From Streptosporangium sp. NBC_01495 (GTDB lineage: Bacteria > Actinomycetota > Actinomycetes > Streptosporangiales > Streptosporangiaceae), in NCBI RefSeq assembly GCF_036250735.1, contig NZ_CP109430.1, positions 1,364,001-1,428,000 of the forward strand: DNA of 64,000 bases, read 5' to 3'. Made by a program: the position numbers and the translations under genes. Positions 1-64,000 of this stretch are shown piece after piece (position 1 is the stretch's first letter; every line of letters begins with the position of its first letter). A model generated the notes under the pieces. That model had not been told where the DNA came from. It worked only from the letters and a program-made list of their open reading frames with translations, and did no database searches.

Positions 1-1
1 C

Positions 2-559
2 CTGACGGTCCGGCTCCTGCCGACGGTGCTCGCCGCCGAGGCGCCGCGGGTGGCCACCATGAGCAGCGGCACGGCCAACTTCGGCCGGATCCACTTCCAC
101 GACCTGCAGCGTGAGCGCCGCTACAGCCCCGGTCTCGCCTACGCCCAGTCCAAGCTCGCCGACCTCATGCTGACCCGGCACCTCGCCGCCCTCGCCGTCC
201 AGCGGAACTGGAACCTGCTGAGCACCGCCGCCCACCCCGGCTACACCCGCACGAACCTGCAGACGGCGGGCGCGAGCCTCGGACGCGAGAGGCCGTCGCG
301 CCTGCGCACCCTGTTCAACGGCATCGACTTCCTGCCCTCGCAGGACGTCGAGCCGGGCACCGAGCCGCTGCTGTACGCCGCGACCAGCCCCGATGCCGTC
401 GCGGGCGGCTACTACGGCCCCGGCGGGCGATTCGGCCTGGTCGGCCCCACCGTCACCGCCCGGCCGCCCCGCAGGGCTCTGGATCCCGTGGTCAACGCCC
501 GGCTGTGGGCCGAGGCCGAGCGCCTCACCGGCGTCACCCTGGCCGCCCACGTCGCCTGA
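2..559 (+). CDS. Short-chain dehydrogenase/reductase, C-terminal part (5' end outside window)
   Basis: The frame is open to the left edge, so this is the C-terminal ~185 residues of a gene that begins upstream. The catalytic YxxxK motif of SDR enzymes is visible as Y-A-Q-S-K, preceded by V-A-T-M-S-S-G, the usual strand with the active-site serine, and followed by A-A-H-P-G-Y, the loop that follows it in SDRs. The region resembles the retinol-dehydrogenase/WW-oxidoreductase-like SDR subgroup, which often ends with a 'YYGPGG' type loop as seen here. It would be an NAD(P)-dependent cytosolic oxidoreductase; the substrate cannot be inferred. It converges on the LacI-type gene that follows. Family assignment is confident, function unknown. 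Confidence 0.85.
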   Translation: MTVRLLPTVLAAEAPRVATMSSGTANFGRIHFHDLQRERRYSPGLAYAQSKLADLMLTRHLAALAVQRNWNLLSTAAHPGYTRTNLQTAGASLGRERPSRLRTLFNGIDFLPSQDVEPGTEPLLYAATSPDAVAGGYYGPGGRFGLVGPTVTARPPRRALDPVVNARLWAEAERLTGVTLAAHVA

Positions 560-583
560 GCGTACGGATCGCACGGAAGCCGG

Positions 584-1573
584 TCACGGCGGGAGCTCTC
601 CCGACCCCCGGGGGATGAGCCGGGTCGGCAGCTCGATCCGCTCGGAAGGGCCGAGGTCGCCGGAGAGGCGGCGGAAGAGCAGTTCGGCGGCGGTGCCGCC
701 GAGCCGGACCGGGTCCTGGGCCACCACGGTCACCCCGGGGTCCAGCAGGTCGGCCAGCTCGAAGTCGTCGAAGCCCACCAGGGCGGGGCGGTGTCCCGCG
801 CGCAGCGCGGCCACGGTGATCCTGCCGGTGCCGGTGAACACCGCCGTGGGCGGGTCGTCGCCGGAGAACATCCGGGTCAGTGCGGCGTCCGCCTGCTCGG
901 CGGGGCCGGTCGCGACCAGGGAGGGGTCGAAGGCCAGGCCCGCCTCTCGGAGGGCGCGGCGGTAGCCGCTCAGGCGTTCGCCGGTGGTGAAGATGGACAC
1001 GCTGTCGCCGACGAAGGCGACCCGGCGATGGCCGTGCCGGATCAGGTGGGCCACCCCCGCGTGCGCGCCCCCGGAGTTGTCGCAGAGCACCGTGTCGGCG
1101 TCCAGCCCGCCCGGCCGGTCGGCGAAGACCGCGACGACCCCCGCGTCAAGCTCGGGCCGCAGGTAGTCGTGGTCGGTCCCGGTGGGCACGATGATCAGGC
1201 CGTCGACCCCTCGGGAGCAGAAGGCGAGGACCAGTTCCCGTTCGCGCCGGGGATCCTCCCAGGAGGAGCCGCTGAACACCAGCGAGCCGTGCCGGAGCGC
1301 CACGTCCTCGACCGCGCGGCTGAGCCCCGCGTAGAAGGGGTCGGCCACGTCCTCGATCACCAGGCCGATGCTCGCGGTCCTGCCCCGGCGCAGGACGCGG
1401 GCGCTCTCGTTGCGCCGGTAGCCGAGCCGCTCGATGGCGGCCGTGACCCGCCCGGCGGTGGCGGGGTTGACCCCCGGCTCGCCGTTGACGACCCGGGAGA
1501 CGGTCTTCAGCGCCACCCCGGCCGCCGTCGCGACGTCCTTCATGGTGGGACGTCCCCGCGAACTCTCTGTCAC
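584..1573 (-). CDS. LacI-family transcriptional regulator
   Basis: A 329-residue LacI/GalR repressor. The N-terminus has the classic helix-turn-helix and hinge (M-K-D-V-A-T-A-A-G-V, then T-V-S-R-V-V-N-G), followed by a periplasmic-binding-protein-like effector domain with the typical G-V-D-G-L-I-I and V-G-F-D-D segments. An ATG exists at 1618, but it lies on the palindromic operator at 1604-1617 and has no ribosome site. The GTG at 1573 is therefore preferred; an ATG at 1543, at the start of the HTH, is an alternative. The operator just upstream suggests autoregulation. No transporter or sugar enzyme adjoins it in the window (the SDR gene converges from the left), so its target sugar or effector is unknown. 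Confidence 0.9.
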   Translation of the reverse strand: MTESSRGRPTMKDVATAAGVALKTVSRVVNGEPGVNPATAGRVTAAIERLGYRRNESARVLRRGRTASIGLVIEDVADPFYAGLSRAVEDVALRHGSLVFSGSSWEDPRRERELVLAFCSRGVDGLIIVPTGTDHDYLRPELDAGVVAVFADRPGGLDADTVLCDNSGGAHAGVAHLIRHGHRRVAFVGDSVSIFTTGERLSGYRRALREAGLAFDPSLVATGPAEQADAALTRMFSGDDPPTAVFTGTGRITVAALRAGHRPALVGFDDFELADLLDPGVTVVAQDPVRLGGTAAELLFRRLSGDLGPSERIELPTRLIPRGSGELPP

Positions 1574-1603
1574 GGCCCGATCATCGCCCAGGTTCAGCCA
1601 CGT

Positions 1604-1617
1604 TGACAACGTTGTCA
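1604..1617. promoter_or_regulatory. LacI-type operator, perfect 14-bp palindrome TGACAACGTTGTCA
   Basis: A perfect inverted repeat with the central CG step typical of LacI/GalR operators lies 31 bp upstream of the chosen start of the LacI-family gene at 584-1573. Position and symmetry suggest it is the repressor's own binding site. This is inference from symmetry; no second copy of this exact site was seen elsewhere in the window. Confidence 0.75.
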
Positions 1618-1718
1618 TCGAAGTGATGCGTCAGCCGGCGTCGGTCAAGGCCGACAGAAGGGCGGCGGGCAGGGGCGAGCGGGGACGGCGGCCAGCGCCG
1701 GAGGGGTGACGGTCAGGG

Positions 1719-2525
1719 TCAGCGGTGGGACAGGGCGCTGCCCTTGACACCCGACGCGTGCAGGTCGGCCTCCACCCGGGCGGCGGTGGCGAGCAGCGGC
1801 GGGAGCAGGTGGCGGCGGGCGGACTCGGGGGTCGTACGGCTCGCGTGGGAGGAGATGTTGATCGCGGCGGTCACCCGCCCCGAGCGTTCCCTGACGGGGA
1901 CGGCGATCGAGCGCAGGCCCTCCTCCAGCTCCTGGTCGACCATGGACCACCCCTGGGCGCGGACCCTGTCGAGCTCGGCCCTGAGGGCGGCGGGGGAGGT
2001 GACCGTCTTGGGGGTGAACCGGTGGAGCTCGACGTTCGCGAGGTAGACGTCGAGGTCGTCGGGAGGCAGCCAGGCCAGCAACACCCTGCCCATCGAGGTG
2101 CAGTGGGCCGGGAACCGGGTGCCGATGTTGATGGTCACCCGCATGATCCTGCTGGTCGCCACCCGGGCCACGTAGACGACGTCCTCGCCGTCGAGCACCG
2201 CCACCGACGCCGACTCGTGCACCTCGGCGACGAGGCGTTCGAGGTGCGGCTCGGCCACCTCGGGCAGCGAGAGACTGGACAGGTAGGCGTACCCGAGATC
2301 GAGGATGCGGGGGGAGAGCGCGAACAGCCGCCCGTCGGTCCTGACGTAGCCGAGGTCGACGAGCGTCAGCAGGAAGCGCCGGGCCGCGGCTCTGGTGAGG
2401 CCGGTCGCGCGGGCCACCTCGCTGAGCGTCAGCTCGGGGCTCGTCGCGCTGAACGCCTTGATCACCGAGAGCCCTCGTGCCAGCGACTGCACGTGGTCCG
2501 AGCCCCGGTCAACCGGTTCGATCAT
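1719..2525 (-). CDS. pcaR: IclR-family regulator, probable PcaR-type regulator of the beta-ketoadipate pathway
   Basis: A 268-residue IclR-family protein. It has an N-terminal winged helix (residues ~12-75, containing L-T-L-S-E-V-A-R-A-T-G-L-T-R-A-A-A-R-R-F-L) and a C-terminal effector domain with the P-A-H-C-T-S-M-G-R-V-L-L-A motif and R-S-I-A-V-P-V. 'A-H-C-T-S-M-G' and 'R-F-T-P-x-T' are typical of the PcaR/PcaU/PobR subgroup that senses beta-ketoadipate or aromatic acids. It is the last gene of the leftward pcaF-pcaB-pcaC operon and overlaps the end of pcaC by 17 bp, with its own ribosome site (GAGGAGGGCGGGG) before the ATG. Probable targets are the two IclR-type palindromes at 5876-5890 and 6017-6033. 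The subgroup assignment is inferred from context as well as sequence. Confidence 0.85.
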   Translation of the reverse strand: MIEPVDRGSDHVQSLARGLSVIKAFSATSPELTLSEVARATGLTRAAARRFLLTLVDLGYVRTDGRLFALSPRILDLGYAYLSSLSLPEVAEPHLERLVAEVHESASVAVLDGEDVVYVARVATSRIMRVTINIGTRFPAHCTSMGRVLLAWLPPDDLDVYLANVELHRFTPKTVTSPAALRAELDRVRAQGWSMVDQELEEGLRSIAVPVRERSGRVTAAINISSHASRTTPESARRHLLPPLLATAARVEADLHASGVKGSALSHR

Positions 2526-3039
2526 CCCCGCCCTCCTCGTTCCGGTCGAACTCTAGCGCCGCCCGTGCCACCGCGAACGCCCGGTTGGCGGCGGGCACGC
2601 CCGCGTAGATCGCGGTCTGCAGGAGCACCTCCTTGATCTCCTCCTCGGTCAGGCCGACGCGGAGCGCCGCCCGCACGTGCAGGGCCAGCTCGTGCTCGTG
2701 CCCCAGCGCGGCGAGCACGGCCAGCGTGACGCAGCTGCGGGTGCGCCGGTCCAGGCCGGGGCGGGTCCAGATCTCACCCCACGCGTACCTGGTGATGAAC
2801 TCCTGGAAGTCCGCGGTGAACGGGGTGGTGCTCGCGACGGCGCGGTCCACGTGCTCGTCGCCGAGTACGGCCCGGCGCGTCGCGTCCCCGGCCTCCCACC
2901 GGGTCTTCCCGTTCGTGTTTCCACCCTCCCGTTCGTTCGTGCCGCTCATACCCCCGTCCTCCCGTTCGTTCGCGCCGCTCGTCTCTCCGATCTCCCGTTC
3001 ATTCGTGCCGCTCGTCTCTCCGGTCTCCCGTTCGCTCAT
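2509..3039 (-). CDS. pcaC: 4-carboxymuconolactone decarboxylase with repetitive N-terminal extension
   Basis: A 176-residue protein whose C-terminal ~125 residues match PcaC, which decarboxylates gamma-carboxymuconolactone to beta-ketoadipate enol-lactone in the protocatechuate branch. Visible family features are W-G-E-I-W-T-R-P-G-L-D, L-A-A-L-G-H-E-H-E-L-A-L-H-V-R, G-L-T-E-E-E-I-K-E-V-L-L and Y-A-G-V-P-A-A-N. The ATG overlaps the TGA of pcaB by 4 bp (translational coupling). PcaC homologues are usually ~125-135 residues. Here the first ~45 residues are four copies of an 11-residue unit (E-R-E-x-G-x-T-S-G-x-N), encoded by a 33-bp minisatellite, and look like an added disordered tail. No enol-lactone hydrolase (PcaD) domain is fused and no pcaD is present in the window. 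Confidence 0.9.
   Translation of the reverse strand: MSERETGETSGTNEREIGETSGANEREDGGMSGTNEREGGNTNGKTRWEAGDATRRAVLGDEHVDRAVASTTPFTADFQEFITRYAWGEIWTRPGLDRRTRSCVTLAVLAALGHEHELALHVRAALRVGLTEEEIKEVLLQTAIYAGVPAANRAFAVARAALEFDRNEEGGDDRTG
2908..3036 (-). repeat. 33-bp tandem repeat (about 4 copies) inside pcaC
   Basis: Four in-frame copies encode E-R-E-T-G-E-T-S-G-T-N and variants of it. The copies are diverged by a few bases each, so the array is not an assembly artefact of identical units. It accounts for the extra N-terminal length of PcaC. Confidence 0.85.
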
Positions 3040-4388
3040 GTGCCGGCTCCCGTGAGGTTCTCGTGGGCGGCGAGCGCCCGGTCGACGAAGGTGGCGGCGG
3101 AGCCGAGGGCGCCCGCCGGGTCGAGGGCCGCGTCGATCTCCTCGGCGGTCAGGGAGACGCCGGGGTCGGCGAGCAGGACCTCCCGCAGCTCCGAGCACCC
3201 CTCGACGGCGCGGGCGCAGGCGGCGTCCACCAGCCGCCGGGCCTCCGGGGTGCCGCCGAGCCGCACGACGACCTGCTCGGCCATCAGCAGCCCGCGGGTC
3301 GCCCCGAGGTTGGCGCGCATCCTGGCGGTGTCCACGGTCAGGCCCTCCAGCACCTCGCGGAGCCAGGAGGCGGCGCTGCCGGTGAGCCGGAGCAGCTCGC
3401 CCAGCGTCTCCCACTCCGCCTGCCAGGGGCCCGCCGCGCGCTCGTGCTCCTGGACCATGCCGTCCAGGATCGAGGCGACCAGGCCGGGGACGCGCTGGAC
3501 GCAGGCGAGTACGGACATCGAGCCCACCGGGTTGCGCTTGTGCGGCATCGCGCTGGAGGTGCCCCGGCCGGGCCCCGTCGGCTCGGCGACCTCCGCCACC
3601 TCGGTCTGGGCCAGCAGCTTCACGTCGTTCGCCATCTTGCCGAGCGTCCCCGCGGCGGTGCCGAGCGCGCAGGCCAGCCGGGCCACCGGGGTCCGGTCGG
3701 TGTGCCAGGGGACGACAGGCTCGGCCAGTCCCAGCCCGGCCGCCAGGAGTGGCGGCACCTCGTGGCCCCGCTCGGCGAGGACCGACAGGGTGCCCGCCGC
3801 CCCGCCGTACTGGACCGGCAGCGGCACCTCCGCCAGCCCGGCCCGCGCGCGGTCCAGCGCGCTCAGCCAGCCCGCCGCCTTCAGCCCGAACGTGACGGGT
3901 ACGGCGTGCTGCAGCACGGTGCGCCCGGCCATGACGGTGCCGCGGTGTTCGGACGCCAGCCGCGCGCAGGCGTCCGCGCAGGCGGACAGATCGGCCAGGA
4001 CCGGTGTCAGGGCACGGCGGGCGACCAGCATGGCGGCCGTGTCGTTGATGTCCTGGCTGGTGGCGCCGTAGTGGACGAACCGCCGCAGGCCGGGCTCGAT
4101 CCGTTCCCGCAGGGCGGCGACCAGCGGGATGACGGGGTTGCCGGTCAGCGCGGCCCTCCCGCCCAGCTCGGCGATGTCGTAGAGCTCGGGGCGGCAGGCC
4201 TCCGCCAGCGCGGCGGGCACCTCGGCGGGGACCAGGCCGAGCCCGGCCTGCGCGCCGGCCAGCGCGGCCTCGACGTCCAGCATGGCGGCCAGCCACGCGA
4301 CGTCCGACACCTCCGCCGAGGCCCCGCCCCTGGCGAACATCCCGGAGAACAGGCCGGGGAACGGCCCGCCGGTCGCGGGAGAGGTCAT
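3036..4388 (-). CDS. pcaB: 3-carboxy-cis,cis-muconate cycloisomerase
   Basis: A 450-residue member of the fumarase/aspartase superfamily. The signature G-T-S-S-A-M-P-H-K-R-N-P is present, along with R-F-V-H-Y-G-A-T-S-Q-D-I-N-D-T, which matches the PcaB version of the superfamily's 'TSQD.ND' region. PcaB cycloisomerises 3-carboxymuconate to gamma-carboxymuconolactone, the substrate of PcaC encoded immediately downstream with a 4-bp overlap. An ATG at 4388 preceded by GGAGGTGGAC is the clear start; an upstream in-frame start would overrun the thiolase gene. Length and motifs are normal for the family. Confidence 0.95.
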   Translation of the reverse strand: MTSPATGGPFPGLFSGMFARGGASAEVSDVAWLAAMLDVEAALAGAQAGLGLVPAEVPAALAEACRPELYDIAELGGRAALTGNPVIPLVAALRERIEPGLRRFVHYGATSQDINDTAAMLVARRALTPVLADLSACADACARLASEHRGTVMAGRTVLQHAVPVTFGLKAAGWLSALDRARAGLAEVPLPVQYGGAAGTLSVLAERGHEVPPLLAAGLGLAEPVVPWHTDRTPVARLACALGTAAGTLGKMANDVKLLAQTEVAEVAEPTGPGRGTSSAMPHKRNPVGSMSVLACVQRVPGLVASILDGMVQEHERAAGPWQAEWETLGELLRLTGSAASWLREVLEGLTVDTARMRANLGATRGLLMAEQVVVRLGGTPEARRLVDAACARAVEGCSELREVLLADPGVSLTAEEIDAALDPAGALGSAATFVDRALAAHENLTGAGT

Positions 4389-4416
4389 GTCCACCTCCGA
4401 GTGGTGCGGACGCCGC

Positions 4417-5598
4417 TCAGGAGCCGGTTCCCTCAAGGACGACGGCGAGCCCCTGGCCCACGCCGACGCAGATGGCGGCCAGGCCGTACCCGCCGCCCCG
4501 GTGGTGCAGCTCGTGGGCGAGGGTACCGAGGATGCGTGCCCCCGAGGAGCCGAGGGGGTGGCCGAGGGCGATGGCGCCGCCGTTGACGTTGACGATCTCG
4601 GGGTCGAGGTCGGGCCACTCGGCGAGGCACGCCAGCGACTGGGCGGCGAACGCCTCGTTGAGCTCGACCACGCTCAGGTCGGACCAGCCGATGCCCGCCC
4701 GTTCGAGGGCCGTACGGGCCGCGTCGACCGGTCCGATGCCGAACAGGTGCGGCTCCACGCCGATCACCGCGCGGGAGACGATCCTGGCCAGCGGGGCTCG
4801 CCCGGACCGGGCGGCCCCCGCCTCGTCGCCGACGAGCAGTGCGGCGGCGCCGTCGTTGAGGGGGGAGGCGTTTCCCGCGGTGACGGTGCCGCCGGGGCGG
4901 AAGACCGGTTTCAGACCGGCCAGGGACTCCTCGGTCGAGTCGGCCCTGACCGACTCGTCGTGGCCGAGGGCGTCGAGCGGGACCACCTCGCGGTCGAAGA
5001 CGCCGCGCTCCCAGGCCGCCGCCGCGCGCCGGTGGCTGCGCAGCGCGAACCGGTCCTGGGCCTCGCGGCCGATGCCGTAGCGGTCGGCGAGGAGCTCGGC
5101 GCCCTCGCCCAGGGCGACCGTCCACTCGGCGGGCATCCGGGGGTTGACCATGCGCCAGCCGAGGGCCGTGTCGTGCAGGGTCCGCTCTCCCCGGTCGAAG
5201 CCCCGCGCGGGCTTGGGCATCACCCACGGCGCCCGGCTCATCGACTCGGAACCTCCGGCGACCACCAGGGACGCGTCGCCCACGGCCACCGCGCGGGAGG
5301 CGGCGATCGCCGCCTCCAGGCCGGAGCCGCACAGCCGGTTGAGGGTCGTTCCGGGCACCGTCACCGGCAGTCCGGCCAGGAGCACGGCCATCCGCGCGAC
5401 GTCCCGGTTGTCCTCGCCCGCGCCGTTGGCCGCGCCGAGGAACACGTCCTCGATCGCGGCGGGGTCGAGGGCGGGCGCGCGGTCGGCCAGCGCGCGGACG
5501 ACGTGCGCGGCCAGGTCGTCGGGGCGGACGCCCGACAGCGCCCCGCCGTACCGGCCGATGGGTGTGCGGACCGCGTCGAGGATGTAGACGTCATTCAC
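4417..5598 (-). CDS. pcaF: Acetyl-CoA C-acyltransferase, probable beta-ketoadipyl-CoA thiolase
   Basis: A 393-residue thiolase with all three catalytic regions: the nucleophilic Cys in N-R-L-C-G-S-G, the His in N-V-N-G-G-A-I-A-L-G-H-P-L-G-S-S-G-A-R, and the C-terminal Cys in I-C-V-G-V-G-Q-G. PcaF cleaves beta-ketoadipyl-CoA to succinyl-CoA and acetyl-CoA, the last pathway step. The GTG at 5598 is chosen because AGGAG lies nine bases upstream. It is the first gene of the leftward pca operon, 28 bp before pcaB. Operon position supports PcaF over a fatty-acid thiolase. The CoA-transferase genes pcaI and pcaJ are not in the window. Confidence 0.88.
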   Translation of the reverse strand: MNDVYILDAVRTPIGRYGGALSGVRPDDLAAHVVRALADRAPALDPAAIEDVFLGAANGAGEDNRDVARMAVLLAGLPVTVPGTTLNRLCGSGLEAAIAASRAVAVGDASLVVAGGSESMSRAPWVMPKPARGFDRGERTLHDTALGWRMVNPRMPAEWTVALGEGAELLADRYGIGREAQDRFALRSHRRAAAAWERGVFDREVVPLDALGHDESVRADSTEESLAGLKPVFRPGGTVTAGNASPLNDGAAALLVGDEAGAARSGRAPLARIVSRAVIGVEPHLFGIGPVDAARTALERAGIGWSDLSVVELNEAFAAQSLACLAEWPDLDPEIVNVNGGAIALGHPLGSSGARILGTLAHELHHRGGGYGLAAICVGVGQGLAVVLEGTGS

Positions 5599-5777
5599 GA
5601 TCGGGGACTCCTGTCCGCGGGGTGGTCGGGTGTCGCGGTCGCCGGGGACCCTCCGGCCGGGGGACACCGGTGCCGGGTGGTGTGCGGCCTACCCGGTGCC
5701 TCGCGCTTCACGCGGGGAGCTCCCGGGGGTGTGAGATCGCGGCGCGTGGGGGACGGGGCGGGTGGGACCCTCCGTCG

Positions 5778-5834
5778 TCACGCCGTCGCGCACGGGTGGG
5801 CCACCGTCCCGGCGAGCGGAACCGTCGTGGTCAT
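5778..5834 (-). CDS. Possible 18-residue leader ORF upstream of the thiolase gene
   Basis: An ATG with a strong ribosome-binding sequence (GAAGGGGGTGCG directly before it) opens an 18-codon frame (M-T-T-T-V-P-L-A-G-T-V-A...) in the leader between the leftward promoter and pcaF. It has no recognisable homology. It could be a short upstream ORF or the remains of a gene start brought here by deletion. Weakly supported. Confidence 0.25.
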   Translation of the reverse strand: MTTTVPLAGTVAHPCATA

Positions 5835-5875
5835 CGCACCCCCTTCAGGCGTTCTCGCCACCCGAGTCAGCGTAT

Positions 5876-5890
5876 GTTCGCTATGCGAAC
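5876..5890. promoter_or_regulatory. IclR-type operator 1, GTTCGC-TAT-GCGAAC
   Basis: A perfect inverted repeat of six-base arms about a 3-bp centre, lying just downstream of the predicted leftward promoter of the pca operon. It shares the GTTCGN5CGAAC core with the site at 6017-6033 and resembles the published PcaR box of Pseudomonas (GTTCGATAATCGCAC). Binding by the IclR-type protein encoded at 1719-2525 is an inference. Confidence 0.7.
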
Positions 5891-5906
5891 GGATGTTCTC
5901 TAAGGG

Positions 5907-5936
5907 AAGATACTGACTCGCTGTCCGGATGGTCAA
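5907..5936 (-). promoter_or_regulatory. Predicted leftward promoter of the pca operon
   Basis: On the minus strand TTGACC (5936-5931) and TATCTT (5912-5907) are separated by 18 bp, a reasonable match to housekeeping sigma promoters. Operator 1 falls downstream of the -10, where a bound repressor would block transcription. Confidence 0.5.
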
Positions 5937-5954
5937 TTCGGCGATCGGCGTTCC

Positions 5955-5984
5955 TTGACACACCCGATATCGGCGGCGTAGCTT
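5955..5984 (+). promoter_or_regulatory. Predicted rightward promoter of the decarboxylase/dehydrogenase operon
   Basis: A perfect -35 TTGACA (5955-5960) and TAGCTT (5979-5984) are spaced 18 bp apart. The spacer contains the perfect palindrome CCGATATCGG (5964-5973). Operator 2 lies about 30 bp downstream of the -10, mirroring the layout on the leftward side. Confidence 0.5.
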
Positions 5985-6016
5985 CCGCGATACGCCTCGT
6001 TCGTTCAGAGAATCAT

Positions 6017-6033
6017 TGTTCGCATAACGAACA
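6017..6033. promoter_or_regulatory. IclR-type operator 2, TGTTCG-N5-CGAACA
   Basis: An inverted repeat with the same GTTCG/CGAAC arms and spacing as operator 1, placed in the leader of the rightward operon. Two matching sites on a divergent promoter pair argue for co-regulation of both operons by one IclR-family protein. Confidence 0.7.
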
Positions 6034-6066
6034 TCATCCCCTCACTTCTTCCCCTCGGGAGGTCCC

Positions 6067-6340
6067 GTGCGCCGTCCCACCGGCTTCCTGACCGGCTTCC
6101 TGACCGGCGCGGTCGCGCTCTCCCCGCTGTCCGCGTGCGGTCCGGGGCGGCGCCCGCCCGTTCTCGCGGATCGCGTACAGCGCGGCGGGGCTGGGCGCGC
6201 TGCTGCTCGTCCTGGAGGCCGTTCCCCGGCTGGGACCGGTCGACCCGCGCCATCTGCCGCCCGCGTCGGAGATCCTCCGCGCGCCGGCGGCGCGCGGCCA
6301 CCTGTACGCCCAGATCCAGCGGGCGAGGGGTGAGCGATGA
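6067..6340 (+). pseudogene. Chimeric remnant of an ABC transporter (lipoprotein leader joined to permease N-terminus)
   Basis: From GTG 6067 one frame encodes a short lipoprotein-like signal (hydrophobic stretch ending in the lipobox L-S-A-C, Cys near residue 24), then degenerates. About 20 codons on, a second frame opens with no start codon and encodes ~58 residues (from 6161) that look like the N-terminus of an SsuC/TauC-type permease. It has a hydrophobic helix, then V-D-P-R-H-L-P-P-A-S-E-I-L, the usual 'lPpPs.vl' motif after the first membrane helix. It ends in a TGA overlapping the ATG of the next gene by 4 bp. I infer a deletion removed most of a binding-protein/ATPase/permease operon. 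An intact equivalent lies at 34530-37217. Confidence 0.6.
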
Positions 6341-8058
6341 GTCCGGCGGAGGCCCGGCCGGTGAGGACCGTGAGGGACGCGACCTTCGACGTGCTCCGCC
6401 GCACCGGCATGACCACGATCTTCGCCAACCCCGGGTCCACCGAGGTCTCCCTGCTGGCCGGGTTCCCCGACGACCTGGAGTTCGTCCTCGCCCTGCACGA
6501 GGGCTCGGTCGTCGGCATGGCCACCGGCTGGGCCATCGCGCGCGAACGGCCCGCGCTGGCGCTGCTGCACACCACGGCGGGGCTGGGCAACGCGGTCGGC
6601 GCGATCGCGACCGCCAGGGTGAACCGGGCGCCGCTGGTGGTGCTGGTCGGGCAGCAGGACCGCAGGCACCTCGCGCTGGAGCCCTTCCTGACCGGGCGCC
6701 TCGCCGGTCTCGCCGGTGACTACCCGGTCCGGGTCGACCAGCCGGCCCGCGCCCAGGACGTACCGGGGGCGGTGGCCAGGGCCTGCCACGAGGCGGTCAC
6801 CTCACGCGGCCCCGCGCTGGTCGTGGTCCCGATGGACGACTGGTCCGCGCCCGCCGACGACGACTGGTCACTCCCGCCGGAGGATGGCGCGGGTGCCGGT
6901 CGCGCGGGAGGCGGGACCGCGGCGTCGTCGCGGGGCACCGGTCGTGCGGGGGGCGGGATGCTCGCGGCGCCGCTGCGGGTCATCCGGCCCACCGCCGTCG
7001 CCGACGCCGACCTGGAACCCCTCGTCGCCCTGCTGGCAGAGGCCCGCTCGCCCGTGCTGGTCGTCGGTGCCGGAGCGGACTCGGCCGAGGCGTGGCGGGC
7101 GCTGACCGCGCTCGCCGAGCGGCTGCGCTGCCCGGTCTGGCAGGAGTCGTTCGGCGCCCGCGCCGGGTTCCCGCAGGACCACCCGCAGTTCGCCGGGATC
7201 CTGCCCGCGGGCCGGTCGCGGCTGAGGGAGGTCCTGGCCGGGCATGACGCGGTCCTCACCGCCGGGGCGCCGGTGTTCCGCCAGTACCCCTACGAGCCCG
7301 GTCCGCTGGTCGCGCCGGGTACCGCCGTGGCCGTCGTCACCGACGACCCGGCCGAGGCGCACCGCAGCCCCGCCGACCTGGCCCTGCTGGCCTCGCCCGC
7401 GGTCGTCTGCGCCCGCCTCGCCGCGCTGCTGCCCGCCCGTTCCACCGCGGTGCCGCCGCTGCCGCCGCGCGCGCTGCCGCCCGACCCGCCCCTACGCGAC
7501 GAGCCGCTGCGGGCCGCGCACGTCCTGCACGAGCTGGCCCTGCGTCTGGCGCCCGAGACCGTGGTCGTCGAGGAGACGCCGTCCTCCCGTCCCGACCTGC
7601 ACCGCCTGCTCCCCGCCCGGCGACCGCTGGGCTTCCTGTCGGCCGCCATGGGCGGGCTCGGCTTCGCGCTGCCCGCCGCGGTCGGCCTGCGGATGGCCGC
7701 GCCGGACCGTCCGGTGGTGGCGGTCGTGGGCGACGGCTCCGCCCTGTACGGGATCCAGGCGCTGTGGAGCGCGGCGCACTACGGGGTGGGCGCCCTGTTC
7801 GTGGTGCTCGCCAACGGCCGGTACGCGGTCATGGACCGGCTGGCGGAGCGGGCCGACGTGGGCAAGGCGCCCTGGCCGCCGTTCACCGAGGTGCGCATGG
7901 CGGGCATGGCGAGGTCGCTGGGGTGCCCGGCGCGGCGGGTGGAGGCCTACTACGAGCTGGCCGACGTGCTGGACGAGGTGGTCCCGGGACTCGCGGGGCG
8001 GCGCGAACCGCTGCTGCTCGACGTGGCGGTCGTGCCCGACCCGGACTTCCAGCCGTGA
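6337..8058 (+). CDS. mdlC: Thiamine-diphosphate-dependent benzoylformate decarboxylase
   Basis: A 573-residue ThDP enzyme. N-P-G-S-T-E-V-S carries the Ser equivalent to Ser26 of Pseudomonas BFD, L-H-E-G-S the cofactor-activating Glu, and L-L-H-T-T-A-G-L-G-N-A the catalytic His70 equivalent. The C-terminal ThDP motif is G-D-G-S-A-L-Y ending in L-A-N-G-R-Y. The reaction is arylglyoxylate to arylaldehyde plus CO2 in the cytosol, as in the mandelate pathway. The family is ~530 residues. The surplus is a Gly/Ala/Arg linker near residues 185-208 (two copies of G-R-A-G-G-G) between the Pyr and middle domains. It is translationally coupled to the ABC remnant before it and followed by the aldehyde dehydrogenase. 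A para-hydroxylated substrate is possible, since the neighbouring pathway is the protocatechuate branch. Confidence 0.9.
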   Translation: MSPAEARPVRTVRDATFDVLRRTGMTTIFANPGSTEVSLLAGFPDDLEFVLALHEGSVVGMATGWAIARERPALALLHTTAGLGNAVGAIATARVNRAPLVVLVGQQDRRHLALEPFLTGRLAGLAGDYPVRVDQPARAQDVPGAVARACHEAVTSRGPALVVVPMDDWSAPADDDWSLPPEDGAGAGRAGGGTAASSRGTGRAGGGMLAAPLRVIRPTAVADADLEPLVALLAEARSPVLVVGAGADSAEAWRALTALAERLRCPVWQESFGARAGFPQDHPQFAGILPAGRSRLREVLAGHDAVLTAGAPVFRQYPYEPGPLVAPGTAVAVVTDDPAEAHRSPADLALLASPAVVCARLAALLPARSTAVPPLPPRALPPDPPLRDEPLRAAHVLHELALRLAPETVVVEETPSSRPDLHRLLPARRPLGFLSAAMGGLGFALPAAVGLRMAAPDRPVVAVVGDGSALYGIQALWSAAHYGVGALFVVLANGRYAVMDRLAERADVGKAPWPPFTEVRMAGMARSLGCPARRVEAYYELADVLDEVVPGLAGRREPLLLDVAVVPDPDFQP

Positions 8059-8110
8059 CAGCCACGACAGCCGTGACAGCTGTGATCCTGACCATGACAG
8101 AGGAGACACT

Positions 8111-9571
8111 ATGACGCTCATGGACGCCAAGACATGGACCGGGCAGGTCTTCGGGAACGGCTGGGTCACCTCGCGCGCGGGCGACGTGGCCGTGGTCGAG
8201 CCCGCCACCGGCGCGGAGCTCGGCCGGGTCGGCGTGGCCGGGGTCGAGGATGTGGCGGCGGCGGCCGTGCGCGCCGTACGGACACAGCGGGAGTGGGCGG
8301 CGACCTCGTTCGAGGAGCGGGCGGCCGTGCTGCGGCGGGCCGGGAGGCTGTTCGAGGAGCACGCGGAGGAGATCCAGGACTGGCTGGTCCGCGAGGCCGG
8401 ATCGATCCGGCCCAAGGCTGGTGTGGAGACGCACGTCGCGGCGCAGGAGTGCCACGAGGCCGCCGCGCTGGCGTCCCAGCCGTTGGGGGAGATCCTGCCG
8501 ACCGTCAAGCGGCGGCTCAGCCTGGCCCGGCGGGTACCTGCCGGGGTGGTCGGCGTGATCTCCCCGTTCAACTTCCCGCTGGTCCTCGCCATCCGCTCGG
8601 TCGCCCCGGCGCTCGCCCTGGGGAACGCGGTGATCCTCAAGCCCGACCCGCGCACCGCCGTCTCCGGGGGTGTCGCCATCGCCCGCGTCTTCGAGGAGGC
8701 GGGACTGCCGTCCGGCCTGCTCCACGTGCTGCCGGGAGGGGTGGCGGTGGGGCAGGCGCTGGTCGGCGACCCGCTGGTACGGGTGATCTCCTTCACCGGC
8801 TCGACCTCGGCCGGGCGCGCGGTCGGTGAGGCGTGCGGGCGGCTGCTCAAGCGGGCACACCTGGAACTCGGCGGCAACAGCGCGCTGATCGTCCTGGACG
8901 ACGCCGACCTGGACCTCGCGGTCTCGGCGGGTGCGTGGGGCTCGTTCCTGCACCAGGGGCAGATCTGCATGACCACCGGACGCCATCTGGTGCACTCCTC
9001 GATCGCGGAGGAGTACGTGGCCCGGCTCGCGGAGAAGGCCGACCACCTGCCGGTCGGCGACCCGGCGGGCGGGCAGGTCGCGCTCGGCCCGCTGATCGAC
9101 GCCGGTCAGCGGGACAAGGTCCACGGCCTGGTCACCGCGAGCGTCGACGCCGGGGCACGGCTGGCGGCGGGCGGCACCTACGAGGGACTCTTCTACCGGC
9201 CCACGGTCCTGGCCGACCTGCCCGCGCGCGCTCCCGCGTACGCCCAGGAGGTGTTCGGCCCGGTGGCGCCCGTCATGCCGTTCTCCACGGTCGAGGAGGC
9301 CGCCGCGCTGGCGTCCGACAGCGAGTACGGCCTGTCGCTGGGCATCCTGACGCGCGACGCGATGCGGGGCCTGGCGCTGGCCGACCTCGTTCCCACCGGG
9401 ATCGTGCACATCAACGACCAGACGGTGGACGACGAGGCGGTGGCTCCGTTCGGCGGGGTCGGGGCGTCGGGGACCGGCTCGCGCTTCGGCGGGGGACGGG
9501 CCAACATCGAGGCCTTCACCGAGACCCGCTGGGTGACGATGCAAGGAAATATCGCGACGTATCCCTTCTGA
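8111..9571 (+). CDS. NAD(P)+-dependent benzaldehyde-type aldehyde dehydrogenase
   Basis: A 486-residue aldehyde dehydrogenase with the general-base Glu in H-L-E-L-G-G-N-S-A, the catalytic Cys in G-Q-I-C-M-T-T, and the cofactor loop F-T-G-S-T-S-A-G-R. 'ELGGNSALIVL' and 'GQICMTTGRH' are the forms found in benzaldehyde dehydrogenases (XylC/MdlD-like class). The ATG at 8111 follows GAGGAG by six bases, 52 bp after the decarboxylase gene. Together the two enzymes would convert an arylglyoxylate to an aromatic acid feeding the beta-ketoadipate pathway. The substrate is inferred from the partner gene. Confidence 0.9.
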   Translation: MTLMDAKTWTGQVFGNGWVTSRAGDVAVVEPATGAELGRVGVAGVEDVAAAAVRAVRTQREWAATSFEERAAVLRRAGRLFEEHAEEIQDWLVREAGSIRPKAGVETHVAAQECHEAAALASQPLGEILPTVKRRLSLARRVPAGVVGVISPFNFPLVLAIRSVAPALALGNAVILKPDPRTAVSGGVAIARVFEEAGLPSGLLHVLPGGVAVGQALVGDPLVRVISFTGSTSAGRAVGEACGRLLKRAHLELGGNSALIVLDDADLDLAVSAGAWGSFLHQGQICMTTGRHLVHSSIAEEYVARLAEKADHLPVGDPAGGQVALGPLIDAGQRDKVHGLVTASVDAGARLAAGGTYEGLFYRPTVLADLPARAPAYAQEVFGPVAPVMPFSTVEEAAALASDSEYGLSLGILTRDAMRGLALADLVPTGIVHINDQTVDDEAVAPFGGVGASGTGSRFGGGRANIEAFTETRWVTMQGNIATYPF

Positions 9572-9593
9572 GAACCGACGTATCCCCGCTGAA

Positions 9594-9613
9594 GTCCAGA
9601 TCGCGATCTGGAC
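9594..9613. promoter_or_regulatory. 20-bp perfect palindrome GTCCAGATCGCGATCTGGAC
   Basis: It lies 22 bp after the aldehyde dehydrogenase stop and is followed by two direct copies of GGACAYCCGCATGGCCGGGAT. It could be a terminator stem (no T-run follows) or the operator for the downstream MFS gene. The remaining 235 bp to 9848 hold no gene I can support. Confidence 0.45.
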
Positions 9614-9848
9614 ATCCGCATGGCCGGGATCTGGACACCCGCATGGCCGGGATTTGTTCTCGGCGGACACCGGCCGGACCGGAATCCGTGACCGATGTGT
9701 GCCGGGAGAGGCGGGTGTGCTGAGAGAGGCGAAACCCATGGCCAATGTGCGCGGGGAGGGGCGAACGGGCGGAAATGTGGCCTATTTACACGGTGGTTAA
9801 CCAGGCCGTTTATGGGACAGTTGAGCTGTGTTCGAGCGGGGAGTCAGT

Positions 9849-11057
9849 ATGTCGCGAGTGTCGCGGATGTTGCTCATTGCCGGGTTCGTTCTCGCCGCCC
9901 TCAATTTGCGGCCCGCGCTGGCGGGTTTCTCCCCCGTACTGGACGAGATCATGGAGGATCTCGGGCTGAGCGCCGCCGGGGGAGGGGCGATCACCACGGT
10001 CATGGTGGTCTGCCTTGGCGTGCTGGGCCCGCTCGCCCCTCTGCTCGCCAGCCGCTTCGGCCTGGACCGCACGCTCATGGCCGGGCTGCTGATTTTGGCC
10101 GTGGGCGTGGTGCTGCGCAGCACGGGAAGCGTCCCCGCCCTCTACGCGGGCGCGGCCGTCGCCGGTACGGCCATCGCGGTGATGAACGTCGCGATGCCCG
10201 GCGTGGTCAAACAGCACTTCCCCTCGAAGGTCGGGCCGTTCACCGCGATCTACGTCTCCGGCCTGGTGATGGGCGCCGCCATGGCGTCCGGTTCGGTGGT
10301 CCCGATCGAGCGGGCCACGGGGCTCGGCTGGCGCGAGGTGACCGCGATGACCGCGATCCCGGCCCTGGCGGCGGCGGCGCTCTGGCTGCCCCAGGCGCTG
10401 CGCCGCCCGGCCCGCCCCGAGGTCGGGCCCAGGCCGTTCGCCCTGCTGCTCCGCAGCCGGGTGACCTGGTACGTCACCGTCTACATGGGCGTGCAGTCGA
10501 TGACCTTCTACATCATGCTGGCCTGGATACCGACGATCTTCAAGGACGCGGGACTCCCCGCAGACCAGGCCGGATACATGCTCAGCCTCACCAGCCTGGC
10601 CCAGGTGGCGGCCACGCTGACCGTCCCGGTGCTCGCCGGGCGGGCCCGGTCGCAGGTGCCGTACGTCACCGCCGCGACCATTCTCACGACCGCCGGATAC
10701 CTCGGCGTGCTGATAGCTCCGGCCGACTTCCCGTGGCTCTGGATGATCATCCTTGGCCTGGGACAGGGCGCCTCGATCGCGCTGGCCCTGCTCATCATCG
10801 CGCTCCGCGCGCCGGACCCGGTCTCGGTGACCGCGCTGTCGGCCGTCGCCCAGTCCGCCGGATACACGCTGGCCGCGCTCGGGCCGCTTCTGATCGGCGT
10901 GCTCTACCAGTTCTCCGGCGGCTGGACGGTGCCGCTGCTGACCGGGCTCGGCGTGTGCGTCCTGCAACTGGCGACCGGCCTCCTGGCGGGACGCCCGGTC
11001 GAGGTCACCCGCCCGGCCGAACCCCGCGCGGTCGAGGAGTCCCCCTCCCTGGCCTGA
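9849..11057 (+). CDS. MFS transporter, CynX/NimT family
   Basis: A 402-residue integral membrane protein with about twelve hydrophobic segments and the family's A-A-L-N-L-R-P-A-L-A near the N-terminus (the 'NLRP' motif of CynX/NimT/YeaN transporters). These carriers include cyanate and 2-nitroimidazole transporters, but substrates are rarely known. The ATG at 9849 follows GGGGAG at a normal distance. The last ~110 codons are duplicated, with roughly 90% identity by eye, at 27960-28280 on the other side of the accessory island. The gene is intact here, so it marks the left border of that island. Whether it imports an aromatic acid for the upstream operon is speculation. Confidence 0.9.
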   Translation: MSRVSRMLLIAGFVLAALNLRPALAGFSPVLDEIMEDLGLSAAGGGAITTVMVVCLGVLGPLAPLLASRFGLDRTLMAGLLILAVGVVLRSTGSVPALYAGAAVAGTAIAVMNVAMPGVVKQHFPSKVGPFTAIYVSGLVMGAAMASGSVVPIERATGLGWREVTAMTAIPALAAAALWLPQALRRPARPEVGPRPFALLLRSRVTWYVTVYMGVQSMTFYIMLAWIPTIFKDAGLPADQAGYMLSLTSLAQVAATLTVPVLAGRARSQVPYVTAATILTTAGYLGVLIAPADFPWLWMIILGLGQGASIALALLIIALRAPDPVSVTALSAVAQSAGYTLAALGPLLIGVLYQFSGGWTVPLLTGLGVCVLQLATGLLAGRPVEVTRPAEPRAVEESPSLA

Positions 11058-11079
11058 CGTACCGGGGGCCCGGACGAGA

Positions 11080-11150
11080 GGAGCCGCTGCTCGACGTGCT
11101 CGGCTGGCACGGTTGGCGCGGGAGCCGGGACCCGGTCTTCATCCAGTCTT
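11080..11150 (+). pseudogene. 71-bp fragment of the glpQ-like phosphodiesterase gene
   Basis: This stretch matches bases 30721-30791 of the intact phosphodiesterase gene with only about five differences, including the codons for G-S-R-D-P-V-F-I-Q-S. It begins 22 bp after the MFS stop and ends where the accessory island begins. It is too short to be functional and reads as a recombination scar. The 95 bp between it and the end of the KdsB-like gene contain nothing recognisable. Confidence 0.8.
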
Positions 11151-11245
11151 TAGGGCCGATTGCCCTCTACAGCAAGCCCAAGTGGGACATCCATGACAGA
11201 CAGGCTGCCCTCACGGAAGCGCACGAGGCATGGCTTTCACAGAGG

Positions 11246-12016
11246 TCAACTACTGTCAGTATCGGTTGAAGAGTCCGCCCGCAAGGCCAGACAGGCATGT
11301 CTGAGATCTTCCGGAGTGTCCACAGCGATGCCGTCGTCCTCAACGAGCAGGATCCTGACTTCCATGGAGTTTTCGAGGAAGCGGAGCATCTCGACGCCTT
11401 CGGCCTGTTCGAGCACGCCCTGGGGCAGCGCACGGAACGCCTCAAGAGCGGCGGCGGTGAACCCGTACAGGCCCAGTTGCCGAACGTAGGCGGGACGCGA
11501 GCCGCGAGGATACGGAATGGGCTGCCGGGAGAACATCAGAGCGGCGCCGTCAGCGCGAGTGACGACTTTGACCACGTTGTGGTCCAGGACCGCGGCGGCC
11601 TCCCGTAGAGGGGCGCAGGCATTGACGGCGGCGACCGACGGATCCGAGAGCGCGAGAGCGTGGGAAACCGCGTCGATCGCGGCCGGAGAGACGAAGGGTT
11701 CGTCGCCCTGGACGTTGAGGTAGCCGTCCGCCTTCAGGTAACGGAGACATTCGGCGACTCGATCAGTGCCGGTGAGGTGGTCTCGGGTCAGCAGGCAGGC
11801 CATGTCGAGCCGACGGCATGCCTCCTGAATGCGCGCGTCGTCGGTGGCGATGAAGGTTTCCGCGATGCGCTCAGCCTTCTGGCAGCGTTGGTAGACATGC
11901 CACATCAGGGGCTTGTCGCCCAGGAGCGCGAGAGGCTTTCCGGGGAACCTGGTCGAGCCGTACCGGCAGGGGATCACGGCGACATGGCGCGGGGTGGCGC
12001 CTCCTGATGAGTGCAT
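11246..12016 (-). CDS. kdsB: CMP-3-deoxy-manno-octulosonate cytidylyltransferase (KdsB) family protein
   Basis: A 256-residue CMP-sugar synthetase. Family landmarks are V-I-P-C-R-Y-G-S-T-R-F-P-G-K-P-L (CTP-binding loop), L-T-G-T-D-R-V-A-E, N-V-Q-G-D-E-P-F-V, M-F-S-R-Q-P-I-P-Y, L-G-L-Y-G-F and V-D-T-P-E-D-L at the C-terminus. All match KdsB rather than the NeuA/sialate branch. KdsB activates Kdo (or 8-amino-Kdo, or related ulosonates) as the CMP ester. Kdo belongs to Gram-negative lipopolysaccharide, and no kdsA or kdsD lies in the window, so the substrate here is probably another acidic sugar or nucleoside precursor. It is the last gene of the leftward island operon, 26 bp after the Nudix gene. 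Confidence 0.88.
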   Translation of the reverse strand: MHSSGGATPRHVAVIPCRYGSTRFPGKPLALLGDKPLMWHVYQRCQKAERIAETFIATDDARIQEACRRLDMACLLTRDHLTGTDRVAECLRYLKADGYLNVQGDEPFVSPAAIDAVSHALALSDPSVAAVNACAPLREAAAVLDHNVVKVVTRADGAALMFSRQPIPYPRGSRPAYVRQLGLYGFTAAALEAFRALPQGVLEQAEGVEMLRFLENSMEVRILLVEDDGIAVDTPEDLRHACLALRADSSTDTDSS

Positions 12017-12042
12017 GGGGATGGCTCCTGGATAGAGAAGGT

Positions 12043-12615
12043 CTACGAGGACAGGAGCGTCGCGAGCTTCACCGCGACGCTGGGTGATGAGCAGTCAACG
12101 GGCTTCAACCAGCGATAACCACCGACCTCCTCGGGTTGCAGGGTGATGTGGAGGCCCTGTCGGTCGGTGGTCCGGAACGCGAAGCGGAAGTCGAAGTGCG
12201 AGTGCTCGGGTTCGGCCTTGGCCGGATTGGCAGGGATGGTGTGGATGTTGATGTCCAGCGGTACCCCGTCCATGACAGGGTCACGGTTGGCCGTGTCCGC
12301 GAGGATGCCGGTCTCTTCGGTGAGTTCACGGAGCGCCGCAGCCTGGAGGTCGGCATCGGCGTCTTCCAGGTGACCACCCGGCAGGAGAAGTAGGCCCAGG
12401 GTGTTGTGGTGAATGTGCAGGACCTGTCCACTCAGGTCGATCAGTACGGCGCTGCAGGTCACGTGGCCGGTGAAGGTGCTGCGACTGACGAGGGGACCCC
12501 GCCTGGCCAGACCGTCGGTCAACGGGCTGAGGGCCACACGCTCGCTCGGGTGCCTTACGAGATAGGCATCGAGAGTGGCGCGGATGTGGTCATGGCTGAT
12601 GGGCACGCGGGTCAC
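12043..12615 (-). CDS. Nudix hydrolase
   Basis: A 190-residue protein with a Nudix box in the variant spacing common in actinobacteria: G-G-H-L-E-D-A-D, then R-E-L-T-E-E-T-G. The REx2EExG core glutamates that bind metal are intact. Nudix enzymes hydrolyse nucleoside diphosphates linked to another group. Within this cluster a role in cleaving a nucleotide or nucleotide-sugar intermediate, or removing the final pyrophosphate, is plausible but inferred. Its GTG/ATG start overlaps the stop of the preceding SAHH-like gene by 4 bp. Confidence 0.88.
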   Translation of the reverse strand: MTRVPISHDHIRATLDAYLVRHPSERVALSPLTDGLARRGPLVSRSTFTGHVTCSAVLIDLSGQVLHIHHNTLGLLLLPGGHLEDADADLQAAALRELTEETGILADTANRDPVMDGVPLDINIHTIPANPAKAEPEHSHFDFRFAFRTTDRQGLHITLQPEEVGGYRWLKPVDCSSPSVAVKLATLLSS

Positions 12616-13733
12616 CTCTTGAAGTAGTCGAGCCAGATCTCGGCGATGATCTGGCGCGCGTCCGGGGAGAGTTCATGCAGGCCCGGGGCATGGTCGTCGC
12701 TGGACAGGAGGGCGGTGACGGCGAGGATCTCGGCCTGTACGAGGTGGATGTAGGGGCCGACCGTCGCGCCGTGCAGGAAGTTGACGGCGTTGCCGTCGGC
12801 CAGGACGTAGAAGTAGTGGCCGGTGGTGGAGTAGCGGCTGAGATGGGGGCCGACCTCGGTACGGCGGTAGAGAGGCGCGAGGGCGGTCAGTTCGAGTTCG
12901 TCCTCGGAGGAGGTGACCGAGGCGATGTAGGCGCCGTTCGGAAGTGCGGTGAAGTTCTCGTGCTTCAGGGCGAGGTTTCCGGTGGCGCACACGATGAGTC
13001 CGCAGCCGCGGATGGCCTCGGCACGGGTGTTCAAGACGTGGAAGCCGTGGGAACGGGCGTGGACCCGTTTGACCGGGTCGTCGTCGTAGATGGTGACGCG
13101 GACGTTCTTGGCATGGAGCATCCGGGCGATGGAGTTGCCCAGCTTGCCGTACCCGATGACGCAGGCGTCGAGGCTGCCAAGAATGTCACCGCGGGAGCGG
13201 ATCAGGGCCTCGGTGGAGAAGACGATCGAGTGGCCGACCAGATGGTCTTCGGGCTCCTTGAGCGGGGAGCGGGCCACGGAGTAGACGGGGCAGGGCAGTT
13301 TGTCGAGCGCGAGGTAGCGCTGCAGACCGTTCTCCGTGTCTTCGATGACGCCCCGGATCCGGCCGGAGAACTGCGCGCAGATTGCCTCCAGGCCGACGGC
13401 GAAGTAGCCACCGATGTCGAGAATCAGCAGGTCCCGACCGGCAGAGGTTTCCTCCAGGTAGTTCAGCGCGGCGGCGGGGTCGGCGAACCGGGCCCGGCTG
13501 AGCAGGTCGAGCGTGAAGTGCTTGCGGGCCTCCGCCGCAGCTGACTCGAAGATCGACTTAGGCTTGGGGAGCACTGCCGCAACGTGGGTCAGACGGGCCA
13601 TCGCGTGGAGGAAGGCCGGGCGTTCGGCGAGCAGGTGCGTGATGATCACGGAGGAGACCGGCTCAGGGTCGGGGAAGCGCTCGGTGACGCGCCGGAAGAA
13701 GGCGTCCAACCGGGCTTTCTCGAAGCTCTCCAC
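12612..13733 (-). CDS. S-adenosylhomocysteine hydrolase-like NAD-binding protein
   Basis: A 373-residue homologue of adenosylhomocysteinase, shorter than the usual 430-480. The Rossmann NAD site is clear at V-I-G-Y-G-K-L-G-N-S-I-A-R, followed by Y-D-D-D-P-V-K-R. An upstream segment L-D-I-G-G-Y and G-V-I-E-D-T-E-N-G-L corresponds to the substrate-domain 'DDGGD...GISEETTTGV' region. The segment normally holding the catalytic Lys/Asp pair (N-D-S-V-T-K-S-K-F-D-N) reads E-D-H-L-V-G-H-S-I-V-F-S-T and lacks both. It is therefore unlikely to hydrolyse SAH. SAHH homologues can perform redox-assisted chemistry on other nucleosides (the angustmycin pathway has one acting as a dehydratase), which fits a nucleoside cluster. 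It overlaps the Nudix gene by 4 bp. Confidence 0.82.
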   Translation of the reverse strand: MESFEKARLDAFFRRVTERFPDPEPVSSVIITHLLAERPAFLHAMARLTHVAAVLPKPKSIFESAAAEARKHFTLDLLSRARFADPAAALNYLEETSAGRDLLILDIGGYFAVGLEAICAQFSGRIRGVIEDTENGLQRYLALDKLPCPVYSVARSPLKEPEDHLVGHSIVFSTEALIRSRGDILGSLDACVIGYGKLGNSIARMLHAKNVRVTIYDDDPVKRVHARSHGFHVLNTRAEAIRGCGLIVCATGNLALKHENFTALPNGAYIASVTSSEDELELTALAPLYRRTEVGPHLSRYSTTGHYFYVLADGNAVNFLHGATVGPYIHLVQAEILAVTALLSSDDHAPGLHELSPDARQIIAEIWLDYFKR

Positions 13734-13766
13734 GAGGAACTCCCTTGGTAGTCGGGTGGTGTGTGC

Positions 13767-14768
13767 TCAGACGGCGGCGTGCTGATGGGAGGCGAGCCAG
13801 TCCAGTTGCGCGGCCATTCCGGTGGCCAGGTCGACGCGGGGGTGCCAGCTCAGCAGGCATCGCGCGCTGCGGGGATCGGCATGGGTGGTGGGGACGTCGC
13901 CGTTACGGGTGCTGGCCGTCTCGACTCGCACCGGCTGTCCGGTGAGCCGGCGAGCGAGGGCGATGACCTCGTTCAGGGAGGTGGTGATGCCTCCACCAAC
14001 ATTGATCACGCTGTTGTCGGCAGGGACCGTTGCGGCAGCGATGGTCGCGGCGACGACATCGGTGACGTAGGTGAAGTCACGGCGCTGGCTGCCGTCGCCG
14101 AAGAGCCGGACAGCCCGTCCGTTCAGAGCCGCGGTGAGAACACGGTGAATGAACATGTCCTCGCGCTGGCGCGGGCCGAAAACGGTGAAGTAGCGCAGTG
14201 CCACGACACTGGTGGCGCAGTCGGGGCGAGCGGCATGTGCCAGGCAGAGTTGTTCCTCGGCGAGTTTGGTGACCGCGTACGGCGAGGCGGGCCGTGGATG
14301 GTCGGTTTCTTTGCTCGGAGTACCGTCGGTGGCCCCGTAGACGCTGGAAGAAGAGGCAACGACGAGCCGCGGGATACGGAGCCGAGTGGCGGCTTCCATG
14401 ATCCGTTGGGTGGCGAGGATGTTACAGGCGACGTAGTCGCCGAACTGCGGGCCCCAGGAAGGCCGGACGCCAGGGATGCCGGCGAGGTGGAATACCGCGT
14501 CCGCGTCGAGCAGGAGGGGCTCGACGGCGCAGGTAAGCAGGTCTGCGGTGATGAAAATGAACCCGGGGTGGTCATGCATGGCGGCCAGGTTCGCGGCGGC
14601 GGCATGGTCGGCTCCGGCATCGCGGCGATCCACTCCGATCACGGTCGCACCGTGCTGGAGCAGGGCCAGTGCCAGATGGGAGCCGATGAACCCGGCGCTG
14701 CCGGTGACGACGGCTCGGCGCGGTGTTCTCAGGCTCGCGCCGGAAAAAGGCAACGGGGCCTCGGGCAT
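13767..14768 (-). CDS. NAD-dependent nucleotide-sugar epimerase/dehydratase
   Basis: A 333-residue extended SDR. The N-terminal NAD site is V-V-T-G-S-A-G-F-I-G-S-H-L. The catalytic S-S-S-V-Y-G and Y-A-V-T-K (YxxxK) are present, then R-Y-F-T-V-F-G-P-R-Q-R and the substrate region R-D-F-T-Y-V-T-D-V-V. This places it with UDP-glucose/glucuronate 4-epimerase-like enzymes acting on NDP-sugars in the cytosol. The ATG at 14768 follows AGGAGA at eight bases. It lies 31 bp after an APH-fold kinase gene and upstream of the SAHH-like gene. Which sugar it acts on is unknown. Confidence 0.9.
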   Translation of the reverse strand: MPEAPLPFSGASLRTPRRAVVTGSAGFIGSHLALALLQHGATVIGVDRRDAGADHAAAANLAAMHDHPGFIFITADLLTCAVEPLLLDADAVFHLAGIPGVRPSWGPQFGDYVACNILATQRIMEAATRLRIPRLVVASSSSVYGATDGTPSKETDHPRPASPYAVTKLAEEQLCLAHAARPDCATSVVALRYFTVFGPRQREDMFIHRVLTAALNGRAVRLFGDGSQRRDFTYVTDVVAATIAAATVPADNSVINVGGGITTSLNEVIALARRLTGQPVRVETASTRNGDVPTTHADPRSARCLLSWHPRVDLATGMAAQLDWLASHQHAAV

Positions 14769-14799
14769 GAGAAAGTCTCCTGCTTGATGGATGACGTGG

Positions 14800-15639
14800 T
14801 CAGAAGAGCTGGTCGAGCAGGGTGCGGCCGTGCGCGGCGAGCTGGAGATCGCCGCTCTCGTGCCCGCGGACCAGTGCGGTGAGCGCCTCGATGACGCCGA
14901 ACCGGGTGAGAAGGTCCTGCTCGGTCTCATCCGGCGGTCGGCCGTAACCGTCGAAGAACGCCTGGCGCAGATGGGGGTTCGGCCGCCAGTGGCGATGTTC
15001 CAGCCGGGCGAAGTCCCGGATGCGGGCATCGAGCCGCGCATGCTCGAAGTCGAGCACATGTACCCCACCATCCGAACTGACGAGCCAGTTCCTGGGCTGG
15101 TAGTCCAGATGGCAGATCGCGCCGTCCATGACCGTGACGGCCAAGGCGTCGGCACAGGCGAGCAGTGTGCGCCGCTCGGACGCGCTGATCAGGTCCGCGA
15201 CACGCGCACGTCCGGCCCACCAGCGGGTCCGTTCAGCCAGGTAGACGGAGATGCCGTACCCGGGTTTCACCAACACGACCTGGTGAAGGGCTCGGAGGGT
15301 GGCCCCTGCGGAGTGATGGGCGTCCCGCTCTGTGGACGAGCCGGGTGGGAGGTCGGCGGCGCTCTGCCCTGGAAGGAAGGTCAGCAGAAGCGAGCGAGTG
15401 ACCGGGTCCGCCGCGACCATTTTCGGGGCACGGTCACGCAGGTGAGGAACCACGGCGATGTAGGCGTGTGCCTCCTGCCGGAAGCGTCCCGAATCGATAT
15501 GGCGCTTGATGACATGGAGGACGTCATGGACATCGATGAGCGCCAGCAGGTGCGACGGCAGTCCGGGCATGGACACAGCACTGACCGGGCCGAGGATCTG
15601 GCGGGCGAAGGTGAGACGCGGGTCCTCGACAGCGATCAC
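14800..15639 (-). CDS. Aminoglycoside-phosphotransferase-fold kinase (first of two)
   Basis: A 279-residue APH/choline-kinase-fold protein. The catalytic loop is I-C-H-L-D-Y-Q-P-R-N-W-L-V (HxDxxxxN) and the metal-binding segment V-L-D-F-E-H-A. Such kinases phosphorylate small hydroxylated molecules: antibiotics, homoserine, sugars or lipids. In a biosynthetic cluster it may phosphorylate an intermediate, or confer self-protection in combination with the adjoining phosphatase. Its start overlaps the stop of the phosphatase gene by 4 bp. Confidence 0.85.
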   Translation of the reverse strand: MIAVEDPRLTFARQILGPVSAVSMPGLPSHLLALIDVHDVLHVIKRHIDSGRFRQEAHAYIAVVPHLRDRAPKMVAADPVTRSLLLTFLPGQSAADLPPGSSTERDAHHSAGATLRALHQVVLVKPGYGISVYLAERTRWWAGRARVADLISASERRTLLACADALAVTVMDGAICHLDYQPRNWLVSSDGGVHVLDFEHARLDARIRDFARLEHRHWRPNPHLRQAFFDGYGRPPDETEQDLLTRFGVIEALTALVRGHESGDLQLAAHGRTLLDQLF

Positions 15640-16274
15640 AGCGCCGCCAGGTGTGCGGTGTCGTTGTGACGGTCAAGCATCCAGCGGCGCCGGCCCAGCC
15701 GGTTGAGATGGAGTTGCCAGCGGGTCAGAGAGCCGTGATCGACGGTGAATCCGGCTTCGGTGCCGGGAGGGAGACCGAGCAGGAGGGTGTGCGCGGCGAG
15801 CACGGTCTCGCCATGGGCGGCGAACAGGACGCGCTCACCGTCGTGACGTTCGATCAGGCTGGTCAGGAATACTCCAGCCCGCCGCAGGTAACCGTTCCAC
15901 GTGTCGGATTCGATGGCCCATGGCCGGTCGGGATGAGCGTGGGGGCCTCCGCCGAAGGCCGTCTTCACCTCGTGCCAGGGTCGGCCATCGGCGTCTCCGT
16001 GGATCGGCCCGTCCAGACCTGGCTCGACGATCAGCGGCAGGTTCAGGGCTGCGGCGTAGATCTCTCCGGTCTGCTGGAGCCGCAGCCGGGTTCCGGCATA
16101 GATCGTGGTGATGGGCGCTTCGGCGTGCTCGGCGGCGATTCGCCGCACGGTCAGGGTCGCTTGGCGCCGTCCCGGCTCGGTGAGGCCGATGCAGGTGCGC
16201 GGGCCACCGACCAGGCCGTCAACGTTGCACTGGGCCTGCCCGTGCCGGGTGAACAAGAGCTCCGTGGTGATCAT
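15636..16274 (-). CDS. Histidine phosphatase superfamily protein
   Basis: A 212-residue phosphoglycerate-mutase-like phosphatase with the phospho-acceptor motif L-L-F-T-R-H-G-Q-A (RHG), the second-half catalytic segment V-L-F-A-A-H-G-E-T-V, and R-L-R-L-Q-Q-T-G. It would remove a phosphate from a small metabolite. The ATG at 16274 overlaps the stop of the second kinase gene by 4 bp, and its own stop overlaps the start of the first kinase, so it is sandwiched between two kinases. An upstream in-frame ATG was rejected because it would overrun that kinase. Confidence 0.88.
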   Translation of the reverse strand: MITTELLFTRHGQAQCNVDGLVGGPRTCIGLTEPGRRQATLTVRRIAAEHAEAPITTIYAGTRLRLQQTGEIYAAALNLPLIVEPGLDGPIHGDADGRPWHEVKTAFGGGPHAHPDRPWAIESDTWNGYLRRAGVFLTSLIERHDGERVLFAAHGETVLAAHTLLLGLPPGTEAGFTVDHGSLTRWQLHLNRLGRRRWMLDRHNDTAHLAAL

Positions 16275-17041
16275 TCGTGCCCTTCCGGCTCGATGACGGG
16301 ACACGCCTGCGACCAGAGGTACCGGTAGCCGCCGCGTCCCAGGTAGGGAGCGGTGAGGATGCGGTGCAGCTCGGCGTGGCCGAGGAGCTGCGACATGCCG
16401 GTGCCTCCCAGCCAGGCATCATGTCCAGCGGCTGCCCGGTTGTAGATGGCGAGCGCGTTCTGAATGACAGTCAGCGGGAGCGGGCCGTACGTCATGGCCA
16501 GGGTGACGATGAGCTTGGCCAGGTCGTAGCCGAACGGGGCGAGGGTGAGATCGTCGACATCAACGATGATTGGAATGCGCTGCTGGGTGATGAGGATGTT
16601 GCGCGGGTTGGTGTCCTTGTAGAACGCCACGGGTCCGATGGCGACGGCATGCAGGAGCCTTTTCGCGGCGGCCAGGTCTTCGTCGTCAGCCAGGTGATGA
16701 GTACGGCGCCGGGCGTCGAATGCGGTAAGGCGGGGAGCGATGAAGTCCGCCATCGTGTGGTCTGCGGGCAGCGGGTGGGGAACGTTCAGGCGTGCTCGGT
16801 GCAGGTCGCTCACCCAGGCGGCTCCGTGCGCGTCCCCTAGGAGGGCGGCGAGCATCGGCAGGTCCCGCACGCCCGGATGACAGCCGTCGACGTAGGTGAA
16901 GTCGATGGACGTCGCTCCGACCGCTTCGATGCAGGGCTGCCGGAGCGGGCCGGCGTGCTCGGCCAACCATGCGTGGTGCCGTACGGTCTGCGCGCGACTC
17001 TCCGGGGTCCGGTAGACCTTGGTGAAAACCGGGGTGTTCAT
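16271..17041 (-). CDS. Aminoglycoside-phosphotransferase-fold kinase (second of two)
   Basis: A 256-residue kinase-like protein. The catalytic loop appears as F-Y-K-D-T-N-P-R-N-I-L-I (canonical HxDxxxxN with His replaced by Tyr/Lys context, Asp and Asn retained), followed by I-I-V-D-V-D-D-L-T as the metal-binding segment. The ATG at 17041 overlaps the methyltransferase stop by 4 bp. It is only distantly similar to the first kinase, so they are unlikely to be recent duplicates. Substrate unknown. Confidence 0.75.
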   Translation of the reverse strand: MNTPVFTKVYRTPESRAQTVRHHAWLAEHAGPLRQPCIEAVGATSIDFTYVDGCHPGVRDLPMLAALLGDAHGAAWVSDLHRARLNVPHPLPADHTMADFIAPRLTAFDARRRTHHLADDEDLAAAKRLLHAVAIGPVAFYKDTNPRNILITQQRIPIIVDVDDLTLAPFGYDLAKLIVTLAMTYGPLPLTVIQNALAIYNRAAAGHDAWLGGTGMSQLLGHAELHRILTAPYLGRGGYRYLWSQACPVIEPEGHE

Positions 17042-17880
17042 CGTGCACCCTCCGGTTTCCGTGCGAGCAGATAGGTGACGACCGAGGTGGTGCTCACCGG
17101 CGCGTTCGACAGGCGGGCGCGCAGCGCGGCGGCGATGGCGGCGGGGGCACCGTGTAGCTCGGCCGGGAGGTGATACTTCGGGCTGGTGGCGAGGTATTCG
17201 GCGACGTGGCTCAGGTCGGTGAAGGTGAAACCGTGCTCTTCGTGTTCGAGGTGCTCGATGGGCAGTACCGGTTCGGCCAGGCCGGCCAGGTTCGCGCTGT
17301 GCGCCGCCGTGTACAGGCTTTCTCGGCGCGGCGCGTCCGGGTCGAGCCCGGCATCGGCGACGAGAGCATCCAGGTCTCGGTAGCTGTCGGCGGACTTGGT
17401 GACCAGGACGGCGATGCCGCCCGGAGCGAGGGTCCGGGCGATCTCCACGATGACCGCCTCCGGCCGCGGCGCGTGGTAGAGGCAGAACGCGGCGACGGCC
17501 ACGGTGCACGTGCCGGACGGTACGGGCAGATGGTGGAAGTCCGCCCGTACGAAGGACACCGCGTTGCCCGTGACGCCGAGCCGGGTGCGGGCATCGTTGA
17601 GCATCGCCGCTGAGGCGTCGATACCGATGAGCCGTCTTGGCCGCAAGCGCTCGGTCAAGACGCGGCTGCTGGTCCCGCGTCCGCATCCTATGTCGATTAC
17701 CAATGGCGGCCGAGGGGTAAGCAGGTGCGCGGCGGCCAGATCGGCGATGACCTCGGCGACCGGTCGGCCCCTGGTTTTGGCGCGGTGCAGGGCCGAGGTA
17801 CGGGCGGACAGTCTGGAGGCGTGCCGGTACAGCCCCTCTTGCACTGTCGCATCGAGAAAGGGGTTGGTGGAGGCGGTCAC
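17038..17880 (-). CDS. SAM-dependent class I methyltransferase
   Basis: A 280-residue methyltransferase with motif I V-I-D-I-G-C-G-R-G-T-S-S, motif II I-G-I-D-A-S-A-A-M, and F-C-L-Y-H-A-P at the motif IV position. An N-terminal helical extension precedes the domain. The GTG at 17880 is preferred over one at 17889 because AGGAGG lies eight bases upstream. The acceptor is unknown; within the cluster it may methylate a sugar hydroxyl or a base. Confidence 0.85.
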   Translation of the reverse strand: MTASTNPFLDATVQEGLYRHASRLSARTSALHRAKTRGRPVAEVIADLAAAHLLTPRPPLVIDIGCGRGTSSRVLTERLRPRRLIGIDASAAMLNDARTRLGVTGNAVSFVRADFHHLPVPSGTCTVAVAAFCLYHAPRPEAVIVEIARTLAPGGIAVLVTKSADSYRDLDALVADAGLDPDAPRRESLYTAAHSANLAGLAEPVLPIEHLEHEEHGFTFTDLSHVAEYLATSPKYHLPAELHGAPAAIAAALRARLSNAPVSTTSVVTYLLARKPEGAR

Positions 17881-17914
17881 CGGCTCCACCTCCTGAAGGA
17901 GGTGATGGAACGCG

Positions 17915-18433
17915 TTATGCCTGGTGGGCGGCTACCTGCTCCAGCCAGCGGCGGGTGTGACGGCGGCTGGTCAGCAGCACCACGTCGGCGTGCCCGCCGT
18001 ACTCCTTGATCTTGGCCAGCACGCGGGGCCGCATCTTGCGCCGGTAGGTCGCCACGTAGCGCAGCACGCCCCAGTGGATGCGGTTGTAGATCCCGCTGTC
18101 CCTGTCCTGGCCATGGCCGTGTTTGAGCTGTCGGGAGAAGACTCCCCACAGCGCCACCACGGTGGGCATGTCCATCAGGATGACGGTGTCGCAGAGCTCC
18201 AGCCGGACCTGGAGCGTGGAGTTGTAGTTGCCGTCGATCACCCAGCGCTCGCCGCGCACCAGGTCTCGCTGGAGCGCCTCGAACTTTTCGGACGACAACG
18301 GGTTCCACCCGTCGTCGTAGTAGACGGAGTCCAGGTGGGTCACCGGCGCATCCACGATCCTGCCCAGCTCGCGGGCGAGGTGGGACTTGCCACTGCCTCC
18401 GCAGCCGACGATGGCGACTCTCTGCATCTGCAT
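17915..18433 (-). CDS. P-loop small-molecule kinase (FlaR/adenylate-kinase-like)
   Basis: A 172-residue P-loop protein: V-A-I-V-G-C-G-G-S-G-K-S at the N-terminus, then L-D-S-V-Y-Y and W-V-I-D-G-N-Y-N-S-T, typical of 'topology modulation protein' (FlaR-like) nucleotide/shikimate-kinase-type proteins. The true substrate of this family is unsettled. In this setting phosphorylation of a nucleotide or sugar is possible. The start may be the ATG at 18433 or the in-frame ATG at 18427. Confidence 0.75.
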   Translation of the reverse strand: MQMQRVAIVGCGGSGKSHLARELGRIVDAPVTHLDSVYYDDGWNPLSSEKFEALQRDLVRGERWVIDGNYNSTLQVRLELCDTVILMDMPTVVALWGVFSRQLKHGHGQDRDSGIYNRIHWGVLRYVATYRRKMRPRVLAKIKEYGGHADVVLLTSRRHTRRWLEQVAAHQA

Positions 18434-18529
18434 GATGCTCCACGATAGTCAGACCGGTGGCCTGCGGCCGGACATCGACGAGGGCTCGTTCAGGTACGAC
18501 GGGCCCGCAGCTCAGGGCATGCGGAGGGA

Positions 18530-19582
18530 TCACCCGATTCCCCTTCCTGAACGGACCGCCCCCGCAAGATCGGCCAGCACCGCTTCGATGGTCTGGATCT
18601 GAGCACTGAGCCGGAACAGCTCCAGGTGGCGCAGGCACCCGGCGATCAGTCGCACATGCTCCCGGCTGCCCGCGATGGCACGCAGGTGGACCAGCTTGTC
18701 GATCACATCGGCTCCGTCACGGACGATCAGCCAGGGAGGTACGAACCGCTCGACGTGCCGGATGCTCGCGGGCGCGAGCGGGAGGCATCCGGCCAGGAGC
18801 GCCTCGAAGATACGCTGGGTCACCTGACCGGCCAGTGCATATCGCTGGGGCAGGAGCAGCACGGTCGCCAGCGCGCCGCCGTAAAGCTCGTGCACCTGGG
18901 AGAAAGGGATCCGCCCGAGGAAGGCGACGTACGGCCAGCGGCTGGTGTCGGGCCACTTTCCGGCGACCTGGTGCGGGAAGCGTGCGGCAGCAGGAGCGAG
19001 GTAGGTGTCGAACTCCTCGTCGCGGTCGTACTGGTTGCCCACGTAACCCAACGTGATCGGCCGGGCAGAGGCCGCCAGGGAATGCGGATCGGCACTGTCC
19101 AGCAATGCGTCATCGACGGGGAACAGCAGGCTGCGTGCTCCGGTGGTGGGCGCGAGGGCGGCCTCGCACATGATCACGCCGGGCCGATGACGCCATGGGC
19201 TGCCGACGGGCAGCTGCCGGTCCTTGTCCCAGATCACCGTCGGGATGCGCCGGACGATGGTGTAGTGATCCAGGAGCTCGTGCTGTCGGTGCAGGTCGCA
19301 GGTGTGCCCGGGAGTTCCGCACGGGGTGGTGTTACGGCCTGGGATGTTCCAGCGCCATTCCAGGAACAGCACGTCGATCTCGGGGAGTCCGCGTGCGAAG
19401 GCGTAGCGACCGTCGAGATCGTCACCGGCCTCCAGCCGGTCGCGGTCGGCCTGGAGGAAGACCAGTCGGTGTCCCCGCCCGATCAGCGCGTCGACCAGGG
19501 GACGGCGGTGGCTGCGTCCTCCGTCGGGAGTGTCGGTGATCCCGGGGCCGAGGAAGCCCCAGAAGCTGTATCCGATGATCAC
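18530..19582 (-). CDS. Putative glycosyltransferase
   Basis: A ~350-residue protein resembling GT-B glycosyltransferases of the CgeB/'glycosyltransferase family protein 1' type. It starts I-I-G-Y-S-F-W-G-F-L-G with a Rossmann-like first strand. It has L-E-W-R-W-N and P-T-V-I-W-D-K-D in the N-domain, then V-H-E-L-Y-G-G-A and Q-R-I-F-E-A-L-L-A-G-C-L-P-L, the usual donor-binding end of such enzymes. The GTG at 19582 overlaps the carbamoyltransferase stop by 4 bp and is favoured; a GTG at 19594 is possible. Donor and acceptor are unknown. Confidence 0.75.
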   Translation of the reverse strand: MIIGYSFWGFLGPGITDTPDGGRSHRRPLVDALIGRGHRLVFLQADRDRLEAGDDLDGRYAFARGLPEIDVLFLEWRWNIPGRNTTPCGTPGHTCDLHRQHELLDHYTIVRRIPTVIWDKDRQLPVGSPWRHRPGVIMCEAALAPTTGARSLLFPVDDALLDSADPHSLAASARPITLGYVGNQYDRDEEFDTYLAPAAARFPHQVAGKWPDTSRWPYVAFLGRIPFSQVHELYGGALATVLLLPQRYALAGQVTQRIFEALLAGCLPLAPASIRHVERFVPPWLIVRDGADVIDKLVHLRAIAGSREHVRLIAGCLRHLELFRLSAQIQTIEAVLADLAGAVRSGRGIG

Positions 19583-21312
19583 TTCGTCACCCACCTGCCT
19601 TCCAGGAGCAGCGCGTCCAGCCCGGAGACGGCCAGGCACTCCAACGCCATCCGCGGCGTTCCGCAGATCGGCTTGCCCTTGACATTGAGGGAGGTGTTGA
19701 TCAGGACGGGAACCCCGGTCCGGCGGGCGAACGCCTCCAGTACGGCGTGCATGAAGGGGTTCTGGTCTTTGGTGACGGTCTGAAGGCGTGCGGTCCCGTT
19801 GGCATGGACGATCGCCGGGATCCGGGCGCGGGCGAGATCGGTGACACCGGAGGCCATGGACATGAACGGGGCGTCCTGGTCGAGGGTGAAGTAGTCGGCG
19901 GCATGATCGGCCAGGACCATCGGGGCGAACGGCCGGAACGGCTCACGGAACTTCACTGTGGCGTTCAGCCGCTCGACCACGCCCTCGTTCAGCGGGGAGG
20001 CAAGGATGGAGCGGTTGCCCAATGCCCGAGGGCCCGCTTCGACCCGCCCCTGAAAAAGCCCGGCAATGCGTCCGCTCGCGAGCTGCTCAGCCAGGTGTTC
20101 GGCGAGGTCACCCGGTACGTGTTTCAGTGTGAGGGTGGGCCACGGCGACAGGTCGAGCTCCGGATCGGGGAAGGACGGGCCCAGGTAGCAGGCTCCGGCG
20201 ATGCCGGACAGCGGTCGGCCGCCCGCGTCGAGATGGACGGCCGCAGCCGCTCCAATGGCGGTTCCCGCGTCTCCGGGAGCCGGAGGGACGAAGACCTCCT
20301 CGAAGATTCCGGCATCGATGATCCGGCCGATGCTGACGCAGTTGGTCGCAACTCCTCCGCCCACGCACAGGCGGCGTGACCTGGTCAGAGCCTGAGCGCG
20401 GCGGGCCAGATGGAGCATGACCACGTCGGTGCGCTCCTGCAGAGCGGCGGCCAGATCACGGTGGACCTGTTCGACGGGGGCGTGCGGGTCGCGGGGCGGG
20501 CAGGTCCTGGCGACGAAGCGGGACGACAGTCGCGGGTAGCCGGAGGACAGGACCCGGATCGGGAAGAGCGCCGGGTCCAGAGTGAAGCCGTCCGGGGTGA
20601 GGCGGATGGCCCAGGTGAACAGGTCGCGGAAGCGTACCGGGTCGCCGAGGGCGGCCAGTGCCATAACAGTGCCCTCCTCGTCTCCGCGCCGCCAGCCCAG
20701 GTGTTCGGTGACGGCGCCGTAGGCGTAGCCGAGCGAGGCGGGATCGTGCAGGGCGTGCAGCGTACGCAGCTCGGGCCGGCCGCGAGCGCGCTGGCGGGCG
20801 GCGGTGACCGTGGTGGTCTGCGTCTCGCCGAGGCTGTCCACGATGAGCACGGCGGCCGAGTCCCAACCGGACGCGGCGAAGGCGTACATCTGGTGGGTCC
20901 GGTGATGCAGGACCGACCGTACGCGCGCACCGGGAAACATCCGGCCCAGAGCCTGGGTGCGGCGGACCGCACGTAGGGCGACCTTGGCGAATCCGGCCGC
21001 CCGAGGCAGCGCCCGTTCCCGCGTCTCGGCCGAGCACAGCAGACGGGCCGCGTCGGGGACAGCGGCCAGGTAGCGGGGACCGTGGAAGTTGTAGGCGACC
21101 GCGTCCACGTCGGCGGCGGTGATACCGGCCTCCCGCAGCAGCCATCGGACGGCATGGTGCGGGTAGTCCCCGGTGTGCTTGATCTGCGACAGGCGTTCTT
21201 CCTCGACGAACCCGATCAGCTCTCCGCTCACCAGCAGCGCCGCAGCGGAGTCGTGGGTGTAGGAACACAAACCCAGCACAACCGAGAGGGGGGATGTCGT
21301 CACCGAGCTCAC
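19579..21312 (-). CDS. O-carbamoyltransferase, NodU/CmcH/TobZ family
   Basis: A 577-residue carbamoyltransferase. The N-terminal Kae1-like domain has Y-T-H-D-S-A-A-A-L and V-L-H-H-R-T-H-Q-M-Y. The C-terminal YrdC-like part has G-R-V-E-A-G-P-R-A-L-G-N-R-S-I-L, R-E-P-F-R-P-F-A-P, and I-N-T-S-L-N-V-K-G-K-P-I. These enzymes use carbamoyl phosphate and ATP to carbamoylate hydroxyls of antibiotics or Nod factors, so the cluster product probably carries a carbamate ester. The GTG start overlaps the stop of the thymidylate-synthase-like gene by 4 bp. Family assignment is certain, acceptor unknown. Confidence 0.92.
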   Translation of the reverse strand: MSSVTTSPLSVVLGLCSYTHDSAAALLVSGELIGFVEEERLSQIKHTGDYPHHAVRWLLREAGITAADVDAVAYNFHGPRYLAAVPDAARLLCSAETRERALPRAAGFAKVALRAVRRTQALGRMFPGARVRSVLHHRTHQMYAFAASGWDSAAVLIVDSLGETQTTTVTAARQRARGRPELRTLHALHDPASLGYAYGAVTEHLGWRRGDEEGTVMALAALGDPVRFRDLFTWAIRLTPDGFTLDPALFPIRVLSSGYPRLSSRFVARTCPPRDPHAPVEQVHRDLAAALQERTDVVMLHLARRAQALTRSRRLCVGGGVATNCVSIGRIIDAGIFEEVFVPPAPGDAGTAIGAAAAVHLDAGGRPLSGIAGACYLGPSFPDPELDLSPWPTLTLKHVPGDLAEHLAEQLASGRIAGLFQGRVEAGPRALGNRSILASPLNEGVVERLNATVKFREPFRPFAPMVLADHAADYFTLDQDAPFMSMASGVTDLARARIPAIVHANGTARLQTVTKDQNPFMHAVLEAFARRTGVPVLINTSLNVKGKPICGTPRMALECLAVSGLDALLLEGRWVTK

Positions 21313-22250
21313 CTGGCCCCAGCCGTCGTCGTGCGCGACCGCAGTTCCTCGTACCAGGCACGCAGTGCCCCTCCCAGCGGCCCGCGCGTCTGGTCAGCGA
21401 GGTGCTGTGCGCCGAGACGGTCGCCGCTTTTCCACATCCGGTAGCTGCGGAGCACCTCGGCCGCGCCGTCCCAGCCGGGATGGCCGGTCAACTCACCCAC
21501 CCGGGTCCGCGTCAAGAGCGCGTCGAAGCCGTGCCACGGCGTGGCCAGCGAGGGGAGTTCCAGGGCCTCAGGGATCGTCCCCAGCGCGGCGGCCCGATCG
21601 ACATCGCGTTCATAGATGTGCAGGGAGTCGACGTGATGGTGGTAGTCGCCGAGTTCGGCATCCAGCCATCCGGCCATCAACTCGTGCAAGGTGGTGGTGA
21701 AGAACAGGTCGTACGGCAGGCCCACCCACACGTCTTGGCCGCGCATGGTGGTGGACATGTGCAGCCGTCCCTGCCGCAGATGGAAGCGAAAGCCGAGAGT
21801 GCACGGGATGTCCCGGTGCCCGGCGGCATCCTGGGCGGGGTCATACAGCTGAACCACCGCGCGACGGGAGTCCGAATCGACTTTCAGGATCTCGATGACC
21901 CGTGCCAGTTGGTCGATCCGGCCACCCCAGCGGCGCATCCGCGGGCCGTAGGCGCCGCGTAGGACTCCCTCGTCGGCGAACTGGCGGAGCCGCCCGTTGA
22001 AGTCGAAGATCCAAGGGTCGTCGGAGCCGGACAGGATCCACACGGTCTCGGCGATGGCGAAGGCCGGGTTGAGAATGCGGGCCGGCGGGGCGAGCAGCAG
22101 TCTGGCCCGTGGCCGAGTCAGTCGGAGGTTCACGTCCAGAACCTCCCTGGTGGCCATGCCACGAGGGCTGACGGTCTGCCCGCCGTTCATGGTCAGGGCC
22201 ACTGCCCCGCCGAACAACCCGGCGACGCTGTCGGCCGTCAAGGTCATCAT
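21309..22250 (-). CDS. Thymidylate-synthase-fold nucleotide C5-(hydroxy)methylase, probably cytosine-specific
   Basis: A 313-residue thymidylate synthase homologue. The catalytic Cys is C150 in D-I-P-C-T-L-G-F. It also has T-T-M-R-G-Q-D-V-W-V-G-L-P-Y-D-L-F and H-V-D-S-L-H-I-Y-E-R-D, matching the family's 'RS.D..LG.PFN' and 'D.H.Y..H' motifs. The Asn that selects uracil in thymidylate synthase (N177 in E. coli) is Asp here (D181), as in phage dCMP hydroxymethylase and the mildiomycin CMP hydroxymethylase MilA. This predicts a cytosine nucleotide substrate and a C5 hydroxymethyl or methyl product. Start is the first of two tandem ATGs (22250, 22247). It is not the housekeeping enzyme, given its setting. 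Confidence 0.85.
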   Translation of the reverse strand: MMTLTADSVAGLFGGAVALTMNGGQTVSPRGMATREVLDVNLRLTRPRARLLLAPPARILNPAFAIAETVWILSGSDDPWIFDFNGRLRQFADEGVLRGAYGPRMRRWGGRIDQLARVIEILKVDSDSRRAVVQLYDPAQDAAGHRDIPCTLGFRFHLRQGRLHMSTTMRGQDVWVGLPYDLFFTTTLHELMAGWLDAELGDYHHHVDSLHIYERDVDRAAALGTIPEALELPSLATPWHGFDALLTRTRVGELTGHPGWDGAAEVLRSYRMWKSGDRLGAQHLADQTRGPLGGALRAWYEELRSRTTTAGAR

Positions 22251-22320
22251 CAGAGGTTTCCTTCCTGGCCCGCGGTCAGCTGAGCAGCCAGCACGGGGCG
22301 TCGTTGTCAGGAGTGCGTAC

Positions 22321-24060
22321 TCAGCTCGACGGACTGAGGGCGAGCTTCGCGACAGTGGCAGCGGTCGCGCCGTCCCAGCGGCATACGGCGTTCTTCGCCC
22401 TGTCGGGGGCAGGCGTTCGATGAGGGGATGTGGCCAGGTGGGAGAGGGCCTCGACGACGTCGGCCGCGTCCATGCAGGCATGGGCCACCTGGTGTTCGGC
22501 CAGGCCGAGGGTCTGTTCGCCGGGCAGGTGGAGCTCAAGCACCGGCACGTCCAGCAGCATCGCCTCAATGCCACAGGTGGATGAGACCGTCACGACGGTG
22601 TCGGAGCCGGCCAGGCAACCACGTGCCCCTACCTCCGGATCGGCGACGGCCGCTCTCAGCCCAGGGAAAGCCTCGAACGCATGGGGGTCCTGCGCTGGAT
22701 GAGGAGCGATGACCAGCCCCCAGTTCCCCTCCGCTTCTCGTATCCCTTCCAGAAGGATCTCCGCCTGAGCACGCAGACGGCTGCGGGAGAACGGCTGGCA
22801 GGCCCAGACCGCGATCCGTTCCGGTGGTCGGCCGCCTTCTAAGGCGAGCAGGTTCTCCAGGTACCGGCGTTGACGTGGGCGATCCGCTGAAGCGAGTGCG
22901 TCGAATCGTGGCTGGCCCAGCACGTGGATCTCGGCGTCGCCGCGCCGTACCCATCCGGCGGCCAGGTCGGCGTCTCGCTCGCCCATGACGACGATGTGAC
23001 GGCAGTGCAGGGCGGGCCAGGCCACCGATCCGGGAATCCACGCTCCGTGCTGCACGTAGACGGTCCGCACGCCGAGGCGGTCTGCGACGTGTACGGCGAG
23101 CGCGCCGAGCGGGCTGGTGTCATTGCTGAGAAGCATCGTCGCGGGCCGGGTGGCGGCGAGGATGCCGTCCAGCCATGCTTCGGCGTTCACGGTGGCGCAC
23201 CAGGACGGCTGAGTGCATCCCGCACTGCGCTCCAGCAGGCGGGCGGCAAGGTTGATCAGACGACCGACCAGGACCGGATGCTCTCCGATCAGCACGGATC
23301 GGCTGTCATCCGGCTGCCGCGTAGCTGTGGAAAACCCTCCGAGAGCGAGGAAACGGGTGCGTGGAATCCGATGGACCGTGATCAGCGGATTCTCGACCTT
23401 CGGGCACCGTTGTGCGGGATCGGTGGCCAGATCCAGGAGAAGGCTCCGCTGTTCATGGCGGCTCACCTCCGACAAGACCGGGAGCAGCGTCCCGGCGTGA
23501 CGTGACGACCACGACAGAGCCACCACCGCCGCTGTCGAGGAAATGGGGACCTCGTGCGTGTCTACGCCGGTGAACGAACAGGATGACGACGGTGTCGACG
23601 CGGCGGTGACCTCCGCACCGAGGAGATAGGCGATCCCGGGCCAGGTGACCGTGTAGGAGCGATACTCCTGCGAACTGCTGTCGCGTTCGCCAATGAGCTG
23701 CTGTTCGGGAGTGACGGTGATGGGACCGGGGGCGATCGCGAACGGCGGCCAGGCCGACAGGGCGAGCAGTTTGCGCACTACTTGGGAGACCAGCCGCCGC
23801 ACCGGCACCTGGTGGACGTGCAACCACGAGGCGCCACCCGGTGTCGTGGCGAGTTCCGACGCAGACGACCCGAGCGCGCTCATCACGTGCTCGACATGCC
23901 GCTTGATCTCGCCGGGATCAGCCCCATCCGCGTGGAGTTCCTCCACGCGGATGTGTGGTTTCGCCGAAGGAGTCAGGTCGGTGGCACGCACCAGGCTCCA
24001 GCCCGGCGTGGCCGACGACTGTGCTGTGAAGATCAGCGCGAGATCGTCGACCGTGGTCAT
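22321..24060 (-). CDS. GT-B-fold glycosyltransferase-like protein
   Basis: A 579-residue protein. The C-terminal half has the GT-B/CDP-glycerol-glycerophosphotransferase-like signature: V-Y-V-Q-H-G-A-W-I-P, H-I-V-V-M-G-E-R-D, V-L-G-Q-P-R-F-D-A-L, I-A-P-H-P-A-Q-D-P, and S-S-T-C-G-I-E-A-M-L-L-D-V-P-V. These resemble capsule (KpsC/KpsS-like, CMP-Kdo using) and polysialic-type transferases, which is notable beside a KdsB-like gene. The N-terminal ~250 residues are unrecognised. The ATG at 24060 overlaps the HAD gene stop by 4 bp; 70 bp separates it from the next gene. Confidence 0.7.
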   Translation of the reverse strand: MTTVDDLALIFTAQSSATPGWSLVRATDLTPSAKPHIRVEELHADGADPGEIKRHVEHVMSALGSSASELATTPGGASWLHVHQVPVRRLVSQVVRKLLALSAWPPFAIAPGPITVTPEQQLIGERDSSSQEYRSYTVTWPGIAYLLGAEVTAASTPSSSCSFTGVDTHEVPISSTAAVVALSWSSRHAGTLLPVLSEVSRHEQRSLLLDLATDPAQRCPKVENPLITVHRIPRTRFLALGGFSTATRQPDDSRSVLIGEHPVLVGRLINLAARLLERSAGCTQPSWCATVNAEAWLDGILAATRPATMLLSNDTSPLGALAVHVADRLGVRTVYVQHGAWIPGSVAWPALHCRHIVVMGERDADLAAGWVRRGDAEIHVLGQPRFDALASADRPRQRRYLENLLALEGGRPPERIAVWACQPFSRSRLRAQAEILLEGIREAEGNWGLVIAPHPAQDPHAFEAFPGLRAAVADPEVGARGCLAGSDTVVTVSSTCGIEAMLLDVPVLELHLPGEQTLGLAEHQVAHACMDAADVVEALSHLATSPHRTPAPDRAKNAVCRWDGATAATVAKLALSPSS

Positions 24061-24761
24061 CTGGCGCTCCCCAGGGGAACCGGTGACGCCGCCGCGGAAG
24101 CCCGCAGGCTCCGTCCGATCTGGACAAGGCGGGTGGGAGTCTCCACAACCACGGGAGATGGCGTGGTGGGAGCTCCGTATCCCCATCCGGCGTGGACGTA
24201 CCGTACGCCGGCGCGTAGGGCGGCCTCCTGGTCCACCGCCATGTCCCCGACGTAGACGGCCTGCGCCGGGTCCACTCCGAGCTCGACCAGAGCAAGCAAC
24301 AGGGCATCGGGGGCGGGTTTGCCGCGTTCGCTACCGGGAGTGCGCACCGTGCCGAACGGGCAGCCCAGGCGTTCCAGGAGCGGAGCCGCTCGGTTGATCG
24401 GCTTGGCGGTCACCACCCCGAGCGACCAGCCGTCCCTGGTGAAGGCATGCAACGCCGCCTCGATCCCGGGAAACGGCGGGGCGAGGTCGGCCCACTTGAT
24501 GGAGGCCTCGTCGTAGGTGGCGTGCAGTGACTCGACCTCGCGCAGGCCGAGCTGTCGCATGATGTCGGGGAAGGGCCGGCCGATGTGGCGCAGATAGTTC
24601 TCGAAAGGGACGTCCACGTCGTGACGTTCCTGAACGAGTTGCCAGGCCTTGCACATCACGACGCGGGTGTCGAACAGAACACCGTCCAGATCGAGCAGTA
24701 GCGCCCTGCGAGGTTCGGCGGCGGGCGATTCATCGTGGGAGCGAGCGGGTGGGGCGATCAC
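24057..24761 (-). CDS. HAD-family phosphatase
   Basis: A 234-residue haloacid-dehalogenase phosphatase of the phosphoglycolate-phosphatase/beta-phosphoglucomutase subtype. Motif I is L-L-D-L-D-G-V-L-F-D, motif II G-V-V-T-A-K, motif III K-P-A-P-D, and motif IV Y-V-G-D-M-A-V-D. A helical cap lies between motifs I and II. Dephosphorylation of a sugar or nucleotide phosphate is expected. The GTG at 24761 is chosen because GAGGAG lies nine bases upstream; a GTG at 24800 abuts the preceding gene and lacks a ribosome site. Confidence 0.87.
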   Translation of the reverse strand: MIAPPARSHDESPAAEPRRALLLDLDGVLFDTRVVMCKAWQLVQERHDVDVPFENYLRHIGRPFPDIMRQLGLREVESLHATYDEASIKWADLAPPFPGIEAALHAFTRDGWSLGVVTAKPINRAAPLLERLGCPFGTVRTPGSERGKPAPDALLLALVELGVDPAQAVYVGDMAVDQEAALRAGVRYVHAGWGYGAPTTPSPVVVETPTRLVQIGRSLRASAAASPVPLGSAR

Positions 24762-24803
24762 GTCACGGTTCTCCTCGCTGAGGCGGATCAGGGGTGTCAC
24801 AGA

Positions 24804-25277
24804 TCACGCGGAGGGCGTGCTGTCGCGACGCAGGAAGGTGGTAATCCGCTTTCCGTTCGCGGCGACGGGAGCCGCGGTCCATGACTGGGCGAGGGCCGTG
24901 ACGATCTGCAGTCCGCGGCCGTTCTCCTGGTCGTCAAGAGCGACCCGGGGCACGGGAAGGACCGACGAGCCGTCCTGGAGGTGGATGCCCACGGCGTTCG
25001 GCCACAGCTCCAGGAGCAGGGTGACGGTCTCGGTGTTCTGCCCCGTGAGGCCGGTGAGTTCCTCCGGCGTCCGGCTGCGCCCGTGACGGAAGGCGTTGGT
25101 GACCAGTTCGCTGACGATCAGAACGGCATCATCGACGAGGTCCCTTTCTCCCCATGCCCGCAGGATGTCCGTGGTGAAGACACGCGCCCTCTTCGGAGTG
25201 AGCGGGTCGACGGTCATCTTCAGCTGAGCGTGCAGCGTCATATCCGAAAGGTCCGCATCGGCGATGGCGTTCATCAT
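24804..25277 (-). CDS. HATPase_c anti-sigma-like ATP-binding regulator
   Basis: A 157-residue GHKL ATPase of the RsbW/SpoIIAB-like type abundant in actinomycetes. The N-box is V-S-E-L-V-T-N-A-F-R-H-G and the G-box E-N-G-R-G-L-Q-I-V-T-A-L. It has no kinase dimerisation domain. Such proteins are typically anti-sigma factors or stand-alone regulators. It is the first gene of the leftward island operon and may control it. The first of two tandem ATGs (25277) has GGAGACGGCC just upstream. Confidence 0.85.
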   Translation of the reverse strand: MMNAIADADLSDMTLHAQLKMTVDPLTPKRARVFTTDILRAWGERDLVDDAVLIVSELVTNAFRHGRSRTPEELTGLTGQNTETVTLLLELWPNAVGIHLQDGSSVLPVPRVALDDQENGRGLQIVTALAQSWTAAPVAANGKRITTFLRRDSTPSA

Positions 25278-25639
25278 GGCCGTCTCCGGCCGGCCGCTCC
25301 GGATGCGTCGTTCCGCCTTTCCACGTAGCGAGAGCGCTGCAAGTGCGAGGGGTTGGGGATGCCGTCGATAGCCATGGTCGGACTCCTTCCTGGAGACCAG
25401 ATGGGGGCACTCTGTGCTAAGCAACCGTCACCGTCCGAAGCGATGCGGTGCCGTGCTCAGACAACCTCTCCGACGGTCGTTCCGGAAGGGTGCATCGGTG
25501 GTGTTCGCGGACACGCCGGGGTGCACGCGGGTTGTACGGCCCGCGCGGTGGGGCATAGCCGTGGTGTTCCGAGGTGGTGCATGCTCACCACGGACCGTTC
25601 GGCAGGATCGTGAGTGTTGGCACGGGGAGGGAACACGAC
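25278..25639. promoter_or_regulatory. Divergent intergenic region of the island, with inverted repeat at 25574-25591
   Basis: 362 bp separate the leftward ATP-binding gene from the rightward SDR gene, so this should contain divergent promoters. The clearest structure is GTGGTG-CATGCT-CACCAC (25574-25591), six-base arms about a 6-bp centre, about 50 bp before the SDR start, a possible operator. I see no additional gene. Confidence 0.45.
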
Positions 25640-26452
25640 ATGGACGGCAGTCGCATGGACCCGGCAGGGGGCAGCGGGTTCGGCCTGGCCGGAAAGCGTG
25701 TCGTCGTCACAGGCGGATCGCGCGGGCTGGGCGAGCAGATTGTGCGGAGGCTCGTACTCGAAGGCTGCTTCGTGGCGGCGTGTGCCCGCGGCGAGAAACA
25801 CCTCCGTCAGATGGCCGAGTCCCTGAAGGACCACGGTGAGAGCGCCCTGTTCACAACGTCCCTGGACGTGACCGCTCCGGGGCTGCTGGAGGAGTTCGTC
25901 GCTGAGGTGGTCTCTCGATTCGGTGGGCTGGACAGCGTCGTGGCGTGTGCCGGTGGGGCGAGAGGCGGAGCACTGGGCTCGGCGACGCCCCAGGACTGGA
26001 CGGCGACGTGGGAGCTGAATGCCGGTCACACGGCCCGGCTCATCTCGGCCGCCGCTCCACATCTCCGCGCGTCGGGCGGTGGATCCGTCGTGATCGTCTC
26101 ATCGATCTCCGGCTGGAAGCCGGGACCTCAGCCCCAGTACGGCGCTGCGAAGGCCGCACAAATCCACCTGGCCACCTCGCTGGCCCGGGAGCTTGGGGCG
26201 GACGGAATCCGTGTCAACGCCGTCTCTCCGGGCTCCATGTTCATCCCCGGCAAACGGTGGGATCGGATGCGCACCGAAGAGCCCGAGCGGTTCGCCGCGT
26301 TCACCCACGAGTTCCCCGCCAGGCGATTGGTGGATCCGGCTGAGGTCGCTGCGGTGATCGCCTTCCTGCTCTCCGATTCGGCGAGCGGCATATCAGGAGC
26401 CAACATCCCGGTGGACCGGGCACAGAACGCACCGACCCCGGACGGCTACTGA
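25640..26452 (+). CDS. SDR-family oxidoreductase
   Basis: A 270-residue classical SDR: V-V-V-T-G-G-S-R-G-L-G cofactor loop, N-A-G equivalent C-A-G-G-A, catalytic V-S-S-I-S-G and Y-G-A-A-K, then R-V-N-A-V-S-P-G. It is closest to the FabG/3-oxoacyl-reductase-like group but acts on unknown substrates. The ATG at 25640 has GGGGAGG 10-16 bases upstream. It is the only rightward biosynthetic-type gene in the island, divergent from the main operon and convergent with the TPR regulator 2 bp after its stop. Confidence 0.9.
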   Translation: MDGSRMDPAGGSGFGLAGKRVVVTGGSRGLGEQIVRRLVLEGCFVAACARGEKHLRQMAESLKDHGESALFTTSLDVTAPGLLEEFVAEVVSRFGGLDSVVACAGGARGGALGSATPQDWTATWELNAGHTARLISAAAPHLRASGGGSVVIVSSISGWKPGPQPQYGAAKAAQIHLATSLARELGADGIRVNAVSPGSMFIPGKRWDRMRTEEPERFAAFTHEFPARRLVDPAEVAAVIAFLLSDSASGISGANIPVDRAQNAPTPDGY

Positions 26453-26454
26453 CC

Positions 26455-27837
26455 TCAGGCCGCTCCCAGAACGGGCCTGGCCTGCCGCTCGAACCGGCGC
26501 ACCAGCGGCTCCGCGCGGTGCGGTTCCAGCCTGTTGCGGAAATCGCGCAGGGCTTGCACGGAACGTTCGGAGTGAACCGTGCCCAGCAGGCTCAGGGCGG
26601 TGGTGGCCGCGTCGATGGCCTCGTCCAGACGCCGCTGCTGCAGATGTGCGGTGGCCAGGACGGACTGGCTGATGGCCTGGCGTCGGCGCCGGTCGGCATT
26701 GGCGCGTACCGAATCGTCGGCGAGATGCTCGGCCCGGCGAGCATCGCCCAGATCGCGGAAGCAGTGGGCGGCTTCGGCCTCCAGGTAATGGTGATCAAGG
26801 TAGCGAACCCAGGGCGACTCCTGCTCGGGCCCGTCGCTGGCGTCCAAGGCGTCGTCGGCCGCCTTCAACGAGGCGGCGGCCTCCGCCGAGTGCTTGAGAG
26901 CGGCATGCCCGCGAGCAGCCATGGCGTGCAGCCGCATAAGCCCGAGCGGGCTTCCCGTGCTCTTGGCGGTGACCAGCCCGCTGCGCGCGAGGGCGACTCC
27001 CTCATCGGGACGGCCGAGGCTGGTGGCCAGATGGGACAGGCCGGCCAGGATCTGTCCGCCCAGCACCCGATCCCCACCCTCGGCGCAGAGCCGTAGCGCC
27101 TGGATCATGTAACGCTCGGCCAGGCCGTACTCGGCCGAGTCGTAGGAACTCCAGCCTGCCATCGCGGCCAGCTTCGCCGCCGCGGTGAACAACTGGCCGC
27201 GCTGCCGTTCGAGTGTCCCGGATCGATGGAGCATGGGGACGACCTCGGAGGTGAGGTAGTGCACGACGCTGGAGCGCACCTGTCCACCGCCGAAGCGATT
27301 GTCCATCTCGTCGAACATCGCGATCATCGCGTGGACGCGCTCGGCGGGACCGCTGTTCGCGACAGCGGCCAGATGTGTGGCCTGATCGTCCTCGAGAAGC
27401 CACAGCAGCCAGCGACGCTGCGGGTCCATCAAAGCCGTGGCGACGAAGGGCACACTGCCAAGCAGCGCGCGGCGGGAGACATCGGTGGAGCCGAGTTCGG
27501 CAAGCGTCTGCAGAGTTTCACCCACGTCATCACCATAGGCGAGCGAACGGGCCACGACGGGACGTTGAGGCTCTGCCAGGAACCCGACATCGACCGGACC
27601 GAGCGCACGCCCAAGCCGTTCGGCCAGCGCAGCGGCTATGAATTCCGGGACATGGCCTCGCGGGTGCATTCCTTGTAACCAGCGGGTGACAGATGCCTTG
27701 TCATAGCGTGTCACCACTCCCTGGCGCCCCGCCAGCTCGTTCACCCGACGCGCGAGCGCACCATGGGAGCACCCCGCCTCGGAGAGCATCGCGGCCAGCG
27801 TCGTGTTGCCCCCAAGGATTGCTCTCTCGCCGCCCAT
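26455..27837 (-). CDS. Helix-turn-helix/TPR transcriptional regulator
   Basis: A 460-residue protein. The N-terminal ~80 residues look like an XRE-type HTH (L-A-R-R-V-N-E-L-A-G-R, then K-A-S-V-T-R-W-L-Q-G). The remainder is alpha-helical with TPR-like repeats (A-L-R-L-C-A-E-G-G-D, A-L-K-H-S-A-E-A-A-A-S-L-K-A-A-D). This architecture is common among actinomycete cluster-situated regulators that sense peptides or signals. The ATG at 27837 is chosen; longer in-frame extension lacks coding character. It sits at the right border of the island. Confidence 0.83.
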   Translation of the reverse strand: MGGERAILGGNTTLAAMLSEAGCSHGALARRVNELAGRQGVVTRYDKASVTRWLQGMHPRGHVPEFIAAALAERLGRALGPVDVGFLAEPQRPVVARSLAYGDDVGETLQTLAELGSTDVSRRALLGSVPFVATALMDPQRRWLLWLLEDDQATHLAAVANSGPAERVHAMIAMFDEMDNRFGGGQVRSSVVHYLTSEVVPMLHRSGTLERQRGQLFTAAAKLAAMAGWSSYDSAEYGLAERYMIQALRLCAEGGDRVLGGQILAGLSHLATSLGRPDEGVALARSGLVTAKSTGSPLGLMRLHAMAARGHAALKHSAEAAASLKAADDALDASDGPEQESPWVRYLDHHYLEAEAAHCFRDLGDARRAEHLADDSVRANADRRRRQAISQSVLATAHLQQRRLDEAIDAATTALSLLGTVHSERSVQALRDFRNRLEPHRAEPLVRRFERQARPVLGAA

Positions 27838-27959
27838 GCGTTGATGATGCCTGCCCGAGGGCCGCCTGTCCCAGTATCCGGACCCGTCCTGTTCCCAAAT
27901 ACAACCCCCTGTACAACCGGGCATCCTTTGAGTGTCTTCCAGACCGAGCTCACCGGCTC

Positions 27960-28280
27960 ACCGTCGCCGGATACCTCGGGGTGGGGCAGGGGGCCTCGAT
28001 CGCGCTGGCCCTGCTCATCATCACGCTCCGCGCGCCGGACCCGGTCTCGGTGACCGCGCTGTCGGCCGTCGCCCAGTCCGCCGGATACACGCTGGCCGCG
28101 CTCGGGCCGCTCCTGATCGGGGTGCTCTACCAGCTCTCGGGCGGCTGGACGCTGCCGCTGCTGGCCGGACTCGGCGCGTGTGTCCTGCAACTGGGGGCCG
28201 GGTTCCTGGCGGGACGCCCGGTCACGGCGGTCGGCGCGGGCGAACCGCGTCCGGCCGAGGAATCGCCCTCCCTGGCCTGA
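27960..28280 (+). pseudogene. 3' fragment of a CynX/NimT-type MFS gene
   Basis: These 321 bp match the last third of the MFS gene at 9849-11057 (about 90% identical by eye) and end in the same S-P-S-L-A stop. The fragment has lost about 30-40 bp between the G-Y-L-G-V and G-Q-G-A-S-I-A segments and has no 5' part. The divergence suggests a paralogue rather than a fresh copy. It marks the right border of the accessory island. Confidence 0.85.
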
Positions 28281-28685
28281 CACATGTGCCTTGAAAGCGC
28301 TGGTCGGCGGGGTAAAACGGCCTTTCGTGGCTGTGCACAGCGTCAGGTGGTGCCTGTCGTGCGAGCCGAGGCCAAGGTAGGTCTCCAGTGGCGCCCGCTC
28401 GAGCAGATCGAGGATGGCGGAGATGTGGCGGGCGTGGGCGGCCTTCCGGACCAGTTCGGCGTTCGCGCCCGAGCGTCTTCGGAGGAACCTCTCGTGAGCC
28501 TCGACAAGAGCGGCGATCTCCCGCGGGGTCGGCGGCTCGGGCGCCTCCGGCGCCGCGTCCCCCTGTTCGGCCTCCCTCAGGATCTGCTCGCTCCACGGGG
28601 CGATCCGCAGGCGGTCGGGGCAGAGCTCGACGAACCGCCGCGCCCGGTTGTCGGTGTACGGCTTCCAGCGCACAGGGGCGTACAA
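28281..28685 (-). pseudogene. Fragment of an unidentified gene, truncated at both ends
   Basis: The minus strand shows strong coding bias (G/C at third positions) over ~135 codons (Y-A-P-V-R-W-K-P-Y-T-D-N-R-A-R, later A-L-V-E-A-H-E-R-F-L-R-R-R and H-I-S-A-I-L-D-L-L-E-R-A). There is no ATG/GTG with a ribosome site upstream, and the frame runs directly into the antisense strand of the MFS fragment, so both ends are lost. I do not recognise the family. Confidence 0.5.
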
Positions 28686-28748
28686 GTAAACGTGCAGAGA
28701 TGATCAGTATGTTGGTGCCGCCGGGGGCGGGTGTTAGGTTGCGGTGGC

Positions 28749-30008
28749 ATGGCGACATCCTCCCGGCAGAAGCCGCCGTTCCTTTATGTGATCGATGAAG
28801 ATTTCGTTCCGTTTGATCGGGGGGACGAGCAGGAAGGGCCTGAGTCTGCGGTTCCCGCTGGTGATCCGGACGAGGCGGTGCGGCTCTTCCACTACTACCG
28901 GCGGCTGATGGCGCAGATCCTCGGGTACGAGGAGGAACTCCCCGAGCCCGCGAGCGAGGAGGACCTCGCCGCAGTGGAGGAGAAACTCGGCGTCGTGCTG
29001 CCACCGGACCTCCGCGCGCTGTACGGCATCGCCGACGGTGACGGGAACCTCGTCAACCCGCTGTTCGACCGGCAAGAGTGGCTCACTCTTTCCGAGATCG
29101 GCGACCAGGATGACGAGTGGCTCGACATCGCGCGGGAATGGCAGCACGAACCCTGGCGCCAGACAGTGTTCGATACCCAGCCCCCGAACACTGTCCGGAG
29201 GTCGCCGCTGCGTACGGGCTGGATCCGGTTCGCGTTCGACACCGGCGGCAACTGGCTCGCCGTGGACATGGATCCAGGGCCGAACGGTCGTCCAGGACAG
29301 GTCATCAAGGTCGGAGTCGATTACACGAACGGGCCGACGTACGTCACTGACTCGGTGACCACGTTTCTGCGTCGTCTGGTGGAAGCGCTGGAACGCGGAG
29401 ACTACCGCCGTCACGACAAGAGCCTGTGGATCGACGCGGACCTGCCAGATCTGCCCGGCGAGCACACCCTGTACAGCGACGACCGGCCCTCCCACGCGCG
29501 GGCCATACAGGCCGGTCCACGTGTGCAGGAGGTTCGGGTGGTCGACGTGGAGGATTGCGCGTTCCTCGCCGCGGTGCCCGACGTGTGTTCGCTGGCGCTG
29601 TCGAGCAAGGGTTCGCCCGACCTGACCCCACTCGGGGGCCTTCCGATGGAGTATCTGGAGCTCGATGTGGAGTGGGCTGACCTGACGGCGCCGGCCCGAA
29701 ACCGGGAGTTGCGTTCGCTGTCGGTCACCTGCACGCGGCCCGTCGAGCTGGCTCCGCTCCATACGGTGCCGAACCTGTGGGCGCTGGACATCGCGGCGGC
29801 ACCCATCGCCGACATCGCCACGGTGACCGAGCTGAAGGGATTGCGGTACCTGGAGGTGACCCAGGACCAGTGGCGGGAGCTGTCGGAACTCGACAACCTG
29901 CCGCCGCTGGCCGTCGTCGGCATCCACCCCCACCGCCCCGAGCGCGACTGGCCGCTCTCAACGGCCTGGGTGACCATTTATGACGAGCTGCCTTCGCCGA
30001 CAGCCTGA
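28749..30008 (+). CDS. SMI1/KNR4 (SUKH)-domain protein
   Basis: A 419-residue protein. Residues ~65-160 match the SUKH fold (E-E-D-L-A-A-V-E-E-K-L-G-V-V-L-P-P-D-L-R-A-L-Y-G-I-A-D-G-D-G, later W-I-R-F-A-F-D-T-G-G-N-W-L-A-V-D-M-D-P). The C-terminal half has leucine-rich-repeat-like strands (S-L-A-L-S-S-K-G-S-P-D-L-T-P-L-G-G-L-P). SUKH proteins often act as immunity proteins against secreted toxins, but many are solitary, as here; no toxin gene adjoins it. The ribosome site before the ATG at 28749 is weak, so a GTG at 28731 is possible. Confidence 0.85.
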   Translation: MATSSRQKPPFLYVIDEDFVPFDRGDEQEGPESAVPAGDPDEAVRLFHYYRRLMAQILGYEEELPEPASEEDLAAVEEKLGVVLPPDLRALYGIADGDGNLVNPLFDRQEWLTLSEIGDQDDEWLDIAREWQHEPWRQTVFDTQPPNTVRRSPLRTGWIRFAFDTGGNWLAVDMDPGPNGRPGQVIKVGVDYTNGPTYVTDSVTTFLRRLVEALERGDYRRHDKSLWIDADLPDLPGEHTLYSDDRPSHARAIQAGPRVQEVRVVDVEDCAFLAAVPDVCSLALSSKGSPDLTPLGGLPMEYLELDVEWADLTAPARNRELRSLSVTCTRPVELAPLHTVPNLWALDIAAAPIADIATVTELKGLRYLEVTQDQWRELSELDNLPPLAVVGIHPHRPERDWPLSTAWVTIYDELPSPTA

Positions 30009-30160
30009 ACCGGTGCCTGGGCGAGTCCCTCGCCCAGGGCCGCCGGGCAGGAGATCGTCACCTTCGCGGACGGCTTAACTTATGAGTCGCTGTCTTCATG
30101 ACCCGCTTCCTTTGCGAGTCGTTGTTCCGCTGGTCATCTGGGCCTTCTACGGTCCTGAAC

Positions 30161-31258
30161 ATGATCCGTAGGCTTCTGGCCGCGGCGCTGGCGGTCCTCG
30201 CGACCGGTACCGTCGCCGTTGTGCTGCAACAACCCGAACCCGCGACCGCCGAGCCCCGCGGCCGCGAACCCATCATCGTCGGCCACCGGGGTGCCAGCGC
30301 GCACCGGCCCGAGCACACCCTGCTCTCGTACGAGACCGCGATCGCGCTCGGTGCCGACTACATCGAGCCCGACCTGGTCTCGACGAAGGACCACGTGCTG
30401 GTGGCCAGGCACGAGAACGAGATCGGCGGCACCACGGACGTCGAGAGCCACCCCGAGTTCGCGGGGCGCCGGACGACCAAGACCATCGACGGCACCTCGA
30501 TCACCGGCTGGTTCACCGAGGACTTCACGCTCGCCGAGCTGAAGACGCTCAGGGCCGAGGAGCGCATCCCCGACCTGCGTCCGGACAACACCGTCTTCAA
30601 CGGCCTCGCGGAGATCCCGACCTTCGACGAGGTCGTCGCGCTCGCCAAGCGGAGCGGGGTCGGCGTCTACCCCGAGACCAAGCACCCCAGCTACTTCGAC
30701 TCCATCGGGCTCTCCCTGGAGGAGCCGCTGCTCGACGTGCTCGGCCGCCACGGCTGGCGCGGGAGCCGGGACCCGGTCTTCATCCAGTCCTTCGAGACCG
30801 CCAACCTGCGCGAGCTGAGCAAGAAGACCAAGCTGCCGCTGGCCCAGCTGATCAACGCCGCCGGTGCCCCGTACGACTGGATCGCCGCCGGAGACCCGCG
30901 CACCTACGACAGCATGGTCACCCCCGCGGGGCTTCGTGACGTGGCGAGCTACGCGGACGGCGTCGGCGTCGACACCAAGCGGATCGTGCCCGTCGGCCCC
31001 GACGGCCGCCTCCTGCAGCCCACCCCGCTCATCCGGGACGCCCATCGGGCCGGTCTGAAGGTCCACACCTGGACCATCAGGAACGAGAACTCGCAGCTCC
31101 CGGTGGACTTCCGGTTCGGGAACCCGGCGAGCGCGGCCTACCCGCGTGCCACCGGCAACGTGATGGGCTGGCTGGAGAAGCTCTACTCCCTCGGCGTCGA
31201 CGGCGTCTTCGCCGACGACCCCGGCATGGCCAACGCCGTCAGGGAGCGCGTCTTCTAA
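30161..31258 (+). CDS. glpQ: Secreted glycerophosphodiester phosphodiesterase
   Basis: A 365-residue GDPD protein. An N-terminal signal (M-I-R-R then a hydrophobic run, cleavage near A-T-A-E) indicates export. Catalytic features are G-H-R-G-A-S (first His/Arg), H-T-L-L-S-Y-E-T-A-I-A-L-G-A-D-Y-I-E-P-D-L (metal-binding Glu and Asp), and K-H-P at the third metal position. It would hydrolyse glycerophosphodiesters to glycerol-3-phosphate and alcohol outside the membrane. A 71-bp piece of it recurs at 11080-11150. The ribosome site before the ATG at 30161 is poor. The gene is followed by a strong terminator. Confidence 0.92.
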   Translation: MIRRLLAAALAVLATGTVAVVLQQPEPATAEPRGREPIIVGHRGASAHRPEHTLLSYETAIALGADYIEPDLVSTKDHVLVARHENEIGGTTDVESHPEFAGRRTTKTIDGTSITGWFTEDFTLAELKTLRAEERIPDLRPDNTVFNGLAEIPTFDEVVALAKRSGVGVYPETKHPSYFDSIGLSLEEPLLDVLGRHGWRGSRDPVFIQSFETANLRELSKKTKLPLAQLINAAGAPYDWIAAGDPRTYDSMVTPAGLRDVASYADGVGVDTKRIVPVGPDGRLLQPTPLIRDAHRAGLKVHTWTIRNENSQLPVDFRFGNPASAAYPRATGNVMGWLEKLYSLGVDGVFADDPGMANAVRERVF

Positions 31259-31294
31259 CACCCCAGGGCCCCGGCCATCCGGGCACGGCGACCC

Positions 31295-31328
31295 GCACGG
31301 GGGCCTCGCGACGGCGAGACCCCCGTGC
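31295..31328 (+). terminator. Rho-independent-type terminator after glpQ
   Basis: GCACGGGGG-C-CTCGC-gacg-GCGAG-A-CCCCCGTGC forms a near-perfect 15-bp stem with a 4-base loop, followed by TTCTTCG, 36 bp beyond the stop codon. Confidence 0.8.
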
Positions 31329-31362
31329 TTCTTCGTTCGCGGGCGGCGTGTCCTCGCCGTTC

Positions 31363-31860
31363 TCACCGTGCTTTCGCCTCTCCGCCCCCGGCCAGAGCAG
31401 GAGCCGGAACCGGCGCGGGACGGAGCAGCCGGTTGGCGAGCAGGGCCAGGCAGAGCACCCAGCCGCTCCAGGCCACGTAGCCGACGAAGTTGGTCAGGTC
31501 CGCGCCGGGCAGACCGAGCGGGACCAGCAGCCCGGCCAGGATGGCCAGCGCCGAGCTCGCGCCGAGGATCGTGAACCAGCGCGGGGGCGAGGGCAGGGCG
31601 ACCAGAAGCAGGATGGTCCAGCTCGCGGTGAACAGGTAGCCGAGGGTCTCGCCGACACCGGTACCGAGGTAGCCGTGCAGGGCGGCGAAGACGGTCTCGG
31701 CCGCGGCCGGGTCGCTCGCGTGGGCCAGCGCGGGTACCGCGAACGGCCAGCGGATCAGGCCGAGTACCTGCACCAGCCCGGCCAGCACCCCGATCCGCGT
31801 CGACAGCGCCGCGGCCGGTCCGTCCGGCAGGCGGCGGCCGAGCAGCACCGCGGCCTGCTG
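31363..31860 (-). pseudogene. DUF4386-family membrane protein, 5' end deleted
   Basis: About 165 codons encode the C-terminal part of a DUF4386-type multi-pass membrane protein. Segments L-S-T-R-I-G-V-L-A-G-L-V-Q-V-L-G-L-I-R-W-P-F and the four following hydrophobic helices are family-like. The frame upstream of ~31860 becomes the antisense of a TetR gene, so the N-terminal ~60-80 residues and the promoter are missing. Confidence 0.75.
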
Positions 31861-31874
31861 GAGGACACCTCCAG
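31858..31874. repeat. Perfect palindrome CTGGAGG-ACA-CCTCCAG at a gene-gene deletion junction
   Basis: Seven-base perfect arms with a 3-base centre sit exactly where the truncated DUF4386 and TetR genes meet head to head. It may be the product of, or the cause of, the deletion. Confidence 0.7.
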
Positions 31875-32283
31875 TCCGCCGCACCGGCGGATCGAGGACT
31901 TCGCCCTGGCGCTGCGCGAGGTGCTGCTGCGTCACCCCGCCGCCGTTCCCGCGATCCTCGGTGCCGCCTTCAGCGGGCCGGTCGCGCTGCGGGTCGGCGA
32001 GAGCCTGCTCGGCGTGCTGCCCGACCCACGCGCGTCCTACACCGTGATGGTCTACGTGCTGGGCGCCATCGCCCTGGAGGCGGCCGAGCTGAACGACGCG
32101 GAAAGCAGGGGTGAGGGGGGCGCCCCCCTGCCCGAGGCCGAGCGGATCGCCGCCCGCCGGGCCGCCCTCGCCGTCGACCCCGAGGAGTTCCCCCGAACCC
32201 ACGCCGCGGCCGACGCGATCGCCGCCTACGTCTCCACCGACCAGTTCCGCTGGGGACTGGACCGGGTCCTGGCCGGGCTCTGA
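31862..32283 (+). pseudogene. TetR-family regulator, 5' end (HTH) deleted
   Basis: About 140 codons correspond to the C-terminal ligand-binding domain of a TetR-type regulator (F-A-L-A-L-R-E-V-L-L-R-H-P-A-A-V-P, Y-T-V-M-V-Y-V-L-G-A-I-A-L-E, F-R-W-G-L-D-R-V-L-A-G-L at the end). The N-terminal HTH is absent because the frame begins at the junction with the antisense DUF4386 gene. TetR and DUF4386 genes are commonly divergent neighbours. Confidence 0.75.
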
Positions 32284-32377
32284 CCCGCGGGCCGAGCGGT
32301 CGCTCACCAACCCGGAGAACGGCGAGACACCGTTCGACCAGGCCGATCGGACGGGGATCTCGTCAACCGCTCCGGAA

Positions 32378-34162
32378 CTACTCCGAGAACGGCTCCTCGG
32401 GGTAGGAGAGGGGAGCCGGGGGCGGTCTGTCCGTGACGGCCGTGTAGAGGTCCTCGGCCAGGCCCTCGTCTCCCCGAGGGGCGAACGGCCTGATCGCGGT
32501 GATGTGCCCGTCGGGCCGCAGCAGCACCAGCGTGTCGTCGGGAACGCCGAACCGGAGGCGGACCCGCTCGCCGGGATCGAGCAGGAGCCGGTCGCGCAGG
32601 TCCGAGTCCGGCGGCACGTCCCACCTGCTGACCACGTACTGCCGCAGCGCGGGCGAGTCGGGGGGAGGAAGCAGGGGAGCCCGCCGGGCGTCGGTGAAGT
32701 GGAGCGCGACGAAGGAGTCCGCGCACAGGTCGTGCACGTGGACCTCTCCGGCGTGACCGAACAGCGGCAGGTCCGGGACGCGGTCACCGCACCGCACCGG
32801 CGCGGGGGTGTCACCGGTCTTGACCATGGCCCAGTCGCCGGTGTTGTCCACGTCGAGCCGTACTCCCAGCAGCGTGCGCGTCTGGGCCGTTCCCCAGCCT
32901 CCCTCCGTCATGGCCGCGACGCCCTCACCGCGGTGGGCCATGACGGCGCGGGCCGCCTCGGCCATCTTGCCCGAGCCCAGGGAGGCGACCGGGAGCTGCT
33001 CGCTCTCGTACCCGTCGAGCAGCCGGTCGTCCGCCCACCCCCGCAGCACCCACGCCAGGCGCCACACCAGGTTGGAGGTGTCCAGGGCCCCGGTGTTGAG
33101 GCCGAGGGCCCACATCGGCGTGATCAGGTGGGCGGCGTCCCCGAGCAGGAAGACCCGGTGGTCACGCCAGCGGCTCGCGATCCGGTGGTGGACGCGGTAG
33201 ACGTTGCAGCCGACCAGCCGCGAGGGCCCCACGTCCCCGAGGAAGCGCAGCGCCCTGTCCCGCAGCTCCGTCTCCTCCGGTTCCGGCGTGCCCGGCTTGA
33301 GCGCGTAGACGAAGCGCCAGCAGTGCGGCAGGCGCACCACGACCACCCACTCCTCCGGGTCGGAGAAGTAGGCCAGGTAGGGATAGTCGCGCGGGGTGTC
33401 GATGTCGAGGTCGACCTCCAGGTCGACGAGCACGTACCGCTCGTCCAGGGTCCGGCCCTCGACGGTCACGCCGAGCATCCCCCGGACGGACGACCGCCCG
33501 CCGTCGCAGCCCAGCAGGAACGACCCCCGGATCACCCGCGGCCCCGACGCCGTCTCGGCGGTCACCTCCACTCCCGCGGAGTCCTGCCGGAAACCGGTCA
33601 CGCGGTGCCCCATGCGCAGGGCGCCGGGTGCCGTGCGCTCCAGCTCGTCGCGGAGCACCGGCTCCAGGTGGTGCTGCGGGATGTTCGCGATGAACGGGAA
33701 CCGCGTGTCCCCGGCCAGCGCGTCCGTACGCACCCGGAATCTGGGCAGGTTCGTGGAGCGCTCGAACTCGCCGATCTCGTCGACGCGCAGCGCGGCGCGG
33801 AGCACCGGGGGCAGCGCCCCGTACCGGTGCAGGATCTCCAGGCTGCGGGTGAGCAGCGAACCCGCCTTGGTGTCCGGCGACAGCCGTTCGTCCTCCTCGA
33901 GCACCACGACCGGGAGGCCGTGGTGGGCCAGCCCGAGCGCGGTGATGAGCCCCACCGGACCCGCGCCGGCCACGACGATCGGGGCGGGCCGCTCGCCGAC
34001 GGCCGACGTGGTCCGCTCATCGGGTGCCGGTGCGGGCGTCTCGGCGGTGGTCGTCGTGGGCCGCTCACCGGGCGCCGGGGCGGGCCGCTCGCCGGGCGCT
34101 GTCGTGGGTCGCTCGCCGGAGGCCGGGACGGGTCGCTCGCCGGCGGCCGGGTGATCAGCCAT
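32378..34162 (-). CDS. FAD-dependent aromatic monooxygenase, MhpA/PheA-TfdB type, with repetitive N-terminus
   Basis: A 594-residue class A flavoprotein hydroxylase. The FAD site is V-V-A-G-A-G-P-V-G-L at residue ~63, the DG motif L-L-G-C-D-G-G-R-S-S-V, and the second FAD motif G-D-A-A-H followed by N-T-G-A-L-D-T-S-N-L-V-W-R-L-A. A thioredoxin-like C-terminal domain follows, as in phenol hydroxylases. These enzymes ortho-hydroxylate phenolic rings with NAD(P)H and O2. The first ~60 residues are Pro/Thr/Ala-rich repeats of G-E-R-P-x-x-A-x preceding the FAD fold and are not part of the family. Last gene of the ABC-cupin operon, with an 8-bp overlap with the cupin gene. Substrate unknown. Confidence 0.88.
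   Translation of the reverse strand: MADHPAAGERPVPASGERPTTAPGERPAPAPGERPTTTTAETPAPAPDERTTSAVGERPAPIVVAGAGPVGLITALGLAHHGLPVVVLEEDERLSPDTKAGSLLTRSLEILHRYGALPPVLRAALRVDEIGEFERSTNLPRFRVRTDALAGDTRFPFIANIPQHHLEPVLRDELERTAPGALRMGHRVTGFRQDSAGVEVTAETASGPRVIRGSFLLGCDGGRSSVRGMLGVTVEGRTLDERYVLVDLEVDLDIDTPRDYPYLAYFSDPEEWVVVVRLPHCWRFVYALKPGTPEPEETELRDRALRFLGDVGPSRLVGCNVYRVHHRIASRWRDHRVFLLGDAAHLITPMWALGLNTGALDTSNLVWRLAWVLRGWADDRLLDGYESEQLPVASLGSGKMAEAARAVMAHRGEGVAAMTEGGWGTAQTRTLLGVRLDVDNTGDWAMVKTGDTPAPVRCGDRVPDLPLFGHAGEVHVHDLCADSFVALHFTDARRAPLLPPPDSPALRQYVVSRWDVPPDSDLRDRLLLDPGERVRLRFGVPDDTLVLLRPDGHITAIRPFAPRGDEGLAEDLYTAVTDRPPPAPLSYPEEPFSE
33980..34141 (-). repeat. 24-bp-unit coding repeats at the N-terminus of the FAD monooxygenase
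   Basis: Degenerate copies of an 8-residue unit (G-E-R-P-[VTA]-[PT]-A-[SP]), at least four in register then more diverged copies, encode a disordered tail ahead of the FAD-binding strand. Confidence 0.8.
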
Positions 34163-34472
34163 TCTTCAGCTCCACCAGGCGCGAGACGTATCTCGTTTCT
34201 CCCACATTCGTCAGCTTGTGCACCGCGCCCGGATCTCTGAAGACCACCGAGCCGCGCGGCTCCGGCGCGTCGATCAGCTGCCCGTCGGCGGTCTCGATGA
34301 CGTTGAGAGCCTCCTCGATCGCGATGACGAGGTACGGGTGGTCGTGCCGGTGCAGGGGCTGGGTCTGGCCCGGTTCCAGCTCGATCTGCCAGACCCTGAC
34401 CAGCTCGTTCTCGAAGACGACGTGCTGGCCCACCGGGCCAAGCCCGGTCTCGCCCACTTCTGGATCAGTCAT
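34155..34472 (-). CDS. Small cupin-domain protein
   Basis: A 105-residue single cupin: P-L-H-R-H-D-H-P-Y at motif 1 (HxH) and F-R-D-P-G-A-V-H-K at motif 2. Single cupins of this size are often metal-binding accessory proteins or dioxygenase-like enzymes next to catabolic oxygenases. It overlaps the monooxygenase by 8 bp and follows the permease gene by 57 bp, so it belongs to the same operon. Confidence 0.85.
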   Translation of the reverse strand: MTDPEVGETGLGPVGQHVVFENELVRVWQIELEPGQTQPLHRHDHPYLVIAIEEALNVIETADGQLIDAPEPRGSVVFRDPGAVHKLTNVGETRYVSRLVELKNG

Positions 34473-34529
34473 CGGATACCTCCGTGTCGACTCGGATGAT
34501 GTGGTGGGTGCCTTTCGGGGGAGCCGGGT

Positions 34530-35279
34530 TCAGCCGGTGGTCTCCCGCGCCCACGGCAGCAGGAGGCGCTCGATCGCGACCAGGACGTAGAACAGCGCGA
34601 TGCTCATCGCACCGAGCAGGGCCATCGCGGCGAACGCCAGCGCGGTGTCCGCGCTCGCCCCGGACTGGACGATGACGTAGCCGAGTCCCGCCTGGGCGCC
34701 GACGAACTCGCCGATCACCGCGCCGATGACGGCCAGCGAGATCGCGACCTTCAGCCCGACGAAGATCTGTGGCAGTGCGTGGGGGAAGCGCACCTGGAGG
34801 AACAGGCGCCACCAGCTCGCCCGGAGCGACCTGCTCAGCTCGACGAACTCCGCAGGGGTGGACCGCAGGCCGGTGGCGGTGGAGATCACGATGGGGAAGA
34901 AGCAGACCAGGAAGACCATGACCACCTTGGGGAGCTGGCCGAACCCCATCCACACGACCAGGATCGGCGCGACGGCGACCTTGGGCACCGCGTTGACGGC
35001 GATCAGCAGCGGGTAGACGCTCTCCTCGACGATCCGGAACGTGGCGATCAGGACCGCGATCAGCACGCCCGCCACCACGGCGAGCGCGTACCCCTGCAGC
35101 GTCTCCACCAGCGTCACCCAGGTCTGGTCGAGCAGATAGCCGCCGTGCCGGCCGAAGACCGCGAGCACGTCCGGAGGCGCGGGCAGGACGTACGGCGCGA
35201 TGTCGAAGGCGACCGTGGCCAGCCACCAGGCCGCCACGGTCAGTGCCGCGCCGACCGCGGGAAGCACCCAGACCCTCAC
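34530..35279 (-). CDS. ABC transporter permease, SsuC/TauC/NMT1-associated type
   Basis: A 249-residue inner-membrane permease with about six hydrophobic segments, the 'V-L-P-A-P-P-D-V-L' motif after helix 1, and the EAA-like loop A-E-F-V-E-L-S-R-S-L-R-A-S that docks with the ATPase. The GTG start overlaps the ATPase stop by 4 bp. With the ATPase and binding protein it forms an importer for a small organic substrate (pyrimidine precursors, sulfonates, nitrate or aromatic acids in characterised relatives). Confidence 0.92.
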   Translation of the reverse strand: MRVWVLPAVGAALTVAAWWLATVAFDIAPYVLPAPPDVLAVFGRHGGYLLDQTWVTLVETLQGYALAVVAGVLIAVLIATFRIVEESVYPLLIAVNAVPKVAVAPILVVWMGFGQLPKVVMVFLVCFFPIVISTATGLRSTPAEFVELSRSLRASWWRLFLQVRFPHALPQIFVGLKVAISLAVIGAVIGEFVGAQAGLGYVIVQSGASADTALAFAAMALLGAMSIALFYVLVAIERLLLPWARETTG

Positions 35280-36178
35280 CGGGGGGTTCCCCCCGTCGAC
35301 TCCCCGGGCGAGCCCGCGGACTCCCCGCCAGGCTTCGCGGACGACTCCTCGACAGGCTCCTCGTACGACGTCACGTGCGGCTCACCGGCCCGCTCACCGG
35401 CGGCCCGCTCGGAGGGCCGTTCGCCGAGCGGCTCCGCGAGCAGCGAGCGCAGCTCCGCGCCGTACCCGGCGAGCCGCTCCGCGTGGGCGTCGCGGCCCAG
35501 GGAACGCGGCCGGGGTACGTCGATCTCCACGATCTCCCGGACCCGGCCGGGTCGTGGGCTGAGCACCACGACCCGGTCCGCGAGCAGTACCGCCTCCTCG
35601 ATGGAGTGGGTGACGAGGACGACCGTGGCGGCGCTCTCCGTCCGGATCCGCTGGAGCTCGGCGGAGAGCTCCTCGCGGGTGAGCGCGTCCAGCGCGGAGA
35701 ACGGCTCGTCCATGAGCATGACCTTCGGCTCGCAGATCAGCGACCGGCACAGCGCCACCCGCTGCTGCATGCCGCCCGACAGCTCGTGCGGGAGCCGCCT
35801 CTCGAAGCCCGCCAGCCCGGCCACGCGCAGCAGCTCGCGCGCGCGGCCGAGATGGGCGGCCTTCGACCGGCCGAGGAACTCCACGGGCAGCAGCACGTTG
35901 CCGAGGACCGTCCGCCACGGGAGCAGGGCGGGCCGCTGGAACATGAGGCTGACGTCGGGGCGCGGCCCGGTCACCGGCTCTCCCGCGATCCGCACCTCCC
36001 CGCCGGTGGCCGGGATGAGACCGGCGACCAGCCGCAGGAGCGTCGACTTCCCGCAGCCCGAGCGCCCGATCACGGCCACGAACTCGTGCTCGCGCACCCG
36101 CAGGCCGATGCCCTCCAGCGCGGCCACCGGCCCGGCCCTGCCGGGGAACACACAGGACAGATCCGAGATCTCGATCAC
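35276..36178 (-). CDS. ABC transporter ATP-binding protein
   Basis: A 300-residue ATPase with Walker A G-R-S-G-C-G-K-S-T, signature L-S-G-G-M-Q-Q-R, Walker B V-M-L-M-D-E-P-F-S-A-L-D, and the H-loop V-T-H-S. The domain ends near residue 250. The last ~45 residues (S-E-R-A-A-G-E-R-A-G-E-P, then Ser/Gly/Glu-rich) are a low-complexity tail unlike the family. GTG start one base after the binding-protein stop. Confidence 0.93.
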   Translation of the reverse strand: MIEISDLSCVFPGRAGPVAALEGIGLRVREHEFVAVIGRSGCGKSTLLRLVAGLIPATGGEVRIAGEPVTGPRPDVSLMFQRPALLPWRTVLGNVLLPVEFLGRSKAAHLGRARELLRVAGLAGFERRLPHELSGGMQQRVALCRSLICEPKVMLMDEPFSALDALTREELSAELQRIRTESAATVVLVTHSIEEAVLLADRVVVLSPRPGRVREIVEIDVPRPRSLGRDAHAERLAGYGAELRSLLAEPLGERPSERAAGERAGEPHVTSYEEPVEESSAKPGGESAGSPGESTGGTPR

Positions 36179-36179
36179 G

Positions 36180-37217
36180 TCAGGACCCGGGGGCCAGGCC
36201 GAAGGTGACGATGTCGGAGGGCTTGAAACCGGGCTGGATCACCTTCGCGTCCTCAAGGATGGCGATGACGGCGGCCAGGCGGCTCTCGTCCAGGGCTCCC
36301 ACGGGCACCCCGGCCTCCGACGGCCGTACGAAGGCGGCCATCTCCCTCAGCTCCGCGGCCGCGGTGACCGGGTTCTGGGTCGGGTGATACTTGTTCAGGA
36401 TTTTTCCTGACTCGTCGGGGTTGTCGACGGCGTACTCCAGCCCCTTGAGCAGGGCATCCCTGAACTTCGTCACCACGACGGGCTTCTCGGCCGCCAACTT
36501 CGCGGTGGTCGTGAGGATGTTGCCGTACATCTCCTTGACGTGGTCGCTGTACGGCAGGACCACGGCCTTGCGCCCCTGGGCCGCCTGCTCGATGGTCGGC
36601 CTGCCCACCACGAATTGGCCGATGGCGTCGACCTTGCCCGAGGCCAGCAGCTGCGGGAGCGACGGCGGCGGCGCGGGAACGAAGGTGACCTTGGCCGGGT
36701 CGATCCCGGCGGCCTTGGCGTAGGCGGGGAAGACGAGCTTGACCGCGGAGCCCGCCGGATCGGCGATCTTCTTGCCCTCAAGGTCCTTGGGCACGGTGAT
36801 GCCCGAGTCCTCAAGGGCGATGACGGCGGTGAGCGACCGCTGCTGGATCGCCGCCACGCCGGTGACCGGTAGCTTCTGCGCCGCCAGGGTGACGATGGAG
36901 CCGGTGAGGTCGGTGATCCCGAAGTCGGCCTGGCCGCTCGCGATCAGTTTGAGGGAGTCGGCCGTACCGCTGCCGGGCCTGATGGTGACATCGAACCCCG
37001 CGTCCCTGAAATACCCCTTCTCCAGGGCGACGTAGGCGTAGGAGTCCCGCCCGAAGACGTTGAACGAGGTCAGGTAGGTGATCTTCGTGGCCGCCGGAGG
37101 CGCGGAGGACGCGCCGGAGCCCGTCGCGGAGGTGCCGGTGTCGGTGCTCGCGCACGCGCCGGTGACCAGGACGCACAGGGCCGCCAGCGAGCTGCGGAGG
37201 ATGGTCGGGATATTCAC
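36180..37217 (-). CDS. ABC transporter substrate-binding lipoprotein, NMT1/THI5-like
   Basis: A 345-residue binding protein. The signal peptide ends in the lipobox V-T-G-A-C, so it is lipid-anchored outside the membrane, followed by a Ser/Thr/Gly linker. The mature domain is NMT1/THI5-like (Y-V-A-L-E-K-G-Y-F-R-D-A-G-F-D-V, then I-A-S-G-Q-A-D-F-G-I). The GTG at 37217 has GGAAGGGGAACC immediately before it. First gene of the binding protein-ATPase-permease-cupin-monooxygenase operon. Ligand unknown; the nearby oxygenase and amidohydrolase suggest an aromatic or nitrogenous compound. Confidence 0.92.
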   Translation of the reverse strand: MNIPTILRSSLAALCVLVTGACASTDTGTSATGSGASSAPPAATKITYLTSFNVFGRDSYAYVALEKGYFRDAGFDVTIRPGSGTADSLKLIASGQADFGITDLTGSIVTLAAQKLPVTGVAAIQQRSLTAVIALEDSGITVPKDLEGKKIADPAGSAVKLVFPAYAKAAGIDPAKVTFVPAPPPSLPQLLASGKVDAIGQFVVGRPTIEQAAQGRKAVVLPYSDHVKEMYGNILTTTAKLAAEKPVVVTKFRDALLKGLEYAVDNPDESGKILNKYHPTQNPVTAAAELREMAAFVRPSEAGVPVGALDESRLAAVIAILEDAKVIQPGFKPSDIVTFGLAPGS

Positions 37218-37236
37218 GGTTCCCCTTCCGTTACCA

Positions 37237-37265
37237 GATTTGATCAAAGCGTTTTTGATCAAATC
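37237..37265. promoter_or_regulatory. 29-bp operator-like inverted repeat built from two TTTGATCAAA palindromes
   Basis: GATTTGATCAA (37237-37247) and TTGATCAAATC (37255-37265) are perfect reverse complements around AGCGTTT. Each arm itself contains the perfect palindrome TTTGATCAAA, with centres 15 bp apart. It lies 20 bp upstream of the binding-protein start, the right place for an operator of the ABC operon. The regulator is unknown. Confidence 0.7.
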
Positions 37266-37319
37266 CGGCAACGGTCCGGGATTACCTTCTTGTCAAATTC
37301 TCAACGGAACCCGCGTCTC

Positions 37320-37838
37320 TCAGGCGACCTCGACCATCTGCTCGGCGTCGTCCATGGGGCGCAGCTCGTCGGCGTAGCTGACCGAGACGCGGCGCATCAC
37401 GCCGCTGTCGCTGATGGAGTACTGGCCCAGGCGCCACAGCGGCGGCGAGTACGCGTGGATCGAGACGCTGCCGTGCACCGCACCGGTCAGCCGGTGGATG
37501 TGGTCGGGGCCGAAGGAGAAGGACTCGCCCTCCGAGATCACGGTCTCCAGGTGCTCGCCGCCGATGCGGGGGTTGCACTCCAGGAGCGTCCCGGCCACCA
37601 CGCGGACCGCCCCGGAGGAGGTGTCGTGGTCGTGCCAGCCGGTGTCGTCCTCGGGCCGCCAGCACAGCAGCCAGACGTCCACGTGGGAGTCGCGGTAGAG
37701 GGAGGCGAAGTGGCGCCCGCCCTCCTCGGGGAACTCCACCTGCTCCTCCCACCGGGACGGATCGGCGGCCAGCTCGTTGACCAGGTCGAGGAGCTCGCGC
37801 CGGTCGAGGGCGCGGGCGGGCAGGGCCTCGTAGCTCAT
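37320..37838 (-). CDS. Cysteine-dioxygenase-family (thiol dioxygenase) cupin protein
   Basis: A 172-residue protein. Cupin motif 1 is G-W-H-D-H-D-T-S-S-G-A, and motif 2 contains G-P-D-H-I-H-R. The family's Ser-x-His-x-Tyr element is present as S-V-S-I-H-A-Y-S-P-P. Cysteine dioxygenase and 3-mercaptopropionate dioxygenase bind non-haem Fe(II) with three His and oxidise thiols to sulfinates. The ATG at 37838 is chosen. It sits between the amidohydrolase and the ABC operon on the same strand. Function in a sulfur-containing or other small-molecule catabolic pathway is inferred only. Confidence 0.85.
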   Translation of the reverse strand: MSYEALPARALDRRELLDLVNELAADPSRWEEQVEFPEEGGRHFASLYRDSHVDVWLLCWRPEDDTGWHDHDTSSGAVRVVAGTLLECNPRIGGEHLETVISEGESFSFGPDHIHRLTGAVHGSVSIHAYSPPLWRLGQYSISDSGVMRRVSVSYADELRPMDDAEQMVEVA

Positions 37839-37986
37839 GAGGTCTCACCGCCGAACGGCCCGGAGCCCGCGTTGTCCACTCGTCCGGCGTGACCGGCGCG
37901 GTCGGCGGGCCCGGCGACTCGTGCGCGCCGCGGGCGCGTGGTTCTGTTCGCCGGGAGCGCACAGCTCTCGCGGCCCTGGTACTGGT

Positions 37987-39015
37987 TCACTTGCGCGACT
38001 CCTTTCCGTTCAGCAGGCGGTTCGGGTTGGTGACCGCGATGGCGTGCCAGGCGGCGTCGCCGAGCGCGGGGTCCGGTGCGATGGCGTAGGGCTGGTCGGA
38101 ACCGCTCACCACGATGTCGACGCCGAGTTCGCGGACGATCGCGTCGATGGCGCGCGGGCCGTAGGAGGAGGTCTCCAGGAACAGGTCGGGATCGACCTGT
38201 CCCCGGCCCTCGCCGCCCCGGTTGGCCAGGCGCTCGGAGTGGAGCGGGGCCAGTCCGGCGAGCAGCGAGAAGCAGACCCGCAGATGGGGGTGGCGGGACC
38301 GCCCGAAGGCGGCGAAGGCGTACCACGCGGCGTGCATCTGCTGCACGTACGGCACGACGGCGGGCCACCAGCCGGGCCCCTCGGGCTCGGTGGCGGGGCC
38401 GGGGTGCACGAAGAGCGGCAGATCGCGCTCGGTGAGCACGTCGAGCAGCGGGGCGACCCTGGCCAGGCCCGCGGCGTCGCGCACGGCGGTCGCGGGCAGC
38501 TGGAGCCCGACGAGTCCCGGTCGCACTCCTCGCGCGCCGTCCGCCGCGCCGCCACCCTTCGCGTCGTTCCGTACGCCGTCTTTCGCGTCGCTCCCCATGC
38601 CGTCCCGGGCGAGGTCGCCCGCCGCGTTCCGTACGCCGCCCCGGGCGCCGTCTCCGGCGTCGAGGGTCTTGGCGAGCCTGGCGGGATCGATCTCGCTGAG
38701 GCAGGTCGCCGCCCAGGCGCCGAAGGGCGCGGGCAGGGCGAGGGCGTCCTCGTGGTAGGCGTCGATGATCGGCCAGGCGTCCTCGGGAGGCAGCGACTCG
38801 ATGCCGAGCGGGCTGGACAGCGACACGAGGGCCAGGTCGAGGCCCGCGTTCAGCGCGAGGCGCCCGGCGAGGTCGTGGTCGGCGGGATCGACCTCGTAGG
38901 CGGGTTCGCCGTCCAGGTGGAGGGTCCAGCCGTCGAGCCGGGGCGCGGTGGTGCGGCGTCTGAGCGCGTCCACGAACGCGGGCGTCCACAGATGCTGGTG
39001 AACGTCGACGGTCAC
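37987..39015 (-). CDS. Amidohydrolase 2 (ACMSD-like) family protein with internal low-complexity insertion
   Basis: A 342-residue TIM-barrel metal-dependent hydrolase/decarboxylase. The N-terminal metal motif is V-D-V-H-Q-H-L, a second His is in L-F-V-H-P-G-P-A, and the C-terminal Asp is in V-S-G-S-D-Q-P-Y. Residues ~120-165 are a Gly/Ala/Asp/Arg-rich insertion (D-A-G-D-G-A-R-G-G-V-R-N-A and diverged copies) not expected in the fold. Relatives decarboxylate or hydrolyse ring-derived carboxylates. It is the first gene after the LacI-controlled divergent promoter region. The 148 bp before the thiol dioxygenase gene are uninformative. Confidence 0.85.
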   Translation of the reverse strand: MTVDVHQHLWTPAFVDALRRRTTAPRLDGWTLHLDGEPAYEVDPADHDLAGRLALNAGLDLALVSLSSPLGIESLPPEDAWPIIDAYHEDALALPAPFGAWAATCLSEIDPARLAKTLDAGDGARGGVRNAAGDLARDGMGSDAKDGVRNDAKGGGAADGARGVRPGLVGLQLPATAVRDAAGLARVAPLLDVLTERDLPLFVHPGPATEPEGPGWWPAVVPYVQQMHAAWYAFAAFGRSRHPHLRVCFSLLAGLAPLHSERLANRGGEGRGQVDPDLFLETSSYGPRAIDAIVRELGVDIVVSGSDQPYAIAPDPALGDAAWHAIAVTNPNRLLNGKESRK

Positions 39016-39100
39016 GACGGATCTCCTCCTCCCACGCTTCGAGGTATTCCCTACCTAGAATAGGGGTAAACGCCTCCACCTCGCCACATCCAACAGTGAC

Positions 39101-39117
39101 ACGGTTCAGTGAACCGT
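39101..39117. promoter_or_regulatory. LacI-type operator ACGGTTCA-G-TGAACCGT plus an adjacent imperfect copy
   Basis: A perfect 8-base inverted repeat about one central base, followed within a few bases by the imperfect copy GTTTCA-G-TGAACC (39116-39128). It lies between the divergent amidohydrolase and LacI-type genes and is the likely binding site of the repressor encoded at 39239-40228. Confidence 0.75.
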
Positions 39118-39238
39118 TTCAGTGAACCGCTTCACCCCGCATCGTGTCAATACCTCCCAGCGCCTCTCGACTGCCACCCGGCGGCCCCGATCGCGCGGGG
39201 AGCGCGCCCTCGGAGGCCTCGAGGAATAGGCTGGTCCG

Positions 39239-40228
39239 ATGCCCCAGCCCCGGAAACGAGCGACCATCCGTGAGGTGGCGAAGGCCACCGGCCTGTCGCC
39301 CGCCGCCGTCTCCTACGCCCTGCGCGGCATGCAGGTGTCGGAGGAGACCATCGAGCGGGTGCGCCAGGCCGCGGCCGAGCTCGGTTACGAGGCCGACCCC
39401 ATCGCCCGCGCCCTGGCCAGCGGCCGGACCGGCATGATCGGCCTGCTCTGCGGCTCCCTGGAGGACCTCTGGCAGCAGGCGCTGGCCGTCGGCATCGGCC
39501 GCGCGCTCAAGGACAACGACCGCTACGCCCTGATCCTGGACGCCGCGGGAGACCCCGCCAGGGAGCACACGCTCGCCAGGCAACTCCGCGACCAGCGGGT
39601 GGACGCGCTCATCGTGCAGCCGGTCGATCCCGCGGCGCCGCTCTGGGCCGAGCTGTGCGAGGGGCTGCCGGTGGTGTCGATCGGCGACGCCCTGGCCGGG
39701 ACGCGCGCCGCGGGCGAGGTCGTCTTCGACAACCGGGCCGGGGTGACCCTCGCCCTGGAGCACCTGCGCCAGCGGGGCCACCGGCGCCTGGCCGTCCTCA
39801 CCTCGACCCGGGCCAGCACCCCCGACCGGCCCGCCGACGTGCACGTCATGGCCGAGGCAGGGCGGCTGGGCCTGGACATCGACCTGGTCACCGCCTCGCA
39901 GTCACTGGGACCCGCCACCCGGGTCGCGGGCGAGATGCTCGACGCCGGCCACCGGGCGTTCTTCTGTTTCGCCGACTCGATCGCCTACGGCGTCTACGCG
40001 GCCTCCGCCGAGCGGAAGCTGGGCATCCCGTTCGAGGTGTCCGTGATGGGTTACGACGACCATCCCATGTCGGGCCTGCTCACCCCCGGCCTGACCACGG
40101 TCGACTGGGACATCGACGGCATCGTCCGCGCCGCCGTCCGCATCGTCGTGGCCGCCGCCGACGGCAACACGCGCCGTCGCCGCATCGTCCAGGCCCCCCA
40201 GCTCCGCGAGCGAGGCTCGGTGGGCTGA
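39239..40228 (+). CDS. LacI-family transcriptional regulator of the amidohydrolase/ABC locus
   Basis: A 329-residue LacI/GalR protein: HTH A-T-I-R-E-V-A-K-A-T-G-L-S-P-A-A-V-S-Y-A-L-R-G at the N-terminus, the hinge E-L-G-Y-E-A-D-P-I-A-R-A-L-A, then the effector-binding domain ending V-M-G-Y-D-D-H-P-M. It is divergent from the amidohydrolase gene with an operator pair between them, so it probably represses that operon and itself. The ligand is likely a pathway substrate or product rather than a sugar. The C-terminus is followed by a 9-bp tandem repeat. Confidence 0.92.
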   Translation: MPQPRKRATIREVAKATGLSPAAVSYALRGMQVSEETIERVRQAAAELGYEADPIARALASGRTGMIGLLCGSLEDLWQQALAVGIGRALKDNDRYALILDAAGDPAREHTLARQLRDQRVDALIVQPVDPAAPLWAELCEGLPVVSIGDALAGTRAAGEVVFDNRAGVTLALEHLRQRGHRRLAVLTSTRASTPDRPADVHVMAEAGRLGLDIDLVTASQSLGPATRVAGEMLDAGHRAFFCFADSIAYGVYAASAERKLGIPFEVSVMGYDDHPMSGLLTPGLTTVDWDIDGIVRAAVRIVVAAADGNTRRRRIVQAPQLRERGSVG

Positions 40229-40238
40229 CCCGGCCCGG

Positions 40239-40274
40239 GGGCCTCAGGGGCCTCAGGGGCCTCAGGGGCCTCAG
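40239..40274. repeat. 9-bp tandem repeat GGGCCTCAG x4
   Basis: Four exact consecutive copies lie between the convergent LacI and ammonia-lyase-like genes. Each copy supplies a TGA on the minus strand, and the lyase stop codon (40271-40273) falls in the last copy. Confidence 0.9.
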
Positions 40275-41689
40275 GGGGCGAGGCCGGGCAGCAGCCCGCG
40301 CGCCGCGTCGAGGTCGGCGTCCAGGGGGCGGTCCTCCATCGCGGGATCGAGCGGCAGGTCGCAGGGCAGGCCGCGCAGCCGCAGGGCCCGTACGGAGGCC
40401 ACCAGCTCGCACGCCAGGACGATCTCCAGCGGTTCGGCGGCGGCGAGCGCGGAACGGGCCGCCTGCGGGGTGAAGCTCGCGTGGTCCTCGGTGCCCAGGG
40501 AGAGCACGGCTCCGCCCAGGGTGACCGGGGCGGCCAGGTGGCGCAGCTCGGCCAGCGCGGAGTGCGCGACGTATTCGAGGATCATGACCCCGGACAGCCC
40601 GGGACGCTCGGCGAGGAAGGGCAGCAGGCCCGTGTGGGCCGGATCGTTCAGGGTGGCGAGCCTGGCGGCGCTCAGCGTCGCGGTCTGCACGAGCGCGGCC
40701 CGCAGGGCGTCGAGGGCGAGCGCGACCCGCGCCGAGTGGAAGTTGCCGTTGTGCCAGGCCCGGCCATCGGCGATCAGCGGGTTCTCGGGAGCCGCGTTCA
40801 TCTCCTCGGTGATCGTCCGCTCCGCCCGGCCGAGAGCGTCGAGGACGGCCCCGTGGACCTGCGGGAAGGCTCGGTAGCCGTACGGGTCCTGGACGCGGCG
40901 CGGGCTGGTGGAGCCGACCATGGCGCGCAGCCCGGCCGCGACCTCGGTCTGTTCGGGGCCGCGTTGCACGACGGGGGAGAGCGGTTCGAGCGAGGCGTCG
41001 ATCGCCCGGAAGGAGCGGGCCGCGACCGCGGTGGCGGCGGCCAGGAGGATCCTCAGGCGGTGACAGGCCAGCGCCGCGTCCGCCAGGGTCGCCGCGCCCG
41101 AGCTGATGAACGGCAGCGCGTCACCCGAGGCGAGCGCGAACCGGGGTACGGGATCCCCCGCTCGCGTCCCGGAGGGGCCGCCCCCGGCCCGTTTCCAGGA
41201 CGCTGTGTCCCCGGCCCGTACGTCCTCCGCGGGCGGGGTCCAGGGAAGCTCGCCCAGGAGGCAGAGTGCGGTGGTGGCCAGGGCGGTGAGGTCGCCGGTG
41301 CCGATGGCGCCGTAGGTGCGGATCGGCGGGGTGAGGCCCCGGTTGACGGCGGCGGCGAGGACGGGCAGGAGGGCCGGGTCGACCCCCGAGCCGCCGGCCA
41401 GCAGTTGGTTGAGGCGGACCACGAGGGTGGCACGGGCGCGGAACTCCTCGATCGCCGGTCCGGCGCCGCCCGCGTGGCTGCGGAGCAGGTCCAGGCCGGT
41501 GTCCTCGGCCCGCACGTCCTTGTTGGCGCCCACGCCGGTGGTCCGGCCGTACACGGGCCCGTGGAGCAGGCCGGCCATCTGCCATGCCGCCTCCGCACGG
41601 CCGGTGGAGCCCAGCGAGATCCCGGAGCCGTGGGCCGCCCGGTAGACCTGTTCGCAGGTCAGGTGGGCGCCGTCAAGGACGAGGGTCAT
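40271..41689 (-). CDS. Histidine/aromatic ammonia-lyase family protein with Gly-Thr-Gly in place of the MIO triad
   Basis: A 472-residue member of the HAL/PAL fold. V-Y-G-R-T-T-G-V-G-A matches the catalytic-Tyr 'YGVNTGFG' segment, E-M-N-A-A-P-E-N-P-L-I matches the family 'SxTDNPL' region, and H-N-G-N-F-H matches 'SGGNFHG'. Characterised lyases make the MIO electrophile from Ala-Ser-Gly followed by Asp-Leu; here the aligned residues are Gly130-Thr131-Gly132-Asp-Leu. This would hinder or alter MIO formation. A short Gly/Arg/Ser linker near residues 160-180 also looks inserted. Substrate and even lyase activity are uncertain. It converges with the LacI gene and follows the holin-like gene by 5 bp. 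Confidence 0.8.
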   Translation of the reverse strand: MTLVLDGAHLTCEQVYRAAHGSGISLGSTGRAEAAWQMAGLLHGPVYGRTTGVGANKDVRAEDTGLDLLRSHAGGAGPAIEEFRARATLVVRLNQLLAGGSGVDPALLPVLAAAVNRGLTPPIRTYGAIGTGDLTALATTALCLLGELPWTPPAEDVRAGDTASWKRAGGGPSGTRAGDPVPRFALASGDALPFISSGAATLADAALACHRLRILLAAATAVAARSFRAIDASLEPLSPVVQRGPEQTEVAAGLRAMVGSTSPRRVQDPYGYRAFPQVHGAVLDALGRAERTITEEMNAAPENPLIADGRAWHNGNFHSARVALALDALRAALVQTATLSAARLATLNDPAHTGLLPFLAERPGLSGVMILEYVAHSALAELRHLAAPVTLGGAVLSLGTEDHASFTPQAARSALAAAEPLEIVLACELVASVRALRLRGLPCDLPLDPAMEDRPLDADLDAARGLLPGLAP

Positions 41690-41693
41690 CGGC

Positions 41694-42074
41694 TCAGTCG
41701 CCGACGATCGCGTCGAGGATCAGGTCGAGCAGCCAGCTGACCAGGCCGATGATGATCGCGCCCCAGAACGCGGCCCAGAAGCCCTCGACGTGGAAGGGCA
41801 GCCGGAGCTGCTCGGCGATCCAGCTGGTCAGCAGCAGCAGCCCGGCGTTGACCACCAGGGCGAACAGGCCGAGCGTGAGGATGTAGAAGGCGCAGCCGAG
41901 CGTCGCGATGATCGGCTTCAGGACCGCGTTGACGATCCCGAAGACGAGGGCGACGGCGACGAGTGTGCCGATCTCCTTGAGCGGGGTCTTCGCGGACACC
42001 GTGATGCCGTCCACGAACTGGGTCGCCGCCCACAGAGCGGCTGCTACAACCAGTATTTTGATGATTATTTTCAC
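41694..42074 (-). CDS. Phage-holin-family (4-TM superfamily IV type) membrane protein
   Basis: A 126-residue protein with four predicted membrane helices (roughly residues 3-20, 35-52, 58-80, 95-120), resembling the widespread actinobacterial 'phage holin family' proteins. These are chromosomal and not evidence of a prophage. GTG at 42074 preceded by CGAGGA is chosen as start. It ends 5 bp before the lyase-like gene on the same strand; a functional link is doubtful. Confidence 0.85.
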   Translation of the reverse strand: MKIIIKILVVAAALWAATQFVDGITVSAKTPLKEIGTLVAVALVFGIVNAVLKPIIATLGCAFYILTLGLFALVVNAGLLLLTSWIAEQLRLPFHVEGFWAAFWGAIIIGLVSWLLDLILDAIVGD

Positions 42075-42262
42075 GTTTTGGGATCCTCGCATGGATAGTC
42101 GGACGGGCGATAGATCTGCACCCTGAGAGTGGATATATACGCATAGCAGGGATTTCGCTGGTCGGTTCGGCGCCCGCGGTTCCGATCACCGCGAGCGACG
42201 CGGTCCCACCGTCGCCGGGGACGGCGAGCCGGCCCCGGCGCCCGTGGAAAGTTTCGCATCCG

Positions 42263-42278
42263 TGACCGTATGCGGTCA
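42263..42278. promoter_or_regulatory. Operator-like palindrome TGACCG-TATG-CGGTCA
   Basis: Perfect six-base arms about TATG in the 310-bp region between the holin-like gene and the Pro-rich protein gene, about 107 bp upstream of the latter. The rest of that region (42075-42384) holds no gene I can support. Confidence 0.45.
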
Positions 42279-42384
42279 TGAAAGTGGCGAGATCCTGTCA
42301 GGGGCGCCGCTCCCCGGCGGGGAGAAGCGCCACCGGGTGGGAAGGTCCCAGGTGAGGAGCACGAATCGCCGAGGGGGCCTCATC

Positions 42385-42945
42385 ATGTCCGATGACCGAT
42401 CGTCCACTGGCCGACAGGGAAAGCCGTCCGCGGGAACCGGGACGGAACCCGGCCCCGTCCCCAAGCCCGGTCCCGTCCCCAAACCCGGTCCCCCGCCTGA
42501 GCCTGGACCGTCACCTGAGCCCGGTTCCGTCCCCAAACCTGGCCCCGTCCCCAAGCCCGGTCCCCCGCCTGAGCCTGGCCCCGTCCCCAAGCCCGGTCCC
42601 CCGCCTGAGCCTGGCCCCGTCCCCAAGCCCGGTCCCCCGCCTGAGCCCGGTCCCGTTCCCAAGCCTGGCCCTCTGCCTGAGCCTGGCCCTCTGCCTGAGC
42701 CTGGCCCTCTGCCTGAGCCTGGCCCTCTGCCTGAGCCTGGCCCTCTGCCTGAACCCGGTCCTCTGCCTGAACCCGGCCCCGTTCCCAAGCCCGGCCCTCC
42801 GCCCAAGCCCGGTCCGCTACCCGAGCCCAGCCCTCCGCCCAAGCCCGGTCCGCCGCCCAGGCCCGCCCCTCCGCCCAGGCCCGGCCCGGGGACCAAGCCG
42901 GAAGCGGAAGCAGTCCGGCCCCGGGCCCGAGTGACATCGGCCTGA
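42385..42945 (+). CDS. Proline-rich hexapeptide-repeat protein
   Basis: A 186-residue protein. After ~22 ordinary residues (M-S-D-D-R-S-S-T-G-R-Q) it consists of about 25 copies of the hexapeptide P-G-P-[VPL]-P-[KE], ending in a short basic tail. The ATG has GAGGGGG upstream. No signal peptide or membrane segment is visible, so the repeat is probably an extended, disordered cytosolic or surface-linker segment. The periodic Lys/Glu alternation creates charge blocks. The opposite strand also has an open Gly-rich frame, but the plus frame has the better start. Function unknown; expression is not certain. Confidence 0.6.
   Translation: MSDDRSSTGRQGKPSAGTGTEPGPVPKPGPVPKPGPPPEPGPSPEPGSVPKPGPVPKPGPPPEPGPVPKPGPPPEPGPVPKPGPPPEPGPVPKPGPLPEPGPLPEPGPLPEPGPLPEPGPLPEPGPLPEPGPVPKPGPPPKPGPLPEPSPPPKPGPPPRPAPPPRPGPGTKPEAEAVRPRARVTSA
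42450..42890 (+). repeat. 18-bp tandem repeat array encoding P-G-P-x-P-[KE]
   Basis: Imperfect 18-bp units (consensus close to CCTGAGCCTGGCCCTCTG) run through most of the gene. The middle section (about 42660-42770) has the most homogeneous copies, suggesting recent expansion there. Confidence 0.85.
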
Positions 42946-43160
42946 CCGTGGGAAAACGGCTCACCTCGCGCGGATTCATCGTGTTCGACCACGAGGATCG
43001 CGTGCCCGACCTGATCGCGGAGGTGGGCAGCCGGCTCCGTGAGGGCGGGCTCACCTTCCCCGAAACCGTCGTCGACGGCCTGGAGAACGCCCGGCAGGCG
43101 TTCATCGACATGCCCAGCGGCGCCGACACCGGAAAGACGCCGATCCGGTCGGCGCGCTGA
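42921..43160 (+). pseudogene. 3' fragment of an NADP-dependent MDR oxidoreductase gene
   Basis: The ~75 codons encode the C-terminus of the CurA/leukotriene-B4-dehydrogenase-like MDR family: V-G-K-R-L-T-S-R-G-F-I-V-F-D-H-E-D-R, then F-P-E-T-V-V-D-G-L-E-N-A-R-Q-A-F-I, matching the family's 'kRltirGFiv.Dh' and 'yrEtvveGlenap.AFi' ends. The remaining ~250 residues of the enzyme are missing and the fragment overlaps the end of the Pro-rich gene in another frame. A GTG at 42948 could give a 70-residue peptide, but a functional product is unlikely. Confidence 0.75.
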
Positions 43161-43221
43161 TGGTGCATACCGTCAATTGCGCATGATGGTCATATTCTCG
43201 GGGCAGAAGGGGCGTGAGGGG

Positions 43222-43506
43222 GTGGGTCTGTTGGAAACGGACGAGCTTGAGTCGCTGTCGGCCCAGGAACTGCATGATCGCGCGGTCCACTACGCCGTGC
43301 ACCACGGAGATCTCGGCTTCCTGTGGGAGCTGCTCACGTTGATCCCCGCGGCGGAGGCGTCCGCGGGCAACGAGGACCAGACAACCAACGACCTCAGCCG
43401 GGTCTCGGCCCTGCTCAGCGACGCGATGGCCTCGGGCCACGGGGAACTGGGCGAGGCGCTGCGGCCGTTCTACATCGAATACCTGTCCAAACATCCCGAG
43501 GCCTGA
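43222..43506 (+). CDS. Small conserved hypothetical protein
   Basis: A 94-residue, mainly helical acidic protein (L-E-S-L-S-A-Q-E-L-H-D-R-A-V-H-Y-A, F-L-W-E-L-L-T-L-I-P-A-A-E-A, L-R-P-F-Y-I-E-Y-L). It looks like a short actinobacterial conserved protein of unknown function. The GTG at 43222 is chosen; an in-frame ATG at 43183 would add 13 residues but lacks a ribosome site. Confidence 0.65.
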   Translation: MGLLETDELESLSAQELHDRAVHYAVHHGDLGFLWELLTLIPAAEASAGNEDQTTNDLSRVSALLSDAMASGHGELGEALRPFYIEYLSKHPEA

Positions 43507-43594
43507 GGCGGGTCCCGTTCCCGCCGTAACCCGGGCGTTCCTCCATCTGCGGGCCTCTGTAGGGTGATCGGCAGGTTTTCAGGGGAGGAACGCC

Positions 43595-43990
43595 ATGGCA
43601 CAGGTGAGAGTGGAGCGGACCGAGGACGGGTTCGTGGCGCGCAACGACCGTGGAGCCGAGGTGGCCATGGGCGGCGGTGACGAGCAGGGAGTGTTCACCC
43701 CCGTGGAGTTGCTGCTCGCGGCACTCGGCGGCTGCAACATCGTCACCGTGGAGCCGCTGACGGCCCAGCGCGGCCACCGCATGGTCCGCCTGGCGATGAC
43801 CGTCCGGGCCGAGAAGGTCGAGGCCGCCAGGCTGGGGCCGATCACCATCACCTACGACGTGGAGCTGCCCGAGGGCGACGAGAAGGCCGCCGAGGTCCTC
43901 CGTGCCGTGGCCCACCGCGTCGAGGAGAAGTACTGCACGGTGAGCCAGGCCCTGAAGGACAACCTCGAGATCAACCTCGAACTCCCCTGA
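43595..43990 (+). CDS. OsmC-family peroxidase-like protein
   Basis: A 131-residue OsmC/Ohr-family protein. F-T-P-V-E-L-L-L-A-A-L-G-G-C-N contains the first redox Cys, and H-R-V-E-E-K-Y-C-T-V-S-Q-A-L the second, the usual pair that reduces organic hydroperoxides. The ATG follows GGGGAGGAACGCC. Isolated in this context. Confidence 0.93.
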   Translation: MAQVRVERTEDGFVARNDRGAEVAMGGGDEQGVFTPVELLLAALGGCNIVTVEPLTAQRGHRMVRLAMTVRAEKVEAARLGPITITYDVELPEGDEKAAEVLRAVAHRVEEKYCTVSQALKDNLEINLELP

Positions 43991-44100
43991 CGGCCTCGCC
44001 GGGAACCCGCGGAACCGCTTCGCCGGGCACCGCGACGGCGCCGGCCGGAAACCCGATGATCGCGGCGGTCCGAGCCGGAACGGCCGACGGGCTTCCGGCC

Positions 44101-44192
44101 CACGCCCGAGGTCGTGCCCGTGTCCGTGCCCACGCCCGAGGTCGTGTCCGTGCCCACGCCCGAGGTCGTGTCCGTGCCCACGCCCGAGGTCG
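44101..44192. repeat. 24-bp tandem repeat, about 3.6 copies
   Basis: Unit CACGCCCGAGGTCGTGTCCGTGCC: a first copy carrying a 6-bp insertion (44101-44130), two exact copies, and a partial fourth. It lies in non-coding sequence between OsmC and the tRNA. Open frames through it on both strands are low-complexity Arg/Ala or Thr/Gly repeats and were not called as genes. Confidence 0.85.
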
Positions 44193-44442
44193 AGGCCCTC
44201 GGCCGGCGCCGGGAACCAATGCGCCCGCGATCCCGAACCAATGCGATCGACCCCTTGACGGCGGGTTTTCGCGTGCCCGCAGGGGGCTGACGGCGCTTCG
44301 GTGATACCGGGTCAAGGTTGGGTGTAGGCGCAAAATCAACCTTTGGATGACGCGCCCGTTACATTTGACTAGGTAGTGTTATTGCAGGTCGAGGGGTCTG
44401 CGAAGCCCGGGGGGAGCGTTGCAGAGACTTTTCACCGGATAA

Positions 44443-44552
44443 GAACGCGAGGGGGATCGCGTTCCTGAGCGGAGCCGCCGAAGTCTTGGGGGAGATGACG
44501 GCAAAGCCCGCGAAGAGGCCGGGGCCGGACAGTTGGGGGACTGTCCGGCCCC
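44443..44552 (+). ncRNA. Hairpin-rich intergenic segment, possible structured RNA or attenuator
   Basis: Two strong stems lie in the ~500 bp before the tRNA: GAACGCG-AGGGGGAT-CGCGTTC (44443-44464) and GGGGCCGGACAGT-TGGGGG-ACTGTCCGGCCCC (44521-44552, 13 perfect pairs, 6-base loop). No T-run follows the second stem. An 81-codon frame from TTG 44486 spans it but lacks convincing protein character. The remaining sequence 43991-44708 contains no gene I can support. Confidence 0.3.
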
Positions 44553-44708
44553 GAGTCTGTGTCGGGCCGGACGGTGTCCCGACGGTCCTGATAATCCGGC
44601 GCGGTTCACCTGGGACCGGACAGAACCGTACAGGGCCGTACAGGGCCGAACGGGATCAACCGGGGTGCGAGCGCGCTGAGGCTGCTGCTAGAGTTACCTC
44701 CGTTGCAA

Positions 44709-44785
44709 GCGCCGCTAGCTCAGTTGGTTAGAGCAGCTGACTCTTAATCAGCGGGTCCGGGGTTCGAGTCCCTGGCGGCGCACCA
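44709..44785 (+). tRNA. tRNA-Lys (anticodon CTT), CCA encoded
   Basis: A full cloverleaf is present. The acceptor stem GCGCCGC pairs with GCGGCGC, the D-arm is AGCTCAGTTGGTTAGAGCA, and the anticodon stem-loop CTGACTCTTAATCAG has CTT at its centre. The T-arm contains GGTTCGAGTCC, the discriminator is A, and the 3' CCA is encoded. Confidence 0.97.
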
Positions 44786-44805
44786 CCGGCTGAGGCCGAC
44801 GACCT

Positions 44806-44843
44806 GGGCACCTTCCGCATCGCGGAGGTGCCCTCAGTCTTTT
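44806..44843 (+). terminator. Terminator downstream of tRNA-Lys
   Basis: GGGCACCTTCCG-CATCG-CGGAGGTGCCC forms an ~11-bp stem with one bulged T, followed by TCAGTCTTTT, 20 bp after the tRNA. Confidence 0.75.
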
Positions 44844-44895
44844 CCGGCCTGGCGCGGGCTCCTCCCACCCGGTCAGCCCCCTCCCGTACGGATGC

Positions 44896-46608
44896 TCAGA
44901 GACCGCGCATGTGGCGCAGCACCTGAGCGCGTACGGCGTCGTCGAGACCGTTGAGCAGGCGGTCGGCGCGGCCGTCGGAGGATGCCTTGAGCAGTCCGGC
45001 GACGATGACGGGGGGCACGTAGTCGAGCACGCCGCACGCTCTTTTCGCCGGCATCGTCTCGATCAGGCGGATGGCGAGCGGGGTCGTCGCGAGGACGCGG
45101 ACGATGCCGGCCGTGGTCCGGGCGGTGGTGCAGGCGAGGATCTTCGCGACCTCGCCGGGGGGTATGGCGCCCAGCAGCGCGCCGCTCCGCCCGGGATCGA
45201 TGTGGCTCAGAGCCTGGCCCGCGCGGGTCGTTCCCATCGCCCGCAGCACCGCGGCGGTCTCCCGCCGCCTGGTCGCCATCACGTTCAGCACGGGGCCGGC
45301 GGTTCTCGCCGGGATGGCGTCGAGGATCGAGGCGGTCCTGTCCGTGGACAGCTCCAGCAGGATCGCCGCCGCGGTCTCCGGCTCCATCCGGACCAGCACC
45401 CGCTGGACGGTCTCGGCGGGGAGACGGTCGAGCAGTCGCGCGGCGGGTGAGGCCGCCATCGCGCCGAGGATCCGGGCGGTCTCGGCCGGGTCCATTCTGC
45501 CGAGATCCACGGTTCGCTCCCGTGCACGGTCGGCGGCCCCGGCTCTCTCCCGCGCGCGTTCCGCGACCCCGGCCGGGCGCGGTGCGGGCGAGGCCTCGGC
45601 CGGGCGCGGTGCGGGCACGGCCTCCGGGTGGTGTGCCTCGGGGTGGTGCGGTGAGGGTGCGGCCCTGGGCGGACGCGGTGGGAGCGGTGGGTGCGGTGAG
45701 GGCGCGGCCCCGGCCGGACGTGGTGCGGGGGAGCGGCCGGGAGAGGGCGGCGAGGAGGAAGGTTCGGGGCGGCGCGGCGCGGGGGAGGGCGGGGAATCGG
45801 TGACGATCGACCTCAGGACCCCCTCCAGTCCCCGCGCGTCCATCCGCCGGCCGGGGTCCTTGCGGAGCAACCTGACGATCGCGTCGGTCAGTGGCCCCTC
45901 GCGGGCGAGGCGGGGCGGATCGTCGAAGGTGATGGCCTTCATGGTGGCCGGCACGTTGCCGCGGAAGAACGGGGAGTATCCCTCCAGGGCGTGGAAGAAG
46001 GTCGCCCCCAGAGACCACAGGTCGGCGGGCGGTCCCGGAGAAAGGCCGTTGATCCGTTCGGGCGCCATGTACTCCAGCGTGCCCGCGAAGGCGTTCTGCG
46101 AGGTGAGGCGGCTCTCGCCGACGATGTGGGCGATGCCGAAGTCGACGAGGAACACCTCTCCGCCCTCGCCGACCAGGATGTTGGCGGGCTTCACGTCGCG
46201 GTGCAGCACGTCGGCCCGGTGCGCGGCGGTCAGCGCGGCCAGCACCCGCCCGCCGATCTCGGCGATCCGGCGCTCGCCGAGGGGACCGTGCTCGATCAGG
46301 TCCTGGAGCGAGCGGCCCCTGACGTAGGCCATGACGATCCAGGAGAGGTCGTCCTCCACGAACATGTCGTAGACCTCGACGATGCCGGAGTGCCTGATCC
46401 GCGCCGCGGCCCGCGCCTCGCGCAGCACGCGCTGGCGGCGCACGGACAGGTGCTCCCCGTTCGGGAACAGGATGAGCTCCTTGAGCGCGACGCGGCGCCC
46501 GAGCAACTCGTCCTCGGCCAGCCACACGTTGCCCATCCCGCCGCTGCCGATCATGGACAGGAGCCGGTAGCGGCCGTTGACCACGCGGCCGTTCATCTCG
46601 GGGGTCAC
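44896..46608 (-). CDS. Serine/threonine protein kinase fused to MgtE-N-like helical repeats
   Basis: A 570-residue Hanks-type kinase. The glycine loop is G-S-G-G-M-G, the lysine V-A-L-K-E, the catalytic loop H-R-D-V-K-P-A-N, then V-D-F-G-I-A and M-A-P-E-R. After a Pro/Ala/Arg-rich linker (~275-355) comes a C-terminal ~210-residue array of helical repeats. Examples are L-D-R-L-P-A-E-T-V-Q-R-V-L-V-R-M and A-A-A-I-L-L-E-L-S-T-D-R-T-A-S-I-L-D, resembling the MgtE N-terminal (magnesium-sensing) superhelix. There is no membrane segment, so it is cytosolic. The kinase probably regulates the adjacent DUF4407/GTPase system. The GTG at 46608 is 6 bp after the DUF4407 stop; an ATG at 46596 is an alternative start. 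Confidence 0.87.
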   Translation of the reverse strand: MTPEMNGRVVNGRYRLLSMIGSGGMGNVWLAEDELLGRRVALKELILFPNGEHLSVRRQRVLREARAAARIRHSGIVEVYDMFVEDDLSWIVMAYVRGRSLQDLIEHGPLGERRIAEIGGRVLAALTAAHRADVLHRDVKPANILVGEGGEVFLVDFGIAHIVGESRLTSQNAFAGTLEYMAPERINGLSPGPPADLWSLGATFFHALEGYSPFFRGNVPATMKAITFDDPPRLAREGPLTDAIVRLLRKDPGRRMDARGLEGVLRSIVTDSPPSPAPRRPEPSSSPPSPGRSPAPRPAGAAPSPHPPLPPRPPRAAPSPHHPEAHHPEAVPAPRPAEASPAPRPAGVAERARERAGAADRARERTVDLGRMDPAETARILGAMAASPAARLLDRLPAETVQRVLVRMEPETAAAILLELSTDRTASILDAIPARTAGPVLNVMATRRRETAAVLRAMGTTRAGQALSHIDPGRSGALLGAIPPGEVAKILACTTARTTAGIVRVLATTPLAIRLIETMPAKRACGVLDYVPPVIVAGLLKASSDGRADRLLNGLDDAVRAQVLRHMRGL

Positions 46609-46614
46609 GCAGGG

Positions 46615-48015
46615 TCAGTCGTCGTCATCGGGGAACAGCTCGATCTTGCCGTGACGCTCGGACACCGGGCCGGTGGAGTCGGATCTGTGGAACACCCGGG
46701 TGCCCTGCATCGTGCGCAGCATGTCCTCCTCGACGGAGTAGTGGTCGTTGTCCGGGGCCTGCGGGTCGGTCAGATGCGCGGTCTTCGACGGTTCGGCCGG
46801 GGCCTGTGTCCTGCGGGTGGCACGCAGGGGGTCTGGTTCTTCCCAGATGTCCCATATCGAGGCGGAGTCGTCGTGGATCTTCTGCTGCGGCGCGGAACCC
46901 GCGGCCGGGGGGTGGGAGCCGAACTGGGAACTGTAGCTGTCTCGCGCGTCGCGGAACTCCTGCTTCGCCGCGAGGTTGAGGATCCTCTCGTAGTTGCCGG
47001 GCTTCTGCATCAGCTTGACCGCCACCGGCAAGCACTCGATGAGCAGGAACAGCAGGAACAGCAGGAGGTGGGTCGATCTGAGGGTGGTGTCCTCGCCCGA
47101 CACCTCGTTGAGGGCCTGCAGCCGGATCAGCAACCCGTCGGTGGTCCTGTTCTCCGCGTCGAACGCGTTCTGCAGGTCGCTCTGGCGCCGCACCGCCGCG
47201 TCGAGCAACTCCTGGGTCTTGGGCAGCGCCTGCGTCGCCTGGGCGAGGCGCTCCTTCTTGCTGCTCGCGTCCGTGGCGGTGAGCTCGGACTTGCGCTCCT
47301 CGATCTGCCGGTTGAGCAGGTCGACCCGGCTCTTGGCCTTCTCGTAGTTGCTCTTGCTGGCCTGGGCCAGGGGGCCGTTGCCCTTGCGCGGGCACGTCTT
47401 CCCGCCGTAGAGCTGGCACTGCCACTCGTCGTAGAGCTTCCTGGTCTGCACCTGCTGGGCGTCGCGGTCGGCGGTCAGTGACACGACCTTCGGGTCCTTG
47501 GCGGGATCCAGCGGGACGTCGCCCTCGGAGGTGATCACGCTCTGCAGGGCCGTCGTCTCCTTGCGGAGGCGGGTGACCTCCTGGGCGACGCTGCCGGTGT
47601 TCTGCCGCGTGGAGAACTCGTTGGCGCGCTGCTGCTTGATCTGGACGATCTGCGCGTCGATCTCGGACTTGAAGATCTGCAGCACCAGCGGGGTCGAGAT
47701 GACGAGGCCGAGCAGCACGGCCATGAGGATCCGGGGCAGGGCCACCCGCCAGCGCCGCGGCCCGTCGGCCTGCATGGTGCTGACCAGCCAGCGGTCGAGG
47801 CTCATGATGGCCAGACCCCAGACGAGGCTGGCCGGGATGGCGAGGAAGAGGGAGACTCCGAGTGCGGAGTTCAGGGCGAACGTCATCGACACGACCGCCA
47901 GCACGCTGGTGGTGAGCACCGCCCCGCCGATGCCCTCGAATTTCCCCTGCTCGGTAGGGCAGAGTTTCAAGATCTCTGGACGCGCGCCGGACAGGGTAAT
48001 CAGAAGTGTCCTCAT
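46615..48015 (-). CDS. DUF4407 membrane protein with periplasmic/cytosolic coiled coil
   Basis: A 466-residue protein. Three hydrophobic segments (about residues 32-50, 53-70, 95-112) are followed by a ~200-residue charged coiled coil (Q-I-V-Q-I-K-Q-Q-R-A-N-E-F..., A-K-S-R-V-D-L-L-N-R-Q-I-E-E-R-K-S-E-L) with a Cys pair near residue 200. A further membrane segment (~318-335) and an acidic, disordered C-terminal tail ending D-D-D-D come last. This is the DUF4407 layout. It is the first gene of a leftward pair with the kinase and is divergent from the vWA/GTPase/GAP1 operon. A role as the membrane-anchored component of the conflict system is inferred from position. Confidence 0.85.
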   Translation of the reverse strand: MRTLLITLSGARPEILKLCPTEQGKFEGIGGAVLTTSVLAVVSMTFALNSALGVSLFLAIPASLVWGLAIMSLDRWLVSTMQADGPRRWRVALPRILMAVLLGLVISTPLVLQIFKSEIDAQIVQIKQQRANEFSTRQNTGSVAQEVTRLRKETTALQSVITSEGDVPLDPAKDPKVVSLTADRDAQQVQTRKLYDEWQCQLYGGKTCPRKGNGPLAQASKSNYEKAKSRVDLLNRQIEERKSELTATDASSKKERLAQATQALPKTQELLDAAVRRQSDLQNAFDAENRTTDGLLIRLQALNEVSGEDTTLRSTHLLLFLLFLLIECLPVAVKLMQKPGNYERILNLAAKQEFRDARDSYSSQFGSHPPAAGSAPQQKIHDDSASIWDIWEEPDPLRATRRTQAPAEPSKTAHLTDPQAPDNDHYSVEEDMLRTMQGTRVFHRSDSTGPVSERHGKIELFPDDDD

Positions 48016-48319
48016 CTATTCCCCTTCCGAATGGCGACCGGGCTCGCGGTTATGAACTTAGATCATGGGCTGGGAGCGTCGCCATGACTTGGACACTATT
48101 ATAATTCTGTAAGGTGTGATTCCTTATACCGCAGGGAAATCAAGTCCGTGGGAAGCGCCGGAAGTGATCTTTGGTGGGGGCGGCGCGACGCTGACAAAGG
48201 ACAGAAAGACAATTACACCGCGGGTGTTCGGAACTCGCCGAGAGGATTCCGGGGCGGGCGGGGCCGCCGCGCCGACAGTAGTCCACGCCTTTCCTTAGAC
48301 GCGTTACGGAGGCTTCCAG
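48016..48319. promoter_or_regulatory. Divergent promoter region between the DUF4407 and vWA-like genes
   Basis: 304 bp with an unusually AT-rich core (TTATAATTCTGTAAGG around 48098-48113), containing TATAAT-like hexamers readable on both strands. It must drive both the kinase/DUF4407 pair and the vWA-GTPase-GAP1 operon. No operator palindrome stands out. Confidence 0.5.
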
Positions 48320-49756
48320 GTGCCCGATCCGGGTGAGGATCTGCTCCGCAAGGCCCTCGCCGGGGCGGTCGCGGGTCTCGACGAGTCCAGGCGGCTGACC
48401 GTGGTGGAGGTGGCCGCCGACGGCATCACCACTTTCGACCTGCGCCGCGACGAGCTGGGCAGGCCGCGCTGCAGGTTCGATCCGGTGGTTCCGTGGACCT
48501 CCCTGGCGGCCGGTCGCGGGTGGGACGGCGCCGGGCACGACCTCACGCGGCAGGACCCCACCGAGGAGGCCGTCATCCGCGCCGCGGGAGTCCCCTCCCA
48601 TGCCGCGCTGATCCTCGTGTGCTCCTTCCCCGACAGCCCCCTGGCCGGCCAGGCGCTGGCCTGGCTGCACGCCGCGTTCCCGGAGGCGGCGGCCTTCGTC
48701 CAGGCGGACGTGCGGGTCGACGCGCTGCTTCGCGACGTCGTCGTGAACGACCCGCTGGACCGCCCGTACGAGCTGGTCGTGCTGAAGCGGAGCGTCGCGA
48801 CGGGCCGGTTCGAGCTCGCCGCCCACCAGCTGTTCACGATCGGGGCTCGGGCCGGCGAGGTCGCCAGGGTCACCGCGCGCTGCGAGGCGGGTGACGAGCG
48901 GGGCACCGCCTTCGCCGTGGTGGCCTGGGGCCGGAGGCCGCTGCTGCTGTCGCTCCAGTCGGCGAGGCTCGTCCCGGGCCACTACGACTTCACGGTCGAG
49001 CTGGAGAGGCCGGGCAGGGTTCGTCTCACCGGCCTGCCCGGCCTGGTGAGAGACGATCGCAGCTGGGCCGACCTGGTCGCCGCGGTGCCGCGCGGGCTCG
49101 ACACCCGGACCGACTCGCAGCACCTGATCTGCGCGGTCGAGATCAGCGGGGCCCCGGGTGACGTCGCGAAGCGCCTGGAGCGCCTCCACCAGATGGTCGC
49201 GACGATGTCCGCGGGTGCCCCCGGCCTTCTTGAGGTGTCACTGGTCACCTACGGCGCGCACTCCTACGACCGGAGGGTCCCCGAGGGGGAGGTGGAGGTC
49301 GTGGACTGGCTGGTCTCTCCCGGACACGCGCTGGCCTCGCTGACCGGCCTGGAGGGGCGCCCCCCGGCGCCGGAGGGCCACCCGCACGGCGCGCAGCTGG
49401 AGGACATGCTGGCCGCGGTGGTCGGCCGGCTCACCGTCGGCGGGGCCGAGCGGACGGTGCTGCTCACGGTCGGCGACCGGTCGCCGCATCCGGCCAGGGT
49501 GGACGGGACGATCCTGCCCTGCCCGCACCGGTACGACTGGCGCATGCTGCTGGGCCGGCTCGAACAGTATCCGGGCATGGCGTTCGGAGCGATCTGCGAC
49601 CGGGACGTCGGGGAGGCCGACCCCGTCTGGTCCCGTCTGGGCGCGACGGCGTTGACCTGGCTGGACGCCCTGGACATCCGTGAGTTCGGCGCCGAGCTCG
49701 GCCTGTCGGCGTCCCAAGACCGATCGATCCCCTTCCCCCTCATCGAGGTGCCATGA
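48320..49756 (+). CDS. vWA-like conflict-system protein (homologous to the middle of the 906-residue protease-GTPase)
   Basis: A 478-residue protein. The N-terminal half is unrecognised; residues ~160-260 are beta-rich. The C-terminal half (H-L-I-C-A-V-E-I-S-G-A-P, V-S-L-V-T-Y-G-A-H-S-Y-D, V-L-L-T-V-G-D-R-S-P-H-P-A-R, I-L-P-C-P-H-R-Y-D-W) is clearly homologous to residues ~385-560 of the protein at 54547-57267. That region shares the motif [AI]-L-P-C-P-H-R-Y-D and a vWA-like Rossmann pattern, though a clear MIDAS (DxSxS) is absent (E-I-S-G). The GTG start has GGAGG seven bases upstream. Its stop overlaps the GTPase start by 4 bp. Confidence 0.75.
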   Translation: MPDPGEDLLRKALAGAVAGLDESRRLTVVEVAADGITTFDLRRDELGRPRCRFDPVVPWTSLAAGRGWDGAGHDLTRQDPTEEAVIRAAGVPSHAALILVCSFPDSPLAGQALAWLHAAFPEAAAFVQADVRVDALLRDVVVNDPLDRPYELVVLKRSVATGRFELAAHQLFTIGARAGEVARVTARCEAGDERGTAFAVVAWGRRPLLLSLQSARLVPGHYDFTVELERPGRVRLTGLPGLVRDDRSWADLVAAVPRGLDTRTDSQHLICAVEISGAPGDVAKRLERLHQMVATMSAGAPGLLEVSLVTYGAHSYDRRVPEGEVEVVDWLVSPGHALASLTGLEGRPPAPEGHPHGAQLEDMLAAVVGRLTVGGAERTVLLTVGDRSPHPARVDGTILPCPHRYDWRMLLGRLEQYPGMAFGAICDRDVGEADPVWSRLGATALTWLDALDIREFGAELGLSASQDRSIPFPLIEVP

Positions 49757-50766
49757 CGAACATGTGGAGCGGGCAGCGTACGGCTCCCGACAGTGGATCC
49801 GGACTTCCGCAGCCCAACATCACGATGTGGGGCGCTCCAGGCAGTGGTAAGACCACCTTTCTCGCCGCGCTCAACATCGCCCTGCTCCGCCAGGAGGGCA
49901 ACTGGCGCGTCGTGGGCGCGAACGGGCAGTCCACCAGCTTCCTGACGGAGAAGACCACGGCGCTGTCGCGGGACAAGGTGTTCCCCGAGGGGACGCAGGG
50001 GCTGGACAACTACAACTGGTTCCTGGTCGGGCACGAGCGGCGGCGTGCCCGCTGGTTTCGCAGAGCGAGGGCGGCCCGTGCCCTCAAGATCGGCATCAAC
50101 CTGCTCGACCCGCCCGGCGGGGCCTTCGGCAACAACCGGGGGGTCGCCCAGCAGGACCTGCTCCGCAACCTGGTGCACAGCAGGGGCGTCGTCTTCCTCT
50201 TCGATCCCATCAGGGAGAACGAGGACGGTGACGCGTTCGAGTACTTCTACGGGGCGCTGGCCCAGCTCGCCGAGCAGGTGATCGCCGGGTCCGAGGTGAC
50301 GGACGGCACGCTGCCGCACTACCTCGCGGTCTGCATCACCAAGTTCGACGACTTCAAGGTGCTGGAGACGGCGAGGCGGCTGAGGCTGCTGACGATCGAC
50401 CCCGAGGATCCCTTCGGGTTTCCCCGGGTGGCCAACGAGGACGCGAAAGAGCTGTTCCAGCATCTCTGCAGGGTGTCGGCGAGCGGGAACGCCGATATGG
50501 TACTGAATGCTATTGGGCGATTTTTCCGTGAAGACCGAATTAGGTACTTTGTCACCTCATCAATCGGTTTTTACGTCGGCCCCAAGAGCAGGACTTTCGA
50601 CATGGACGACTATCAGAACCTTGTTCCGACGGTGTCCAAGCCGGCGGACGGTCAACCGTCCTCCGACACCAGGCGCAACACCGAGATTCTGATACGCGGC
50701 GAAGTGCGGCCGATCAATGTGATGGAGCCGATGCTCTGGCTCGGGCAGCGGATTTCCGCGCCGTAG
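49753..50766 (+). CDS. P-loop GTPase of the double-GTPase (DO-GTPase) conflict family
   Basis: A 337-residue cytosolic TRAFAC-like GTPase. The intact Walker A is G-A-P-G-S-G-K-T (residues 27-34), the Walker B-like L-L-D-P-P-G-G fits DxxG, and the specificity motif I-T-K-F-D fits [NT]KxD. It resembles the GTPases encoded beside GAP1 proteins in the NTP-dependent conflict systems described by Aravind and colleagues. The C-terminal ~200 residues are highly similar to the end of the protein at 54547-57267 (shared K-E-L-F-Q-x-L-C-R and Y-F-V-T-S-S-I-G-F-Y-V). Likely a switch that triggers or restrains the effector proteases. Confidence 0.85.
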   Translation: MTNMWSGQRTAPDSGSGLPQPNITMWGAPGSGKTTFLAALNIALLRQEGNWRVVGANGQSTSFLTEKTTALSRDKVFPEGTQGLDNYNWFLVGHERRRARWFRRARAARALKIGINLLDPPGGAFGNNRGVAQQDLLRNLVHSRGVVFLFDPIRENEDGDAFEYFYGALAQLAEQVIAGSEVTDGTLPHYLAVCITKFDDFKVLETARRLRLLTIDPEDPFGFPRVANEDAKELFQHLCRVSASGNADMVLNAIGRFFREDRIRYFVTSSIGFYVGPKSRTFDMDDYQNLVPTVSKPADGQPSSDTRRNTEILIRGEVRPINVMEPMLWLGQRISAP

Positions 50767-50788
50767 CCCCGATCAGGAGGACTGGCCG

Positions 50789-52711
50789 ATGAGCACGGTG
50801 CAGCTGCCGTTCGAGTGGGCGGTGGGAGGAAAGCTCCCAGGCAGCGGTGACGACTACAGGATTCTCGCCTGCAGCCAGGGGCTGCTCAGCCGCGACGACT
50901 TCGAGGAGATCAGAACGGTCTACACGATCGGCACCCCGGAGACGCTGCCCCAGGTCATGATCGCGTGGGTGGGCAGCGGCGACGACGCGCACCTGGTCCT
51001 GGCCATCCAGACCTGGTCGGACGAGGAGGACAGGCGGCACCGAAAGATCGCCCGCACCCGCTACTTCTGCGTGCCGTACGCCCGGATCGCCCAGTCTCCC
51101 CGCCCGGTGTCCTACGAAGACCTCTATCACGCGCTCAAGGGGTGCCCGCTGCCCATGGACGGGCAGCTCGTCGTCCACGTTCCCATGCTCGACTCCGGTG
51201 CGGTGGCGGCGAAGGTGAACGGGATGGCCATGAATACGGCCGCGCTGCTCATGACCGGTCAGCACGTCTGCGTCCTGGGAGGCGAGGCCGTTCCGATGGT
51301 CGAGCGCCTGCGGTTCCTCGACACGGTGGCCGCGCTGCTCCCCTACGGCATGCGCGCGAGGCTGGCGGTGTCCACCTGGGCCAGCAGCACCGCGGAGCAC
51401 AAGATCAGGCTCGCGTTCACCCAGCACGTCCCGGCCAGGACGTATCCGATCACCTGGGGGCAGCCGGCGGAGATCCCCGCCCACGAGGAGGACGCGTACC
51501 GCTACCTCGCCCTGCTGGGACGTCACGATCCGGACGCCAAGCTGGTCGACTGGCTCGCCGCGCGCACCGAACCGCTCACGTTCGGCAGGAACGGCAAGTC
51601 CCGCGCGCTGGACCTGCTCCGCGGGTTCAACCCTTCGTCGGTGCCGGCACTCATGCCCCCGCCCACGTCCGCGCGGCCGCCCGCCCAGGAGTCGCTGGAG
51701 GGGCTGCTGACCGAGTGCGCCGACGTCCTCGAACGCGGGGGGACGGCCGAGATCAGGGACGTTCTCGGCAGGCTGGACGCCATCGTCACGAGCCGCGGGC
51801 AGCTGATCTCGGATGACGAGCGGGCCCGCTACCAGAAGATCATCAGGGACCGGCGGCTGCTGTTGCCGAAAGATGGCCTGCCCGAGGAGCTGGAGACCCT
51901 TCTGCACGAGGTGGTCCGGATGGCCGGACACGGTGTGGCGGCCACGCCCGCGCAGCCGGGCCAGACCACCCGGGAAGTGGTCCAGCCGGCCAGGGTGTCG
52001 GCGACGGCGATCGTCCGCCACCCCCCTCCCGATCCGGTCGCCTCCATGAAAGCGGCCTACCAGCGGGGACGGGAGGAGCTGGAGGCGACGCTCAGGCCGC
52101 TGCAGACCAGGGAGCTGGTCGCGATGGCCGCGCGGCGGCCCCCCGACATGCGGGTGGTGCAGATCGTCCGTGACGAGCTCGTCAGGCGGGGCGGCGGCCG
52201 CGACGAGGATCCGGAGATCGCCGAGGCCCTGCGCGAGTACGGCTATCTCACCGACGTGATCGGCGCACTTCATCCGGCCGGTGACCGGGCCCAGTTCGAC
52301 GTGCTCCGCGATCTGTTGCGGGCGGCCTACGGGCCGGAACTCCACCCCAAGGAGTTCGAGGAGGTCTTCCTCTCCTCGGGCGGGCGGTCGGGGGTGCTGG
52401 CCGCCGCCGCGGTGACGCTGTTCGGCGTGGGCGCGGGGGAGGCCGTGAAGAAGTCCGTCATCAATCTCGTGCGCGGCTCGGGGCTCGATCACGAGATCGT
52501 CGAGAGGGTCGAGAGGCTGCTGCTCGAATCCGAGTCCGGCGTGAGCCACCTGACCTCCGCCGAGCCGTCGGGGAGGAGGTGGTTCGGGGGTAGGCACCGG
52601 AACCGCCGGGACAGACCTCTCATACCTCCCCTGACCATGTACTTCTTGACGATCATATTTGTCATCATCGCGCTGGTGGAGTTCTTCCTGCTGCTCGCCC
52701 TGAAGCCCTGA
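50789..52711 (+). CDS. GTPase-associated protein 1 (GAP1)-like protein with C-terminal membrane anchor
   Basis: A 640-residue protein whose first ~250 residues align with the next gene (Q-V-M-I-A-W-V-G-S-G, R-Y-F-C-V-P-Y-A, S-Y-E-D-L-Y-H-A-L, R-F-L-D-T-V-A-A-L-L-P-Y-G-M-R). They fit my memory of the GAP1 N-terminal domain family that co-occurs with DO-GTPases. The middle is helical, and the extreme C-terminus is a single hydrophobic segment (Y-F-L-T-I-I-F-V-I-I-A-L-V-E-F), so the protein is probably tail-anchored with the body in the cytosol. It follows the GTPase gene by 22 bp. Confidence 0.75.
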   Translation: MSTVQLPFEWAVGGKLPGSGDDYRILACSQGLLSRDDFEEIRTVYTIGTPETLPQVMIAWVGSGDDAHLVLAIQTWSDEEDRRHRKIARTRYFCVPYARIAQSPRPVSYEDLYHALKGCPLPMDGQLVVHVPMLDSGAVAAKVNGMAMNTAALLMTGQHVCVLGGEAVPMVERLRFLDTVAALLPYGMRARLAVSTWASSTAEHKIRLAFTQHVPARTYPITWGQPAEIPAHEEDAYRYLALLGRHDPDAKLVDWLAARTEPLTFGRNGKSRALDLLRGFNPSSVPALMPPPTSARPPAQESLEGLLTECADVLERGGTAEIRDVLGRLDAIVTSRGQLISDDERARYQKIIRDRRLLLPKDGLPEELETLLHEVVRMAGHGVAATPAQPGQTTREVVQPARVSATAIVRHPPPDPVASMKAAYQRGREELEATLRPLQTRELVAMAARRPPDMRVVQIVRDELVRRGGGRDEDPEIAEALREYGYLTDVIGALHPAGDRAQFDVLRDLLRAAYGPELHPKEFEEVFLSSGGRSGVLAAAAVTLFGVGAGEAVKKSVINLVRGSGLDHEIVERVERLLLESESGVSHLTSAEPSGRRWFGGRHRNRRDRPLIPPLTMYFLTIIFVIIALVEFFLLLALKP

Positions 52712-52725
52712 GCGGGAGGCCGGCC

Positions 52726-54516
52726 ATGCTGATAGAAGCCGAGTGGGCACTGTGGGGCGTACCCCCGGGAAGCAAGGACGCGCACGATGTCCTGTCCTGC
52801 AGCCGAGGACGGATCGGCCGCTCGGGTTTCTCCGCGCTCGTCGACCGGTACGCCAGGGTGACCCCCAGGAAACTTCCGCAGGTGACGATCGCCAGGGCGG
52901 GCGCAGACGAGGGCGCGCACCTCTTCCTCGCCGTCCAGAAGTGGTCCGGCGCGTTCGACGGGCTGGGGCGCGGGATAGCGGTCACCCACTGCTTCTGCGT
53001 GCCCTACGCGCAGGCCGTCTTCGGCCCCGTCTCCTACGAGGGGCTGTACCAGGCGCTGGACGGTCAGGCGGTGCCGTCCGACGGTGGCCCGCTCGTCGTC
53101 GCCCCACCGGAGCTGGACTCCGACGCCGTCGCCGAGGCCGTCGGTCAGACCGCGATGGGCGCGGCGGCCCTCCTGCTCACCGGCGAACGGGTCTGCGTCG
53201 TCGAAGGCGGCGGAGCGTCGCTGCTCGACCGGCTCCGGTTCCTGGACACGGTGGCCGCGCTGCTCCCGTACGGCTTCAGGACCAAGCTGATCGCCTCGAC
53301 GTGGGCTCCGTCCGCGGCCGAGCACCGCAGCAGGCTGTTCTTCGCCGAGCACCCGTCGGAGAACGCGTTCAACATCGTCTGGAGGCGGGAGGTGAGCGTT
53401 CCCGAGAGCCACGACGTCGCCCACCGCTATTACAAGCTGCTGACGGACAGGAAGAAGAACGGGCTCGCGGAGCTGATCGCGCGGTTCTCCCGCGAGACCG
53501 AGCAGCGGAAGTTCTCCGCGGAGACCCTGGCGGCGGTCCTCCCGGCCGCCGAGTCCGCAGCGGAGCCCTCCCCCACGTCGATCGACGACCTGCTGATCGC
53601 CTGTGCCGACAGCATCGAGGACGGGCGGGCGGGCCTGCTCCCCGGGCATCTGGCCCGGCTCGACACGCTGCGGGGTTCGGCCGCGGTGAACGGCAGTGTG
53701 CGCCGCCGGCGCAACATCGTCAGTGACCGCCGCCTCCTGACCCCGAGCGCGGCCCTGGTCCCGGCGGTTCAGGAGCATCTCTACGATCTGGTGCTGAGCG
53801 TGGCCTACGGGCCCGAGCTCACCGTCGACGGGCTCGACCAGATCCTCAAGGACGTGAATCCGATCTCCGCGCGACTGCTGGCCGCGCTGGCCCGGATGCC
53901 GGCGGCCGACTCGACCGTCACGTTGAGGCTCGCCGGCCGTCTCGACCCGCACCAGTCCGCGACGGCCCTCACGCTGCTGTCCGTCGAGGAACTGGTCGCC
54001 GCGGGGGAGCGGGAGCCGGTCGACCCGCCCGTCGTGCGGCTCGTGTGCTCGGAGCTCGCGGCCCGCTGGGCCGATCCCGGCCGGCGGACCGGTATCGGCG
54101 CGGCCCTGCGAGGTCGCGGGCGGCTCATGGCCGCGGTCGAGCGGCTCGACGAGGCCGACGCGGACGGTCAGTTCGAGAAGTACCTCGTCCTGCTGGTGAT
54201 CGACTACGGCCCGTCCCTCGACCCGGAGAAGGTACGGGAGGCCTTCACCTCTCATGCCGAGGTGTTGTCGGTGCCGCTGCTCGCCGCGCTTGCGCTGCTG
54301 TGCGACGTCCCCGCCCGCCGGTTGCTCCCGCAACTCGTCTTCCACGAGCTTCTCGGCCAGGGAGGCATCACTTCAAAGACCTTCGAGAAGTTCCAGACCG
54401 AGCACGACACCCCGGAGCCCCACCCGTCGCGGGCGCGCGCCACCCGGCCGCAGGAGTCCGGCACCGACCCCTCACTCCTGAGCCGCCTCGGGTTCACGTA
54501 CCGCAAACGCGTCTAG
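52726..54516 (+). CDS. Second GAP1-like protein (soluble paralogue)
   Basis: A 596-residue paralogue of the preceding gene product. It shares L-F-L-A-V-Q-K-W-S, H-C-F-C-V-P-Y-A, S-Y-E-G-L-Y-Q-A-L and R-F-L-D-T-V-A-A-L-L-P-Y-G-F-R, similar alpha-helical middle and C-terminal domains (R-R-R-R-N-I-V-S-D-R-R-L-L versus R-Y-Q-K-I-I-R-D-R-R-L-L), but has no membrane anchor. The 14-bp gap indicates co-transcription. It converges with the protease-GTPase gene 30 bp beyond its stop. A tandem pair of one membrane and one soluble GAP1 suggests a heteromeric partner for the GTPase. Confidence 0.75.
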   Translation: MLIEAEWALWGVPPGSKDAHDVLSCSRGRIGRSGFSALVDRYARVTPRKLPQVTIARAGADEGAHLFLAVQKWSGAFDGLGRGIAVTHCFCVPYAQAVFGPVSYEGLYQALDGQAVPSDGGPLVVAPPELDSDAVAEAVGQTAMGAAALLLTGERVCVVEGGGASLLDRLRFLDTVAALLPYGFRTKLIASTWAPSAAEHRSRLFFAEHPSENAFNIVWRREVSVPESHDVAHRYYKLLTDRKKNGLAELIARFSRETEQRKFSAETLAAVLPAAESAAEPSPTSIDDLLIACADSIEDGRAGLLPGHLARLDTLRGSAAVNGSVRRRRNIVSDRRLLTPSAALVPAVQEHLYDLVLSVAYGPELTVDGLDQILKDVNPISARLLAALARMPAADSTVTLRLAGRLDPHQSATALTLLSVEELVAAGEREPVDPPVVRLVCSELAARWADPGRRTGIGAALRGRGRLMAAVERLDEADADGQFEKYLVLLVIDYGPSLDPEKVREAFTSHAEVLSVPLLAALALLCDVPARRLLPQLVFHELLGQGGITSKTFEKFQTEHDTPEPHPSRARATRPQESGTDPSLLSRLGFTYRKRV

Positions 54517-54546
54517 GGCGGGCAGGCTGGGGCGAGCGGGCCCGTC

Positions 54547-57267
54547 TCAGGACCGCGCCAGCCAGAGGAACGGCTCCAGCACGTTGATCGGACGCACCTC
54601 GCCGCGTATCCGGATCTCGTCGCCGGATTGCGCGGAGCGGGCCGACCGGCCGCCCGCGGGCCTCGCCGGGATGAGGTTCTGGTAGTCCTCCATGTCGAAG
54701 AGCCCGCTCTCGGGGTTGACGTAGAAGCCGATCGACGAGGTCACGAAGTATCTGGTCCGGTCCTCGTGGAAGAAACGGGAGACGGCGTTCGGCACGATGT
54801 CCGTGTCCTCGCCGGGCGATATCCGGCACAGCTGCTGGAACAGCTCCTTCGCGTCCTCGCCGACCACCCGGGGAAGCCCGTGGGGATCCTCGGGGTCGAC
54901 GCTCAGCAACCTCAGTTGTCTCGCCGTCTCCAGGACCCTGAAGTCGTCGAACTTGGTGACGCAGACCGCGAGGCGTTGCGGCAGGCGGCCGGCCGCGTCG
55001 AGGTCCCGGCCGAGCTGTGGCAGCGTGCTCAGGAAGAAGCCGTAGGTGTCGTCCCCCTCCGGCTCACGGAGGGGGTCGAAGAGATAGACCAGGTCATCGC
55101 AGGCGGCCAGCCATCGCGTCATGTCCTCGTGCGGCCCGCCGGAGGTGTCCATGACACCGAGATGGAGACGGACGCCGGTCTCGCGGCGGCCCAACCCCAA
55201 GAAACCCCGGGACGGCCGGCTCGCCCAGATCGTCAACTCCGTGTCGTCCAGGACGGTGCCCGGCGGGGGGAACCCGCGTTCCTGTACGAGTGCGCCGGTG
55301 AGCGCGACGAGCTGATCGGCCGCCGCACGGTTGGCACCCAGCAGCGACAGGCCGGAGTCCTGGCGCAGGATCGCCACGTTGAGCGCGGCGAGAAAGGTCG
55401 CCTTACCGCTGCCCACGGGACCCAGCAGCCCGATGCGTCGCACGCGCTGGCCGGGTTCGGGCGCCGGACCGTGCTCGGCCGTGATCCTGCGCGTGGTGGC
55501 CGGCCTCCTGGCGGGGGCGACGTGCTGGATGGCCATCGCGTCCACGAGGGAGGCCGGGTCGGCCCGCTGGAGTTCCACGGAATGGTCGGCGCCGAGCCGT
55601 CGCAGGTGCGGGGACGCCCGATCCGGCGCGTCGTCGATGACGGTCATGAGACGCACCCCGCGCTCGGCGAGCCGCCTGGTCAGACTCTGGTGGTCGTAGC
55701 GGTGCGGGCACGGGAGCGCCGTCCCTCGGCTGGCCCTGGCCGGATGGGGCGGCTGCCTCGCCAGCACCAGCAGGACGACGGGATGGCCCGGATCGCCGGA
55801 GGGGAGACGGCGGTCGATGTAGTGCAGGGCGTCTTCCAGCGGGGCCGCCCCCGGGAACCTTTCCGACGTCGACTTCAGATTCGCCAGTGACGCCAGGGCG
55901 TTCTCCGCGGGCTCCAGCCAGGAGCCGGTGACCACGGGCCGGTGCCCGTCGCCTCCGCGGCTGAAGTCGTGGTAGGTGTAGCCGACGATCGCCACGTTCA
56001 CCTCGCCGGGGTATCTGGCCGCCAGCTGTTCGATCGTGGCCGCCGCCAGCTGTCGGCGCCGCAGGACGGCTTCGCTCCTGCCGGACATCTCGATGGCGAG
56101 GATCACGTCTGCCCGCTCCCGCCGGGGGACGGCGTCTCGTGCGGCCTGATCGTCCAGCGGGCCGTCCGGCGGCCCGGCGTCGTGATCCGGCGGGACCGTG
56201 GCGCGCGCCGGGGCCGGGCGGTCCTCCCGGTCCAGTACGTCGGGTCTCCTTTCGCGACCCGCGCGCAGCCGTCCGGGAAGCAGCGCGTCCACCTCTCGCA
56301 TCGTGATCGCCACGCCGCTTCCCGGCCCGTCGGCCCACAGGATCATTCCGATGACGGCCCCGTAGCCCGGGGACCACACCGCGGCGCCGCTGAGGCCGGG
56401 ATCCAGCCGATGGCCGGGGTCGGTGGTCAGCGTGACGTTCCCGTGGGCGGGAGCGGGGTCCATGACCCCCTTGACGACCACGCTCCGGCCCTCGCGATCG
56501 GGCAGCCCCGCCGCCGACCACCGCCGTCCGACCAGGTCGTCCACCTCGTCCAGCCGTACGGGCGCCGCGGCCACCTCGGGCGGGGGAGGCTCCCGGAGAA
56601 CCAGGATCGCCAGGTCGCCCCGGGATATCTCCAGCCTCGCCTCCGTCCTCGGGGCCACCGAGGCGCCGTACCGGTTCGCCCTGGGGAAGGTGACCCACAG
56701 CCGGCCCGTGGGCGGGCTGCCGGCCAGCAGGACGTGGACGCAGGTCAGCACCCGGCCGTCGTCGATGAGCACCCCGGTACCCACCGGCGCCGGGTCGTCT
56801 TCCAGGTAGATCGCGGCGACCCAGGTCCCCTCCTCGCCCGGCCGCCTCCCCTGCCGGGGTTCCCCGGGCACGCTCCGGGGATCGGGGTGGTGATCCTCCT
56901 CTTCGAGCGCGAGCGTGGTGACGCGCACGGGCAGGATGTCGATCCTGACGGTGGCGCCCCGCTGGGTGCTGAGGCTGAGCCGGAGCTCGTCGTCCCCGGC
57001 CTCCCCCCGCGCGGTCACGACGAACCGGGCGGGTCCGTACGTGCCGCCGAACCGGTGCAGGATCACCGAGATGTCGTCCACCGACTCGACGGCGATTCGC
57101 TCCCCGCCGTCGAGCATGCAGCTGAAGGCGAACTCCTCCTCCCGGTAGGGCCACTCGTCGCCGGGCCGCGCGAGCCTGAGATCCACCGTGACCAGGTACT
57201 CCTGGCCCACCGTCATGGTCCGGGGCCAGCTGACCAGCGGTTCCAGCTGGACGGTGGGCGGGCTCAC
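54547..57267 (-). CDS. Trypsin-like protease-vWA-like-GTPase fusion protein
   Basis: A 906-residue multidomain protein. Residues ~1-125 are an unknown beta-sandwich. Residues ~148-335 are a trypsin-like protease with a plausible triad His178 (T-C-V-H-V), Asp218 (S-R-G-D-L-A-I) and Ser293 (G-L-S-G-A-A). Residues ~385-580 are homologous to the vWA-like protein at 48320-49756, and ~610-906 to the GTPase at 49753-50766. The P-loop reads G-P-V-G-S-G-K-A (616-623), with Ala where Ser/Thr normally binds Mg2+, while the [NT]KxD motif (V-T-K-F-D) is retained; nucleotide hydrolysis may be impaired. No signal peptide. Last gene of the Trypco1-MoxR-vWA-CHAT operon, overlapping the CHAT gene by 4 bp. Confidence 0.88.
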   Translation of the reverse strand: MSPPTVQLEPLVSWPRTMTVGQEYLVTVDLRLARPGDEWPYREEEFAFSCMLDGGERIAVESVDDISVILHRFGGTYGPARFVVTARGEAGDDELRLSLSTQRGATVRIDILPVRVTTLALEEEDHHPDPRSVPGEPRQGRRPGEEGTWVAAIYLEDDPAPVGTGVLIDDGRVLTCVHVLLAGSPPTGRLWVTFPRANRYGASVAPRTEARLEISRGDLAILVLREPPPPEVAAAPVRLDEVDDLVGRRWSAAGLPDREGRSVVVKGVMDPAPAHGNVTLTTDPGHRLDPGLSGAAVWSPGYGAVIGMILWADGPGSGVAITMREVDALLPGRLRAGRERRPDVLDREDRPAPARATVPPDHDAGPPDGPLDDQAARDAVPRRERADVILAIEMSGRSEAVLRRRQLAAATIEQLAARYPGEVNVAIVGYTYHDFSRGGDGHRPVVTGSWLEPAENALASLANLKSTSERFPGAAPLEDALHYIDRRLPSGDPGHPVVLLVLARQPPHPARASRGTALPCPHRYDHQSLTRRLAERGVRLMTVIDDAPDRASPHLRRLGADHSVELQRADPASLVDAMAIQHVAPARRPATTRRITAEHGPAPEPGQRVRRIGLLGPVGSGKATFLAALNVAILRQDSGLSLLGANRAAADQLVALTGALVQERGFPPPGTVLDDTELTIWASRPSRGFLGLGRRETGVRLHLGVMDTSGGPHEDMTRWLAACDDLVYLFDPLREPEGDDTYGFFLSTLPQLGRDLDAAGRLPQRLAVCVTKFDDFRVLETARQLRLLSVDPEDPHGLPRVVGEDAKELFQQLCRISPGEDTDIVPNAVSRFFHEDRTRYFVTSSIGFYVNPESGLFDMEDYQNLIPARPAGGRSARSAQSGDEIRIRGEVRPINVLEPFLWLARS

Positions 57268-58580
57268 CGGATCTCCTCACGCGGCCTCAGGGTGGTCTTC
57301 GGGTTCCCGAAGTACGCGTACATGAAGGCGTAGAAGAACGGGAGCAGCCGCGCGCCGGCCTCATTGTCGTCCTCACGGGGGACGCCCACGACCGGTGCCG
57401 CGGCTCTTCTCCGATAGTCGCGCAGGGCCACGGCCACGGGGATGTCGGGGTTGTCGGTGAGCGTTTCGAGCAGGGCCTTCGCCAGGTCGTACCCGTGCTC
57501 CCGGCCGACCTCTCCCATGGTCCCGATGAACCCGGAGGCCCCCGCGTCGAGGAAGACCTTGGCGAAGCTGCGCAGCGTGGTGTTGTCGAGGTCGGGATCG
57601 ACCCTTTCCCTGGCGGAGTGGCAGGCGTTGAGGAAGACGAGCCCGCCGGCCTGCTCCAGACGGAGCAGGTCGTGCGCGTGGATCTCGCGGAGACTGATCC
57701 CGTGCTCCGAGCCGCGAGGACCCTCGATGAGTCTCATGTCGGCCTTGGAACGCGGGGTGTCGGTCTTCTCGTACTCCCCGTGGCAGGCCACATAGACCAG
57801 TGAGACGGGATCGCCCTCCGTGTCCAGGACGTTCACCAGGGTCTTGAGGGGGACATCCCTGGTGGTCGTCCGGAACCGGTCCAGCAGGGCACGGTCGCCC
57901 GCCATGTCGGGAGCGACATAGGTGAGGATCTCGCCGGTGCATCTGGTCACCACCGTGGTCGGCGTTCCCACCGAGCGGGCGATCGGGAACAGCGCGCCCA
58001 GCCACGCCTCGGCCAGGCCCTTGTCGCGGTGTCGCAGGAGTTCCCAGGGGAGGCCGTAGCCCGTGACATCCTCGATGATCATATGGACGTCGTCGCCGTG
58101 CGCCCGGCGGATCTCGGAGAGAAAGCCCTTGAGGCCCTCGCTGGCGTCCTTGGACCAGGTTCTGAGGCGTATCAACGTCTTGGTGGGGGATTCCCCGTCG
58201 TCGCCGCGGTGGATGAGGTCTCCCAGGGTGAGCCTGGAAGGTCTCACCTGTTGCGGCTGCCGCTGGTAGGCGAGCGCGATGCCGCAGCAGCAGACTCCCT
58301 GAAGGCCATAGCTCTCCCTGCCGGCGTCGCTGTCCTTCCACACCTTCAGGATCGCGGTCCCCGGGGGCAGACCGGCGTTGAGTTCGACGGGGGTCGGGGG
58401 AAGGGGGGGTGGTTCGGCGGCTTCCGCGCCGGCGGAGCCGACCGGCGGAATCCCCGCCCTCTCCGCCCCGGCACCTCCCTGCGGGGCTCCCCGTCCTCGC
58501 GCGTTCTCGGCGGCACGCGGGTTGAAGGGACGCCCGCCGCCGAGCAGTGCCCTGCGCAGCCTGTTCGGCAGGCCGGTCAC
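57264..58580 (-). CDS. CHAT-domain (caspase-like) protease
   Basis: A 438-residue protein. After a low-complexity N-terminus (residues ~20-65, Gly/Ala/Pro) and a ~180-residue linker domain comes a CHAT/caspase-fold peptidase. The catalytic His is His267 in Y-V-A-C-H-G-E, and the Cys is Cys320 in F-L-N-A-C-H-S-A-R. CHAT proteases are effectors in many bacterial death and immune systems, activated by partner NTPases. GTG start, overlapping the vWA gene stop and the protease-GTPase start by 4 bp each. Probably the executioner component, together with the trypsin-like protein. Confidence 0.9.
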   Translation of the reverse strand: MTGLPNRLRRALLGGGRPFNPRAAENARGRGAPQGGAGAERAGIPPVGSAGAEAAEPPPLPPTPVELNAGLPPGTAILKVWKDSDAGRESYGLQGVCCCGIALAYQRQPQQVRPSRLTLGDLIHRGDDGESPTKTLIRLRTWSKDASEGLKGFLSEIRRAHGDDVHMIIEDVTGYGLPWELLRHRDKGLAEAWLGALFPIARSVGTPTTVVTRCTGEILTYVAPDMAGDRALLDRFRTTTRDVPLKTLVNVLDTEGDPVSLVYVACHGEYEKTDTPRSKADMRLIEGPRGSEHGISLREIHAHDLLRLEQAGGLVFLNACHSARERVDPDLDNTTLRSFAKVFLDAGASGFIGTMGEVGREHGYDLAKALLETLTDNPDIPVAVALRDYRRRAAAPVVGVPREDDNEAGARLLPFFYAFMYAYFGNPKTTLRPREEIR

Positions 58581-60325
58581 CTGGGCTCACCACCCTGCTG
58601 AAGCCGGGCGCCGCAGGCCTCGGCCAGCGCGCGGGTCAGGGCCGCGCCCGGCCGGGGTCCTGGATCGAGGACCACGGCGTGGATTCGTTTCATCCTGCTC
58701 AGCTCCCGTGCCATCGCCAGCGCGTCAGCCACTCCCTCGCTGCCGACGCGGTCGGGCAGCTCGCCCGTCGCGCTCGCGCGCAACGGGACGTTGCCGCGTC
58801 CGTCGGTGACGATGACGAGCAGCACGTCGTCGGCCGGAACCCTCCCCACGTGGAGTCGGTGGCGCAGCGTCTCGACGGCCAGGTCGAGGCCGTGCGCGAG
58901 TGGGGTACAGCGGCCCACCGGCCGTTCCAGGGCTCGTACGACCCGGGGGTCGAGCAGGCTGGACGCGCTGAACCGCTGGGCGCGGAGTTCGTTGGCGACA
59001 TCCGCCGCGCCGACCTCTATCACGGAGACACCGGCCCTGCCGGTGTAGGCCCACTGCAGGTAGGGGGCGAGGGCGTCGAGCCAGTTCCAGCCGGTCCGGC
59101 ACGTGTGGTCGAGGACGAGGACGAGGAGCCTGGCCGGGGCGGCGCCGCGGCGATGAACCCTCAGGTCCGGCGGGATCAGGTGCAGGGGGTGCGGTGGACG
59201 GGAGTGGTGGTCCTCGCACCGCCGTGCCTGCATGGGGGCGGCGCCGAGGATGGTGGCGACGAGGGCCAGGTCGCCGAAGGCGCCCGGCCGCGACCCGATG
59301 GACCTGCCGTGGCTCGGCCGCGACGAGGAGTGCCGCGTGGTCGGCGAGCGAAGCGACCCCGGTTCTCGTTCGGGTTCGGTGTCGTCCTCGGGGTAGGGGT
59401 CGCCGGGGTCGGCGGGAGAGACGGGTCCCGGAGCGAGCGGCTGGGCGGAGGCCGGGGCCGCGACGCCGAACCCGTCCGCCCCCGCCGGGAGGGGGGGTTC
59501 CTCCCCGCCGGGCCGCCCCGCCACCTGGCCCCCTTCGAGGTCATGCCGCCCGTAGGCGACGCCGTCGCCGGCGTCGTGCCCCCGGTCGCGCGGTGCGGGG
59601 AGGCGCAGGAGGGACGCCGCCTGCCCGACGTCGGCGCTCGTGGTCCGCGTACGGCCGTCGAGGGTCGCCAGCGCCCGGCTGATCCTGGCGAGGGCGAGGT
59701 CACGGCGCGCACCGGCGGTGCCTGCCGGGACACGGTCGAGAACCTCTCGGGCGACCTCGTCGGGCACGGTCGCCGGCCGGCCCCGGGCCAGCGCGCGACG
59801 CCACCTCTCCGCCGGTGGTTCCAGGTCCGCGTGCAGCCCGGAGGCGTTGACGCGCAGGGGGAAGCGGTCGAGCAGATGGGGTGGGATCCGGCCGACGTCG
59901 GCGCGGGCGCAGGTGGCCACCCACCGGCTTCGCGGAGCCCAGGTCACGCTCAGTCCCTCGCGCTCCAGGTGGGCCACGTCGGCGTCCAGCAGGGTGATCG
60001 CGGCCCGCTGCCCGGTGAGCGAGAGCCTCGCGAGATCGGAGACGAGGACGGTGAGGGGAGGAGCGCCGCGTTTGTCGACGAGGGGTCCCGGCGAGACGCC
60101 GAGCGTGGGCCTGGAGGCCAGGCCGGTCCACGCGTTGTTCGCGACGGTCGACGCTCCCAGCACGTACGGGTGGGGGTTTCCGAGCAGCGAGCCGAGCCAG
60201 TGCCCGACGCCGAGGAGCAGGGCGGGCTCCAGGTCGAACAGGAGCACCCCGCGGAGCCGTGGGTCGAGCGCGGCGCACGCCAGGGCGTACCTCACTCGCG
60301 ATGCGGTCGGCATGGCCATGGTCAC
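58577..60325 (-). CDS. ChlD-like vWA-domain protein (MoxR partner)
   Basis: A ~582-residue homologue of magnesium-chelatase subunit D-type proteins. The N-terminal ~230 residues are a degenerate AAA+ domain (L-L-D-A-D-V-A-H-L, R-W-V-A-T-C-A-R-A-D-V-G-R-I-P-P-H-L-L-D-R-F). A long disordered linker (~250-360) follows, then a C-terminal vWA domain (L-V-L-V-L-D-H-T-C-R-T-G, T-P-L-A-H-G, L-V-I-V-T-D-G-R-G). The MIDAS DxSxS appears as D-H-T-C-R, so metal binding may be weakened. Its GTG overlaps the MoxR stop by 4 bp; an ATG at 60319 is an alternative. MoxR-vWA pairs act as ATP-driven chaperone-like activators of partner effectors. Confidence 0.82.
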   Translation of the reverse strand: MTMAMPTASRVRYALACAALDPRLRGVLLFDLEPALLLGVGHWLGSLLGNPHPYVLGASTVANNAWTGLASRPTLGVSPGPLVDKRGAPPLTVLVSDLARLSLTGQRAAITLLDADVAHLEREGLSVTWAPRSRWVATCARADVGRIPPHLLDRFPLRVNASGLHADLEPPAERWRRALARGRPATVPDEVAREVLDRVPAGTAGARRDLALARISRALATLDGRTRTTSADVGQAASLLRLPAPRDRGHDAGDGVAYGRHDLEGGQVAGRPGGEEPPLPAGADGFGVAAPASAQPLAPGPVSPADPGDPYPEDDTEPEREPGSLRSPTTRHSSSRPSHGRSIGSRPGAFGDLALVATILGAAPMQARRCEDHHSRPPHPLHLIPPDLRVHRRGAAPARLLVLVLDHTCRTGWNWLDALAPYLQWAYTGRAGVSVIEVGAADVANELRAQRFSASSLLDPRVVRALERPVGRCTPLAHGLDLAVETLRHRLHVGRVPADDVLLVIVTDGRGNVPLRASATGELPDRVGSEGVADALAMARELSRMKRIHAVVLDPGPRPGAALTRALAEACGARLQQGGEPR

Positions 60326-61257
60326 CCCGAGATGATCTCGTTCAGCTGGTCCCGCTCCTTGGTGGTCCACTTGATCGACTCTCCGTACACCGCCTCGGGA
60401 AGGCGGTGCGCCAGAGCGAACTCGGCCACCGCGCCGACGTCGTCGGAGGTGACGACCCTGTGCCCGTTCAGTGCCGCCTGCGCCCTGGCGGCCAGTGCCA
60501 TCACCTTCTCGCCGCGGTGCCCGGCCACCTCGAACCTCGCCGCGATCCGGGAGCAGAGGCCGAGGATCTCGTCCGGCGTCCTCACCTCGCCCACCCTCGC
60601 CCTGGCCTGTTCAAGACGCTTGCGTATCTCCCGATCCCGCGCGGCCCCCTGCTCCAGCCACGAGGAGGCCGGCTTGGTGATCTCCTCCTCGAACCGCAGG
60701 ACCGTGCGGAGGATCTCGTGCCGCTGCTCGACCGCAGTCTCGGCGCTGACCGGCACCAGCAGGCCGAACCGGTCGAGAAGCTGCGGGCGCAACCACCCCT
60801 CCTCGGGGTTCATGGTGCCGACGAGTGTGAACTTGACGGCGATCGCCGGCCGGTCGAGCCCTTCGCGATGGACCACGAGCACATTGGTCGAGGTGACGTC
60901 CAGGATGATGTTGACCAGGTGGTCGTCGAGGAGGTTGACCTCGTCGATGTAGAGGAGGCCCTGCTTGTCGGCGGCCTCCAGCAGACCCGCCTGCCACTCG
61001 GTCCTGCCCGTCATCAGCGCGTCGATGCTCCAGCCGCCCAGCACGCGGTCCTCGGTGGCGTTGATGGGCAACGTGATCGGGAGCCCGCCGTAGGCCATGA
61101 GGCTGAAGGACCGCACCGTGGTCGACTTGGCCGTGCCGCGCTCGCCGCTGACGAGCACGCCGCCGATGCCCGGCGCGATGAAGGCCAGCTCCAGGCACCG
61201 GCGCAGATCCGTCTGCCCGACGACGTGGCTGTAGGGCAGAATCCGTACCTCGGTCAT
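60322..61257 (-). CDS. MoxR/ChlI-type AAA+ ATPase
   Basis: A 311-residue AAA+ protein: Walker A G-E-R-G-T-A-K-S-T, Walker B L-L-Y-I-D-E-V-N-L-L, sensor 1 G-T-M-N-P-E-E, arginine finger region Q-L-L-D-R-F-G-L, and a C-terminal lid. 'GERGTAKST' and 'IDEVNLL' are magnesium-chelatase-I-like. Forms a hexamer in relatives and works with the vWA partner encoded next. It overlaps the Trypco1 gene by 4 bp. Confidence 0.92.
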   Translation of the reverse strand: MTEVRILPYSHVVGQTDLRRCLELAFIAPGIGGVLVSGERGTAKSTTVRSFSLMAYGGLPITLPINATEDRVLGGWSIDALMTGRTEWQAGLLEAADKQGLLYIDEVNLLDDHLVNIILDVTSTNVLVVHREGLDRPAIAVKFTLVGTMNPEEGWLRPQLLDRFGLLVPVSAETAVEQRHEILRTVLRFEEEITKPASSWLEQGAARDREIRKRLEQARARVGEVRTPDEILGLCSRIAARFEVAGHRGEKVMALAARAQAALNGHRVVTSDDVGAVAEFALAHRLPEAVYGESIKWTTKERDQLNEIISG

Positions 61258-61604
61258 GGAGTCGGTTTCCTCCAGCGCAGCGTCACCAGGATCTGCGCCC
61301 CTGAGCTCAACTCCACGATCTTCGCGCCGACCTTGCCGTCGACCTTCACGGCGAGTTGCATCTCGAACTCGTCGGGACGTGCCTTCTCCGCCATGGCCTC
61401 GATCTGGTCCCTCACCTCGTAGGCGCAGGTCGTCACCATCTGGATCGCCTCGCTGAACAGGTGACGGCTGATCACCAGCGGCTTTTCCAGTGGTCCCCGG
61501 GTGTCGCCGTCGTAGATCGAGGAGTGGTCATTCGTCGCTAATTCGTCGAGCTCGATTTGGATGGCCCCATGACCGGACGCACTCGGGACCGCCACCACAA
61601 CCAT
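61254..61604 (-). CDS. Trypsin-co-occurring domain 1 (Trypco1) protein
   Basis: A 116-residue beta-rich protein. Its C-terminal half (F-E-M-Q-L-A-V-K-V-D-G-K-V-G-A-K-I-V and I-L-V-T-L-R-W-R-K-P) matches the Trypco1 pattern (v.fGvkl....gaviA......f.VtL.Wrr). These small proteins are the constant component found beside trypsin/MoxR conflict modules. First gene of the five-gene leftward operon; the ATG follows GGTGAGGTTTC. Presumably an adaptor linking sensors to the protease. Confidence 0.8.
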   Translation of the reverse strand: MVVVAVPSASGHGAIQIELDELATNDHSSIYDGDTRGPLEKPLVISRHLFSEAIQMVTTCAYEVRDQIEAMAEKARPDEFEMQLAVKVDGKVGAKIVELSSGAQILVTLRWRKPTP

Positions 61605-62048
61605 GAAACCTCACCGAAGATTGATGTTCTTCTCTGTACCGCGTGGCAGGTCACCGATTCTGCCGTAGATACCGGCGCGCGTCACCATATCCGGTGATGT
61701 GCTCTTTGGAATGCGACGTGGTGGATTCTGCTGCCGACGGGTCTCGAATGAAACATCTCGCATTCGGCGGGGCGGGGCGGGTGTCCTGCGTCGTCGTGGG
61801 TCGTGAAAGGTCTCGGGCCGCCCGAGAGGCTTTCATGATCCGTTCATTGGGGGAGAGGTCCGAGGTCCTGCCGGTGTTCCGGGATCCTCGCCCGGGTGGG
61901 CGGGCTCCGCGCGAGGGCGGGCTCACGGAGATCTATAAGGGCATTTAGGGGAAATAGTACGAAATATCATCCTAACTCTGGTTGGTGTCCGAGGGGCCCG
62001 TGGAACGGCCGCCCCTCGTCCCTCTGCCGTCCCTCCGGGTTCCGCCGG

Positions 62049-62312
62049 CGGATAACCGGAAAGCCCGTCCCGGCTCCGCCGATGCGCGACCGGAAAGCCC
62101 GGGTGGACTCCGTCGGCGCGTGACGGGAAAGCCCGTCCCCGATCTGTCGGTGTGTGACGGGAAAGCCCGTCCCGGCTCTGCCGGTGCGTGATTGGAAAGC
62201 TCGTCCCGGCTCCGCCGATGCGCGACCGGAAAGCCCGGGTGGACTCCGTCGGCGCGTGACGGGAAAGCCCGTCCCGGATCTGCCGGTGCGTGATGGGAAA
62301 GCCCGCCCCGTA
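62049..62312. repeat. 34-bp imperfect tandem repeat, about 8 units
   Basis: Eight head-to-tail units of ~34 bp, each containing the core GGAAAGCCCG (hairpin CGGG-AAAG-CCCG in several copies). Units starting at 62083 and 62219 are almost identical, as are those at 62117 and 62253, so a higher-order block of four units (136 bp) has itself been duplicated. There are no spacers, so it is not a CRISPR array. The surrounding non-coding region 61605-63056 contains no gene I can support. Confidence 0.85.
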
Positions 62313-62672
62313 CGGAGCGGTCTTTCTTTGGAATCCTGTTCTTTCGCGTCAGGATCTGTCATTCATTTCCTGACTCGCGGGACCGGTGGGCTCCACGGGC
62401 GACCGCGGGGATTCCCCCGTTCGCGACGATCCCGGCGCCCACGCCCCATTCGAAACCGGCTCGCGCGGGCCCTCGTTCGCCGAGGCCGACGGTCATGGAG
62501 ACGTGGCCGGAGCCGCCGGTCCACTTCCCGGTCCGGCCGCGGGGAGGAGTCGCGCGATGGCGGGCTTCCGGGTCTCGGCTCGGGAGATCATCCGCGAGCG
62601 GGTGGCCGGGGGTTCGCGGCCTCGGCCACCGCCCGGCGGGCCCGCCGGGCGGTGGCAAGTTAGTGATCATGA

Positions 62673-62686
62673 AGAGAGCGCTCCCT
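62673..62686. promoter_or_regulatory. CebR-like operator, site 1
   Basis: AGAGAGCGCTCCCT. It matches the published CebR site TGGGAGCGCTCCCA at the central AGCGCT and most of both arms. Confidence 0.5.
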
Positions 62687-62762
62687 GCCAAAGGGTGGTT
62701 GCGTTCGCGTTTCCTGTCAATGACGGGGCGCCGCGGAACCGGCGATCGGCCGGACGGGAGAG

Positions 62763-62776
62763 GGAAAGCGCTTCCT
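62763..62776. promoter_or_regulatory. CebR-like operator, site 2
   Basis: GGAAAGCGCTTCCT, a nearly perfect inverted repeat sharing the AGCGCT core with the other three sites; more diverged from the CebR consensus. Confidence 0.4.
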
Positions 62777-62834
62777 CGGGGAGCCCCCGGTTTGGCCAGC
62801 TCAAAGGCGCTTGTCACGGTGCAATATGGCCGTG

Positions 62835-62848
62835 GGGTAGCGCTCCCT
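62835..62848. promoter_or_regulatory. CebR-like operator, site 3
   Basis: GGGTAGCGCTCCCT, sharing the AGCGCTCCCT half with sites 1 and 4. Confidence 0.5.
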
Positions 62849-62907
62849 GGAACGCACCGGTGTTCGCTCGGAGTGTGCGGGCTGTTTCCGTCAGGTTAAG
62901 CAGCCTC

Positions 62908-62936
62908 TTGACAAGGATTGTCGAGCAAGAGCAATC
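62908..62936 (+). promoter_or_regulatory. Possible promoter of the sugar dehydrogenase gene
   Basis: A perfect -35 TTGACA at 62908-62913 is followed after 17-18 bp by a poor -10 (GCAATC/CAATCT). It sits between operator-like sites 3 and 4. The palindrome GACAA-GGA-TTGTC overlaps the -35. Confidence 0.4.
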
Positions 62937-62944
62937 TCGGGTTG

Positions 62945-62958
62945 GGAGAGCGCTCCCT
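62945..62958. promoter_or_regulatory. CebR-like operator, site 4
   Basis: GGAGAGCGCTCCCT, lying just downstream of the predicted promoter, where a bound LacI-type repressor would block transcription of the sugar dehydrogenase gene. Confidence 0.55.
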
Positions 62959-63056
62959 CGGTATTTCCCCGGTGTCCCCCGCCAGAGACTCCGACCCCCC
63001 GCCCAGAGACCCTGACCACCGGTCCACCCCCCCACAGAGACCTGGAGTTTTCGCCC

Positions 63057-64000
63057 ATGGCCTCGCTCCGCCGATGGTTACCACCCCTCACCGCTCTCCT
63101 CACCCTGACCGCTCTCCTGTACCCGCTCCCGGCCACCGCCGCGGCCCCGGCCACCGCCTCCGCTTCGGCGCGTGTCGCCGCCCCGCCCGTCGACCCCACC
63201 AAGTTCCAGCAGGTCACGCTGGCCAAGGGTGTCGCCGAGGTGGGAGAACCCATGACGATGGCGGTGCTGCCCGACCGCTCCGTCCTGCACACCGCCCGCG
63301 ACGGCACGGTCCGGATCACCGACGCCGCCGGAAACACCAAGGTGTCGGGCAAGCTCTCCGTCTACTTCAACGACGAGGAGGGCATGCAGGGCGTCGGCGT
63401 CGACCCCGGCTTCGCCACCAACCGGTTCGTCTACCTCTACTACGCGCCGCCGCTGTCCACGCCGCCGTACGGTTCCCCGCCCGACGGGACCGCGGCGGAC
63501 TTCGCGCGTTTCGACGGCGTCAACCGCCTCTCGCGCTTCAGGCTGAACACCGACGGCACGCTCGACCTCACGAGCGAGAAGAGCGTCCTGGAGGTCAGGG
63601 CCAGCCGCGGCGCCTGCTGCCACGTCGGCGGTGACATCGACTTCGACGCCGCGGGCAACCTCTACCTGACCACCGGCGACGACACCGAGCCCGGGTTCAA
63701 CGACGGCTACGCCCCGCTGGACGACAGGCCGAACCGCAACCCCGCGCTCGACGCGCAGCGCGGCGCCGCCAACACCAACGACCTGCGCGGCAAGGTGCTC
63801 CGCATCAAGGTCAACGCCGACGGGTCGTACTCGATCCCGGCCGGGAACATGTTCGCCCCGGGCACCGCGAACACCCGCCCGGAGATCTACGCGATGGGCT
63901 TCCGCAACCCGTTCCGCATGAGCGTCGACAAGGCCACCGGCGTCGTCTACCTCGGCGACTACGGTCCCGACGCCGGCACCGCCGGTCCGCGCGGGCCCGG
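63057..64000 (+). CDS. Secreted PQQ-dependent sugar dehydrogenase (3' end outside window)
   Basis: The 314 visible codons encode an N-terminal signal peptide (R-R-W-L then a Leu/Thr-rich run, cleavage near A-T-A-A-A) and a six-bladed propeller of the sorbosone/soluble glucose dehydrogenase type. Features are E-G-M-Q-G-V-G-V-D-P-G-F, G-G-D-I-D-F-D-A-A-G-N-L-Y-L-T-T-G-D-D, L-R-G-K-V-L-R-I-K, and G-F-R-N-P-F-R. Actinomycete proteins of this kind often carry C-terminal PKD, ThuA or carbohydrate-binding domains, which would lie beyond the edge. The ATG follows GGAG at about nine bases. Four CebR-like operators upstream suggest control by cello-oligosaccharides or a related LacI-type regulator. Confidence 0.9.
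   Translation, partial: MASLRRWLPPLTALLTLTALLYPLPATAAAPATASASARVAAPPVDPTKFQQVTLAKGVAEVGEPMTMAVLPDRSVLHTARDGTVRITDAAGNTKVSGKLSVYFNDEEGMQGVGVDPGFATNRFVYLYYAPPLSTPPYGSPPDGTAADFARFDGVNRLSRFRLNTDGTLDLTSEKSVLEVRASRGACCHVGGDIDFDAAGNLYLTTGDDTEPGFNDGYAPLDDRPNRNPALDAQRGAANTNDLRGKVLRIKVNADGSYSIPAGNMFAPGTANTRPEIYAMGFRNPFRMSVDKATGVVYLGDYGPDAGTAGPRGP

Follow-up and report, generated by a model that had tools for sequence, protein, structure and literature searches.

Are two kinds of predicted conflict system, one built around a GTPase and the other around an AAA+ ATPase, wired into one circuit in Streptosporangium sp. NBC_01495, or do they only share a site on the chromosome? The question is raised by a gene block at positions 44896-61604 of the window (the whole stretch of DNA that was analysed, 64,000 nucleotides). 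The protein families involved, and the concept behind such systems, come from published computational predictions (Kaur et al. 2020, PMC7159879; eLife 2021, PMC8195603; PMC11237479; PMC10910872), and Kaur et al. state that systems do not swap their core pairs. No report of such a two-arm hybrid was found in the literature searched. We consider it rather likely that the block forms a hybrid conflict-type system whose two switches are connected in series by a docking plug, i.e., a vWA-GTPase tandem within one of its proteins.

Organization of the block

The open reading frames give 11 intact, tightly packed genes (Table 1), two more than the nine functional genes of the initial annotation, and bear out its three tightly packed transcription units. 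The left arm comprises a leftward unit, kinase-MgtE and DUF4407 (gap of 6 bp), and a divergent rightward unit, vWA1-GTPase-GAPa-GAPb, in which the vWA1 and GTPase genes overlap by 4 bp, and GAPa and GAPb follow after gaps of 22 bp and 14 bp, respectively. The right arm is a single leftward unit, Trypco1-ChlI-ChlD-CHAT-bridge, with overlaps of 4 bp (bridge/CHAT), 4 bp (CHAT/ChlD), 49 bp (ChlD/ChlI) and 4 bp (ChlI/Trypco1); it converges on GAPb across a gap of 30 bp. The kinase with helical repeats and the DUF4407, CHAT and Trypco1 proteins, all named in the initial annotation, have Pfam matches that are strong or exceed the cut-off. An imperfect tandem array (units of 34/102/136 bp, the 136-bp unit with 94% matches) is found at 62034-62310, just past the Trypco1 gene, and a smaller 24-bp array at 44094-44192, past the opposite end of the block.

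Table 1. Genes of the block, with coordinates in the window
Product	Position	Strand	Length (aa)	Match or other evidence
Ser/Thr kinase with C-terminal MgtE_N/FliG-like helical repeats	44896..46608	-	570	Pfam: Pkinase 155 bits, MgtE_N 64.9 bits
DUF4407 membrane/coiled-coil protein	46615..48015	-	466	Pfam DUF4407 268 bits, cut-off 31
vWA1, vWA-fold protein without canonical MIDAS	48320..49756	+	478	
DO-GTPase-like GTPase; P-loop, DxxG and TKxD intact	49753..50766	+	337	hhalign; Pfam score below cut-off
GAPa, GAP1-like, C-terminal hydrophobic helix	50789..52711	+	640	Relatives match GAP1-M weakly
GAPb, GAPa paralogue	52726..54516	+	596	38% identity to GAPa over 524 aa, E 3e-92
Bridge protein	54547..57267	-	906	Trypsin_2 match; identity to GTPase and vWA1
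CHAT-domain caspase-like protease	57264..58580	-	438	Pfam CHAT 41.5 bits, cut-off 24
ChlD-like protein, C-terminal vWA	58577..60370	-	597	BchD-ChlD model 95.9 bits, under its cut-off
ChlI/BchI-type AAA+ ATPase	60322..61257	-	311	AAA_5 52.9 bits; AAA_lid_2 also matched
Trypco1 protein	61254..61604	-	116	Pfam Trypco1 49 bits, cut-off 24.6

The left arm: a divergent GTPase system

The kinase translation has HRD, DFG and VALK motifs, and a simple script finds four hydrophobic segments in the DUF4407 protein. Both had been described as extra layers not usually listed. This does not hold for the kinase, since GAP1-N2 systems that combine a kinase with a standalone vWA protein have been described (Kaur et al. 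2020, PMC7159879); the main text of the same paper never mentions DUF4407, yet it is present in 45 of 59 related loci. No Pfam family matched vWA1.

The proposed DO-GTPase remains under the Pfam gathering score for DO-GTPase1 and DO-GTPase2 (19.7 and 19.4 versus 27 bits), and its kinship with this family is supported by profile-profile comparison. In particular, it aligns over 261 columns to genes located near canonical GAP1 genes (hhalign 97.4%, E 1e-11); this target consisted of six genes picked by length and P-loop, of which one, that of L184, was Pfam-checked (DO-GTPase2, 44.1 bits). A GAP-like profile compared with these six genes gave 0.1%. The P-loop Lys, T/S and G3 Asp are conserved in 63/63 scorable relatives; a further DO-GTPase feature given by Kaur et al. 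2020 (PMC7159879) is a conserved glutamate in Walker B. The same genome also has a canonical GAP1 gene (GAP1-M, 76.8 bits) adjoining an over-cut-off DO-GTPase2 (locus L184, G000:C1:4112000-4130000), so the left arm of the window would be an additional, divergent system.

For the GAP1-like pair, the sequence evidence for the family assignment is weak. Neither protein matched Pfam families at E 1, GAP1-N/M/C included; among 32 aligned members of their family, 15 show a weak GAP1-M match (E no higher than 0.1, the best being 0.003). The hhalign comparison of the family with GAP1-M gave a plausible register with E 0.096, and 20 column-shuffled controls ranged from 0.1 to 0.95. GAPa sits directly downstream of the GTPase, as in the GAP1 arrangement, and its closest named relatives are Streptosporangium proteins. 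A model of GAPa, with a TagF/DENN-like N half and an ARM/HEAT-like C half, may provide leads.

The right arm: a chelatase-type AAA+ module with swappable cargo

The ATPase had been labelled MoxR; it scores best with chelatase models (cobaltochelatase 292 bits, BchI-ChlI 235 bits, both under the equivalog cut-offs of 779 and 467). Its vWA partner likewise scores best with ChlD/BchD, as had been proposed, the best stretch being 353-589. The CHAT protein has the His (ACHG) and the Cys (NAC); among the right-arm CHATs tested, NAC is found in 8/8 and HG in 7/8, the Frankia protein being unmatched by the His pattern.

We collected ten right-arm loci: the window, G204, G050, G090, G172, G197, G532, Frankia canadensis, a Streptomyces plasmid and Nonomuraea gerenzanensis. 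ChlI, ChlD, CHAT and an N-domain protein are present in all ten, which were found via CHAT, N-domain or GAP searches and are thus no sample of ChlI-ChlD pairs at large; Trypco1 is matched in seven. The N-domain is rare, occurring in 5/200 genomes of the family and in 3/394 of the class sample (the genome studied here, G532 and G395). What follows it in the slot protein varies: trypsin-vWA-GTPase in the window and G204, VMAP-C and NYN in G050 and G090 (in G050 also EAD2), TPR in G172 and G197, TIR-NB-ARC-TPR in G532, and trypsin-EAD2 on the Streptomyces plasmid; the F. canadensis cargo has no Pfam match. The slot protein of N. gerenzanensis (L202:8864-11362) consists of the N-domain, CBM48 and an alpha-amylase-like domain, which is unexpected as cargo in a conflict system. 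Taken together, the cargoes link the operon with the MoxR-vWA conflict systems of Kaur et al. 2020, despite its chelatase-like AAA.

The bridge protein

The bridge protein was first read as a trypsin-GTPase fusion. Both of these parts are there, within a layout of four: an N-domain shared with other right arms (1 to ~125), trypsin (~160-310; Trypsin_2 39 bits, cut-off 28), vWA (~380-585) and a GTPase-like part (~608-906). The last two are 36% identical to vWA1 and 47% identical to the left-arm GTPase, and their tandem is, as judged from sequence, a partly degenerate relative of the left-arm vWA and GTPase genes. A motif residue is altered in 9/10 fused G domains. In the fused protein P0046 (Streptosporangium sp. 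NPDC002524), the trypsin His and Ser are replaced and the P-loop is changed, so that it is apparently a non-enzymatic form; P0044 has lost the trypsin Asp. Among the relatives of the local GTPase, the fused one is not the closest, so no recent local duplication speaks for binding between the two.

Arms apart and arms joined

The two arms are mostly separate. The left-arm marker is found in 59/200 family genomes; most left arms are seen without an adjoining right arm, and most right arms without a left arm. The marker is present in 3/5 genomes with a right arm and in 56/195 others (Fisher p 0.15, 200 family genomes), and the arms are unlinked in two of the three genomes that have both; co-occurrence alone is thus no evidence of coupling, which comes from the shared vWA-GTPase tandem and from recurrent joining. 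The joining of the two modules in one pathway, as first proposed, gains support from the related tandem in the bridge protein and from the block order, which is kept in a second species. In most genomes examined the arms are alone, and this is half of what had been named as a refutation, namely independent occurrence of the two operons with no co-occurrence.

In the genus sample, GAPa relatives are found in 10/16 genomes and the CHAT gene in 2/16. Both CHAT-bearing genomes, that of the window and G204, which represents the second species, have the whole block in the same order and with the same flanks. In S. vulgare, the records place GAPa on one contig and the bridge protein on another. In G189 and G170 the flank genes lie on one contig, 18 and 32 kb apart; neither arm marker occurs in these genomes, and the interval holds no convincing block gene (one 30-bit local match in G189). 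Such absence fits gain and loss of the block alike.

A different joining is seen in 3/59 of the related loci (Actinomadura chibensis, A. mexicana and A. soli; L014, L017 and L020). There, an operon on the strand opposite to the GAP gene, and directly next to it, encodes a MoxR-type AAA and a SAV_2336-type vWA protein (284, 256 and 288 bits, cut-off 200). The C-terminus of the SAV_2336 protein is a near-full second copy of vWA1 (38% identity). The third gene of this operon matches VMAP-M0 weakly (E 0.0087) in one of the three, and the model of the anti-phage protein ProA far below its cut-off. In the vWA tree, which carries a long-branch warning and in which fused rows fill just 37% of columns, the Actinomadura fused copies fall within a set of 36 rows (support 100/100) to which the Streptosporangium fused copies do not belong; this suggests two separate vWA fusions.

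In F. canadensis, GTPase-GAP, DUF4407 and the ChlI-ChlD-CHAT-N-domain operon lie within 14 kb with no fusion and no matches to vWA1, kinase or Trypco1. The plasmid of Streptomyces sp. NBC_01558 (L203) has GTPase, GAP-like, vWA and kinase genes in this order, resembling a distant left arm. Three Frankia/Protofrankia loci (L047, L050, L056) have two left-arm-type GTPases each, on opposite strands, plus two GAP-type ORFs; the second GTPase copies are divergent. Joining of the arms is confined to a few lineages and is not general to the two modules.

Comparison with known systems

Like the MoxR-vWA ternary systems of PMC7159879, the right arm combines a MoxR-clade AAA+, a vWA partner, a protease and a variable third component, with Trypco1 in the window and VMAP-C and EAD2 in sister right arms. 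It differs from the systems described there in that the AAA and vWA proteins match chelatase models, the window is without VMAP-C (Pfam), and the N-terminal motifs WxhapG and PsWRxa, given by Kaur et al. for VMAP-type MoxR, are not seen by eye in the translation of 60322-61257. Moreover, all ten loci have CHAT as a gene of its own, and an N-domain protein with swappable cargo serves as third component.

The left arm resembles the DO-GTPase/GAP1-N2 systems of Kaur et al. 2020 in the order of GTPase and GAP-type protein, in the vWA and kinase themes and in the C-terminal hydrophobic helix of the GAP protein. Unlike those systems as presented there, the 11 block proteins have no Pfam zinc-ribbon, FNIII or GAP1 match, the GTPase is under the cut-off, and DUF4407 is a regular part of window-type left arms.

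The Actinomadura loci resemble the block in that a left-arm vWA copy has been joined to one component of a MoxR-type system, which is convergent with the GAP gene; they differ in having MoxR-type AAA and SAV_2336 vWA in place of ChlI-ChlD-CHAT, and a fusion without trypsin or GTPase. The fusion of a copy of a core-component domain to an effector at the same locus also follows the EAD logic of Kaur et al. 2020, although in the window a vWA-GTPase tandem, rather than a small adaptor domain, is the shared module.

A proposed circuit and its alternatives

The fused protein suggests, from sequence and gene context, that the GTPase switch and the protease switch work as one circuit. The gene order, domains, homology and degeneration of the tandem and joining with different partners are observed at the loci described above; the docking, order of events, trigger and outcome we infer. 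The left arm would be a membrane-linked GTPase switch, composed of the GTPase, vWA1 and two GAP1-like regulators, with the kinase and the DUF4407 membrane protein. In the right arm, ChlI-ChlD would act as an ATP-driven remodeller of CHAT and of the slot protein, in which the conserved N-domain precedes an interchangeable cargo, here trypsin with the second, partly degenerate vWA-GTPase tandem. This tandem would be the docking plug, binding the active GTPase or its vWA partner, in parallel to the proposed pairing of paired DO-GTPases and as an analogue of the EAD principle. Through the plug, the GTPase state and ChlI-ChlD remodelling would together govern the trypsin (two keys, GTP and ATP), and firing would release proteolysis by trypsin and CHAT, presumably stopping or killing the attacked cell. 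Speaking against this circuit are the usual separation of the arms and their non-significant co-occurrence, the finding that the fused GTPase is not the closest relative of the local one, the S. vulgare contigs, and the catalytic losses in P0046 and P0044. An anti-phage or programmed-death role may be proposed by analogy only. That the core switches have been wired together at least twice, with the tandem as a docking module gating a suicide protease and ChlI-ChlD-CHAT-N-domain as a further chelatase-type ternary conflict system, we give about even chances.

As to purpose and not wiring, the circuit might act in envelope stress, aerial growth or programmed hyphal death, as a signalling or developmental circuit of multicellular actinomycetes, rather than in defense against phages, a possibility of some weight that we do not favor. 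It would suit the membrane parts (DUF4407 and the hydrophobic helix of GAPa) and the kinase, the spread of left-arm markers over 19/68 genera of the family sample, and the phage records, which hold no relatives of the GTPase. It sits poorly with right-arm cargo of conflict-system type (VMAP-C, NYN, TIR-NB-ARC, EAD2), with the mobilizable nature of the Streptomyces plasmid that carries one right arm, and with the missing block in G189 and G170.

As to wiring, two independent conflict systems may occupy a shared insertion site, the fused vWA-GTPase being a captured and decaying cargo (decoy or dominant-negative) with no functional tie. The usual separation of the arms, the highly variable slot cargo, amylase-like included, the altered fused G domains and the stress laid by Kaur et al. 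2020 (PMC7159879) on inactive captured effector modules are all in line with this. We think it unlikely, however, as the cargo mirrors the two products of the neighboring operon, in order, synteny is held in the second species, and in Actinomadura the same type of operon lies against a MoxR-type operon that carries a separate vWA1 fusion. A metal (cobalt or magnesium) chelatase operon with unrelated neighbors is highly improbable: ChlI/ChlD models score well, but under equivalog cut-offs, no large subunit is found among the 11 block proteins (Pfam/NCBIfam), and CHAT and the N-domain protein accompany ChlI-ChlD at every locus of the set, collected as described above.

Implications

The fusions in the window and at the Actinomadura loci seem to contradict the statement of Kaur et al. 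that core pairs are not exchanged; the locus breaks this rule in so far as a divergent GTPase and a chelatase-type AAA count as core pairs. The chelatase-type AAA/CHAT module with swappable cargo is recognisable by its N-domain, which can be used in other searches. The fusion of a GTPase-system module to an AAA-system protease is a concrete link between two predicted immune systems and bears on whether conflict systems are layered two-lock circuits, an arrangement that has been suggested for multicellular bacteria from general considerations; if the reading is true, a suicide protease would be held behind a two-key gate of GTP and ATP.
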